64,000 nucleotides of DNA from Owenia fusiformis. Its lineage: Eukaryota; Annelida; Polychaeta; Sabellida; Oweniidae. The notes under the pieces are model-generated. The model did no database searches. It was given only the letters and a program-made list of their open reading frames with translations, and was not told the DNA's origin. Shown in pieces: positions 1 to 64,000 of the stretch. Numbering within the stretch: the stretch's first letter is position 1; each line of letters opens with the position of its first letter. Both the position numbers and the translations under genes were made by a program. The stretch is from positions 9,478,349-9,542,348 of the forward strand of contig CAIIXF020000010.1 in assembly GCA_903813345.2 (NCBI GenBank). Reading direction: 5' to 3'.

Positions 1-375
1 AGATCTGTCTCCTGCATAAACCAGGTTTGGCCATTAATATTCATTACTGACTTTATGAAAATAATTTTGATATCAATTTAAACTCAGCTCTCTGTAATAT
101 TTGTTGAAAACCATAATTATTTAAGTGAAAACAACATTGGTGTTGATGATATATCTACAATTGTGTTACATTCACTGATATGCCAAATGTTACTTCATGA
201 TTTAAGTAAAATAAAGAAATGAAATTATTGTGCCCAAGAAAAAAATACATTTAGTACAACAATAGCATTTTTCGTATTGTATGAGTCGCCAATCCAGTTT
301 ATATGTTCTGAGGAAATTAAGTGATCGTAATAAAGAAGGTTTGACTATGACACAGGCCCCCCTTATAATCTTCAG

Positions 376-503
376 GTGGAAGTGCCATATCAGATGATAA
401 AATGCAGGATGCCCTCACCAGATCATTAATTCGGTCACGTGAAGCTCGAACATTGATAAACAATACAATAGACAGTATGTCAGATAACAGTGCTGAAAGA
501 TGA
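376..503 (+). CDS. Probable last coding exon of an unidentified gene (partial)
   Basis: An acceptor (ATAATCTTCAG) at 375 opens a reading frame in phase 1 that runs 41 codons to a TGA at 501-503. The peptide starts GSAISDDKMQDALTRSLI and is strongly helical and charged, with several Arg and Asp/Glu, which is unlike the translated intron sequence around it. A variant polyadenylation signal, ATTAAA, lies at 582-587. The rest of the gene would be left of the window and would converge on TSP-A. I do not recognise the protein. It could be a chance open frame; the good splice site, composition and polyA signal favour a real exon. Confidence 0.45.
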
Positions 504-835
504 GCTCAGGAAAACTTATTGGTGTATGTTTTAAAGTGTTGTTAAATATTCAATTATGGGAAATCATTACTGTTTCAAAGAATTAAACATTATTTTATAT
601 ACTATAACTTCAGTTGTTTGTGTCATTGATAATTTCCAATGCCAGCCAAATACATCAAATATTCACTGGACATACATTTGTACAGTAGCAACGGAACAAT
701 TATAAAATAGCAATAATTTTATCTAAAACAGACCTCACATCTAGTATTGTTTGATGTAAAGCAGAAAAATCATTTCTGTTATGTTAATTTTATTAACATT
801 TTTATTTCATAATGATATCATACACATATATTTCC
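504..835. other. Presumed 3' UTR and intergenic sequence
   Basis: AT-rich sequence with no supportable coding exon. It holds the ATTAAA at 582-587 that could end the transcript of the preceding exon. Nothing else recognised. Confidence 0.4.
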
Positions 836-840
836 ATTTG

Positions 841-1012
841 CAGGCCCGTAGCCAGGGGGGGTTCGCAGGGTTCGGGCGAACCCCCCCTGGCCAAAAATTC
901 TTTCAAAATCATGCAGTTTTTGACCATTTTGAGCACTTCTCTAGTGATTTTAGCCTAATTTGGAAATTTTTGAAAATTGAACCCCCCTTGGCAAATCCTG
1001 GCTACGGGCCTG
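841..1012. mobile_element. Short non-autonomous element, CAGGCCCGTAGCC family
   Basis: A 172-bp element with 16-bp terminal inverted repeats: CAGGCCCGTAGCCAGG at 841-856 and CCTGGCTACGGGCCTG at 997-1012. It is flanked by a 5-bp direct duplication, ATTTG, at 836-840 and 1013-1017. Runs of G near the left end and C near the right lie just inside the repeats. There is no coding capacity. Similar 'GGCCCGTAGCCAGG' elements are common in marine invertebrate genomes (from memory, not searched). The open frame across it is a by-product. Confidence 0.75.
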
Positions 1013-1017
1013 ATTTG

Positions 1018-1323
1018 TACTTTGATTAAAGAACATTGTCAATAAGCAATGTAATATTTACAATAAACTATATGTGTGCAAACAAAATAATATTAGAAAA
1101 TGCCACAAGTTTGACAGGTGATCAAATGTTATTACATACAGTGAAAACTGTATTTGATGTTCCATAACAAGGATTACATGTTAAGAGTAATTTGCAATAA
1201 ACTTTGTATATAACTGTTACTCTTTGATAAGTCTCTAATACCTTACAAACCTTACAAGCTTTACAAACAAAAAGCATAACTGTACCGTAATACAAAATTG
1301 CTGAAATATGCAAATGGGTGTTA
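1018..1323. other. Intergenic, no gene seen
   Basis: AT-rich spacer between two transposon insertions. Short open frames on both strands lack splice-site or composition support. Confidence 0.5.
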
Positions 1324-2356
1324 CGAGGCCCGATCAGAAAGTAAGTAACCAACTGCTCTCATTTCTTCATACTTTATTAAATCACATTGAAATTTTCACA
1401 GATGATGCAGAAAATATTAACCTATTAAAGAAGACCAAGGACAATGGGTTAGCGTTAATTCCATTGTTATTGCTGTTGCTATGGTGACAATTGTTTTGGG
1501 TAGGTGGGGCACCCTGTTTGAAGTGGCGTTTGAGATAATTTGTAGAGTTTTTCTACATGTTGTAATACCTCCAAATATATCAAATTCAAATGTGAGACTA
1601 CATTTTAACACATAGTCCTTCAAATTAATTGCCACCAAAGTCAATGCAGTTAAGACAATGTTTCAATCCGTCCTTAAAGAAGTGCAACATGGCGCCATTC
1701 AATGACTGCAAACTGCCATTGAAAGCTTTAATGATGGCCTTATTTCTGTCCAAACGGACTCTCCATAACAACATCTTTGCATTTGGAAAGAATATAGTCA
1801 CGTGGAGCCAGGTCTGGGGAATAGTGAATCTGGGGTAGTTGTGGTGCCATGGAAAATGCTATATCTACTGTATCTTTGGTAATGTTGACTCTGTGGAGGT
1901 GGACCATTGTCATCATGCCAGTAAAACCCCCCTTCAACAACATTTGACTGGATTGAAACTGTGACTGAATCATGACCATCATTATGACAGATATACCCTC
2001 AATATCTTTGTGTCGATAACTTATAAATGAGGCAATGGGGCGTAGTTACCATTGTGATAATACATAAAACAAATTATTCAGTCTTGCATAAAAAAGGTTA
2101 GGTCATTTGGAGGAATATGGCATGTAAAAAACTCAACAAACCATCTTCCAAAGCCGCTTACAAAAGGGTGCCCCGCCTACCCAAAACAATCATCACCATA
2201 GCAACAGCCATAACAATAGCATTGACGCTAACCCATTGTCCTTGGTCTTCTTTAATAGGTTAATATTTTCTACATCATCTGTGAAAAAATCAATGAGATT
2301 GAATGAAGTATGAAAAAATGAGAGCAGTTGGTTACTTACTTTCTGATCGGGCCTCG
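1324..2356 (-). mobile_element. Mariner-like element, decayed, with long terminal inverted repeats
   Basis: The element starts CGAGGCCCGATCAGAAAGTA at 1324 and ends with the reverse complement at 2356. Both ends are bordered by TA (1322-1323 and 2357-2358), the mariner/Tc1 target duplication. Homology between the ends continues about 190 bp inward (to about 1515 and from about 2165) with scattered mismatches. The minus strand between 1740 and 1982 encodes a broken transposase fragment. It contains NITKDTVD, the mariner hallmark YSPDLAPRDY and then SPFGQK. No full transposase frame remains. It sits about 107 bp beyond the TSP-A stop codon, so it is in or next to the TSP-A 3' UTR. Confidence 0.85.
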
Positions 2357-2463
2357 TATGTGCAGGCAGATCTTTTTTTCGAAATCTTAAATGGCTGTAA
2401 TGTCCATTTGCTTCAAGTCTGGGGAGATCAGTATATACACCATATTTTGGTATCAGCTTTGGT

Positions 2464-5400
2464 CTAGTAATAATCTTCCTCAAATATAATTCCTGGTTCT
2501 CCTATTTCATAATTCTCAAAATCGTAATAATCCCCCGTATCTGGCGCCACTGTTGTTGCTTGTTTTGCTTTTGCAGATTTGCACGCTCTCAAATCCTTTT
2601 TTCGACGATCTTCCTCACTTTGTGGGTTCCCATACTCATCTGTGTAGTCTTCATAATATTCATAGTATTCGTAGAGGTCTGGGGTTTCACCTGTGTAGTC
2701 ATCAGGTGTGTCTCCTGTAATTGATAACTTGACATTTGAGATTTATTGTATCTTAAAAATGTTTTGATTCAGGAACCTGCATTATCAAAATCTTGAACTG
2801 ATTAGTTTTTTCGACAGGGTTAATTTTTAGATGGCTATTGATATTATTTACAATTATTGTTTTGAAGTATTTCTATATAGTGTATCGTTCTGTAAATTTT
2901 GGATGATCATCTTGAATTCATGTTGCCCTTTTCATTGATTTATTGGTCTCTAATTCAAGGGAATGAAATATACAATTCCTTTTTGAATCAACATCTTGGT
3001 GGAAATATTGGAACAATTATTTCAGTGCTGGATACATATTATTTTGAGTAGGTTTTGATATTCCATGTATAAACAGACTTACCATTACATCTATAGACAA
3101 GATCAGACCAGATCACTCCCTCCTGTGAAAAACTGAACACTCCAAGACGGCCACCTTTTAGTGTGTGGTCAATGATGTTACCAGAATCTGCAACAAGTTC
3201 TGTTCCTTCATAAAGGAGAATTCTACAATAGAAATCATTATAAATATAGATAACATAGTAGAATTTATAGGATTTTTCACTTGATTTAACTTTGATCATC
3301 TTTACAATGGTGTATACTTATCAAATCACACACTTTGAAAGGGAAGATTGCTTGTATAGAATAACTCCAGTGGTAATACATATGCTGAGTTGTCAGTTCA
3401 TATTAAGTACACTTGTTCATGATATTGCGTTTGTATACCTGATGAGTCCAATGTTTGGTCTGTGGATCATCTCCCATCTATAGGCAGTCTTTGATTTCCA
3501 CCCGACATTTCTTGGATCTTTCCACAGCAACTTCACCTAGAAAAATGAATAAACACAAGGACCTAAATGTCACGATTATTATGATGATTATGGTGACAGC
3601 GCCTCTCCAAGCATGTCCAGGCCGCTTGGTTAACTTGACAACCCCAAAAATGGTATTAACAGGATCATTTTCCAACAGAACCTCCTGGGGAGTACATGTA
3701 TATTGGGAATGAACATATCTGTATGCTTCTTATTTTAATGGTGGAGGCTCCTGCAATGCTATCCAGGGTTTCTAGTTGGATGTAGGATGTAAAGTAAATG
3801 TCATTCCCCTCATTTAAAATACCCATGGGTGTTATGCTGAAATTTCTTTCAACATAGCACTTATGTTTATTAGAACGGATAAGAATATCTATTGCTGTAA
3901 TGATCAAACAATATTTAGAGGATATCATTTTATTTTATTCAATACTATTCTAAAGCTATGGGTCTCATTGTTGGAATCTTGTGTCTCAAATTTATCCAAT
4001 TTCATTTGCAATTTAATATACCCTCTGAAGCAAAGGAGAAAATGATTGATTTCATACTGAAAATTCTCAGATATCATATTTAGGAGCACACATGGATGCA
4101 TATGATAGTTTATTATATGACATTTTATGAGTTTTCAACAAATTCCATGCTAGAGAATTTGAAGTCATGGAGTCAGTAGTCAGTGGGGTGTTTATGTATT
4201 ACCAATTGAGAAAAAATTGGTGTTTCCGATTTACCTACCTGATTTGTTGTGTTTCCAGTGTGCCAAAGTGAGTTTCTCATCATCTCACCAGGCCCAGTCT
4301 CACTGTCAACAACCTTAAGTTGGATCCCTGGCTCAGCAACTGCCCTATAATTAATGAAAGTTACTTTTATCATATTTCTATTGATGTCATCAGTTTTTAT
4401 TATTGCATATGCCATTCCTTGTATGTGTTCCACTTCTTATGTCTTCGTTTAATGTCACCCTTTGTGATTTCTAGATCTTCTATAACATTGTGTAATGATG
4501 AAACCAAGACAGATCGAGTTTGAATATAAAATATCAGCTTCCTATTTGAAAGAATCAAAATCTTTGACTTCAATGGAGGAGCTGAATTGTGATTGATATA
4601 ATCAGATGGGTATGGTCTGATCAAATGATTATTTCTTATTCAAAGAGTGGATATGAGCTCCTCATACAAAAATGTAAAATAAAACTATTGGAAGGGGTAA
4701 GAGGAGGGAATACCCCAGGGTCAGAGTTGACCATAAGTTTACATCGATTGAAACATCACATTAAGATATGGTATTCAGAAACTAGATGATGGAAATCCGG
4801 ACAAATGAAGTGATTAGGAAGAATAATCAGGTGGTCATGTTAAGGCTCTTGGGGTTTCCCTCCTCTTGGAAAGGTACAACTTATTAGTAATCTTAAACAT
4901 TTACCTGAATGGTGTAGATTGCCAATATGTTTGTCCAGTCTTTTTCCACATGACTACATAGTACTTAGAGCTATCTTGGTAGCTGAACACAAAACCAGCA
5001 TAATCATCATCCACATCACTGTTCACAAAGAAGGTACCACTGAAGTCAACCCCACCAAATGGAGTGTACCCTAAGAAATATTTTATCAAAAACTGTCCAG
5101 TAGTTTGAACATATTAAAAACATATTGTTATATTTTTCATTTAGGTATTTTTGTTATACTATATATAAATATGCTTTTTGGATACACACATTTCTATGCT
5201 TCATAGGCTCTGTTTTGTTTCATAATTTGTTTATAGTGATTTCTCGAATAATATCACTTACACAAACGGACTATCGAAACAAGATCGCTTTTCAAACACA
5301 TTCATAATACCATTTCCACTTACCAACTGCCAAACCAGGATCACTGTTCTTAGTCTGTGAAATCTCAGCTCCCTCATTTAATATGGTCCAGATCGGATCC

Positions 5401-6226
5401 ACCTGGGCGTCACCCTCGGGGTCTAAAACAACTGTTTGGTAGGCCTTGAAGTCTGTAGTTGACACATCTGCATTCTCTGGACATACGTCATTTTTATCCA
5501 AAGTTTGATCTTCGTCAAAATCCTCTGAACATGCGTCACCGATGCCATCACCTTCAAAATTATTTTCATTGATATTTTTTAATAATTCTTGATATTTTAT
5601 AAAAGATTTCCTCAATTTAGTTGCAATTCTAGTAACTATTAAACAGAAACTGTGGATCTTAGATGATCTCTCAGTTTTGTCAGTACGTTGAAAAAGACGT
5701 GTTTTCCCTTTTGCAAGAAGTTACCTATCTTGATTATTTGATTTGTTGATTTCACAAGGTAATGATTACTAGTATTTGATTTAGTTTCCTCTAAATGAAC
5801 TCGTTTACCAACTTTTGCTGTCTGACCACTCACCATCCCAGTCTTCTTGTTCGGGGTTGAAGACTATTCTACAATTATCTTGTTGGTCAAATATTCCATC
5901 ATTGTCATCATCATTATCACAAACATCACCTGTAGACAGAATTGATAGTTAAAAATATGGATTTTGGAGAAACTGGAAAAGGGGGCCCTGTGTTCCATTA
6001 TATGCTGTACTGTACTGTATTCTATTTTACTAAACTGTACTGTATTTTATTGTACTGCATACAGGTATCTCAAGTTTTATAGGGCAATACAAATCTTCAA
6101 TATCGACAAAACTGGAAATATACTTGCTTATTTTGAAAAAGAAAAACTGTACAGAAATTAAACAATGTAATTAGGCCTATGTATAATGTATAATTGTATA
6201 TATGTTTTATTCTTGAAATATAGTTT

Positions 6227-6260
<34 letters not shown>

Positions 6261-9200
6261 CAAGTTTTATTCGAGAAATGAAAGCTTCAAATTAATATTT
6301 TCGAAATGAATATGGTACAGATGCCCAATCAAGTAGAAAAAGTGTTAGGCAAACATAATTGCATTCAGAGGTTTATTTGATCTTGTATTTTGTTAGAGCC
6401 CTGAACCATGAAAATCAAATAAAACAGTTCTATATGATAATTTCCGGAAGATGTGATAGAGAGTGGCAAAAATAGAAACGGTCTTATATGTACATGGTGA
6501 ATTACAAGTCAGTCATAACACAGGACCTAAGAAGGTGTATGCTTATTACATATATTACCTCTCCCATCTTGATCCGTATCAATCTGATTGGCATTAGGCA
6601 CCCTAATACAGTTATCCATGCTGTCTTGAATACCATCCTGATCACAGTCATCATCAGAGTCGCAGGCATCACCTATCAGATCAGCATCACTGTCTTTCTG
6701 AGAGGAAATATTACAAATTAAACACTGTCTTTCTGAGAGGAAATATTACAAATTAAAGTTGGATTTTTGATACACACGGGTAATCTCCTATCACTATCAG
6801 ATCAGCATCACCGTCTTTCTGATAGGAACTTAAAATTAAAGTAGGACCATCGGGTAATCACCTGCTTGCTAAACTACTAGACATGATATCAATCATATCA
6901 TCTTAATCATCATTTTTGAAAAATTGAATTATTGCCATTTGATTATTAAACATAGGTTACCTGGTCATAGTTTTGTACTTCTGGACAATTGTCACATGCG
7001 TCTCCACGTTTATCCCCATCCAGATCCGCCTGATCAGGGTTAGAAATATAGGGACAGTTGTCGTCTGGTACCTCTGTAAAATATGTGCATAGGATCTCTG
7101 TTATATGCTTATCATTACTAGCCAGGATGTGTTCAGGGTGGTCTTGATAGGGATTTGAGAACTCTTATAGGATTATTAAGGCGAGAATGATAATTTCAGG
7201 ATATCATATACGCAATAGAAAATAAGAAAATATTTTCACCTTGGGACCTAGAAAATCACGAATCAGAGATTCCTTCCTCACAATAGAAAACTGTGGTTTC
7301 CATTTACATTTTTATTAGCAGGGACTAGAACTATTATACTAGAGCATTTCTAATTGTCTTACCATATGCATCATCGTCACAAAGGTCTCCCACACCATCA
7401 CTGTCTGTATCACGTTGATCAAAATTAGGAACGGTTTTACAGTTATCACAGGCATCTCCTATTTCGTCTTTGTCTGAGTCCTTCTGATCAGGATTGGGCA
7501 CAAGCCGACAGTTATCCTAAATTGCACGGAAAAGGTTAAGTATATTAGTTCTTTAGCTACCTATTACTTTTGATTGCTTCGTTTGTTGCCAATGGTAGTT
7601 TGCACTTTTACGTTACCAATAATAAAGTTTTGTGTAACTTACAACGTTATTTGGGATGTTGTCGTTGTCATCGTCGTCATCACATCCATCGCCAAATCCA
7701 TCCTTGTCGGCGTCTTCTTGACCACTATTTGGCAGGTATTTACAGTTATCTTTCTTGCATTTTATGTTGTCTGGATCTTTACACTTACAAAATTCTGCTT
7801 CTTCGTCTGGCACGCCATCAAGATCAGTGTCTCTAGCACAGCAAGTGCCGTCGCCTGCCCAGCCAACCTTACACTAGATAATCCAAATTATAACAGCAAT
7901 TAGTACAGTTTATATGGGTATATGGGTACCTTCTAATGTTTTACCTTTAAGAATTAAGGCTGACTTTTGGATCAAAATAAATCGCAGCTAAGTAAGAAAG
8001 CAAAATATATGTGAGACCAGGAGTTTTTATGGCCGTAGTTGATTTCTGCTTTTTAATCTTTAAAGTGCTATTTCACCCGTAAAAGTTAAAAGCATATCAG
8101 CATTTTAAAACGTGGCGTTAGTAAATGTCAGTTTTTTTGATGAAGCAGATTTGTAATCGTTTTGTAATTTGAGTTTTTCTCTATCGTTGTTCTTCATTTA
8201 TCTTGTAAAATGAACCAGTTCTGCTCTTTAAAGGGTTGTATCTAAATCATCTGAAAAACACTAACCACACACTGCAGTTTGTCATAACCTCGAAGTTTAA
8301 CACACTTTGCATTGCCATCACAGATTCCTCCGTCGGCACACTCTTTCTTGGGATTTCTCTTACATCCCTTCTTTTGATCGCCAACGAAACCCGGTAAACA
8401 TTCACCGCACAGGTTTGACCCCTGAAATGGAGATTGATTTCAAATGCATAACGTATGTAGTAATCCATGTAATCATTGACTGATGAAAGTGAGTACTCAT
8501 TAGTTGATACTCACCGGTGTAAGTTAATACTCACTGGTGTATTAACGCATTTAGAGTTAGGAACACATCCGCCATTAGTTCCATTCTCACATTCATTGAT
8601 ATCTTTACATATTTGTGGGTTGTTTAAAGCGAATTCCAATCCAACTCCTCTATTGTTCTTGCTCGTAAAGCCTTCAGGACAAGGGGAACAGGAATACCCT
8701 GGTACTGTGTTCACGCAATAGCTGAGTCGGTCACATGGTTCGGCAAGCTTACACTGTAACAAAATGATAAGTACATGGTCAGTTAATCAACCCCACCACT
8801 ATTGTTCTTCATATTCTTTAATGCAATCGTGGGGTTCAGATCCTGATCAAGGAAAAGGGTTGAGGCATTTTGAGGAATGTTGTTGACTTCTTTGAACAGA
8901 ACCTGTAGATAGCCTATTATAACACGCATGCATGCTGTACACATGTGCACGTACCTCATCTATGTCTTTACAATGTGTACCATTGCCCTTGTAACCAGGG
9001 GGACATGGTCCACACTTGTAGCCAAACTCAGTATCCGTACAATCCACCCCCTTGAAGCAAGGATCATCCCTACATGATAGTGGACTGCACCCCTTTGGTC
9101 CAACACCATTTCCTGTTAGGCCATCTGGACACGGGCCACATGAGAACCCTTCCACTTCATCGATACAGAATACACCTGGAGACGAGCAAAAGATTAGTTT

Positions 9201-12200
9201 GGCTTCAGCATATTATACATGATGAAAATGAATTGAAATGGCAAAGATCGATACATTCGACATCCACCAGTCAGGTAATATGCAGTCAGCCGTGGCACGG
9301 TAGTCCAACATGGTCACACTAAGGTCTATATAGAATCTACTGTGTGACAAGGTTCTTCTACGTTGAGTTTAGAATATATTCAGCATCATGCCAATGTTTC
9401 AAAATATCACTATTAAACATTTTGTGTTAAAATACCTGGATAGCAAGGTTTATTGTTGCATGTCGTCACCGGAAAGCATGTCTTTCCATTTCCAGTTAAG
9501 TCGGGTGGACACGGCCCACATTCTGGAGCACCATCTGTCTCATAACACGTGACACCAGGGTAACACGTGTCGTCTTTACACTTCAGCTTCACTACAGGTC
9601 TAAAATTGTCATTGCCATCATCTATAACGCAGTGAAGACAAATTCAAGTGAGACATTTGTTTGTTTGTTTGTGTCGGAACACAGATCACCGCATCCATTG
9701 AATGTTTGTAGATGGTTGTCAAGGTTAGAACCGAACGCTACAAATTGAAATTGATGTTTTGCCAACTTGACCCTTGCAAAAAGTTCTATTTAAGCTTAAA
9801 TCCTTAACTAACCAAGTATACTAATTACAGTATTGAAGTTGAAAGAACTTTCTAACTATCATTCGAGAGTTTTAGGTATTAGCTTTGACACTGGGCAATT
9901 ATGTGGTCTGAAAATGACTGGTTAAAGGTTTTTTCCAAAGTCTTTAAATTGGGAAGACATAAGAATTTTCTTCTGTCACACTTCATGCACATATAACTTA
10001 TTCGAGACTATGAAATGCATCATCGATGTTCTATGTTCAGTAACTTTACTTCATTCTTTAGAGTCGTACCTTGACACATGCTGCAGTTCCCCAGTATTTC
10101 TTTCAACATGACAGTCGCTGATGTCTGAAATATCGTGTCTAATAAGTGATCATTATCAAAATACATTAATAGAATACGAGTATAAAAATGCATTTAACAT
10201 GCCTAAGGTATATAGAAATAATTTTTAAATTAAGACGGCATGTTAATCGATCTGTGTTTATTTAAGTGCTGCCATCTTTATATCGGCCCAAAACCTATCG
10301 ATTTTACCTGCTGTTTGAGCCCACTCTGTAGATCTTTCACAGCATTTGTCAGTTTTTGAATACTGTCAACCAGTGCAGTTGTATCTAGACCTACATTCAC
10401 AAATTATTTGTTATTGTATATTATATGTCGTTTCATTACTTATAGAATAATGGATAACCTGACACTCAGCTTTAATTATAATGATTTGTGGGTTTTATTG
10501 TATGGGTCATAGAAACCTCGTTTTTGACTTTTCCCCTTCCTACTAAGTCGATGCGAAAACCTGACGTGTGAAATGAATACACTCAATTTTGATAAACTCT
10601 GGGCTAATAATTGCGCTACTACTTCAAATGTTACTGTAATCTGACAGCCTCAATAAGTCTCACATAACATGTGACCGACCCCCCCCCCCTCCCCCATGCT
10701 AACACTTGTAACTCCCCGTCGCTTTGGGAAGAGTAAAAGGTTGACTAGGAATAAGAGATACAATGCAAGACTAGCGCCAAGTGTGAATCTTTATGCGCTG
10801 TGTTTGCAAATCTTATCTAGCATTATATTTAATTGAATATTACAATTTGAAATATATATTCTCAACGAAGGGTAAAGAAAAATATAGCGTGGTATTGTAT
10901 TGGTATACTATACCTTCGTTGTTTCCTACCAAACCACGACCTAATCCTTCAAATTGCAATTCTGGCTTTGATTCTGGCTTTGCATTTTCTGAATCACAGT
11001 CGCGGCCGCGCGCTTTATTTTCTTTTTCCAAGAGCTTGCAAAGCGTCGGGTAGCGCGCGTATCTAATGGGTATTGGGTCATTAAGGTACTTAGAAGGTGG
11101 TTTGTTGCGTGTGGCGCCCGCAGGAGCGTTCAATTCTAAAACGTCCACTTTAATCTCACCCTGTTCGTTTGCCGTACTAACAGGAGCTACTGGTTGGCAA
11201 CCTTGCTGTTCCAACAGAGCAGATACTGGTACTCCTGTGAACGCTTGAAATCTTGAATGCATACTCTGAAAATGAATGTATTCAATGGTTAATATATGGT
11301 TATTAAGTCTCCATTCACCTTCAGGTTGGGTGGGCCAAAAACGTCCACATTTTGAAAATGCATATCCCGTGAAAACATTGAAATCAACGCATTTTTTAAA
11401 TAAGTTAAATCGAAATAAAAAATGTGGATGTTTTTCTGCCCACCCTGTATTTTACTGCAAATATCCATTTATTCAAAAAATCGACAAAGAGTATTATTTT
11501 AATGACGGTATTTTTTGTAATTTCTACTATCGTACCACTCTCATGCCAGGGGTAATTATACTCCTAATTCCTGGCACTGTTTGAAAGCTACCAGCGAGCA
11601 CACAGTTGACATACAGGGAGACACCGTTTTGTGGTTGTTGGAGATCGTGGAAATGGATGAGGAATTTCCCTCTTTTTTCCCTTATGATATTTTGTGATGG
11701 CACATGGACTGCTTTGGTTTTACTGCCAATACGGAATGTCACTTGAAGATAAAATGACATATTTTTATCGGTTGGATCCGTTATAACCATTTCATTATAT
11801 TTTGGTGTTCACTGAAAAATACTACAAAACTAGTATTCCATACATTACATATTCATATACAACGACAGACCATTAAATTACTCTCAATTTTAGATGTTTC
11901 TAGTTAAAACAGAATATATGCACCCGATATTTTTGCATTAAGTCATCAAGAATGAACCATTTTAATTTGACTGGTCAGCAAATAACATTGTTCATACCAT
12001 CTGATCAATCAGAATACAACAGTATTTCATTTTGATGTTTTGTTGCCCAACTATTTTTATGTACATTTTGAATATCGAAAAATTAGAGCACATTTTATGC
12101 AGTTTTTGTTTGAGTTTGATCTATTTTTAAATTTACTTGCTTTACGACGTATACCTTGTAGCGTTTTAGTGTTGAGACCAATGTCCATCTGTATGGCATA

Positions 12201-15200
12201 ATCTTGAATTCGGATGATGGAGAGGGTTGGCCTCCTCGAGGACACGAGCACTTCGCCAGCGAGCGACACCTCATTGTGAGTTTGGAACGCTCTTGGTATC
12301 ATATACGGAATGGCTGGAACGCATGGTACAAATTGAAGGAAAACAATATATTCTATATTATTCAGAATTAAACATACCTTGTACATGTATATGAATTTCG
12401 ATCATTCAAAATATTATTTGTGAAATATTATATCAGATTTTTGTTACAGTCTTGAATATGTGGTTTGTAATCTTTCAATAATGTGAGAAACAATTTTGAA
12501 GGTTCAGATATGGTCGATAATTATATAGGCCTAATACTAGAAAAGTAGTTAAAAGACTATGTGAACAGTTTGCATAGTGAACGCATGTCTTTTGACAAGG
12601 CAGGAATTTCTGATTGTTATATTACCATACCAATTTCAATTATAGATAATCTAAATGTTCTGGGAAAGTAAAAGCGCAATAAACAACAGATTGAGATATT
12701 AGTAAATGGGAAATTCCCAAGCAACGGAAGGTGTAGGAGTCCATGATCTTGTGTTTACAAGTTAGATGAACTTGGTTCAGAAAATACATTTTTCATTTAA
12801 AAATCTTTAGATGTACAACTGTTTGCTGTGACTAACATTTAACAAATTGGTCTAGCCTTGGTGAACTAGGCCAGCCTGAAATGATAATTGGAGCCATATA
12901 CTTTTGTACACGGCTTGGTGCGTTGTCCTTAGTGGGTTAATTGTTAATCTTGAGGTATCCACTAATGACTGCAACTCTCTGTTTCAATGTCAATATTGAA
13001 TAGTTGCTTTGGGGTTCTATAGGTTTTTACTCATTGATGAATGTTTTTGTTTGTTGTTGTCTGAAAAATAGGGTGTTCCCAAGACAACAGTCTTTAGCTG
13101 AGTAGTGTAAAGTCTCCAGGTCAACGATTATTTTGTTGTCATGTCAAAGAAGAGACATCAAAAGAAAAACACATTATCCCATTCGACCCTGCTTTAAAAA
13201 ACCATCATCATTTTCCAATGTCCGAAATCCAAATTTCATCCGGGCCAGAGTCCATCGGCTAGATATTAATTTCAAAACAAACAACCTATTTATCGAGAGT
13301 TTTAAAAACATTCACGTATTTTAAGAGTTGCCGCATTTCTGTGTCAAGTGACGTTCAAACGTAATAACACCATTTAGAGACATTTTATCATTTAGCACTT
13401 CTTTTATTCATATGAACTTTATTAAATTTGAAGAAATTTCTGATTATGTTTACATTCCAGGGCTCCATGTTATTTACTATACTATCCATAACTATTTCTT
13501 CAAGACGATACAAAACTACATCTAATTAAGCTTCCTTCACTGTTTTAAGGTCGAGCACTAATTTTGTAGAAAACAGTGTCAGAAAATCAAGTAGGTTAAT
13601 AATCAGGATGTATATTCCCATTTGACCTTTAGTTTAACAGCAAGTGGCAACATACTCATTTCTCACGTCATATTTGCCCTTGAATCATATTGGAGAATTG
13701 GCATACACGCTTGTGTAATATTTAATTTGAACTCCCTGAAATAGAGCTTGTAGACTGCAGTATTTGAAATCATCCATTTTTCAACAGCACAATCTCACTA
13801 GCGATGTTTAAAAGAAGACAAAGCTTTAAAAGTAGTATATCTTGATATCGCTGCAGCTTTTGATTGTGTACTACACCACACATTTGCTTCATCTTGCATG
13901 AATCATATGGAATTTATGAACAACTTTTAAAGTATTATCATATTCTGTAACAGAAGAATTTTTATTAATATTTCAGGAGATTTGACTGAAGTCTCTGATC
14001 CTGACCACTTACTATGTTGTTCCACAAGGGTCTATTCTAGGGACTATAATATTTTAAATGATACATTTCATACGGTATCCCATTGATGCCGTACACTACA
14101 TTCATGCAGCAGACATCTCATTACACCTTATTTTGACCCTAAAGTCCCAATAAATAATCTGAAGTACAAGTCAGATCTAGCCTAGTCTGTAGCTTAGGCT
14201 CTGTGTTCTTTATACAGTCCTGCATATGAACCAGAAAAAAATATTTGATTTTTTTCAAGCTTGAAATTGAACAGCTAAATTGATGTAAGCTCACATCCAA
14301 GCAGATGTTCTTCAGGGGGTCATATGTTATTTGGCACCCGTATGCAGACACTCGGGCACACGGGCATCGATAAAGTACTTGACCATTTAAAGCAAATCAT
14401 TCAAGGCTGTTAAGTGACATTTCATTTCACACTCCGATATTTATACAAGAGTTGTCTCAGATAAGCACATTGGCCACAGTATTGACTTATGCTCAACCCA
14501 AACGCACCATATAAAAGCACTCTGTGCGAAAACGTTTCTAAAATACGAATCTATCTCAAATATAGGATAGAGGTCAGTCGTCTAGAGAAAATCTTTTATT
14601 CTTAAGTATCACCCCATTGTGATTATGGTACCATTGCCTATAGTTGTGTTCCAAATTAGTTCCTCGAAAGCCCAAGCTGAAATGACGAATTCTATTTTTA
14701 AGGGTGCGTTCAACTACTCAGCTATGTATCAGTACATGGTACTTACACAAAAAAAGTAAACAATTTTTCAATCAATGGCAATCACCTGATCTGCTGATAC
14801 ACGAGTTTGTCTTAGTGAACACCTCTGTCTAGTGAACACCTGTCTCTAATGGACACCCTTTCTATGCACATACCCTACTGACTTCAGTATAAATTGCCCT
14901 CTTTGTAGCGAACACCTACCAACAATATGAACGTTTTTTTCTCGGCAAAAAAAGTTTAATTTACACAGGTTTTCCTATATATATTTGCCAAGTTGAATAA
15001 CATATAACTAAGTAACACAAATATAGGTTCAAAGTTATGTTTAGAAAATTAACTGTGCCCGATGTCATATCCAGCTGGTTAAACTTGCCAAAAAATAAAC
15101 ATCTCTTCAAAACTTTGAAACATCAAAAGTATTTTTTTCAAAAATCCAGTAACTGTTTTAACAGATACAATTACTGTTATAAGAGGTCAAAACGTTTGAT

Positions 15201-17756
15201 TACTCTAAATGTGAAAAACTGAAAAACCACAACAACATTTTTTATTCCGATTTGCACTCATTTGACATATTGCCGAAATAGATTTTAAGTCAAAACGTAA
15301 AACCTGGCCTGTGAAATATCATGATGTCTCATCAAAGTTTTGAAATATGATTCTAACGCTCTTCCTGTTAAGCTAACCTCTTGGAAAAGCACCTGTATCA
15401 ATTATACCAAATTGTTATGACTATGACTTTGTCTATCAGACAATTCTATCATTATATCGGCATAGGATGAACCCATGTAAACATAATTATGAGTCATTGT
15501 AATAAAGTGATTCAATTAGAAATCCGAGTTAGATGTTAAGTATGGGCCTCTCTTGTCAAGTTGCACAAATTCTAATGTCAGGCTGTCCTATTAGCTTTAA
15601 AGAAATTCAGTTATCAGCTAAAATCACTTTTGGTAACAAAATGTCGGAACGTCAGAAGACTACAGAATCGTCGATTTAATGTCCTCACTTAAGTTACATT
15701 AACGGTTTGGGTTAAAAGTGCAGATCTTAACTGTTTTTCGAAAAACCGTTTATGTAACTTAAGTGAGGAATTAAATCGACGATTCTGTCGTCTTGCTTCT
15801 TAACTATTTGTTAGCAAATATGTACATTTTCTTAAACATATGATACTGATACACAAACACAAATATCGTGGGAATTCTGCCTACAACGTAGGCAGAAAAA
15901 TCGTACCTTCGATGTTCCGACATTTTGTTACCAAAACGAACCGTTTCGGTAACCAGCGTAATCGAGTTGATCACTAGTGTAAAATGACTGTAATAGAAAC
16001 AAGGATAAAATGTCGAGGAGACAACGTATGTTATTTTTGTGTTAAAATATTTCAATCTGACCCACCCGTTTCCCATCTTGACTACATGACTATGTAACCT
16101 TACATACACATTTGACTTCAAATCGTGTAGAAATGTCGTTTTCACAAATTAAAACCATAATTTTGGAATGTTTCTACTTTGAAGGGCAATTTCCCTTTCT
16201 CTCTGTTTAAGTAACTACACATTCTATACTGACAGGTATGTACATTTGTCATTAGCTGAATTCCTGTTTCCTCTGCTTGTTCTATGGTTTTATCATTCAT
16301 AAACCGTTCATTCAGCACCAATTTGCGGATGCTTTCTAGATTTGAGAACATCATTTTAATTCATGAACAACTTAAAACGATTATATTGTGTAATACTGAA
16401 CACATTCATTTCTTAAACAGCTTTGATGCTTTATTGAAATGAAATCTCGAAGAACCAACGTTTTTGAAAAAGCGGACACATTGAGTAAAAATAGTATGGC
16501 ATTTTGGTCTAACGGCTAAATTGGAAGATTATATAACAATAAGATAATCCATTACCTCCGACGACAATGGCCAACGGCTTATAAAATACCAGAACAATGA
16601 CTCAATTCGAGACAGTCCCTTTATTAGAAACAGTTCTTGGTGCTCTGCAATCGAATCTAAACGTTTGATTTTCCTTAAAAAAGTATTTATTTTTCTCAAT
16701 TTCAAATCTGGTTAAATGGAGTGCATTTTTGTTTTATCATGTATGACAAGAGCTGATTGATCAGCCTGGTTTGTTGTCTTAGTAATGGCATTTTGTATAT
16801 TGTTCAACAGTGTTGCATATAGAACGTAGAAGTAAACTGAACTCACTTCTTCTCTACAGAAATTTCATTACACAGTGTCTTCTAACTGAATCAAGACTCA
16901 ACTGACATGTCTGACGTTTTTTCTGCAAGATTGATATTACCAAGGATGCATTTCAGTCAGTAAAGTGAATACCAGATTTTGTCGAAATAACGGTCCTTCG
17001 TTATATCGCCAATCGGCGTTCATGTAGAGGGATGATGTTTTAAGACAAGTCTGTCCAAAAACAACATACATTTGACTCACTTTTGGTGCAAAATATATCC
17101 TTTGCTCTGAGTGTCAGACCCGAGTCCTTTATTGTAGATTAAACTCTCTTTTAAAAGAGCAAAATGAATTATTTAAAAAGGGTTGATATCACTATTTGTT
17201 TAAGGCTAAAATAGACTGTCGACCAAAATCAATTTCATACCACGTATACACGCTTAAATATGTGCCCAATTTAAAAACCACAAAGTGACATTCCACAAAC
17301 TTCTCGTAAGAATTGAATTAATAAAAATCATTATTAAGATAAAGAAGAAATACACACCGGGAGTCCCATATTTGCTATATATGAAAATTTAATTATTATG
17401 ATTTTGGAAATTTGTCACAAGCAAATCGATCAAACTATGAATTACCCTAGAAGTTCACAATAGTTTTCAATCGTTTTGACGCCTAATATGGCGATGATTT
17501 CACAATTATAGGTAACGTTCAAAATGTCACTAATTTTTTTAAATTGGCGGTTGAAAAAGTAATTGAACAACAATATTGTAAAATCTTTTAAATCATTAAA
17601 AAGCTATCAACAATTTTTTGCTATTTTTGGAAAGATCGACTGTACTATTATTAATTATAAAATGAATTAAATGCAGTTACCTGAATCGATCTGTCGGCTT
17701 AATCCAATAGCAGTTAATCCCGACATAAATAAAAACAAATTCAGAAAGTGCTCCAT
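2464..17756 (-). CDS. TSP-A: pentamer-type thrombospondin (COMP/TSP-4-like), 21 exons, 1144 aa
   Basis: Secreted calcium-binding matrix glycoprotein. Exons, 5' to 3': 17756-17681, 12313-12155, 11741-11536, 11265-10914, 10390-10308, 10124-10070, 9621-9436, 9175-8955, 8753-8535, 8421-8266, 7873-7643, 7516-7363, 7073-6961, 6697-6559, 5929-5834, 5551-5324, 5070-4905, 4344-4239, 3536-3439, 3222-3083, 2714-2464. The phases close to an exact 3435 nt. Residues 1-20 are a signal peptide ([20 protein letters not shown]). TSP N-domain about 26-170; linker; coiled coil 265-305 ending in CSMC, the expected inter-chain cystines; four EGF-like domains 311-571, the third with the calcium motif DINEC. Type 3 repeats run 572-850 ([14 protein letters not shown], many DNC) with an RGD at 722-724. 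The L-lectin-like C-domain is about 851-1061, then an acidic Tyr-rich tail. Similarity to vertebrate COMP in type 3 repeat 1 is obvious by eye. Transcription direction and promoter match TSP-B. Confidence 0.93.
6232..6257. repeat. Poly(A) tract of about 26 bases
   Basis: Uninterrupted A run in TSP-A intron 14. It could be the tail of a retroposed sequence on the + strand, but no target duplication or parent sequence is visible. Confidence 0.7.
6688..6840 (-). repeat. Triplicated 3' splice site at TSP-A exon 14
   Basis: The exon 14 acceptor region (exon starts at 6697) is repeated. A 35-bp unit beginning CACTGTCTTTCTGAGAGG occurs at 6688 and again at 6723. A third, more diverged copy, including 20 or so bases of the exon, lies at about 6790-6840. 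Using the second acceptor would insert 35 nt and meet an immediate in-frame TAA. Only the exon-proximal site is productive. It looks like slippage or unequal exchange. Confidence 0.75.
10680..10696. repeat. Poly(C) tract
   Basis: A run of C interrupted by one T in TSP-A intron 4. Low complexity, no other significance seen. Confidence 0.7.
11322..11447. mobile_element. 126-bp hairpin element (CAGGKTGGGTGGGC ends)
   Basis: The left end, CAGGTTGGGTGGGCC, pairs with the right end, GCCCACCCTG. The pairing continues through a GTCCACATTTT / AAAATGTGGAT stem. It fills nearly half of the 270-bp intron between exons 3 and 4 of TSP-A and is absent from the corresponding TSP-B intron, so it inserted after the duplication. 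No coding capacity. Confidence 0.7.
13816..14660 (+). pseudogene. Decayed non-LTR retrotransposon reverse transcriptase fragment
   Basis: Two RT signature blocks are readable on the + strand. [15 protein letters not shown] at about 13816-13870 corresponds to the first catalytic Asp region (xLDxxxAFD). VVPQGSILG at about 14014-14045 corresponds to the next conserved block. Frameshifts and stops separate them. Later stretches up to about 14660 look like the downstream part of the same domain but are too broken to be certain. It lies in TSP-A intron 1, antisense to the gene. Confidence 0.55.
15627..15940. mobile_element. Nested inverted repeat (hairpin element)
   Basis: The outer arms, CTTTTGGTAACAAAATGTCGG near 15627 and its complement near 15917-15940, enclose a stronger inner stem. 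In it 15656-15711 pairs with 15744-15801 (core CAGAATCGTCGATTTAA / TTAAATCGACGATTCTG). There is no gene in it. It could be a MITE with a second foldback inside it, or one element with a long imperfect stem. Confidence 0.6.
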
Positions 17757-17809
17757 GCTGATCCAATCCATGCGAAGAATAAACAAAAGTTAAGCAAAAA
17801 ACAATAGTC

Positions 17810-17890
17810 GAATTTGATACCCTCGCCGTGGGTTATGTGATTTATGTTGACTAATTGTTAAAAAACGTTGCGCCAATTTCCATAATTTAC
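17810..17890 (-). promoter_or_regulatory. TSP-A core promoter: CCAAT box, TATA-like box, initiator
   Basis: Reading on the minus strand: ATTGG (inverted CCAAT) at 17877-17873, CATAAATCA at 17848-17838, and TATCAAATTC at 17819-17810 about 30 bp downstream, suited to an initiator. The whole block is closely matched at 32179-32255 upstream of TSP-B with the same spacing, while sequence further out differs. That conservation is the main evidence. The start codon is about 55 bp downstream. Confidence 0.6.
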
Positions 17891-19619
17891 GTATGAAGTA
17901 AATACCGCTAGTTTCTGCTACTTTTTCGTGAACTACACCCCCCTCTATAAGTTTGGCAACCAGTGCTCTCTTTTTGGATAGTTTATTTCAACCTGTTTAT
18001 ATTGTCAGTTTAAAAAGAGTCATCAGATTTGTCGCAGGTTTCCGAACTGTGATTACGCCTCAGTCACAATTACTCTACGGCGGGTGTACGACGGATGTAG
18101 CTTCACAAAATTGATATAGCAAATCTACTTCGTATATTATACGCTGCATTTTTCTTTTGATTTTGAGAAGCTACGGTTGCCGTACGGTTGTCGTAGATCA
18201 AATGTGTCTTAGACATTAGGGACACAATAAAGATTCAAATATTGATAGGTTTTAATATGATATCCAATAATCTTCCATTTGCCAAATTTATTGCGGGGTG
18301 TAGGTCTTGTTTATATGAGCGATAGATGTTGGCTGTGATGGGTTAAGCGCATTCTTATGTTACGCAAACTGAGTGTTCTTTGATTAATGGCAATTTGAGA
18401 ACGATATGAAATACGGCTGTACTCGTAAGAAAATACGCTATGTTGTTTATGTGCGACACATTACAGAATATTTTGTTTTCTTAAATGTGCAATATCCGGA
18501 GTAGTTTATCAAACCAAGAAAACAGCAGTTACACATGGAAAATGACTATTCGTATTGAGTTGAAAGTTTATATTCTCATGGTATTATTTCTGTCGCATTT
18601 ATTGTTTTAAATTGTTAACTTGAATGGGTAAGTATTTCTTGAATTATAAATGGTTGTTTCTTTCACAGCTTTACATAATCAATGTTATGGCCTCTACCTA
18701 TTTGGCGTCCTATTATGGCGTCTGCGTTTTGTAACTCTTTATTAAGCCCTCGGGGGGCTTCTCCAACTTTCAGCTAGGTTTCAGCAATCTACTATATGGT
18801 CCCTCGGTAAACAGGTAAAACTGGTCACATCAAAGCTTACAATAACTTATTAAGAATATGTTTGATATGTGAAGTTTTTATCTATCAAGTTTTCACCAAT
18901 GTCAATGAAAAATGGCGAAGTTGTTTGTAATGCATGATTCATTCATTTTTATTGTAGTGTCGCCATTCTTTAAACCAAGATTTATTTAAAAACATGCATT
19001 GTGCAATGTGCGTGCACTACCAAAGATCTCTGAACTTCAAATGCTGTTTTCTACTTGCGTTATTTTTTCTCGGTTCAATAATGCCAATCAAGCTTTATAT
19101 CATATTTGATTGAGTGTGTAAATAACATGCCTCGATGATTATTTTATCCTTTTCCTTCTAAATTATAATTTAGCATAGTGGGCCTTTAATACGTAATGGA
19201 AATGTTGACTTGAAACTTATATATTTAACACACATATATATGTTTTATATCTGTTCCTGGCTATGTCACGCAATGGCCATGCCAATGAATAACTTCTAAA
19301 GCACTTGTAACATTATTGCAACAGCCATAACGTTACCATGGATGACTTTTAACATATACTGCGATTCACCAAGCAAAAAACAAACACGTAATATGCGCAA
19401 CATCATGGCTTTATTTCTTCATATGTATACAATTCTATTTTCATATATATTTTGTAATTTGATAAATGCTAAAATCATGATTATGTACAGACATACTCCA
19501 TAATTAAAACTCAATTACCATGTACACATTTATGCCGTATACCATATATTACATATACATTATTCTGTCCGGAAAACTAGAAGACTAAATATGTAGATTC
19601 CCCGTGTTGACTTAAAAGT
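17891..19619. other. Intergenic between TSP-A promoter and TSP-B 3' end
   Basis: No coding exon supported on either strand. The upstream part would contain distal TSP-A regulatory sequence. TTTATT at 19410-19415 is AATAAA on the minus strand. It is a possible TSP-B polyadenylation signal about 0.9 kb beyond its stop codon. Confidence 0.5.
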
Positions 19620-19623
19620 ACTT

Positions 19624-20309
19624 AATAAATGCAAGTACAACTGTGAATTCAGGCACAACTCATATAAATGCGGGTACAACTCATGAACTGAAAATGCAGG
19701 TACAATTTATGAATTATAAATGCGGCTATAATGCATGAACTGGAAATGCAGGTACAATTCATGAATTATAAATTCGGGTACAACTAATGAACTCAAAATG
19801 GAGGTACACTTTATGAATTATAAATCCGGTTACAACGTATGAACTGGAAATGCAGCTACAATTCTTGAATTATAAATTTGGGTACAACTCTTGAGCTCAA
19901 AATGCAGGTACAATTTATGAATTATAAATCCGGGTACAACGTATGAACTGGAAATACAGCTACAATTCTTGAATTATAAATTCGGGTTCAACTCCTGAAC
20001 TCAAAATGCAGATACAACTCACGACTTGAAAATGGGTACAACTCATGAATTATAAATGTGGGTACAGTTCAGGAACTCAAAAGGCAGGTACAATTCATGA
20101 AATGAAAATGTTGGTACAACTCATGAATTATAAATGTGGGTACAGTTCAGGAGCTCAAAATGCAGGTACAATTCATGAAATGAAAATGTTATTACAACTC
20201 ATGAATTATAAATGCAAGTAGAATGCGTGAACTCAGAATGCAGGTAAAACTCATGAATTGGAAATGCAGGTACAAGTCATGAATTATAAATGTGGGCACA
20301 ACACATGAA
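19624..20309. repeat. 26-bp minisatellite, about 26 copies, abutting the TSP-B stop codon
   Basis: Tandem units of 26 bp resembling ATGAAYTNNAAATGCRGGTA plus CAAYTC. Copies alternate between ATGAATTATAAAT and ATGAACTSAAAAT types, giving a 52-bp higher-order period. The array runs to the TAG of TSP-B (20310-20312). The sequence over the stop codon (CATGAACTATGAATAC) already resembles a unit. If the TSP-B polyA signal is at 19410, the array is transcribed in the 3' UTR. Confidence 0.9.
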
Positions 20310-23300
20310 CTATGAATACTCCCTGTTAGTATTTGTAACTCCTGGTTCATAAAGATTATCATAATCATCGGTTTCAAAGTCATATGTAGGTCTATTGTCA
20401 ACTTTTCTTTCTTCTGCTCTAGCAGCTGGGCCACTTTTGTCACACTTAAATTCACGATTACGCCTTACGTCATCAGTGAGAGGATCTCCATTCTCATCGT
20501 AATAGTCCTCATAATATTCATAGTAGTCATATGGGCTAGGAGCCTCTCCCTCATAATCGTCAGGAGTATCGCCTGTAAAAGGTTGAAACATTCTAGTGCC
20601 GATACAGTAAAGATCATGGGTATTCTAATTTATCAGTCAGTACATTTAGATATCCTAGTTTTACGATAATAAAGCAATCATATTTTTCAGGCTACCCAGC
20701 ACCAAACGTCCATGGTTACCTAGAAATATTTTAATTAATTATTTGAAGCAAATGGAATGTATAGTGTACCTTATGTAGCATCTATAAACACCATTATGAC
20801 ATAAAGAACCAATACGTACCATTACATCTATAGACAAGGTCAGACCAGATGACTCTTTCCTGCGAGAAACTGAACACTCCGATACGACCTCCCTTCAATG
20901 TGTGGTCAATGATGTTTCCAGAATCAGCCACTTGTTCAGTATCTTCATACAACAGAATCCTGAAATGAAAAATTAGTTACCACATGTAAAAGTTTAACGA
21001 CCATTGCTGATATCAAACGATGAAAAACAGTGGCTACAACAATGATGACATAAAATGTGGATGATGTTGACGTAAGCTCTTCCGTCGATGTATTTAATCA
21101 ACACTTCTAGGATAGTCCGAAAATAACAAATGAGTGATCTTGCTTATGAAGTTAGCTCTTTCGACTAGTGTCTGCAAGCAGCCTGCAATACATACGGCAT
21201 GTATTTCACCAATACACCTTTAAATGATGTCATACTTGCAATCTGGCAATCGTTTTGAAGGGGACAACGATTTTTTTAATTCAAATTTTTGACACTTCTC
21301 GATCTGGAGTTATCGATAATATCTATGTCCGATCAGACATTTTTCAGAAAATAAAATTCTTGAAAAGATTGCTCCAACAGGCTATTCATTCTACTTCCTT
21401 TAGGTCAATAGAAGTCCTGGTTACCTTATGAGTCCAATGTTTGGTCTGTGGATCATTTCCCAACGGTATGCCGTCTTTTCCTTCCAGCCAACATTTCTGA
21501 CATCCTTCCACAAGAGACGCACCTAATGTACATAAATGCATATAAACTGTAATGAAAACATTGCTTTTATCACACACAATTTCTACTCTCGAACCAGTCC
21601 GTAAAACATCGAAAATGTTGAGACAAAGAAACTCATGAACGGTTTGGTGTGTGTCAAGAATAGGATACGATACAAACAGATTTAAACAAATTATAAATGA
21701 TGACTGTACCTGGTTGGGTGTATCCCCGGTGTGCCAAAGTGAGTTTCTCATCATCTCCCCTGGGCCAGTTGTACTATTGACAACCTTCAGCTGGATCCCT
21801 GGCTCTGCAACTGCCCTATAATCGACATTATTTAAATTCATTCAACGTCCTACAGAGTTCGGAATCTTTGGAAGGTGCTTTTGATAGGCTTTTCGTTGTT
21901 TGGTGCCCTTAATCTTAATTTTCTTAATTTATGAATCTTATCCTCAGGAACTCAGTACCCTATGGGTCAACGTATCGTGCAAGAGGCTCTTATTATACAA
22001 GAACTAGTATAGATATACAGTTTTGATGCTGATACTTCTGAATGACCCCGCAAGTAGGTGTCCTGGACAAATTCTGATTGAATAAGATGAGATCAAAGGA
22101 TATATCAACTAAAAGAGTGTAGATGAAGTTCTCTTTTGAAGAAGTGGAATCAAAATATTGAATCTGTTTGCAATTTCGGTTTAAATACTTACCTAAATGG
22201 AGTTGATTGCCAGTATGTTTGCTGGGTCTTCTTCCACATTACCACGTAAAACTTAGAGCTATCTTGGTAGCTGAACACAAAACCAGCATAATCATCATCC
22301 ACCTCACTATTCACAAAGAAGGTACCGCTGAAGTCAACCCCACCAAACGCTGTGTAACCTGTTAACCAATAGAATCAAAACTTTTTTACGTCAGAACACT
22401 GTTGTGGATAGATCCACGGACTGATAACTCGGGAGATGAGGACCCGTGATTTTCCTGGATTGAATTGGTAATTGACGGGGAACTTGACGGTTGAAATGTC
22501 CCTTTAATATATATTTAAATGAAAATGTTTTAGATTCCAGTCATCTATAGTTACCACTTCTACTTCACCTCCTTGAGAGTGAGGTGTGCATAGGGCGATT
22601 ACGGAGCTTGTGGCAAGATTATTATTACTGTTAATCGTAAACAAACATTGTTGCATTGTATTTTATTGCATTATGATATTGTGTTGTATTATTTCATGGC
22701 ATTTGTCAACACGACACCATCCACACTTACCAACTGCAAGACCAGGGTCGCTATTCATTGTCTGTGCAATCTCCGCACCGTCATTTAGAATCACCCAGTT
22801 AGGGTCTATTTGTGAGTCACCCTCAGGATCCAACACCACGGTTTGGTAAGCCTGGAAGTCTGTAGCCGAGATATCTGCGTTCTCTGGGCACACGTCATTA
22901 TGATCTAGCGTCTGATCTTCGTCATAATCTCCCTGACAGGCGTCCCCGGTACCATCACCTGGACATTATATAAGAGAATGATGGACAATGTTTGGGTTGA
23001 TTGCCTCCTCTATATTACATGGTCTAGTCTTAGTTGCCCCTTTAATGAATTTCGTATGCCATTTTCAAGACTATTGGGGTCATAAACGGAAATATTTGAC
23101 AATAGTTAGCGATTTCGTGAACAATAGTATATATTCTGACATAGAGACCAATGATAATGCATGGCCGATTAGAATTGCTCTTGTAATTGAATGGAGCGAT
23201 CGTCTGGATTTGATTGCACAATTAGAATGATAAGTTCCTCACCATCAAAATCCTCTTGCTCAGGGTTGTAAACCATCCTACAATTGTCATCTTGATCCAA

Positions 23301-26300
23301 GATACCATCATTGTCATCATCGTTATCACAAACATCACCTGGATTATTGAAATATTGATGACGGTTGAGTAACCTAGTTTGTATTATTACATGATCCATG
23401 AAAAGAGATAACAAAGTTATAAATCCACCAACATCTTGAATTGCCTGATTTTTGGTGAATTATGGACTGGTAATATTACAGAAAGTAAAGTAACGTTTGT
23501 CAGTGACTAGTACTACCCTTTCATCAGTGTTAAGTTGTCAGAGCAGCATATATAATGATCACGTAGTTGATATTTGTCAATAATTCTAATTCTAAATTTA
23601 TAGAATTCCGCTCAATTTTTATCTTTTTCAAAATGATGTTGTAAACATATCATTCAATTATTGCATCTAACCTCTGCCATCTTTATCCGTATCTATCTGG
23701 TTGGCATTGGGAATCCTTGGACAGTTATCCTTGCTGTCTTGTATACCATCCTGGTCACAGTCAGCGTTTGTATCACAAGCATCTCCTATCAAATCATCGT
23801 CTTTGTCAAACTGTAATGAAAAGTCAGAAATGCAACAATCTTGGTCAAATGTTGCAATCAGGCAGTATGAATTGCTTTCTCAAAAATGGGGGTGGACTAT
23901 AGATATTGTGGGCCTCTGTGAAAGATAGCAGTCTCTAACAAGTGTTAAAGATGGACTCTGATAAAGCAAAATGAGATGGTGATAAGCCCAATGTATTATT
24001 GAAAGCCCACATGCTGTAATAGGACACTGTACAGTACTAGTTTTATTTTAACTGGAGTATGCCTATGTGATAGCAATTTGTAATCAAGATCCTCAATCTT
24101 GTTCCTCAATCAGTACCTGATCGAAGTTTGGTATTTCTGGACAATTGTCACAGGCGTCCCCGACTCTATCTCCATCCAAATCAGCTTGGTCTGGGTTGTA
24201 GACCTTGACACAGTTGTCGTCCTCGTTGAGAATTCCATCATTGTCAATATCAGGATCACATAAATCTCCAAGGCCATCTTTGTCAGTGTCAGACTGATCG
24301 GGATTGGGAATAGTTGGACAATTGTCACAGACGTCGCCGAACTTATCTGGACTCCCCTCGTCCGAGTCTTTCTGATCAGGGTTGCCAACAAGGGGGCAAT
24401 TATCCTAAAAGGTAATGAAAACGGATGAAGGCCGAGGTATACTCTCTTAGTCAAACGTTTATGAAATAGTTCTGGCATTATAAAACCATAGGCTAGGAGA
24501 AAAGATAATGCATTAAGTTGTAAAATAGTGACAAGATCCTACTGGTGTGTTGTCAATTCCATCATTATCTTTATCTGGATCACAAGCATCTCCAATCTCG
24601 TCCCGATCAGCATCCTCCTGACCACTGTTGGGAGTGTCTTTACAGTTGTCTTTCTTGCATCGTCTGTCGCTACATGGAAGTGCTTGGTCGGGGATGCCAT
24701 CGAGATCTGTGTCTCGCCCGCATAATTTGCCGTCACCTGCCCATCCCACACGACACTAAAATAAGTAATGTAAATCATTGCGAGTCCAATAATGCCAGTA
24801 ACAAATAAATACAATGGCCCTGGGCAAAATTACAACCGCGTGTACTATTTGACATGACAGGCATTTTCCTTGCAATTTTTATTTGATCTATTTCGCAACT
24901 TATTTGGTCATTTGATTATCTTGAATACGTATGCATTTATGTGAATTATCTTGAAAATGTTGTCTACTAACTTCACATTGTTGTTCTTTCAGTCCTCGTC
25001 TGATTTTACAAATTGCGTTACCGTCACAAACAACGCCATCTTTGCATATATTTGGCGGTCTTCTTTTGCAACCCTCGGTTGCGCTACCGATGAAGCCAGG
25101 CAGACAGTCGCCACAAATACGCGATCCCTTAAATCAAAAATATAAACACCATTATTTAAATAATTCGAAAAAGTTTCATATTCTCTTATAAGTTTTATAG
25201 ATAAAGTTAGTGTTAGTATCATTACTTATTTTCTTTCATTTTAAACAACCATCTCTTTCATTATACTTAGAGCATGATACACTGAGTATTATACTTACAG
25301 GCGTGTTAATACAGATTGAGTTTGGAACGCATCCACCATTTACGCCATCTTCACATTCATTGATATCAGTACACACTTGGCGATTGTTATTAGCATATTC
25401 TATACCAACACCTCTCACTTCAGGACTTGTGAATCCCTCTGGACAGGGTGTGCATGAAAAACCGGGAATCGTATTTATGCAAAATCCAAGCCGATCACAT
25501 GGTTGCGCAACTTCACACTAAAAATGTAAAATCATGCATGTATGTTAAGCAACCAGTGATGTTGGATGGCAGAAGATTGCCTCAGATGATATTCTGTTCT
25601 TTAAGATGACTCCTTGTAGATGTTTGAAGTTGTTTGTCGTTGATTCATACTTAAAATCACATTACAAGGAAAATAATATGCCAAAGAGCATGTATCTATC
25701 TTTGTTTCATTTGTTGGTGTTATATTGTTTATTGACTACACCGACGAGGAACTTGTTTTCTTACCTCATCAATATCTGTACAATGCGTTCCATTTCCCGT
25801 GTATCCTACAGGGCAAGGTCCACATAGATATCCCAAATCATAGTCCTCACATGTTACGCCAGGGAAACATGGTTTAGACTTACACGTCACACCTTTACAC
25901 CCATTTTTCCCAATACCGGTGCCTCTAAAGCCATCGGGACAATTTCCACATTTGAAGCCATTCGCCGTGTCCACACAGGTGACACCTATATTTAGAAGAA
26001 TTCTCTAATGCTAACAGGCACACGTTTATGCATATAATTCATGTCATGTAACAAACTATTTTCTTACACGGGCCAATCGACTTTAATAAAGACACAAACT
26101 AAATTACTAGTAGATTCGTTTTATGGTTAGTAATAAGTATAGTCCATAAAACGAGCGCGATTTTTACCTGGATAACATGGTCCATCAGCGCATACAGTTG
26201 CTCGTTTGCAATTCTTGCCATCACCTACGAAACCAGCTGGGCATGGACCGCATGTTGGCCCGCCTGGTGTCTCGTAACAGGGCACTCCTGGGTAGCAGGC

Positions 26301-29300
26301 ATCCTCCTTACACTTGGGAGGACTTGTTCCATCATCTGCAGGCAAAATATATTTTTCTCTTACATGTAACTGCACTGGTTTTTATGTGTCTATACTTTGA
26401 TGCATTTTGGAACACGTAGTCATTGCCTTGTTTCAATTTTACGTATTCCACATTGAGATTGTTTAATCCACACTCTCAAAGGTTTTCAATGTGGTGTTCA
26501 ATGGGAGGCGTGTTCAAGGGAGATGCTCCCGGTGCAGATGTGCTAATTTAGTCTGTGGGTAACCTCAATTAGGTAAGAAGCCATAACAAGTTAACATTTG
26601 GAAGAGTGTATAATCAAAACTGAACTTTTTAGTTTCTAATTATTACGTTTCACTATTATACTGTACATTTAACATTTAAAGCCTGTTTCATTACATACCT
26701 CGACACATTTTACAGTTTGCGAGGATGTCCTTTAACATATTTGTTGCGGAGGTCTGAAAACAGCAATATTATATATGCATTTTTCAAGAAAAGACCTCAC
26801 GTAATGTGATATAAAATCTGAATCAACGATTTCTACTTTATATTTGATTATAATTTGCCTTGTACACATAAAGAGTTTTTATTTTGTATTGTAATATGTT
26901 GTAATATTATTGTACCTGCTCTAGCATTCCAGTCTGTAGGATTTTGATAGCTTTGGTGAGTTCAGCAATACTGTCCAGCAACGCATTTGTATCTAGACCT
27001 ACATGATCGGAGTGTAAACGAACATATGATTTATCAGTAAAAGTTATGCCTAAACTCTGACCAGTTGTACTCTAGCAAGCATTTATTTCTTATACTATGT
27101 ATACTACAGAATTTCTACTTGTCACATGATACGGTCAACCATTATGTCACAAATCAAGATGCAACTACTGGGATTTTCTAAATAATAAAATGCATATGAA
27201 CAAATGCAAAATCATAATACTTTATGTTAATTAAGGCTCATGCCATTCATATACATATGCACAGATGTATGTATGTCTATAAACTTGATGCATGAATGAA
27301 ATATCTACATTAAAAAGTATATGCGCGCGCACATTCTACACATTCTCACCTCCAGCTAGCGTTTTAAAACCCTGTGGCTGTGGTTCGGGAGCGGAACTAC
27401 CACAACCACTATTGCGCGAATTTTCCTTGCGCAAAACATCGCAAAGCGTTGGGTATTGTCTATTGAATTTGGTTGAGTCATACACAGGGTCATACACAGG
27501 ATCTATGGGTATATTTGGCTGATAATCTAAATAATCTACATTAACGGCAGCGTCCGCTACAGCAGCATTCAGGATTGAAGGATCTAGTTCTAGGATATCG
27601 ACATGCTGGTCCTCACCCTCTGGAGCTTTTTGTTCAGGCTCACAACCCTGCTCCTTGAGGAGTACATCAACAGGGGTGCCAGCATAGACTCTAAACCTCG
27701 TGTGCATGCTCTGGAAAACGTGTTTAAATTGTTCCCATCATTAAGCAAATACATTATGTGGTGTAAAATTTGATTTTGTTAATAAGTACTTTAATCAAGG
27801 TATAAGAGAAACGATAGTCCTGAGGATCTATGTTCCTATGCCGATGGCCCTACTTTGAGGCTCTTTGGGCTTAATGGTTCCTGAGTTTTGATAACACACT
27901 GCGTAATTTCAAATTATAAGTTGAAAGTACAGGTATCATTACATATGGGAAACAGTACTTCTAATAGGCGTACAAGTGTGCAACAAAATGACAGCGTTTT
28001 CCTCAATGCTTGCTAGATTGTTTTAACTTACCACTTTCATATCATGTCTCACTACGTCCCTGATGGTTGGAAGTGTCTTGAATCGGCCGGCAAGTTTACA
28101 ATTCACATAAAGGGAGACGCTACTCTGTGTCTGTTGGAGATCATGAAATTGTATGAGGAATTTCCCCCTTGTGTTCCTTTTCAAAATGTCGGATGGTATT
28201 TCAAGAGTCTTAGTCTTACTGCCAATACGGAATGTCACTATAAGAAAATAAGAATCACTTTATCAGGCAAAATCATAGTTTATGTAATTAATAACTTCCC
28301 TCTTTGAGTACGCTTATTGCTACAATTAAGTTCATTCTCCTCTCAAGTTTAACGAATAAGACCAGTAGACCTACTTTGTAGGGTCTTTGAATGGAGCCCT
28401 ATATCCAACTTAATGGAGTCTGCCTGTATTCTTATGATGGACAGTGTCGGTCTTCTTGTTGTCACCATGACGTCACCACGTATCGTCACCTCGTCATAAT
28501 TGTGAAAAGCTCTTGGGAGATTATCAGGTACCACTGTAACAGATAAACATGTACAATGGATTAAGATCTTTATACTTTCAAAACGAATAGAAATATTTAT
28601 CTGTTTATGTTTGTTTTCTTAATCAACACATAATTATTTCATTTATGGCTATGTTCTTTGATCTTATGATGCCGACTACCAAAGCCTGAAAGCCATACCC
28701 TTATTGGTTGAACACGATAATGTGTGCGAAACACACATGTCCCAATCAAGTGATGAGGGGAGGGCTATAAGACAGTCTTCAATCTTTGTTGCATAGTTGG
28801 GATATGGGCTTCTGTTTTTCTTACGACCGATAGTACCTTTTTATTTTCTTGCTGTGTTTTGGCACATTTAGGCACTTGTGCTTAAATATTCATAAATTAC
28901 CTTGTAATTCGGCAATATATCATACTTGATCCTTCAACTTACTGGAATATACCCTGGTCTGTTCTCATCACAGTGCATCGGTCGGTATCATGACTACTTA
29001 GATTTTCATCCAGAGCTGTTATTACCATAAAGTGCACATAGTTTCTCAATAATGTTTTAATTATCTTGAAAGAAAACATTGGACTTATATTTATCAATTT
29101 CAAAACGGCGAGCAAGACAACTGTTAAGGTCACTCTTGCATGTTTAGTTTGTGAAATATTGCCTTTGTCTTACATAGTTAAGACTACTCATACACAAGAA
29201 TGCTAGTAGCTCTCCCTACTCACCAAAGGCATTTCCTGAGACCTGAGACTACAGTACACGTTTCATGAATGTGAAACAGGTGTGGAACGAAGTGGCACTG

Positions 29301-32116
29301 ACATAGAATTCACGATATTTGGGGTTTTATTCTTTCATTTTATTATCTTATCAACTTGTCGGAATAATTCAATTCAAACATTTATGATTCACGTATCAGG
29401 AACTTTATTTCAAATTAAAGTTCTGTTTTTATTGACGTAGATTTAAATAAGAATGTCTTGATATATAATCTGATCCCCAAGATTCGCATATTCGTTACAA
29501 AAACTCAGGTTGTTTTTTGTGTGAAACGTGTTGGTGTAACTATTAGAGGTCTGGCAAGTGGCACCATACCAGCGTTCTGTTAAATGATATCCTATATCGC
29601 CTTAGAATGAATTCGTACTTGTAATAGTGGATGGAGTCATTGCTTTAAGGGTAAACAGTTCCCCTCCCACATCATTTAGCACTCAATCAGGGTATACATT
29701 TTCGTGTTTAGAGCTCACCTGAGAAAACGTATAAAAACAAACGAAGTCATTATTCAACAAGAAATTTCCCACGTGGCTTTAGGCCTTGAGTTACACTAGT
29801 ATCCGATACTACTTAACCCAATGTGGAAAGCCAGAATTGCGGTCTTTGTCTCTTTGTTCAGTGATGTGCTGTTTACTTCATTTGATGTCAGATAATCTTT
29901 ATATAGAAGAGTTGTTTCACACGTAGACATAAACAAGCCGTTACGTAGTCCAGATATAAATTGTTATTCGGATCTTTTCTAAAAATGATATATTCCCCTT
30001 AGCCCTTTAATGGTATAATCACCCACTTGTCTATCCGTCCGTCGATGTAATTGCCCGGTCTGTCCTTTGCCAATTCGCGGCAGGCTCCAACTCTTTTGTA
30101 GAATACCAAGTGGTTTCAAGTGAATGAAACTTGACCATCATGATAAAAGATCCTAACTTCTGTTAAAAGTCCACCTGATTTACTTTTTTTTAGAATGGCC
30201 ATCGCTTTTATGTTGACAATACAAGTGTAATATAGAAAGTAGGCTCCAAAGCACATGGTAAATGCAAAGGCTTTGTATAAAAAAACATTCAAAGACTGTA
30301 TCATGTCCCAAGTACGTGGGTAGGTGGGTATGAGGTAGGAGGTTTTTTATACAAAGCCAAATGCAAAGGATCGTGTGTGGTATGGCAAGTTAATATGGTC
30401 TTTCAAATCTTTGACCGTAAGTATTTTCTGTCCACGAATTGGACAAATGTCATACGTTCTCCACCAAAAAGGTTTTTCGGGGTTCATGAACAGAAACTTT
30501 TATAAAATTCAGATTCTTAGGTCCATTGACAATGTAGGACAATATTTGATACATGTTAAAATAGGGTAAAGAAGATCATTTTTTCTGACGACGGTTTCTA
30601 CATTTTCGCAAAGGTCACGATGGGGGCTCCTTATCCATTGCTTATTTTAAATTCAATTGACATTTTAATTACCTTTGGAGTTGTTTAAAGTACATTTTCT
30701 CTGACGAAACATGTTGATTCAATAAGGATTGTGGTATTTATGGTCAGGAAATACACACCGCCTAGGATGTGACAGTAACTTGCTATACCATATGAGTTGC
30801 GATCCTTTGGTTAGTCTGTTAGAAATCGTGTATTGAAATGGACAATTTCTAAAACAGTATAACGTAAAAAATATTAGCACATAAAGTCATTCATCAATAT
30901 AGAATTTCACACGTTCAAAATATTTAAGATAGTTCTAGTAGAGTATGGTCACGGGTGTCTTGAAAACCCTTGAACGGAATTTTCTTAGTTTTTTGTCCAA
31001 CTTTCTAAGTTGCAAACAGCTGAATATTTCCTGGACCATTGGGACCTCAGAGAAGATAGTTTGTTGGTATATTAAACATTATTCTAACTCTGATTGTCCT
31101 CTCAAAAATAACGGTAAATTACTGGTAATCATATATATTGACACGTATATCAACTTATAATTAATTCCTTAACAAGCTACCGAATGGAAATAGCCTAATT
31201 GACATTACTGCCACACAGCAAACGTATTGCTTGATAAACCTCGGGATATACTTAGACCACGAATTGACGGAAAACACGATCAAATGATACATTTCTACAA
31301 GCGAGGAACATTTCCTGTAGTTGTTTTACTTGCCTGCTGATTTTTAACCTTGTGAGCAATTTAGTTTAGTAGTCAAATTTTTCGCTAAATTCACATTTTT
31401 AGCAATTTTTGAATTTTAGAAAGTCATGTGCATTTTTGGATGTATTACCTCTTTTCGTCGAATCATTATTATATATATGTCCCGTAATGTTCAGACAATT
31501 CCAACATAATTTATAGAAGCTGATAAGACAGCGGATCATTCGCCACATATCCACCAATGTTATTACCAATGGGATGAAAAACATTCCACAGCTTTCAACA
31601 TTCCAACCTCATACCTAATTAAGAGTTCTAGACATAATATGCAAAAAATCAAAAAGCTGATTATAATCAAACCTCGATTAAATTTATCAGCTGATATATG
31701 TACTGCATCATATCGCTAAATTGCATCTCTATCGCGCTAAAATGTGGTATAATTAAATACCTGTAAATATTTTTATACTACTGATTATGATTGGAATATA
31801 ACTGGTATATGACAGGGGTATGGAATTACTCTTCTTAAAATTGTTTGAAATGTTATAGAAATTATTTTTCCTGAACTCACATTGAATTATTAGTTATTTA
31901 AAAACAAAAATGACAAAATGCCTCCCCCCGTACACTAACACCCACTTACCAGAATGCAACGTAAGTGAAATTATCATTTTGCTGAAAAATACATTCATCA
32001 CCACTTTATTAATATTCTTCAAAATAAAATTAAAAGTTTTTACCTGTTGTTAATTCTCGGCAGAAAGCAGAATACGATAATCCTAAAATAAATAAAAAGC
32101 TACGAAACCTCTCCAT
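20310..32116 (-). CDS. TSP-B: pentamer-type thrombospondin, tandem paralogue of TSP-A, 20 exons, 1145 aa
   Basis: Exons, 5' to 3': 32116-32044, 28533-28375, 28237-28032, 27710-27350, 26998-26916, 26753-26699, 26335-26168, 25985-25765, 25517-25299, 25127-24972, 24755-24543, 24404-24117, 23810-23672, 23338-23243, 22958-22731, 22358-22193, 21815-21710, 21522-21425, 20959-20820, 20572-20310; total 3438 nt, in frame. Signal peptide [23 protein letters not shown]-domain about 25-170, coiled coil 267-305 ending CKMC, EGF-like domains 313-567, type 3 repeats 568-845, L-lectin-like C-domain about 846-1058, acidic Tyr-rich tail to 1145. Most exons match TSP-A in length and all in phase. One exon, 24404-24117, replaces TSP-A exons 12 and 13. 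It keeps a full calcium motif (DPDIDNDG) that TSP-A lacks there. The TSP-A RGD site reads RVGD here, so no RGD. Confidence 0.93.
28534..32043. other. TSP-B intron 1 (3.5 kb)
   Basis: Phase 1 intron matching TSP-A intron 1 in position. No exon, RNA gene or clear transposon coding sequence is visible. A small inverted repeat pairs 30260-30286 with 30341-30369 (core GCAAAGGCTTTGTATAAA against its complement). Confidence 0.7.
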
Positions 32117-32178
32117 GTCGACTTAAATCATCCACAAACTAACTGAAAATCCAACTATCCTCAAAAAATAATCTTGCA

Positions 32179-32255
32179 GAATTTGATACCCTCCCCGTAG
32201 GGTTAGTTTGATTTATGTTGGCTTGTACAGAGATGTTGCCAATTTTCATAATTCA
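32179..32255 (-). promoter_or_regulatory. TSP-B core promoter, matching TSP-A
   Basis: On the minus strand: ATTGG (inverted CCAAT) at 32243-32239, AACATAAATCA at 32219-32209, and GGGTATCAAATTC ending at 32179. Spacing from the TATA-like box to the putative initiator is about 30 bp. The block matches 17810-17890 over most positions. The start codon at 32116-32114 is about 63 bp downstream. Confidence 0.6.
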
Positions 32256-32450
32256 ACTTGAAGGCAGCGAACCCAGCAGTTTTTGATGGTTGTTTTTCCT
32301 CTGTCATAAATCAGTAATCAGTTTCAGGTGAATCCACCTACGATCTTTTCCTAGTAAAATATAAATCTGTGCACTATTTGTATTCAATTTGGATATTAAA
32401 GAGGGATACGCGTATGCGTACTACAATGCACTAAATAGGAAGGTATAGTT

Positions 32451-32657
32451 ACACGTTTTTAAGAGAACCTGTACGCGAGCGAGTAATATTTCGACCCCCG
32501 GGGATTACTGTCCCGCTCTCAATTCACTTTTTCAGGGACCTGATTGGAATTATTTTCCGTATACTCAATCGGCCAAGTAAACAGTACAAATGGTAGAACC
32601 AATCCACAGAGGACCATAATTCTACACGTTCACGTATAAGCTTTAAAAAACGTGTAT
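32451..32657. repeat. Dispersed repeat, copy 1 (second copy at 53428-53540)
   Basis: Ends carry ACACGTTTTTAAGAGAACC and TTTAAAAAACGTGT, a short inverted repeat. Internal blocks AGAGAACCTGTACGCG, CCCCGGGGATT and CCCGCTCTC recur in the same order at 53428-53540. No coding capacity. Likely a non-autonomous transposon. Confidence 0.6.
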
Positions 32658-34945
32658 CTTAACCTCCGTAATGTCAGTCAAGGTACTCGAGGTGATCGAT
32701 CTTTTTTTTGTCTAAAACACAACGAACAGAAAAAAACAGACATAAGACAAGAAAAATATCCCCAGACATTTTATGTTTATTCGCATTTATGTTTACTGTT
32801 TCAGATCACTGGGGCATATTATTTCGTAATTCAATATACCCCAAACAAGCATATTAATGTTGTCCTCGCCCTATTTTAATGGGAAAATAACACAATTATA
32901 TACGCCTATTAATTTCACAACGCAAATGATAGGGTTGCCAAGACAACTGGAATTTGGTGCCCTGTGCATTACAAAAAGTCAACGCGGATTACTCAAGCGC
33001 ACCTTTATTACGCGCTAAAGGTCTTCACAGATTTACAAAATTCAATTTAACCCTATTTAATTATGTGGATTATTGGTATTAAAAAGTAAGACCTCAAACA
33101 TCAACTAGTCGTGTTGTCCCAAGGGAAGTGTTATTGAGAAACATTCGAAGGGAGTGTAAAGCGATGAAGCAATACGCAACACTAAAGTGTATGGGACCGA
33201 ATATGTTGTTCATGTTTTTAAGCGCAAATATCAATAGAAGTGAAAGACAAAAATTATTACTAAATGTACGGGACATTGAAACACAATGTTGAAATCCTAA
33301 AATAAAGTTCTGACAATTTTGTTTTGTATTTGTTCAAACTGACCGAGAATAGCCTTGCTTCATGACCCTGGACCTCCCCCCTACTTTACTTTGTTAAAGT
33401 AGATAATGGGGGGTCCAGCGTCCGAGAATCACGAAAAAACACTGTAAAAGACGCGAAATTCAGCTTGGTTACAGTACACCATCCAAGGTGTGAGAGATTG
33501 TTTTCCTTGCCATAAGTGGTTGAAACAGCAGGCGCTGAAGCCCTTAAAACGGTACATCCCATTTGTCAAAATATATATTTCTGGGCCACAAATCCTTTGA
33601 GGTTATATGAAGTCATCAATTGACGAGGTCAGTGTACTTTAGCTTCACAAAATGGTTAAACAAATTAACAGCGTGTATAATTGGGAATACATGTACAATA
33701 CAAACCTATTTGAAACAAAAGGTCTTGAGAAAATCTCATTCCTTATTAATAGTTATCGAACTGCAAATTAATATTTGAAATATACGTTGACTTTTAATAT
33801 GTTTAGCTTCAGCTTCTCCCGAATATGATGCTTTATTTTCCCAGGGTAAGACAACCTCCGTCAGTCTAATTGTCCGTCTGTCCGAGCTATAACTCAGACA
33901 ACACTGGTCCGATTTTTCATATTTTCAGAGATAAGACAAAGATAAGGTTCATGCCTCGGCAATTTCAAAATGCCTGTCAAAACTTTTACAAAAGTTTAAA
34001 AGCTTAGATAACAACTTCTCATACAGGCATTCTATATTACATTCTGCCCAATCAAAAGTCAAAACACAGCATAGCCATGCTCTCATTTAAAACGTTATGC
34101 CAAAACATTTTCTATGGTTAGCTAAATTTATCTAGGTGCCTATGAATGTTTAATGTTAAGAAATGAACCTGGTCGAGGACTGGATACATCCCTGGGAATT
34201 ATTCTAGCAAGGAATTTTCTACTAGAATTTCAATTAATTTTTGTAATATTGTTCGAAATGTTTCACAATTATGTAAGGAAACCAAGCATATGGCTCAAAG
34301 AATTATGCGCGATTTGATGTACTATGTTCTTGCTATAGGGATCGCACGCATACGAGAACTCATTCATTAAACAATCCAATGAGACCTAGACTTAAATGTT
34401 TTATTAGTATTCAAATGAACGACATAAATAATATCCTATCATCATCACCTGTGTGTTGTTTCAAACCTTTTTTAAAATGTTGAATATTTTGAAATGAACA
34501 GCTCATAATTATTTGAGGAAAGAGCAACATAACCGCAAAATTTCAGATGATTATCATATTAAAATTTTCTGACCATGAAGACGATTAGAGCCATTCAAAG
34601 AAAAGTATGCATATTGCATATTGCTGAACCCGTCAAGATATTTTTTCACAAATGTTGATCTAATTTTCACTAAAAAGGCAACCTTTTATTAATCCCAATT
34701 TGCGTTGAGACGTAGTATTTATTTTTGGAAAAGAGGATTGTTTTAGAGACTTAACCCTTACTGAATTTGGATGCTCAAAATGAGCAAAAATCAATTGATA
34801 CCAATGTAATAAACAAAAAATTGACTTTTTGGTAAAATTGAGGTCAGCGCCATTTTAAAAAGCATGTTGATTGGTTGATTGCACCCTCAATATGACAGAG
34901 TCCAACTGACTTAATTCATAAATAAAACACACTTTATCAAATCAT

Positions 34946-35080
34946 TAGGGAGTTTAAGCTTGCAATGTTTTTTACAACCTAAACGTGAACGGAAATATTT
35001 AAGCAATGCATTTGTATGAGCGATTGGTCATACGTATAGGTTGGCGTTTCGATTGTATATGCAAGCTTAAGAACTTCCTA
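34946..35080. mobile_element. Short inverted-repeat element (GAGTTTAAGCTTGCAA family), copy 1
   Basis: Left end TAGGGAGTTTAAGCTTGCAA, right end GCAAGCTTAAGAACTTCCTA. The internal block CAACCTAAACGTGAACGGAA is shared with a copy at 51905-52034 and a diverged, inverted copy ending near 47285. About 135 bp, non-coding. Confidence 0.65.
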
Positions 35081-35860
35081 TTATTTGGAAGACGCCCAAA
35101 GAATAATTTTTTAAAACAGTGGCGGCCATCGAAAAATGGTGGTCGTTAAACGCTATAACGATGCTGTTTCAGGAAAAGTCGTGGAGCGATTTTGTTCATA
35201 TTTGATATGCGATTTCTCATAAGCATTGTACACTGTCTTATGGCATTTGGCAAGTAGGCGTTCAAATTGGCCACCATTCTGATGAACGAATTTTCATATT
35301 TTAATATAATTTTGAGTGTTATATTATGTTTTTTGCTATAACTAGAAAGATAAAGGACTTCCCTTTGGCACTTTGGCTACTGAGTGACCATTTCGAAAAA
35401 TGGCAGCCATGGCTGTTCAATTGGGGTTTCTACGCCTTGGCGTTGTTGTTATCTAGTTCTACAATTGACGATTAATGATGGCACCTTCCCCCAATTTACT
35501 ACTACTTAATCCCCTTCGGAATTGTTTTTTTAATCCAGATGAGGTAATCGAGAAGTGATCTCATGAGAACCTGCTTGTTTGGCAATTAACTCTAATCTTG
35601 TTCACAGTGCGTTAACGTATAGCGTACTTCAATGTATGGGCCACGGTTGAGCACACATAGACTATGGGACCAACTCCATGGTATGGGCTTCAAGGGGCTT
35701 GAATAATACATGAGTGATAGAACTTCCTTGGCGCGAGATCTGAGACTGACTGAGGGTTATATCAGTTATATTATTCGACTATAAATCATTATTCATTCAT
35801 TTATTGTGTCGTCGGGGGAAAGAGAGTTCCTTGTTTGATAGACGAAAAGCATTCCAACAA

Positions 35861-36504
35861 CACTGGTACCCACCTGGTCATAAGGACGTTACATACGTCT
35901 TTATAACAAAATGGATCAACTTCCGTTGGAGGAAATTTTTATTCTCATCACTTTCACCTAGAATGAGGTCGATTTGTATCCAAATATTTTACTCGTGTGT
36001 TAATAGTAACATCCGGTTTATGAAAAGCTAGTCAGTCACAAGCAAATACAAACATAAACCCAGCAGCTCAAATAATCGAGTGAGAACTCAGCATTCAGGA
36101 CATTATCTGGTAAATTTCATAACATTTTTGTGTTATGGCCTATTAACGTTCTGGTTGCTGAAGTGAGGAATTCTCACTCGATTGTTGGAGATCTTCGATG
36201 TTTATAATCGTGACTGGTTCGCTTTTGAGTAGGCCTAACTGTATTGTAACTATTAACATACAGGATTTCCCGAAAGTATGGCTCCCTCCTAGGTAGACAT
36301 ATACAGTGTCTCCACAGTGTGTGTCATATATCATTTTAAAGCTAATCCAAAGAAACATACATTTGCCAAGTATTATGGTTCAACTCACAAATGGGAAAAA
36401 GTTGCAGGCATTTCAAAATCGACCTCCTTCTTGGTGAAAATGATGAACATAAAAATTTCCTCCAATAGAGGATCAACGTCTTTATAATACGGTGGGGACC
36501 AGTG
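35861..36504. mobile_element. 644-bp inverted-repeat element
   Basis: The left arm from CACTGGTACCCACC at 35861 pairs with the right arm ending GGTGGGGACCAGTG at 36504. The arms are imperfect over about 130 bp, including GAGGAAATTTTTAT and GAGGTCGATTT. An inner stem pairs AATCGAGTGAGAA at 36077 with TTCTCACTCGATT near 36172. Fragments of the arm sequence recur around 48061-48130. No transposase frame. Confidence 0.55.
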
Positions 36505-37143
36505 AACAAAACATGGTAGATAAATGTATGTGTACGATGCATTGATATAAAACAACAACATAAAATAATTTCCTAATGCTTCTCACCATTGAAATCACAT
36601 TTGAGCCATTTCAGTTGTTGCAAGATTCGGTACACGCTTTTAAAATCTTAGATGTCATGGTAATTGAATTACTAGTATGCTGGCCGGGTGGCCCAGGTAG
36701 ACATGATAATATTTGTGTTGGTACAGGGGGAAATCTAATTTATTTAGCACAATAAAGTAAAATAATTACATGTCTATGGTGATTTTGAGAAATTGTTTAA
36801 ATTAATTTTGGGTAACAATACATTTCAGAATTATCTTTGTTATGTATGTGATTTGAGAGGTCTGTCGTAACAAAACTGAATCAAAAATATGTAATCTAGT
36901 AAATACAAATATATATGAATATAAACAATCACCTTGTGCCATGAGTTACCGTGCACGGCTACTGATACTAGGCATATCTTTTGTACTAAGGTTATATTTA
37001 CCCTTAACAAATAGCATACCGTTAAGTAAGTATCCTATCATCTTTGATTTTATGAAAGAAAGTTTTATAATCTCAGAACGTATATTTATATAATTAACTA
37101 TAGTACATCACGTGTAGCATCTCTATGTCCAACGCATTGTCCG

Positions 37144-37180
37144 ATTGGTATAAGGAGTGAACGGGGAGATATTCAGATCA
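37144..37180 (+). promoter_or_regulatory. Probable core promoter of the first lectin gene
   Basis: ATTGG (inverted CCAAT) at 37144-37148 is followed directly by TATAAGGA at 37149-37156. A TCAGATC initiator-like sequence follows at 37173-37179, about 25 bp later. The start codon is at 37245. Spacing fits a TATA promoter. No paralogue comparison is available. Confidence 0.45.
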
Positions 37181-37244
37181 GAACCTCTGTATACCCCGAA
37201 TCTCTGCATCAAGTCCAGAGGGTGACCCTGGAGCGGTGCGCATC

Positions 37245-40200
37245 ATGTATAGGATAATACCTTTACTGCTGGTTGCTTTTGCAACTGTGGGTAAGTTATT
37301 TTTGTCTTGTTTATTTTTGCAAAAAAATATAATAGGCCTAATCTTAAAGTATTCATATTGAATTATACTAACCATATACGAATATCTCAGTACCAATGTC
37401 TTTATACCTATTTGGCTATTATTGAGTATATGTATACTCAATAATAATAATACTCAATTAAAAGAGGCACTCGCTTTATTATTATCTTAATCCCTAAATA
37501 CGTAAATTAAGTAGTTCAGACGAAATATGGTTTGCTCCTTTTCCCGACAAAAGAAATACTAAGATTATAATTTTTTCGTTTGAAGTTCTCAAAATCGTCC
37601 ACAACAATGTAATGGCATATTCCCTGATATCGCCTTTCCCCATATAGTCAATCCTTAAAATTGACAAATTGATAGGCAATATGCCTATTTTTGTAGAAAA
37701 AAGGATAAAATATGAATACTGAAGTGAGAAAATTACTTGCATAGAAAGCAGCATTTGAAGTTCAGAGATTGAAAAAAGTGAATTTCCATTTTTCACAAAG
37801 TATATGCTTTTAAATAACTCTTGGATTAAAAGATGGCGAATTGTTGAAAATTCTATCAAAATTTGGGGTGTTTTGGTGTCAAAGAACCTCAGGAAATACT
37901 TTGAAGATCAAAAGTAAAACTTCATTTTGCCGATAATACGCATTTAGTTCCTTTAAGTTACTGTGTACATGTCATATTATGCATACTGTATTGGAGACTT
38001 AATTTTCATGCTTTTTAGAACGTAAGAATCTTTCAATGATTCTCTCGATATGAAACACGAACATCTAGTTTTAAAAGGAATAACTTCAATACAATAGAAA
38101 TACGACCAAAAATAGACGAGAAAAAATGTCACAATGCTCCAAAGAGTCCATATAACGGATTTGAATTAAAGTATAGAAGTAAATTAAAACATATAAAATG
38201 TGAATAATGGTTACATCAGATTGAAGCTCATTGAATTTACAACTATTCTAGGTACGTTTGGGTCAAAGTATAAACCAAGAATATTTTCGATTGTTTATCT
38301 CCATATTATCATTTTGTCCAAGGTAGCCTTTATCTCCAAAAGTTATTGATATTTGTAACTGGTACCGTCGTATACGAGTAATCTAGGGGCGCTTAATCCA
38401 CGATAGTAAGCCATTGTTTGGTTGATAGTTTTATCATTTTTAATATATCTGAATACTTTCGCTTTCAAGGGGTGCACCAAACACTAAAATAAATCTATAT
38501 ACTATGGTTTATCTCACAACACTTAAATAATATCGCCTTAACTTCGGGCTCAGTAAGATTGAATTGCCTTATATTTGGTGTCTGTAATACGAATGGTACA
38601 TAGCAAATGACAGTTCCTTGCAACATGATATAATCAATAAAGCGCCATAACTGGTACATCTTAACTTTTAATTAAGATATAAACCATGCCGTTTCGATCC
38701 TCTTATATTTTTACCCATATCATTCTGTCATTCATAGCATTCAGCAATAACGATTCTGTTGTGTCTACTATGTTGGGAAATCAGAATGTGAAATGCATTA
38801 ACATTTTTTAAAAAGCATATCGGTTCAACTTTTATGCAAGCCATGATAAATTACTCAGATGAGAGTAGGTAGTTACCAGTTTCACCACCTGGTGGCTAAT
38901 TCGGGGGAAATAACATCGCAGGATATTGCAAAGTTCCCTTAAACATGAATATTCATCAGTTTTAGTGGTTCACTTTTCATATTACCCTTATATATTTCAT
39001 AGTTATACAAATTAAAATATGTCCAGTACAAGAAAACATCTGCCGAACACAAGAAAAGATATTTCACTTTTTGTGATTTTTTAAACATGGGGTCTATGGG
39101 GAATCTCCCCGACCTAGAAGTCACATTTCCAAAGAGAATTTTCAAAGTTGATAATGAGCTCTTTTCAAGACCACATTTTAAGATGTAATTTTACACGTGG
39201 ATTCCAAATATGACATCAGTTTGACTGAATTTTTAATTTTTAATGACGTTAATCAAGCTTATTTCTACTCGCATCTAGTATATTATACAATGACAACATT
39301 TAGTTTTAGGTTTGAATAGTTTTTAAATATTTGTTGTTTTACCTAATTAATTGTTATACAAATGATCCATATTAGGATAATCCTTTTTATTGAAATGTAT
39401 TTATATTGACTTATATTGGGAAACAAAATTCTCTATTCCAGCTTACAGCCTGGACAGAAAATGCCCAAAAGGCTGGCAATCATACAACTACCAATGTTAC
39501 TTCTTCAGTGACACAACATTTACCTGGAACGAGGCAAGATCTGTATGCCGTGGAAGACAAGGAGACTTAGTTGGTCTAACTTCCACATCCGAAAGGGTAA
39601 GATGAAACTTTACAATAGGTAGTGATACCCTTTTAACAGAGCTAATTGTTACCAAATTGACAACGGCGACCATCTTGAAAGGTTGGGAGATATTTTGCTG
39701 AAACTAGACCTTATTGCTAACCTGTGTTTAAGAAAATCAATGCCAATGTAATACTTATTTATATATTTATATATTTTATCAGCCGTTTTAGGTTATAACA
39801 AAGAGTATACATTGTTAATTTTATCAAAAATCTTATCTTACAAACTTGACGACGTATGAAAGGCGGACGGCCGACTCTTTTTACAATTACAAATTTTACC
39901 TGAACACAAAGTACAGCGAAATATTTGATTTTTGATTCCAGAATTTCTTGAATACTCAAATAAACCAGCGCCGGAAGGAATATTGGATTGGACTGAGCAG
40001 AGACCCTCGAAATAAGAACAACTTTAAATGGGTTGATGGAAGAACATTATCTTCAAGCCTGTCGTAAGTTTGTTCTACCCATCCCGTTTTCACCATTAAT
40101 ATACTCCTATATGATTCATTGCCTAGTTTATATTAAAGGGATGATATGTATTCTTGCTCCAATTCATGAAAAATATTGTAATCAGTTTAAACAATTTTAC

Positions 40201-43200
40201 AATTTTACAATTTTCAATTTTGAAAGTTTTCATTGCAATCCTACATGCATTGTTGATAGCACATGTTAAGATGAAAGGCACTTCAATTCGTTGTAGTGGA
40301 CCTGTCGTCACATATTGTCATGGACGTTTTCATTGCAATCTTACATGTATTGTTGATAGCACATGATAAGATGAAAGGCACTTCAATTCGTTGTAGTGGA
40401 CCAGTCGTCACATATTGTCATGGACGGTTTCATTGCAATCCTACATGTATTGTTGATAGCACATGTTAACATGAAAGGCACTTCAATTCGTTGTAGTGGA
40501 CCAGTCGTCACATATTGTCATGGACGTTTTCATTGCAATCCTACATGTATTGTTGATAGCACATGTTAACATGAAAGGCACTTCAATTCGTTGTAGTGGA
40601 CCAGTCGTCACATATTGTCATGGACGTTTTCATTGCAATCCTACATGTATTGTTGATAGCACATGTTAACATGAAAGGCACTTCAATTCGTTGTAGTGGA
40701 CCAGTCGTCACATATTTTCACGAACTATGCTCATCTAAATCTTAAATGTACTTCTATTACCTGTATCGATTACATGTCAGTATGTGTTTATTTTAATACT
40801 TAATTAACCTATTTATATCTGTGCGTCTGTACATCTCATACACTTCCATTGTTATAACCGTGAATAGCATATACTGAAGAGAGATTTAGATTAGAGAGAT
40901 TTCGCTACTCACTTTGAGCATGTTTATTATTCCCGTATAGCGTATAACTTATGAAGCATTTGATTACGTCTTCGTTTATTTCGCAGCTGTATACGTCCAT
41001 ACGTCCACAAGTGAAATGTTTTTACGTTTGGACGACGATTTATAAGAATACCACACATATGGACGTATAGAGAGACGTTATACGTTATACGTGAATAATA
41101 AACATCCTATAAGTGAGTTGCGAAAACTCTCTACTTTTTTTTATTAAAACTCTCTACTTATTTATATTGTTCACACGTATAACAGTTATATGTTTGTCTG
41201 TATGTTTGTCCTTGCCTATCATGTCTGCCTTCTTCGTATGTCTATGTAGTAACTGGGCGTATAGGGAGCCAAATAATGCAGGTGGACGAGAGGATTGCGT
41301 CCATACACGAACCAACGGCCAGTGGAACGATGCACCATGTTTCGACAAAGTACGATACGTTTGCAAGAGAAGCGATGGTATGTCCAGCGTTGAAATCAAA
41401 ATTTAGATTTTGATAGGAGTGGAGACATTATTGTTTGTGTGTGAAACCCCTGATTTAAACCACGACCCAATCTAGTTCTGTATTTTACTCCATTTTTACT
41501 CCTGCCCAGATATTATCCTTCACATACCACAATCCTAGATAAGTTGACCTGTGTGTCTTTACCAATTCCAACTTGACCCCTCATCAACACATCTAAAGGA
41601 TTTTCATTAATATGGCTTCTAAGGAAGAAACCACGTGTCTGTATTGATAACAACTGGGATAGAAGAGCCGAACATTTCTGATGTGGTTGCAGACGAAACA
41701 CAAGATGTAATGATGAAGCACGTTGAAATGGCAGATGCAATCTTAACTCCCTTTTCAATACTTCTGCTACTCCTCTTAAAACAAAGATAACACTATACCT
41801 TTGTTATAGAAAGGGTCTGTATTTGTAGCTACTGGTCAAGGGGTGAACCTAACAATTCCGGGGGTCGGGAAGACTGCGTTCACGCCAGGACTGACCAAAG
41901 ATGGAACGATGCACCATGCAATGGAAAACGACGCTACATATGTAAAAGAAGCGATGGTAGGAAGACCCAGTCTGTACTGCGCATCCATACGCACTGTTAA
42001 TCAAGAATCACTTAAGCACTACCTTTTTAGGGCATTTTCAATGTAATATCCCCACTCCCGATACAATTACACCCTTAGGGCACTGCTACTATACCCCATA
42101 GACCCTTCATTTTAGTAGAGTGAAACTTCTAGCTAGTCAAAAAGAACTTGTGTATTTCTAGCTTCTGGGCAAGGGGTGAGCCTAATAATAGACGAGGTCG
42201 TGAAGACTGCGTCCAAGTTAGGACTGACCAGAGATGGAACGATGCCCCATGTGCTAACAAGCTGCGTTATATATGCAAAAGAAGCGATGGTAGGGTACCA
42301 TCTCCTAACACCATTGTTCAAATCAGGATGTCAAACGTATGGGGTATACGTTTGATACATCTATGCTAGACTGTGTATATACGGGTATTTAAGGTGTTGC
42401 TTGCTAAAATTAACACTCGATGCATAGCATCTCATACAAATCTTGGAAAGCAACACCTTCAAGAAATTGTCATTCCACATTGCACCGAATCAAAAGCTTA
42501 AATCCTTAAATATATGAGGGTCATATTATGGGCGGTTTTGGATGTGGGGTATATCCTTTGGGAATATAGATATATTATTTCCCGATGGATATGAGTATGG
42601 CCCATATTCAAACCGAGCATCACACAACTTATTTTTCCTGGGACATCCATACCCACGTTTGTTTTTAAGCGCTCTCATTCTCATTATTTTCAAGAAACCC
42701 GCATCAACATTTTGGTCAAGAAAATTCTACTTTCTGCATCATCGATTTTGACAGTTTCGCTAAAGCAAGTTATTCTAACAATTGGACTGTTTTTACACTG
42801 AACAAAATGATTTCCCTGGAATATTGAAGTGAGTGATACACAGCGAGGGATATATTTATGTCCACCTTCCAAGGGATATCAATTTTATATCCCACTGTTA
42901 TGTACCTGAAACCCAGCCTGAAACCTAACTTGTCATATATAGGATAAAGAATAATATAGCATTTAATAACTATGATAAGTCACTACTTTTTAATCATTTG
43001 CACACCACACGTCCTATTTAACCCCAAACTAACCTTTAAAAACTGTAGCATTACAAAGCAAGAAACAGAATTAGAATTGTGTTTATACATAAGAGCTGAT
43101 GACCTCAGTCAGTTCACGACGTGGCGTTCTTTTGTCGAACAGTGATATGATACAACATCATTCCAATTCTTTGGAAAGATCTACAGAGACAATTCAAGAT

Positions 43201-44692
43201 ATGTGTTTATCTTAATTGCACGTTCATTCACGGAAAATTCACATAGCTAACTATGGAACTTTGCCAACTACAATAAGTTTTTTTCTGGAATAAAATGTAA
43301 ATCATTTTCTAGTTATTTCATATAAAGTTTATGAGTGTAACGATGCCTACAATGACTACATGCTCGTATTATGATATTTCAGCCATCTTTGACAAATGCG
43401 ACCTGGATGATGGCTGGCATCCATTTGGAGCAAAATGCTACAAATTCTACGAGACCCCTAACACATTCATGGATGCCCAAGCGCAATGCCAGGAGAAGGA
43501 TGGTGATCTTATTCAAATCAAAACCACGGATAACCTTAGGCTCGTCCAGGATACAGTTAACTGTGCTAGCGCCCATAACACAATATGGATCGGCGCATCA
43601 GATATGGTCAGTTATATCTCATAACAGAATTTTAACCATTTTGTAAACCATTTACCCACATTTGAATAATGAAAGTAATTCAAATATGTAGGTTATGAAT
43701 TCAAAATTTATTTGAATGCACTGCCAAAATTCATTCATAAAAAATGTTGAATAGATAATCGGTCTGTTGCCATGATTCCAAATTGGTGGTCTAACTTGTG
43801 CATATATTCCAAATGCTTATAGTAATTGTCGTTTCGTCTTCAGGTAACACCAAAAACGTACAGATGGATCAAAGACAACACCACTATTACCGTCTCAAAT
43901 TGGGGATTTAGGCAACCAACAAACTTAAAGTAGGTTAATACCTGTACTAATTCAAAGTTTATTTTATGATAATGTATATTTAATCAATAATTCAAGTCTT
44001 TATTTATCCCAGACGATTTTTAAACGAATTTTAATTCGAGGTTTATCCTCCAAGGTCAATGTTGCTTTTAGAATGGAACTGACATCTAAGTTTAGGGAAT
44101 ATAATCTCAATATCATATTGGTAATTTGGTATAGATCAAATTAGACCCCTCTTCATATTTTCCATTGATCTTACTACACTATAATACTGCACCATTTATC
44201 ACGTTAGATCTCAATGACTTCACACATCAAGGACTGTGGTTATAGCATTACTATAATTATATCAAACGTTATTGCTGGGTATATGAGTTTAAATTCTCAA
44301 AACATGACACATGAGAAATTTGAGCACATTGCTGCTTTCTATTTATAAAAAAAACTAAATCCAAATGGAAATGATATTATTTCAATAGTAGTCTCAAGAT
44401 TTATTTTCCAGATCATTAAACTAAACAAAATTTATTTGAATTAAAGCCCAATACAATAAATATAATTGATACATCTTCCTCTATTGTACATTTACCCAGT
44501 AGATGACAGATAGTTTGCAGTATTAGTACCAACAATGATAATGGTATATTCTGTCCAACTTTCATTTATGTCTCATAATCATTTCCAGCGCCCCAGGAAA
44601 AACGTGTATAGAGGTCATTTCAGACGACAGCTATAGATGGCGTACTCAGCTATGTTCACAAGAAAGAAAGTTCATCTGCGAACGTCCACAAG
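37245..44692 (+). CDS. Secreted lectin with two CTLDs; 5' part of a possible three-CTLD gene
   Basis: Exons: 37245-37290 (signal peptide MYRIIPLLLVAFATVG), 39442-39596, 39942-40063, one of three alternatives (41250-41377, 41829-41956, 42162-42289), 43383-43606, 43844-43929, 44589-44692. CTLD1 spans three exons. It begins CPKGWQSYNYQCYFF, has the WIGL core, and every alternative exon gives an EPN motif and WND, the residues that coordinate calcium and favour mannose-type sugars in this family. CTLD2 (CDLDDGWHPFGAKCY to FICERPQ) keeps WIGA and the cysteines but has QPT instead of EPN/QPD and no WND, so calcium-dependent sugar binding is doubtful. The frame is still open in phase 1 at 44692 (288 codons). 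No stop-containing exon follows nearby. The next same-strand exon in the right phase is at 54419. Confidence 0.85.
38852..39278 (+). mobile_element. About 430-bp element with CAGATGCGAGTAG ends, copy 1
   Basis: Ends read CTCAGATGAGAGTAG and CTACTCGCATCT. A closely similar copy in opposite orientation is at 55875-56304. Shared internal blocks include ACCTGGTGGC, GGGGAATCTCCCCGACCTAG and CAGTTTGACTGAAT. No transposase; a non-autonomous DNA transposon. It lies in intron 1 of the lectin gene. Confidence 0.75.
40228..40718. repeat. 100-bp satellite, 4.9 copies
   Basis: Units starting CATTGCAATC recur at 40231, 40331, 40431, 40531 and 40631, exactly 100 bp apart and nearly identical. The array lies in the intron just upstream of the three alternative exons. 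No coding frame persists through the units in a meaningful way. Confidence 0.95.
40893..41132. mobile_element. 240-bp foldback element upstream of the alternative exons
   Basis: AGAGAGATTTCGCTACTCAC at the left pairs with GTGAGTTGCGAAAACTCTCT at the right. The stem continues through ATGTTTATTATTC / GAATAATAAACAT and GTATAAC / GTTATAC. It ends 117 bp before the first alternative exon (41250). Probably a MITE, but in pre-mRNA it could form a strong hairpin next to the alternative acceptors. Confidence 0.65.
41250..41377 (+). other. Alternative CTLD1 exon a (128 bp)
   Basis: Enters in phase 2 and leaves in phase 1. Encodes NWAYREPNNAGGREDC, then NGQWNDAPC and VCKRSDG, the second half of CTLD1. 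Flanked by TATGTAG and GTATGT. It is 128 bp, not a multiple of 3, so it cannot be spliced together with copies b or c without a frameshift. Confidence 0.85.
41829..41956 (+). other. Alternative CTLD1 exon b (128 bp)
   Basis: Same length and phases as a and c. Encodes YWSRGEPNNSGGREDC, then RWNDAPC and ICKRSDG. Flanked by TTTGTAG and GTAGGA. Differs from copy a at several positions around the sugar-binding loop while keeping EPN and WND. Confidence 0.85.
42162..42289 (+). other. Alternative CTLD1 exon c (128 bp)
   Basis: Same length and phases as a and b. Encodes FWARGEPNNRRGREDC, then RWNDAPC and ICKRSDG. Flanked by TTTCTAG and GTAGGG. A 12-bp inverted repeat, AAGGTGTTGCTT with its complement about 45 bp later, follows near 42391-42461. 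Confidence 0.85.
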
Positions 44693-45030
44693 GTATGTAT
44701 TTAACCTTGGTACTTTTACAGAATCAAAATATGAAATCCCCATGCGCTTGATTTGATCATAGATTTCATGTCATGGTTAAAATTTTGTGACAAAAACACA
44801 TGTTTATGATTATATGTTATTACGATTCAATGGATATAACATAATCAAGCTGCCTGATAAATTACACAGTCACCTACTTAGAGATTACATCGATTTTAAC
44901 ATTTCATTAAAACGCATACGTCGTAGGACTGGAGTCTGCATGAATTTCAGTTGACACATATTTCAAAATATCTATTTGACCTTTAACAAAGGAAATATCC
45001 TTGCTTCGGTATTTGGTACTGAGTCATTGA

Positions 45031-48000
45031 TTAATTTGCTGGTGCTGCACAAAACAGACAAGGTATGACAACCGAATTGAGGCTTCCGTTCGGTAAAAGA
45101 GAGGTTGGTTCATTCAGATGTAAGCAATGAATCCCGCTGTTCTGTACCGTATGTCTTGCATGAATTGTATCTCCGGTTACTAACTCTAACGTGTTTCCAC
45201 CATCAGATCCGATGACCAATGAATCTATTAAACCTATAATTTATAATTCAGATATAATAAAGACTAAAAACGTGTTTGAATGCTTGTGTATTTTTATAAT
45301 TACACTAATATGTTATGGTGAGTCATCGTACTCTGATATTATAAATAGGCAATATAAACTGTTTGCAATATTTGTTTGGTGATGCTCTTTCATATCACGA
45401 CATTAATATCTTCTAAGACGTATCGATTGTCATGTAATGCATACGGTGTCGCGATTTTTTGTAATTAAATAAAAACTGTCAGAATACTATCACTTGGTGT
45501 TAAAAGTTAAAAGACAGTAACTTACCGAGGAAACCGCCATACTTTTCATGCAAGTCGTAGACCACATTCACATTGACGCCATGTTTGCCCCTTTTAACAT
45601 CAATGTGTTCAACTCCACTATCATCGGCATAAGGCTTTATCTTTATTCCACCTTCATACACCTACACGTACATCGAAAAGTAGTAAATGTTTTTGCACAA
45701 TGATTTCTGGGGCTGCTTTTTAATGGACTTTTTTGACGCGTCACACACTTTTATTTGAATTCAGTTTCCCAAAATACACCAGCACATTGCAGACAACAGT
45801 TTACATACCTTGATATGTCCAGTAGACATGCGATAGGAGCCGTCATCCCATCCACAGCTATATGTCCCATTGTTGATGTCAATAAAATTGTGTTTAACGT
45901 ACACATTGTCGTCACCGATGAATACAACAACCTCTTTCAGCCATTTTGTACCATCACCAAACTTAACGTTGACTTTGATCTCTGATTCCCCTTTGGTGAT
46001 ATGACTAAACAATATCATGACTTCTCCTTGTGGTCGGTATAAGTTGTAACATAGAGGTATGTCAAGGTCTTTGTCTGGTTGTAGCACATGTGGATCACCA
46101 GTAACGCTAATATCTGAAGAAAAAGTACAAAAGTAAGCATGTATCTAATAAAGATACTGATTGATGAATCTTCAGATAATAAACTAAGGGTTGACACAAC
46201 TTTCGGCTGTCGGCTACAGGATTAACGTTCTATTTTATGGGCAACTCATTTAAATATGAATAGTACCTGCCATTATTCCATTCATATTTAAATGAGTTGG
46301 TCCTAAAACAATAGGTTAATCCGGTAGCCGACAGCCGAAAGTTGTATTTGCGAATACAAGTAGAGTATCAAAGTACCCTCGATATGTTGTTTCTGGAAAC
46401 TAGGTTAAACAAAAACAACTTATCTACTATTTCACATGCCACATTTCTCACCGCAGCAAGTTGGCTCGTTGCAGCATCTCTGCGGACATTTGGAACAGGG
46501 CTCGTCAGATGAGCAGTTTTCCCAACCATCATGCTCCCAAAGGCACTTCGGATTTTTCTTCCAACAACAATCAATTGGGCAACTTTCATATGTTTCACTA
46601 CTTTGACAGACGCTATCCCCGCAAAATGTATCCGGAATATCATAAAGTTCATTGCTAAAAAGATGATATTTAGTTACGCTAGTTGATGACCTGTACTAGA
46701 ACGTCACTTAATTATAAATCAAATCGAATGTAAGAAACACGCAGAACACCATAATCCAAACATACGAAAAAACACAATAGAGACTTTCAGCTTGCATATA
46801 AAATTGAAACGGCAACCAATACGTATTAATCGCCCATATTCAAATGCATATAGTTTTCTCACTTTAATAATCGTTCGGTTACAGTGTTTACTTTGACTAC
46901 ACATCATCGAGTAATATGGCATTGTTATGGCAGGTTATAGCTGGTTTTCTATGATACATATTTTGAACAAGCTCGTTTCTTAAGATGTTTGTAGCTAAAA
47001 CATGTATAATACGTAAACATCATATTCTTCAGAAAACATTATAATGTGCATCGAAATCTAAATTGCTTGCATAATAGAGATAAATATAATGATTCCCGTT
47101 GACACCAACGTAAAATTGCAAATTTCTCGTTTTTAACACGAAATTCTGAAGCTGAACGGGTAGCTGAAGTAGACTAATTAGCGCTTGTTTTGTATGCGCG
47201 CTATACACGTTACTATATTTGATTCATGTACTTTCCGTTCACGGTTACGTTGTGAAAATATTGCAAGCTTAAACTCTCAAATACCTAACAGAAACCCCAG
47301 TTACTTGTCTGGAGTTTACATATCATTAAAATCCGTAGAATGACAAACGTGTTCATTCGTAAACGGGTACACTCACACATTTATTTTACCATCCACTTCT
47401 TTGCACAGTTTGTTGAAACAGATTTGCCATGCCCAACAAAGTCCAGGGATTTGAAACAACCATATATCATCGCATCTTAAAAATACATGCAATATTTACA
47501 ACAAAACATGCTCGATCCCTAACATAACTGTCGGCTGTCAATAAATGTCTGCAATGGACCAAGTTAAGAACTGTATCCATTAACCAAGGAAAGTTACCAG
47601 TAAAAACTCAAAATAGCCTTAATCTGCATTATAAATTATGGAAAGAACAACTTTATATTTAATCGTCAGAAGAATTCAAAAACTTAGTTCGATTACCGTA
47701 ATTTTGCCAAATCCAACAGCCTGTAACCTGTGATTTATATTTCTCGGGCCCTTATGTATGAGACCGGAATATTACTGAAAATAAAATTCCATGTACTTAC
47801 TTAGACTTTACCTTCAATTGACCATCGCAGCCCCCACACTTGTATGTTTTAGAGGCTTCTTTATTACATATCGTTGCATTGCCAGCTGCAGTGTCTTCTC
47901 CACATGGGCCGCAATACTTTCCTCTACTTGCACCATCATACACTATTTGATCCTGCGATCATTTATATTTTAAGCTGTTGAATAATGCATTCTTTAGGGA

Positions 48001-48534
48001 AGATTTTAACACACGTCCCAACGTGGTTACTAAGATGGACAGAATAGTGACAATAGGGATCAATCTGACATAGGGATCATTTATTTTCATCATTTTCACC
48101 CACAAGGAGATCGATTGTATTACAAAATCATACTCTACCTTGTGAAATATCAATTATAAGACGGGATTTCGATGACTTCTCTAGCCGGAGACCGGTACAC
48201 GAACTGCAATTTTACTGAACTGAGTGTCAATAATCGCGATTTCAGTTATTTAAAAATTACTGTGCCGTAAGTAATAGCTGCTGGGGTACTAAAATTGACT
48301 AAAGTTGATTCAAGTTGTTACCTTTTTGCACTTGCTCTCAGGTTCGTCACAGTTATTGCAACATGTGTAAAAATGAAGGCCTGTCTTGCCTCCCCATCTA
48401 CAATTCATGCATTTTCCGACAGGCGGTTTATCCCCAGTTCTTCTTTTAACCAAGTGGTGCCAGGTATGGATGTCATTTGCGTATATTCCTTGGCAACTCA
48501 GCAATAAAATTGCCAGTAGTACGCCCTTCCTCAT
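45031..48534 (-). CDS. Secreted Cys-rich protein with ITIH C-terminal-like domain (ITIH-like 1), 7 exons, 433 aa
   Basis: Exons, 5' to 3': 48534-48322, 47952-47801, 47475-47377, 46654-46452, 46113-45809, 45661-45526, 45224-45031; 1302 nt, closed by TAA. Residues 1-19 are a signal peptide (MRKGVLLAILLLSCQGIYA), followed by LVKRR, a likely proprotein cleavage site. Residues 35-222 form a Cys-rich region with CMNC, TCCNNC, CGPCGED, CGGCDG and CGDSVCQSSETYESCPIDCC, the last resembling the known CGDGVC..GE..CP.DC motif. Residues 223-433 resemble the inter-alpha-trypsin inhibitor heavy chain C-terminal (vWD-like) domain: GDPHVLQP, IPLCYNL, then a conserved beta-rich end. VIT and vWA domains that normally precede it are missing. 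Paralogue of the gene at 48929-54219. The exact extracellular function is unknown. Confidence 0.8.
46196..46345. mobile_element. 150-bp hairpin element
   Basis: ACAACTTTCGGCTGTCGGCT at the left and AGCCGACAGCCGAAAGTTGT at the right form a near-perfect stem. It continues through AACTCATTTAAATATGAA / TTCATATTTAAATGAGTT. It lies in the intron between exons 4 and 5 of ITIH-like 1. Non-coding MITE. Confidence 0.8.
47150..47285 (-). mobile_element. Diverged copy of the GAGTTTAAGCTTGCAA element
   Basis: On the minus strand, GAGTTTAAGCTTGCAATATT and a CAC-GTGAACGGAA block match one half of the copies at 34946 and 51905. The other half has diverged or been replaced. It lies in the intron between exons 3 and 4 of ITIH-like 1. 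Confidence 0.45.
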
Positions 48535-48928
48535 TGTTGTCCCAAATAGTTTGAGTAATTTGAAATTGCAGATAAAAAATCTACCAATGTTACTATTTTA
48601 TTGAATAAGCTGGATGTTTTAACCCACGTACTTGTAATAAAAGCTTCACATTCTAAAGTATTTATTGTAATATATGGTCATTTTTCGTGAGCTGTGATTT
48701 ATTTCTGAAATTCACTTACAATAAAAAATAAATGATCTGATTTTCCTATTGCAGCTGATTACAATTGTACAATGAAATGTTAAATATTCAAATAAGTTAA
48801 GTTTATAATTCATATAATATATAATAATAGTCTATTGCAAGATAAAGGACAAACGTGTGCTTCATCATTTCGGTCCAAACAAGGTATCAATAATATATGA
48901 ATTGTTGTTTTAAGGTCTGATTTTAATC

Positions 48929-51900
48929 TCAAAAGTCACACCCAAGACAAAAAGGAGTCAGTTGATTTCTCTCCGACACAGTGAGCAACTGTTCTTGCAC
49001 GTCACCAGTCAGCTCCCAACAGAGTGTATGTGCTCTAAATGTTTGCTTCACGGCTATTCGTCGTCCATCTCTCACGGTGAGATCTCCACTCGTGGTGCCA
49101 GTTATTGGGTCACGTGACACATTGATGACACCAGTTATCTCTCTGTTGACAATACCTACAACATTGGAAATATTTACGAAATAAGTATAAACGTTAAAGT
49201 ACTTTGATCAATTGGCGAATACATTATGTAAAGAGAGAAACAGATCTTGTGAGCTTAACAGAATTTTTAAAAAAATTCTATAATAATGATTACTATTTTA
49301 TATTTATTTGGAATAATTTAACATTTTCCCCCATTTTTGCACGTGGAATCCTTCAATAACATCACCAATATCGCGAATCTGTATTTCAAAACCACAAATT
49401 GAAGATGTTGGACGTTTTATTCTTTCTGAACTCCCCACTAGGCATAAGTGTAGCTAGTCGACATGTTTTTGATAGTTTGATGTTTCAAATGGTGCTGGTT
49501 CTAAATTTAATGAAATCATTTTCCTACTATAACTTTATATTGCTTTTTCTCTTACTTAGAAATCCAGCGGGGTTTGATCCTGTTTGCACTCTGTTAATGA
49601 TTCCTAAGTTAAGGCCTCTGTCACGTGTACTGTTGTAGCGAACCTTAATGATGAAGTCTCCTGTCTTAACCTCCATATGTGTTGGGTAGATCTACAATTA
49701 AAACAAGGATGTGCAATGTATGTTAAATCAAAGAAATGTATGATGGTTTGTTGTATTGTTATTTAATAAAGTTTATGGTTCGTCATGTTGTCATTTTCAA
49801 ATGACGTTGTCTTTTTTCGCATCTTATAAATAAAGTTAATTACGTTCACGTTCCATTCTCCATATTTCTCACGGATACCAGCTTCATTAGTAGGCCACGC
49901 AAAGTTGCCCCTTCTCCTACCATTCACTTTGACAAGAATGGAGGATGTTGTCACACGAACACTGTCATTGTCAGTATTCTTTACCAATACACTACCGACC
50001 CATATCCCTTGTCCCCTACGTCCAAGAGTATCGTATTCAACACGTAGATCCAATCTATTTACACTGTCAACCAGTAGGATCTGAGACACCTTTTCCTTTG
50101 TGATTAAGTTGTAGCAAAGAGGAATATCAAGATCCGAGTCAGGTTGAAGGAAGTGGGGATCGCGTATAATTTCGGTCTCTATAACATCAATGAAGAACTT
50201 ATAAATAGTACTGGTATGCAGTGAATTTGTCAGTCATTATTATTATTCATTTATTAACCTGTATTTAAACAGAGTAGTACAAAACATATAATATACAGTT
50301 ATGGTGGATCGAAACATATTTACAGTTTAGTGACACCTTGTTAATTACAAGAGATCAGATGCATCTATAGTGTGTTTCACTAGTATGTTAATTGCCAGCA
50401 TATTGGCTGGTGAGCTTTGCTCTTTTGATATACATTACATGGATGATGTTCGAAATACCAGCCATGTCTGAATAAGTGACGTTGCCATTAAAATTAAATA
50501 TGATATTCTTATTGTCCGTCAAGCCATTGCCACTGTACTTGTCAAATATTTTTGCTAATTTGATGCGTTCATCAGAAAAATTCGTACACGAAAATAAAAA
50601 AATGATCCAGAGTTTCAATCTCAAACATGTCACAAAGGAAGCAGGTGCTATTAATACCATCATTTTTTACTCTGAAATCGTGACTGTCCGTCGCTAGGCG
50701 CATCATGGTTTTGCATTGAGCAAGTAATTCCGGCTTCATCTTCGCCAAGGTCCACCAGACACACGGTCTCAAGGGCCCTGTTGCCCCATCCTTTACGTCA
50801 CATATGTTAAGGCAGACGTCATGACGCCTATACGTGTTACATGTAGTCCTGTATATGGCTCTTTGTTTATCATTTACTTCAAGTTTAATGAATCTTTTCC
50901 ATGATCCTTTAGTTAAGTAGATGCCATTAACAATCATGTTAGTTAGCAGTTCTGTCAGGTTATATTTTCTAACTCGATCCCACATTTGTCGTATTGGGGA
51001 ATCCCAAGTGGTCTCTTTAAAGAAGATGATCGGTATTAATCTGGTTATAGTAAATTGTTTGTATATATTCGAAATTGGAAGAGTAAGTAGTCCAAACAAC
51101 ATCAGTAACATATCGTAATCAATTCTAAGTGACATGGAGTTCATTCCTAATGGCATAGTTGCGGATGGATTGCTACTGTGAACTGGGAGAGATTGCAATC
51201 TTCTTCCTATCTGCCTCTGTGCTACTTCTAGCATTTCTACGTCACTTGGCTTGTAGTTTATCAATTGGTCTCCATACAACATCGTGGGAATACTATAACT
51301 GTTGTACAGCTTTGTTGCTACTAGCGGTGACAGTCCACCTGTCTTGTGCCCAAGACCAAAGAGTGAGAATAGTTTCCTCTTTCCATTAACGATGGCCTCT
51401 TTAACGTGTCCTGAATAATTGTTCATTGTGGAAAGGGGGATTCCCACATGTTTAGCTTTCGTAACGTTGGATAAAGTTTTTGTGCCTAACTTGTATGCTT
51501 TTGTGTAGTTTTTCATCGACATAATTATATCGTCCGTCAATGCATGTTGGAAATAGTGCATTTTTGTTAATAAGTCTATTCACAGTGAGATGACTCTACC
51601 TATTGCCCTTGATTCCTTTACGAATGATCTTTCACCAAATCCGTTCACATCGAAACAGTTATCAATAATATAGCCTTTCGCTTTAAACTTAAAGGCATTG
51701 TTTATTGTTCCAAACAGAAATTTTGGACAGAATGGATTTTCAATACAGAGAACAATGAAACAAATCTAAAGACCTACTTTGAGGCTAAAACTGATTGACA
51801 GATGCTATCACCTGATAGCAGGCACAAACGCCATGAAGGTCTCATTGCGCAACCCTGATACTGGATTTTTGACATACATTTTTGAAATAGTCAGTTCTCA

Positions 51901-54219
51901 CATAATAGGAAATTTAAGCTTACAATGTTTTTCACAACCTAAACGCGAACGGAAAATATTTAATCGTGCATTTGTATAGGCAATTGGTCTTACGTATAGG
52001 TTGGCGATTTTACATGCAGGCTTAAACTCCCCAATATGTATCGACCGATTTCGTGTATATTTGTACAACTGGCCAATGCTGTCCTTAGGCTAAATTTTCA
52101 ACAAGTTTCTTGTCAAAAAGTGAACTTATTTTGGGACTCAAGATACATAGTTTCACGTGTCAGTATTTATCTTGTTTTTTAAAAACGCGATCAGCTTACC
52201 ACAGCAAGTGCTTTCACTGCAACATTTTGGAAGGCATGACGTAAAGTCCGTCCAAGAACATTGTATCGGATTTTTTACTGAACAGCAATCTAGTGGACAG
52301 GAATCGAATGTTTCAAGTCCGTTGCATGTTGCATCACCGCAAAACGAGGGAGGGATTAGGAGATCATTATCCAGAATTGCCCTAAAAATTATATGAAACA
52401 ATTAGTATGATAGAAGGAGTGACGTCTGGACGTATTTTGAATGATCACGATTTATCCCAGAATGGGCTCGATCTCTGCTTACAAGCATCTTATCAAAGTA
52501 ATATTACCAGTGTTTGCATATGACGTTTGAACGTTTTGTCATGTCTTTCGTGAATTCCGATTACTTAGTAACGGTATTTCTGATTACTTAGTTACGGTAT
52601 TTGATCATGCCCTCTGATGTCATGCTATAACTCATACGACTGGTAAATGCGACACCTATCTATTAGTCCAATCCACTTCCAGCATCTTGATTAACACAGG
52701 CAAATTAACAATTCAAATCTAACTCAAACCAATTCGAATATTCTTTTCATGATATGCATAATCTGACAATGATATCTACAAAATCAACTTTTCCTACCTT
52801 TGTGACATCAACTTTCCTTCATCAATAGAACGCTTCCCCGTTCCACTGTTGAAGGCTGGATTGCGAGGTGCCTGTTTACACAGCAATGTGAAACATTGCT
52901 GCCAAGCCCAACAATTATCTGGTGTATTCAACCAGACACTGTCACACCTGTGAACGTAAAATATATATAAATGTATAAGCGCATGTGCTAGATGGAACAA
53001 AACAAAACATATTTTAAACAATAAGAAATTAAACTATCATTCTGACATTTAAGACTAGTACTACTGATCTAAGAAAAAATCACAACTTAGTTTTAATGGA
53101 TCATTTTTAATTCAATGACGATTTGTATTGTACATGGCTCAATTACTTCAATTGCGTCAGCTTAAGTGTATCGTATATACTATAGTTAATTAAAAGGTCT
53201 ACATTATCATTTATGAAAGGTATTGAATTGCACTTAAATGGTATTTTGAAATACCAAAAATGGCATGCGCAAATCAAAAAAGATATGTGATATTAGGAAG
53301 TACATATTTTGCGTGACCAGACGTCACGTTCTGCAAGTTTTAATTTGAATCTTGTAAATGTTATAATAATTCTTGCACGTTTGTGGAGTTCACTACAATA
53401 ATGTTATAACAATAATGTTGAGGTTAAGTCACACTTTTCAAGAGAACCTGTACGCGTGTAATGTTTCTATCCCCGGGGATTTCCCGCTCTCACACATAAT
53501 TCTTCACGGCCACGTACAAGTTTTTAAAAACGTATATCCAAGTCTCGCTAATGTTTTAAAACTTACGCCGATCTCACTTCAGTTTGTCCATTACACCCAG
53601 CACAATCGTATGTGCTAACAGTGTCACAAATCAAAGCATCTCCGCGAGAACCGTCTGTTCCACATACATCGCAAAAATCTCTATTTATATTGGCGATTTT
53701 AACACTGCTATACTCTATCTAAAGTTTTAAAGAATGTTAATGAAACATTTATTTGCAATATGGTAAGACCAGAATGTTAATGTGGGTATTTTCATTCTCA
53801 GCAAGAAAACTCTTTCCTTTAGGAAACGTAATACTAGAATTGGAGAAACTTCTCTTTGGACAGATCATATTTGAAATCCCAAATGACAATTGAAATCAAT
53901 CGTTTTTTAATGATTATCAAAATTTAGAAAATTGTTTTACCTACTTTACATATATGTGATTTCTAGTTAGAAATGAGACGACTGTATTTTCACTTACTCC
54001 TTGGCATGTATCGTCGAGTCCATCACAATTGTTGCAGCAAGTGTAATAGCGGTCATTACTGCGCCCCCCTCCTTGACAGTTCATGCATTGCCCGAGGCTT
54101 GCTTGTTGTCCAACCGCTCGTTTGATTAACGGATGGATTGAACGGGAAATTTTAGCCTCTGTTTCTTGTGTTCCAAGACACAAAATTGACCATATGAGAA
54201 GTCTATGCCAAATGGTCAT
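48929..54219 (-). CDS. Secreted Cys-rich protein with ITIH C-terminal-like domain (ITIH-like 2), 7 exons, 467 aa
   Basis: Exons, 5' to 3': 54219-53998, 53718-53567, 52947-52798, 52381-52200, 50178-49844, 49691-49556, 49155-48929; 1404 nt, closed by TGA. Signal peptide about 1-22 (MTIWHRLLIWSILCLGTQ), then LIKRA as in the paralogue. The Cys-rich part has CMNC, TCCNNC and CGDATCNGLETFDSCPLDCC. The C-terminal half has RDPHFLQP, IPLCYNL and REITGVINVSRDP. It ends with LTVRDGRRIAVKQ and LCWEL, which align by eye with the end of ITIH heavy chains. Exon number and every phase equal ITIH-like 1; exons 2 and 6 are also the same length. Exon 3 is longer (150 against 99 bp). Intron 4 carries a LINE fragment. 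Possible polyA signal (TTTATT on +) at 48597-48602, only 63 bp from the next gene's start codon. Confidence 0.8.
50232..51570 (-). mobile_element. 5'-truncated LINE with reverse transcriptase C-terminal fragment
   Basis: An uninterrupted 329-codon minus-strand frame (51561-50572) resembles the region after the RT catalytic core in non-LTR retrotransposons. It has the pattern GIPLSTMNNYSGHVKEAI, KLFSLFGLGH, KLYNSYSIPTMLYG and a Cys-rich end (CFLCDMFEIETLDH). A non-coding 3' part continues to an AT-rich tail (AATAATAATAATGA on the minus strand) near 50232-50255. The catalytic YADD region is missing, so it is truncated. The intact frame suggests a fairly recent insertion. It lies in intron 4 of ITIH-like 2, in the same direction as the gene. 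Confidence 0.75.
51905..52034. mobile_element. GAGTTTAAGCTTGCAA element, copy 2
   Basis: TAGGAAATTTAAGCTTAC at the left, CAGGCTTAAACTCCCCA at the right. The block CACAACCTAAACGCGAACGG and TACGTATAGGTTGGCG are shared with the copy at 34946-35080. It lies in intron 4 of ITIH-like 2. Confidence 0.65.
53428..53540. repeat. Dispersed repeat, copy 2 (see 32451-32657)
   Basis: Contains AGAGAACCTGTACGCG, CCCCGGGGATT, CCCGCTCTCA and TTTAAAAACGTATATC in the same order as 32451-32657, but shorter by an internal deletion. It lies in intron 2 of ITIH-like 2, ending just before exon 2. Confidence 0.6.
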
Positions 54220-54418
54220 GGCTAGTCTAAAACTGAAAGTTAAATATGTGAACTTGTTAGAAGTTGTTAATCAATGGATTTAATATCAGTTAAAATGGCT
54301 AAGTTGTAATTAGCTATGTATTGTTCTCTAACATTACCAAGATCAAAAGATAAAAAACAAGTTAAAATGACGATAGCTCCTGTTTACAGTGGCATTAAAT
54401 CGATTCGTTATATTCCAG

Positions 54419-55365
54419 GAACATGTCCAAGGGGATGGCGGGAACGCAACGCAATGTGCTATGGAATCTTTAGTCAAAGGAAGGACCAAAAAACGTGGAC
54501 AGACGCTGATAAATATTGTACACAGATCGGTGGGCAGTTGCTGAAAATCACATCGTATGTAAACTTTTTTGACTTATTTGGGACACAATCAAATTTCTTA
54601 ATAAACTTATAGTTTAATAAATCTTATATGATTTATTTATTTACCATCGCATGGGGTTGGCCTATAGGCGGCCATACCATTCTGTATCAAGGTTTAGATT
54701 AGCCATTGTGTTTTTATAGGTTGTCGGAACACTTCTATATCCGAACACTAACATACAGCATCAGAACGCAGGGTCAGCGTGCCTGGATCGGAATTTCAGG
54801 TGAGCCTAATAAGATAGCACTACCATCATGATAAACCATGACATCTCATTTCTTCTCATCCCTGAGAACGTGAAACAGAAAGATGCTATGGGTATATCAG
54901 AATGTAGCACTACTTATAACATGCATAAAACTAACGGTATTCTGCTCCATTCTATATTATAAATCGTATCGTCCAATGCCATTACCAACATTGCAAATTT
55001 AATGCAGAACGTCAAATATGATTGAATATAATCTTTTCTAATTTTTAGATAAACTTAATGATGGCAAGTTCACATGGGCCGATGGTACAGATATCAAGTT
55101 CAAATATTACGACACCAGACAGCCTGTATCAAGAAGGGGCAAACTTGATTGTGGATATATGATAACTAGTAAATACTTTACTTATGTAACCATTACAAAA
55201 CATAAAACTGAAATTAAGTGTAATTATATGCACAAGTGTCAAAGAGACAGGACCAAAATTGTTACAGAATATAACAAAAGAACATTTAAGAGTATACCAG
55301 TTATAAGGAAAACAAATAGTCCATGGTATGAAATCTCTAGGACGTCTAAGCAATATTTGACCTAA
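54419..55365 (+). CDS. CTLD with a basic, Cys-containing tail; 3' part of a lectin gene
   Basis: Exons 54419-54554, 54720-54799 and 55049-55365, with phases 1, 2, 1 and a TAA stop. The CTLD begins GTCPRGWRERNAMCYGIF, has the WIGI core and FTWADGTD. The second half has no EPN/QPD or WND. The last Cys pair appears as CNYMHKC, and about 50 mostly basic, polar residues follow. It has no signal peptide of its own. The frame extends upstream to an ATG at 54316 without one, so 54418 is better read as an acceptor (TATTCCAG). Spliced to the open phase 1 end at 44692 it gives a 465-aa protein with three CTLDs that closes exactly in frame. It could instead have an unseen first exon. Confidence 0.75.
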
Positions 55366-56952
55366 TAATTGTTATTATAACCGTTTAATATACTTCCAGC
55401 TTTTAAGCTGAATTATGCCTTTCATTAGAAGAGGTCAAAAAAATAGCAACAACTAAAATCCCATTTGTCACAATTTGGAGTACATAATGCGACAAAGAAT
55501 AATACAAATGATTTTAAATATAAGCTTTAGGTTTCTTAGAGCTATAAGTTTGACGTTATTTTTCTCATCAATACCAAAAAATTATGTAATCAGTGCATCA
55601 ACGTTTTGTATTGTTTCTCAGCTATTTATGAGATAAACAGTACAAATGAATCACTTTTATATTAGAATGACAAATGCTTAAATTATGCTAGTTCTTCACA
55701 AAATGGGTCTCAATATGTTTTGAATTATGGACTTTTATTCCGCGGTGAAGATTATCAATAATGAGGGCCTATTGCTCTTTACCCTTTGCATTCGTTTGAC
55801 TTCACTTCTTAAAAGAGAGCTTCTTCTTCAGCAGTAGTAGTAGTTTAACTAGACTCTGCACGCAGGATTTATCCCAGATGCGAGTAGAAATAATCTTGAT
55901 TTACGTCATTAAAAATTCACAATTCAGTCAAACTGATGTCATATTTGGAATCTACATGTAAAATTACATTTAGAAATGTGGTTTTGAAAAGAGTTTATCA
56001 ACTTTGAAAATTTAATTTTCTTTGAAAATGCGACTTCTAGGTCGGGGAGATTCCCCATAGAGCCCATGTTGTTAAACCACAAAAAGTGAAATATCTTTTC
56101 TTGTGTTGGGCAGATAATATTTTCTTTTACTGGACATATTTCAATTTGTATAACTATCAGATACATAAAGGTAATATGAAAAGTGAACCATTAAAACTCA
56201 TGCATATTCAAGTTTAAGGGAATTTTGTAATACCCTGCCATGTTAATTCCCCCGAATCAGCCACCTGGTGGCGAAACTGGTAACTACCTACTCGCATCTG
56301 AGTAATATTATATTTCTTGTAGTTAGATATTGCACTGTTGCTAATAAAACAACCATCAATACTTGGTGGAATTCATGAATCAGTGAGAAAAATCGTTATC
56401 ATTATCTTGTGATGATTGCAGTAAGGTCATAGAACAAACAACCATAACAAAATTTGATGATAGCCAGCAGTAACGTCGAGGAATAATTGTAAAGCGTTCC
56501 ATTGCATATGACTCAAATAGATTAATAGACATGCCCTTGGAATATATGAACATTCCAATACCTCTGTAACATTTAACCAGATATAAATCTTACCTATTTG
56601 TTATTGTATTCTGTTTTATAAAACACTGACAATAATTTGTTGTTCGACCCCTTGAGATAAAATGGATGAATTCTGGTAAAAACTGTTTTAAATGGTAAGA
56701 AAACTAATATGTTCGGAATCATAAATTACCTAAATATTCCACTCGATTTTGTTGAATCTGCTTGGCTTGTATTTGAAAAATCAAACAAAATCTGACAAGC
56801 ACACTTATGTATTTATACTAATTAAACACCGACATTTACCGTAAAATTATAGTAAATTTTACATTATGATAATCTATTTTTGTACATATGTATGTGTCTT
56901 ATAAAATGTATAAAAGTTCGTATCAAAATATTTACGTTTTTGACCCCTTGTG
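55366..56952. other. Intergenic or intronic, no gene seen
   Basis: Apart from the transposon at 55875-56304 there is no supportable exon. I looked here for a phase 1 signal-peptide exon for the lectin that follows and did not find a convincing one. Confidence 0.5.
55875..56304 (-). mobile_element. About 430-bp element with CAGATGCGAGTAG ends, copy 2
   Basis: Inverted relative to the copy at 38852-39278, with ends CAGATGCGAGTAG and CTACTCGCATCTG. The two copies bracket the whole lectin/ITIH-like block in opposite orientation. Confidence 0.75.
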
Positions 56953-57381
56953 ATGAGCGACATATTTCGACCCGAAAGCTGGAAGTTTTTTCAGCAAATG
57001 GTATTTAAAAAAATCAAGTCATATGCAGTATGCACCTCCTTAAATATTGCTTCAAATGTTGCTGCGCTATATTGTGCCACGGATCCTACGGAAGTCATAC
57101 CATGGACTAAAACCCCAACTATGCCAAACTATGATCTAAGGTAATAAGAATCGCCGCAACACCAAGATACATTGCATTCATACTTAAGTCATAACACCTG
57201 CATTATTTCACTATAATGTGTTAAAACAACAATATTGCATGAATACATGCTGATTGAAAAATATTTATAATTACAGCAACAAGGACCCCAAAATGGAGGA
57301 CAGCATATTGCTATCAGATCAACCCCTTTATGTGCAAGATGCCGATCACCAGCAAATTGATGTCGATCCCCCCTCCCCCAA
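56953..57381 (+). CDS. Two candidate exons, weakly BED-finger-like; uncertain
   Basis: An ATG at 56953 opens a frame to a donor at 57140 (CTAAG|GTAATA, phase 2). The exon at 57277-57381 continues it in frame and ends in phase 2. The first part (ESWKFFQQMVFKKI, YAVC, SNVAALY) faintly resembles a BED zinc finger of hAT transposases or ZBED proteins, but the second Cys and the His ligands are not where expected. The second exon encodes an acidic segment (KMEDSILLSDQPL). Neither phase joins the lectin exon at 57672. It could be a transposase relic, part of another gene, or chance. Confidence 0.25.
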
Positions 57382-57671
57382 GTACGTTTCTAGCAAATTA
57401 TCTTCATCGCTAATTTCTACATATGGACACTGATCATAAGAAGCATTGCATGAAACCATGGGCTCTATCATGGGTGGTAGAGCCCATGATGAAACTAAAG
57501 AAATCCTTAAACTCTGGCATTGGCGTATTTGACACTTTTCCATAATGTTCATTATAAAATCACTTCTGACACGAGAGCGGACCACTGGGCGGGTTTTCAA
57601 ATACTTGGTCTGTATAATCTGAAAGAGATAAATAGATTTGGTAGGAGTAATGAAAAAATGCTACTTTGCAG

Positions 57672-60600
57672 CTCAATACAAATGTCCAACTGGTTGGAGA
57701 TTGTTCCAACAGTCATGTTTCTGGTTCAGTCGAGACAGGGCAACGTTTGCAAGTGCCAAGAGCAAGTGTATTGCTGCAGGAGGATGGCTTGCCAATTTGT
57801 ACAACAGCGAGGAACAGTCCTTCATCAGTGGTATGTTTCAAATAGTTTATATCTCAAAAACTCGTATGAGGTTATATAAAAGTTATTAGATGCTATATGT
57901 AATTTATGCACATCATTGACTATCTATCGATAAATTTATTTAAAATCGTATTTAAAAGGAAAGATTTCGTTCCAATAGACTATACCCAAATATATATCGC
58001 ATGGTAATGACTTATATATAGATATCAATACCATGTGCCCGCCATAATTCTGGGGAAGAAACCAAACTTTTAGACCGTAGTTTAAGTGTAAGTTTACAAT
58101 AAAATAAGAACAGTGTGAAACACAAAATTGCTCAAGAACGCAAATTTAATTGTCCTGAAATTATATTTAGGTAATATAAATGCTAACAGTTGGATTGGAC
58201 TCGAAAGGAAAACTGGAACCAAATTTACATGGGTCAAGGGAACCTCAAACGTATGTATATATTTCCTCCAAATCAAATAATTTATTTTTGTTTTTATTTA
58301 TACAGTAATAAGCTACTCTGTTTTGCTTTACAAAACAATTTTTCTATATTATCACGTGATCCTTGAAATTCTCGGTTGAATCTCGTCATATATTATTTTG
58401 AAATCGAGGCTTGAGGACTTTTCAACAAGTCTTTTTCTTAGGATGTTTTGACCTTTCAACCTTGCATCCGTCAAGTACAAATTAATACCATCTGAAACAT
58501 ACTAGTATGTATTTGAATTTGGCTACCAACTGGTATGCTAAGGTTTCCAAAACTACAACTCAGTGTGTATATGTATGTATGTATATGTATGTATGTATAT
58601 GTATGTATGTATATGTTACTAAACACTTGAAGATGAACAATGTTTTTAGATTCCAGACTTTCTAAGATTAGCCATAAAAATAAATTTCTAATTTGATATT
58701 TGGACATATAATGAAATGAAAATTAATTTTAATCAGTTTCAACTTTCTATCTTCCGATTGTCAACTAAATGTCATAATTCTGATTTCACATTTTGACAGC
58801 TTGAAAGAGGAAGTATCCGAATCATCTATTTATACTAATATATGCACAATTCACAACGATATGTCTATGTAAATCTTCTTCAGTTTACAAACTTTTGGAC
58901 TAACTACCCAAACACAATATCGACTTCGAGATGTACATTGGCTGTTAACAGTATATTCAAAGCCTATTGGATCAACACAAGATGTACATTATCATACAAC
59001 TACATATGCAGAAAAGATGCTGGTAGGTCAAGACGAAAACCACAAATAGTTTATTTTCAGATTGGAACTTTACCGAGAGGATGCTTGCAGGTAGTCAGTG
59101 AATCATTTTCGAATGATTGATCAAGCATTTGATTATTCCATTATTTATGTATACGCTGATTTCATATCATTACAGTTCACGAACTGGGGTAATGGACACC
59201 CAGTAAAAGGCATAAATTGTGTATCTGCTGATAATGTCGTGGACAAAGCAGTTTGGAGAACACCAACTCAGCCGAAAAATGCGTGCAATAACAAACGCAA
59301 TTATATATGTCGACAAGATGGCAGTACGTATTTGCCCAATCGCACGAGCACATTTCACAGCGGTCAAATCACTATTTTCTCTACACATAATTGTTTTATT
59401 TATCCTTATGGACCAACAACCCAGATACTATCAAACCCAGATACTATCGGATGTTCAAGGCCACCTGATTCGGCCTACCTATAGATGCACATTTGCATAC
59501 TATACAGACATCGGAAAGCACGCCGGTAGTTAAAGATGAACACCAGAGAGTTCAATTTTAGATGCAGACTTCACAGAGAATGCTTGCAGTTATGCAATAA
59601 ATGCTTTCCAGATAACTGATCAAGCGTTTGGCCATACAATTATTCATATGTAGATAATTTTATGTCATTACAGTTCACGAACTGGGGTAATGGACATCCC
59701 AAAAAAGGAATAAATTGTGTCTCTGTTATTAACACTGTAAACAAAGCCGTTTGGAGAACTCCGACAAATCCCAAAAACGCATGCAATAACAAAAGAAATT
59801 ATATATGTCGACAAGATGGCAGTACGTATTAACCAACAAGCACTGTCACATCTTGTAAAACACACAATGCTTCCGTTCACACTCGTTTTGGTCAACTTCT
59901 CTGTGTATAGATGCATATATACACATGTGCATGCTTTGCTTCACAAACCGACACACATATTACTTGCGTAGTTAGTTTGTACTAAAAAATGACGACACGT
60001 CTATGTCTCCCTATACGCATGTTTCGAATCACTTGCGTGCACCAATGCAATTAAAATAACTGAACTGAACTTATATCATAAATTTTGCAGAGGAAGTACA
60101 GAGAGGTGGTCACGTATGATCACTGCTGGTTATTTTTTATGTCGCCAGCACTTGTCTGTTACACTGTCTGTGTACGTTTGCTTTTCATGTATAGTACATT
60201 AATGCATATTATGTTGTGTTGTTTTGCACATTCTTTGGTACTCTTAATATCTCACACAATAGTGCTATCTACATATCTATTTACTTCTAAAATACGATTA
60301 ATATGACAACATTAAATGTATGATTAACTGGAACAAGTCACGTCAGCCTGCTGATCATCTCGTATATTATTTTAGAGAGTTTAAATGGGACTAGTACATG
60401 CAATAATTCACATGACACTGGTCCACATCAGAATGACACGAGTTTAAGTTAGTATCATCCAAAATGATACTCAAAATTCGTTTGATATCGATTCACCTAA
60501 GATTTCAGCTAAATCAAGTGACATTTTGATTCCAAATATTTCGATTGTAAAATTATGAAGTTTCGATTGTAACAGATAGAAAAAATACTTAAACAAAAAT

Positions 60601-63600
60601 AAAACCAAAAATTTTGGAATCCAGACTTAACTTGTTTTAGCTGAAATCGAAGGTTTATTGGAATTCAAATAATTTTGATCACAATCTTGGAGGAAATGGA
60701 CCCCAGTTAGTATCATCCTGATATGGACCAATAATGATGTTCTGTTTGTTCACGCCAATATGTTGCTCCAATTTAACACATATTTTTTTAATTTCAGTTG
60801 ATACCCAGAACCCACCACCCACAACAGTAGGATGTAAGTTATTTTTATAACAAATACCTGTATCAAAACTGAATCATTACTATGAATGCACAAAACAAAA
60901 CAAATATTGGATTGTCAACCACATAAAAACCATGCCATAAAGTAATTACACACAACCATTGTGACTCATTATGTTGTTTGTTGCTTAATTAACTAATATT
61001 GTATTTGTTCTTAAATTGCAGTACCATTTTACCCGTTATGTGGCGCAGGGTGGATTCTAGATTCCGTTGCCAACCAATGCTACAGACTGAAAATATCGCA
61101 ATCATCTTGGGCCCAGGCGAATTCAGACTGTAAACGTAACACAGGGGGTGGTCTAATGAGTATCATCGACCTCCATGAGCAGTCTTTTATCTCAGGTATC
61201 ATCAGTTCTAAACATGCATTTTGAATATCTATTCCAGTGTTATGCGATATGCTATTAATATCAAGGTCAAAATTAACAATGAATTTAGAGAGTTACACTT
61301 GAATACAAATTATTCGGATTAAAATGAATATATTTAAAAATGTAATGTTTTCGTTTATATCAATCGATCGTGAAAAGATCTGCTATCAATCAGATGAGAA
61401 TTTATTTGAGAATTGATTATAATATCTCTTATATGTAATCACAACTTACATGGAATCTTCAGCTCTGATGCTGACCAGTGCAGGAGCTGGGCAGACTCAA
61501 TTCTGGATAGGTGCCAACCAACTAGACAGGACCAGTGGTTGGAGATGGTCCGACAGTAGACCGTTCAGATATTTCAACTGGAAGGAGGGCTCTCCAGTCA
61601 GGTTCAAGAATAATGATTGTGCTTTTATTTCTTCACGTTTCGGAGGCATGTGGAGCAATGCACTTTGCTCTAGTAAAAAATCTTACATCTGTAAGAAAAC
61701 TGGTAAGATATACATTCTTTACTATGTTCAGATTCGGAAAGTTTTATTTTAAGTTTAATAATTATCACTTTATTGTTATAACATACAAAGGCTTTTTTTA
61801 AAGGAACAAGTGCTTTATGACTTGTTTAAGCGAAGGCTTTTAGTATGTTCCAATACAAAACTGGTATACTTTGTACATGTAAAAAGTACTATCATCTAGA
61901 TATCGACCCTATGGAATCCCAAAATCTTGATAAGTTGAAAAATAGAATAACACTGTCCTATAACAAAACTATAATGTTTCAGCTGCTGGTGTGAGTACAA
62001 CTGTTGTAACTGGACTCCCAACCACTCAAACACCACGTAAGATGTTCTTATAATTTTTAGGCTCAATTAATATACATTTATTTGCAATGTCTCCATAATG
62101 AGTTTGCGATATGTACAGTATATGATAGGTTAATCAGAAAAGAAGGTAACACATCAGACATTAATATTAATTGTCCGAAGTTAAAAATAATCATATAGCA
62201 GATATCTAATGGTATTATAAAGAAATATGTACTGACTTAGAGTTGTGTTTTCTGCATTGTCCAACGAGCTTTCGTCAATGGGCGTTTTTAACAATGATAC
62301 CATATTTCCAGCAAACTGTAGACCAGAAGCAATGATATCCGGCAACCACTACATTTCCCCAAGACAGTTGACTGCCTCATCACAGTTATCTGCACGAGCC
62401 TCACCATACCTATCAAGACTGGACCAGAGATCATCCGGAATTGGAGCAAGTAAGTTTCTTTGACATAAAATATGCAGATGGTCGCTATGCGAATTGACAG
62501 CATACTGACACATTGATAGCATACATACATGATGTTGATTACAGCACACCGGAATAACCTGACTACGGTAAAGACTTTATTTCGATGGTAGAACATTATT
62601 AACTGTACAATGAGTATTAAGACACTTTGATTGATTGTTGTTCCAAAGGAATTTAGTTTAGGTGCTCTATTAAACATACAGTTCATGAAAATCTAATTGA
62701 AGCGACGGTTATGTCCGCCATTTTTGACAACGGTATCTGGCTATTTCGAAGTGTTACAGCGAATAAAACGAAATAGGCATGGATGAGTTTGATTTTCTTG
62801 ATGTAGAGGCTGTGCGAAATGGCCACATAAATCATTTTGTATATTGGAATGGCAATGTATGTCACACGTGTGTTCATTATTAGAACTTGGAACAATAATC
62901 AACAAACCATATCAACAGAATTTCAAATGCCATCAATATAAGCAATAAAGTTGTAATATAAAGGGTCTACTTCTTTGGAATTGACTATTTCTTTACAGGT
63001 AGACTCCAGGTGGATGGAGCCCTAGTTCTACTTCTTTGAAACTGACCATTTCTTTGCAGGTAGACTTCAAGGTGGATGGAGTCCTAGTTCCAACAACAAT
63101 AGGCAGTGGATCCAGGCAGATTTTATGACTCCTATTCTCATAAAGGGTGTCGTTACACAGGGTAGAGCGGACGCGGATGAGTGGGTTAGGTCATTCAGGA
63201 TAAGATACAAGTATGACGAGCAAGCAAACTGGATATATTACTCCGATCTTGCCTCTGGATCACCCACAGTGAGTTAACACCATATATGTATACCTATTAC
63301 CGGATTTTCTCGCATATAAGCCCTGGGCGTATAACTGCAAGAAGGGGTAATTTCGTCTGTTATTTTACCTCTTATTTTTCGCATATGGGCGTATAAGCGT
63401 ACTACATTCGATTTTTGCCCATGGGCCTAAATTTAGGGGGGCGAGAAAATCCGGTAAGTATTATATAACATCTGTCATTAGACAAGTGCACTATTTTCCT
63501 GTCAGTCATACGTAAATTACATTTGAAAAGGTATTAATGTTCATGCGCACGATTCATTGACTACATTTACAAGTTATGGTATAGTTTCACTTTACATGTA

Positions 63601-63827
63601 CATCATTAGAGCTATGAAAATGTGTTTTTCTAAAATATATTGATCCCTGATTGACCCCACTAAACAAAACCTGGTGATTTTGTAGACATTCTCAGGTAAT
63701 GCTGACAGGAATACAAAGAAAACAAACAACTTTAGGACTCCATTTCAAGCCAGATGGATTCAACTGTGGCCAATATCATACAACAGAAAAATGTCATTAC
63801 GTTGGGAAGTAATGGGGTGTTTGGTTG
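57672..63827 (+). CDS. Lectin with two CTLDs and a discoidin (F5/8C) domain; both ends open
   Basis: Exons: 57672-57830, 58171-58250, one of three alternatives (58884-59022, 59176-59323, 59674-59821), 60798-60833, 61022-61195, 61463-61702, 61983-62036, 62312-62449, 63060-63268, 63686-63827, continuing right of the window in phase 1. CTLD-A begins YKCPTGWRLFQQSCFWF, has WIGL, and uses an alternative exon for its second half. A short linker (DTQNPPPTTVG) leads to CTLD-B (CGAGWILDS to YICKKTG). Neither has EPN/QPD with WND. Then a Ser/Thr/Pro linker (STTVVTGLPTTQTP). The complete discoidin domain starts CRPEAMISG, has GGWSPSSNNRQWIQADF and ends LRWEVMGC. The start exon was not found. The required phase 1 entry also matches the open end at 44692. 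The product is probably extracellular and binds glycans or surfaces. Confidence 0.82.
58566..58616. repeat. TATG microsatellite
   Basis: Repeats of TATGTATGTATA in the intron before the first alternative exon of the discoidin-lectin gene. Low complexity. Confidence 0.9.
58884..59022 (+). other. Alternative CTLD-A exon 1 (139 bp)
   Basis: Enters in phase 0, leaves in phase 1. Encodes FTNFWTNYPNT, SRCTLAV and YNYICRKDA. It is the most diverged of the three copies and 9 bp shorter. Confidence 0.8.
59176..59323 (+). other. Alternative CTLD-A exon 2 (148 bp)
   Basis: Enters in phase 0, leaves in phase 1 (donor GGCA|GTACGT). Encodes FTNWGNGHPVKGINCVS, VWRTPTQPKNAC and YICRQDG. Nearly a duplicate of exon 3, 498 bp away, including the intron sequence before it (GATCAAGCATTTG and TCATTACAG). 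Confidence 0.85.
59674..59821 (+). other. Alternative CTLD-A exon 3 (148 bp)
   Basis: Same length, phases and splice sites as copy 2. Encodes FTNWGNGHPKKGINCVS, VWRTPTNPKNAC and YICRQDG. Differences from copy 2 cluster in two short stretches (VK/KK and ADNVVD/VINTVN). Confidence 0.85.
59822..60797. other. Intron, about 1 kb
   Basis: Between the last alternative exon and the short Pro-rich linker exon. No exon or clear transposon visible. Confidence 0.6.
62975..63085 (+). repeat. Tandem partial duplication of the second discoidin exon's 3' splice site
   Basis: About 60 bp (GACTATTTCTTTACAGGTAG then AC-CCAGGTGGATGGAGC) is repeated just upstream of the real acceptor at 63059 (GACCATTTCTTTGCAGGTAG, then TGGATGGAGTCC). 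The upstream copy has lost a base, so using it leads to an in-frame TGA before the real exon. It is a non-productive decoy acceptor. Confidence 0.7.
63297..63457. mobile_element. 161-bp inverted-repeat element (TTACCGGATTTTCTCGC ends)
   Basis: TTACCGGATTTTCTCGC at 63297 and GCGAGAAAATCCGGTAA ending at 63457 are perfect 17-bp inverted repeats. Inside, GCATATAAGCC and GCGTATAAGC are echoed. It lies in the intron between the second and third discoidin exons. Confidence 0.85.
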
Positions 63828-64000
63828 GTAAGCTTACCTTTTGAAAAGATTTTAGGTTCAATATCAATTTTTACAAATATATCATAAAACCGTATATTAA
63901 CCACATGTTTATCATCTGAGGCCCGGGTATACTGTCATTAATAAAAAAATCCGTTTTATTCTTTTCCATTAAGCTTCATGATAAAAATCAGTCTAATTCT
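63828..64000 (+). other. Intron of the discoidin-lectin gene, running off the window
   Basis: Begins GTAAGC. No further exon before the right edge. Confidence 0.6.

Follow-up and report, generated by a model that had tools for sequence, protein, structure and literature searches.

Three candidate mutually exclusive half-domain exons in a predicted CTLD-CTLD-discoidin gene of the annelid Owenia fusiformis

In arthropods, exon arrays 4 and 6 of Dscam consist of tandemly duplicated exons, one of which is used per mRNA, and which encode halves of the Ig2 and Ig3 domains (PMC3236188). As described there, the paralogous exons are on average under purifying selection, with an omega of 0.26 on the branches leading to them, and their evolution is likened to a birth-and-death process. 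Insect serpins use exon duplication and alternative splicing to vary the reactive-loop region only, which applies to 4 of the 31 Tribolium serpin genes (PMC2375007). In oyster sperm bindin, an F-type lectin, diversity arises from few genes, with a mid-domain intron and alternative splicing (PMC5712786).

The locus described here lies in a 64,000-nt stretch of the Owenia fusiformis genome (GCA_903813345.2, contig CAIIXF020000010.1, positions 9,478,349 to 9,542,348 of the forward strand; hereafter the window), in a gene whose CTLD-A has three copies of its last exon (Table 1). Like the Dscam arrays, these copies are tandemly duplicated half-domain exons of a recognition domain. The two systems differ in domain and scale, since Dscam combines dozens of Ig exon copies into thousands of isoforms, whereas we find three copies of a CTLD exon. 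Moreover, expression and exclusivity are established for Dscam, whereas they are predicted for the CTLD-A set, whose introns, unlike those of Dscam, are without clear docking/selector-like pairing. The serpin exons shape an inhibitor loop rather than a lectin-like fold as in CTLD-A, and the account in PMC2375007 names no C-type lectin case. With oyster bindin, the CTLD-A set shares an intron in mid-domain and would share alternative splicing and lectin diversity from few genes. However, bindin has an F-type fold, splicing determines how many whole repeats it carries, and its variants come from recombination in the mid-domain intron (PMC5712786). The principle of mutually exclusive exons is already known from Dscam half-domains and serpin loops as described in these sources, and what appears to be new here is its proposed use in a CTLD half-domain. 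None of the literature matches listed (titles and starts of abstracts, with subscription papers poorly covered, hence weak evidence) reports a mutually exclusive CTLD exon set.

Table 1. Features of the exon set, its gene and the comparison set (window coordinates).
Feature	Position	Strand	Details
CTLD-A exon 1 (N-terminal part of domain)	57672..57830	+	AG/GT borders; reads QYKCPTGW...EEQSFIS; out phase 1
CTLD-A exon 2 (WIGL...WVKGTSN)	58171..58250	+	out phase 0; constant donor for one of three copies
Alternative exon copy 1	58884..59022	+	139 nt; phase 0 in, 1 out; near-canonical CTLD spacing
Intron I1	59023..59175	+	153 nt; part of duplicated unit
Alternative exon copy 2	59176..59323	+	148 nt; phase 0 in, 1 out
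Relic of copy 1 (copy 1')	about 59397-59518	+	many indels; unusable as exon
Alternative exon copy 3	59674..59821	+	148 nt; phase 0 in, 1 out; 88% amino acid identity to copy 2
Linker exon	60798..60833	+	phase 1 in; acceptor partner of chosen copy
CTLD-B, two exons	61022-61195, 61463-61702	+	second half is a single undivided exon
F5/8 type C (discoidin) domain	62312..63826	+	exons 62312-62449, 63060-63268, about 63686-63826 (last borders approximate)
Comparison set, neighbouring gene	41250-41377, 41829-41956, 42162-42289	+	three 128-nt copies; phase 2 in, 1 out

The gene model runs from 57672 onward, the start codon and earlier exons lying outside it, and the predicted product is a CTLD-CTLD-discoidin protein. 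A Pfam search of eight single reading frames gave scores above cut-off in two. The frame of CTLD-A exon 2 alone reaches 17.3 bits for Lectin_C (PF00059), under the cut-off of 22.6 bits; the CTLD-B frame (61423-61752) scores 48.7 bits, and the discoidin frame (63026-63277) scores 55.1 bits for F5_F8_type_C. Because only two of the eight single frames exceeded the cut-off, we scored the joined (spliced) products instead. CTLD-A joined with copy 1, 2 or 3 yields Lectin_C scores of 50.8, 49.7 and 51.8 bits, respectively, and the alignment of each single-copy product extends to profile position 106-107 of 107. No Rfam match was found at gathering score, and no relatives in viral contigs were confirmed. 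Further downstream, the discoidin exon at 63060 has its acceptor and first bases repeated within a 61-bp tandem duplication (two copies, 89%; 62966-63090), whose upstream unit resembles, by eye, an out-of-frame decoy acceptor.

The preliminary description had reported three copies of the last CTLD-A exon, of 139, 148 and 148 bp, all phase 0 in and phase 1 out. Coordinates, lengths and phases proved right, and the copies have AG/GT borders. It had also concluded that only one copy can be included, and by frame this is so. All three single-copy messages are open through the linker and CTLD-B, and a stop arises in five of five other joins (skip, 1+2, 1+3, 2+3 and 1+2+3). The stop lies 31 nt into the linker when the copies are skipped, and 15 nt into the second copy in the three double joins and the triple one. 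Such exclusivity is automatic, however, because the duplicated exon has unequal phases, and it is therefore no independent evidence of regulation.

Judged by the sequence search published in PMC3228551, the copies are candidate mutually exclusive exons. They are of similar length (139/148/148 nt, with a default tolerance of 20 aa in that search). Their splice-site pattern and frame are conserved without in-frame stops (GT-AG, phase 0/1, open), and they are homologous, as assessed here via identity and E values rather than the paper's own alignment score. According to the same source, only 0.56% (90/16180) of adjacent exons on the fly X chromosome that are not mutually exclusive are alike in length, frame and similarity. 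Copy 1 shares 32–34% amino acid identity with copies 2 and 3 (window search, E 5e-5 to 1.1e-4). Its identity to CTLD-B is little below this, at 27%, and a family tree of nine C-terminal halves, with none of its six inner branches well supported, does not place copy 1. A search up to E 1 detected no N-terminal CTLD-A exon in the stretches separating the copies, so they are duplicates of an exon and not of a gene. We also considered alternative last exons. AATAAA occurs at 58679, 59596, 59709 and 60598, but there is no clear terminal exon.

We propose that the region is probably a mutually exclusive exon cluster, with copy 1, 2 or 3 in each message and a history that led to the order 1-2-1'-3. 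The donor at 58250 would be joined to one of the copies, and the chosen copy to the acceptor at 60798. A constant N-terminal half of CTLD-A would thereby be combined with differing C-terminal halves (distal loop, beta3, beta4, beta5 and three cysteines), and one gene would give three versions of one recognition domain. Splice-site competition would pick one copy per message, wrong joins being presumably cleared as frame-shifted RNA. All three copies are presumably transcribed, and the alternative exons are likely to be real and functional. That the three domain versions bind different partners is our conjecture.

The splice signals bear on how a choice could be made. By U1 duplex energy, the donor of copy 1 is the strongest of the three (-8.8 kcal/mol). 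Copies 2 and 3 share the weak donor GCA/gtacgtat (-3.3 kcal/mol, a value equalled or bettered by 25% of random GTs), and the donor of the constant exon at 58250 scores little better (-3.8 kcal/mol, 21%). A GC donor three bases earlier and in the same phase may serve copies 2 and 3 as an alternative. Acceptor pyrimidine content is uninformative here, random AGs being at least as good in 44% of cases for copy 3 and in 75% for the constant exon at 57672. Around the acceptor (59167-59198), copies 2 and 3 share a perfect run of 32 nt, and around the donor (59299-59332) one of 34 nt; each run extends 9 nt into the intron. Correspondingly, all 15 synonymous changes fall within codons 8-41 (p 0.007, an optimistic value, as the exon ends were defined after viewing the differences). 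Either constrained splicing signals or conversion may account for these edges. With identical edges, the splice sites cannot distinguish copies 2 and 3, and so the choice between these two has to depend on their order or on internal or intronic signals.

Several exclusion mechanisms were considered. The inter-copy introns, at 153 and 350 nt, appear too long for steric exclusion, and none of the four donors tested (58250 and those of the three copies) is U12-like, which speaks against U2/U12 mixing. In Dscam-type pairing, an intronic docking site is complementary to a selector beside each copy. Whole-intron duplex energies gave z values of -0.3 to -1.1 for all six intron pairs of the 58884 set (40 shuffles per pair); for the six pairs of the 41250 set, z ranged from -1.2 to +2.7 (20 shuffles per pair). 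The longest helices between introns of the 58884 set lie within the range of 8 mononucleotide shuffles in five of six pairs. The helix of I0 with I1 is slightly above it (27 vs a shuffle maximum of 25), inside a TATG repeat. Overall, these tests, which are crude and cover a single genome, give no clear signal of docking/selector pairing in the 58884 set.

The same signals could fit copies that are alternative but not strictly exclusive, with copy 1 as default and copies 2 and 3 rare, or with double inclusion lowering expression via frame-shifted RNA. The donor of copy 1 is by far the strongest (-8.8 vs -3.3), the stop 15 nt into the second copy in double and triple joins would suit a switch-off role, and the identical splice edges of copies 2 and 3 (runs of 32 and 34 nt) make their sites indistinguishable. 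We nevertheless consider such a scheme rather unlikely, because the amino acid constraint on copies 2 and 3 described below points to useful translation, and a poison exon need not keep its cysteines or its fit to the domain.

Comparing copies 2 and 3 yields a gapless alignment in which 26 of 148 nt differ, 16 of them at third positions (binomial p 0.003); lenient scoring instead puts two one-base gaps at one codon. With dS of 0.79 and dN of 0.10, dN/dS is 0.13. We simulated free drift at four rates with one of the two copies unconstrained. At the slowest rate, 0.15% of the 2000 runs left that copy open with at most 6 amino acid changes; at the other three rates none did, and a stop was gained in 53–79% of runs. 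With constraint on both copies, 34–97% of runs stayed within 6 changes. The low dN/dS and the simulation therefore argue that copies 2 and 3 are both kept as protein-coding, and by this measure selection between them is mainly purifying. Copy 1 is too distant from copies 2 and 3 for constraint to be measured; it is open and completes the domain.

Six amino acid differences separate copies 2 and 3, four of them in residues 18-23 and single ones at residues 10 and 32. Two short stretches of differences had been proposed earlier; one cluster is indeed present, but the remaining differences are single. The clustering in residues 18-23 has a scan p of 0.026, which is optimistic because the window of residues and its width were picked after viewing the differences. 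Within it, pN is 0.43 vs a pS of 0.72, and pN elsewhere is 0.05. We placed the residues by aligning the copy-2 version to solved CTLDs and by an alignment with other CTLDs of the window. In these alignments, residues 18-23 follow the Cys of NCV and precede the conserved Trp, which places them in the beta3-beta4 turn and outside the long loop. Residue 10 corresponds to the EPN region and is the sole long-loop difference, and residue 32 belongs to a 5-residue insert before the next Cys. The strand names used (beta3, beta4) are consistent with PMC7618208. Copy 3 has a net charge of +7 and copy 2 of +4. The pN and pS values of residues 18-23 suggest relaxed or diversifying change in the beta3-beta4 turn, on 18 sites chosen post hoc. 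Selection for diversity of the long loop, as the preliminary description had envisaged, is not borne out, given the mainly purifying dN/dS of 0.13, the single loop difference at residue 10 and the position of the cluster in the beta3-beta4 turn.

Calcium-dependent sugar binding was assessed by a long-loop EPN or QPD motif together with a beta4 WND motif, as in PMC7618208. The combination is present in none of the three copies of the 58884 set, where the aligned positions read YPN and WIN in copy 1 and HPV/HPK and WRT in copies 2/3. Classical calcium-dependent sugar binding is thus not expected of any CTLD-A version. Dectin-1, a CTLD without these motifs, is still able to bind glycans, as described in PMC7618208.

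A fourth, decayed copy is strongly supported by sequence comparison. It is a putative relic of copy 1, termed 1', in the intron between copies 2 and 3. Its start is taken from a weak tblastn match (59397-59432, YLSLWTNNPDTI to FTNFWTNYPNTI, E 0.22) and its end from a DNA alignment. In the latter, 59405-59518 matches copy 1 at 58892-59016 with a score of 58, compared with a mean of 26 and a maximum of 49 in shuffles, 0 of 500 reaching 58; with dinucleotide shuffles, 1 of 5000 reaches the score. The relic is the best non-self place of copy 1 among 1278 windows on both strands, the next best elsewhere scoring 52. Control comparisons of copy 1 with I3 (score 37, p 0.11) and with I0 (score 35, p 0.46) gave no such match. 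Moderate when taken alone, the match is in our view convincing because it is collinear with the duplication of I1 and copy 2. I1 is 73% identical to the last 153 nt before copy 3 (108/148 aligned; 40 differ), and downstream of copies 2 and 3 the similarity persists for about 9-16 nt and then drops to 42% over the next 171 aligned positions. The upstream flank of copy 1 shows no continuing similarity to the start of I2 (score 28, shuffled mean 28.4, p 0.51), and the left boundary of the duplicated unit therefore escapes detection.

The order 1-2-1'-3 would have arisen by tandem doubling of a unit of copy 1, intron and copy 2, after which 1' decayed and 1, 2 and 3 remained open. Under lenient scoring, the relic has 16 gap runs in 139 nt against copy 1, the adjoining intron 6 in 153 nt, and by eye the relic is without AG at the position of the copy 1 acceptor. 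It would thus represent the fate of an unselected copy of the same age and would serve as an internal control.

That a dead copy does occur in the cluster could be held to favour a single copy in use, the others being dead or dying duplicates, as could the weak donors of copies 2 and 3. For that pair, however, the intact, gapless alignment with dN/dS of 0.13 at dS of 0.79 and the free-drift simulation weigh strongly against it. The idea might still apply to copy 1 versus copies 2/3, yet that copy combines an open frame and a strong donor with completion of the domain, and we regard this explanation as improbable. Annotations are documented to mistake false exon duplicates for alternative exons (PMC11659978), but an assembly artefact through false duplication of haplotypes or contigs is hardly conceivable here, as copies 2 and 3 differ at 26/148 exon and 40/148 aligned upstream-intron positions and copy 1 at two-thirds of residues, the exon substitutions are codon-structured, and the divergence appears far beyond allelic.

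A further comparison for the mutually exclusive cluster proposed here is found in the window itself, in the neighbouring gene with the set at 41250. Both sets consist of three alternative last CTLD exons with phase 1 out, and in both dN/dS is 0.13 for copies 2/3; in the 41250 set, synonymous sites are saturated in the comparisons that involve its copy 1. The sets differ in that the 41250 copies have phase 2 in and carry EPN and WND in 3/3, whereas the 58884 copies have phase 0 in, both motifs in 0/3 and another intron position. In an alignment, the CTLD intron lies before column 101 in the 58884 set and within the codon of column 102 in the 41250 set, with gaps just ahead of these columns that make the exact offset uncertain. 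Identity within the 41250 set is 68–79%, and 88% between copies 2 and 3 of the 58884 set. Between the sets, it is 25–37% for matches of at least 40 residues and 55–71% in C-terminal stretches of 11-14 residues.

The two sets had been described as unrelated in sequence. A close relationship is indeed absent (25–37%), but they represent the same part of the same domain family, with short stretches of up to 71% identity. Intron phases and positions differ between the sets, which fits separate origins. The 41250 copies among themselves, and copies 2/3 of the 58884 set, are far more alike than copies of different sets. Together, these observations argue that the 41250 copies and copies 2/3 of the 58884 set were duplicated separately. 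An older shared cluster may nevertheless have preceded both sets, since introns can slide and copy 1 of the 58884 set is unplaced. In the 41250 set, frames stay open in all single-copy and all double-copy products (three of each) and are closed in the skip and triple products, which is valid through the first following exon only and for an exon 1 model with one extra in-frame codon.

Other features of the window were noted alongside the exon sets. Located between the genes of the two exon sets is a third CTLD gene fragment (54424-55363, + strand); its C-terminal half is divergent, and no exon set was noticed in it. In the intron before the 41250 alternative exons, a 100-bp repeat is present in 4.9 copies at 97% (40226-40720). 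A satellite at 19663-20311 has a 26/52-bp unit in about 25 copies with 69% matches, and 38860-39280 and 55870-56310 are, by eye, inverted copies of a dispersed repeat, perhaps a MITE, whose ends are CTACTCGCATCTGAG-like. On the minus strand, two tandem genes at about 6500-12400 and 22600-28600 contain, by eye, EGF and calcium-repeat-like exons and presumably resemble thrombospondin-type proteins. A second minus-strand pair of related tandem genes (45764-48600 and 49766-54270; 36–53% amino acid identity in matched stretches) has cysteine-rich exons with DPH..LQPD. Self-comparison of the window gave 182 same-strand matches within 6 kb; beyond the two exon sets, inspection by eye assigns these to tandem genes, satellites, repeats (EGF-like and others) and matches of one CTLD to another.

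Among recognition domains, the CTLD has expanded widely, and its diversity has come mostly from whole-gene duplication. Animals without antibodies need other routes to varied recognition proteins. As a tentative and broader reading, Dscam-like swapping of CTLD exons, acquired separately in two neighbouring genes, might diversify such proteins here. The 41250 gene would keep its calcium/sugar site and vary the surroundings, and the 58884 gene, without calcium motifs, would vary the beta3-beta4 turn and the 5-residue insert, with copies being born and dying. With the putative swap of half a CTLD, a dead copy as built-in control and a separate set nearby, the locus would offer a compact test case for whether lectin genes are under selection for exon swapping.
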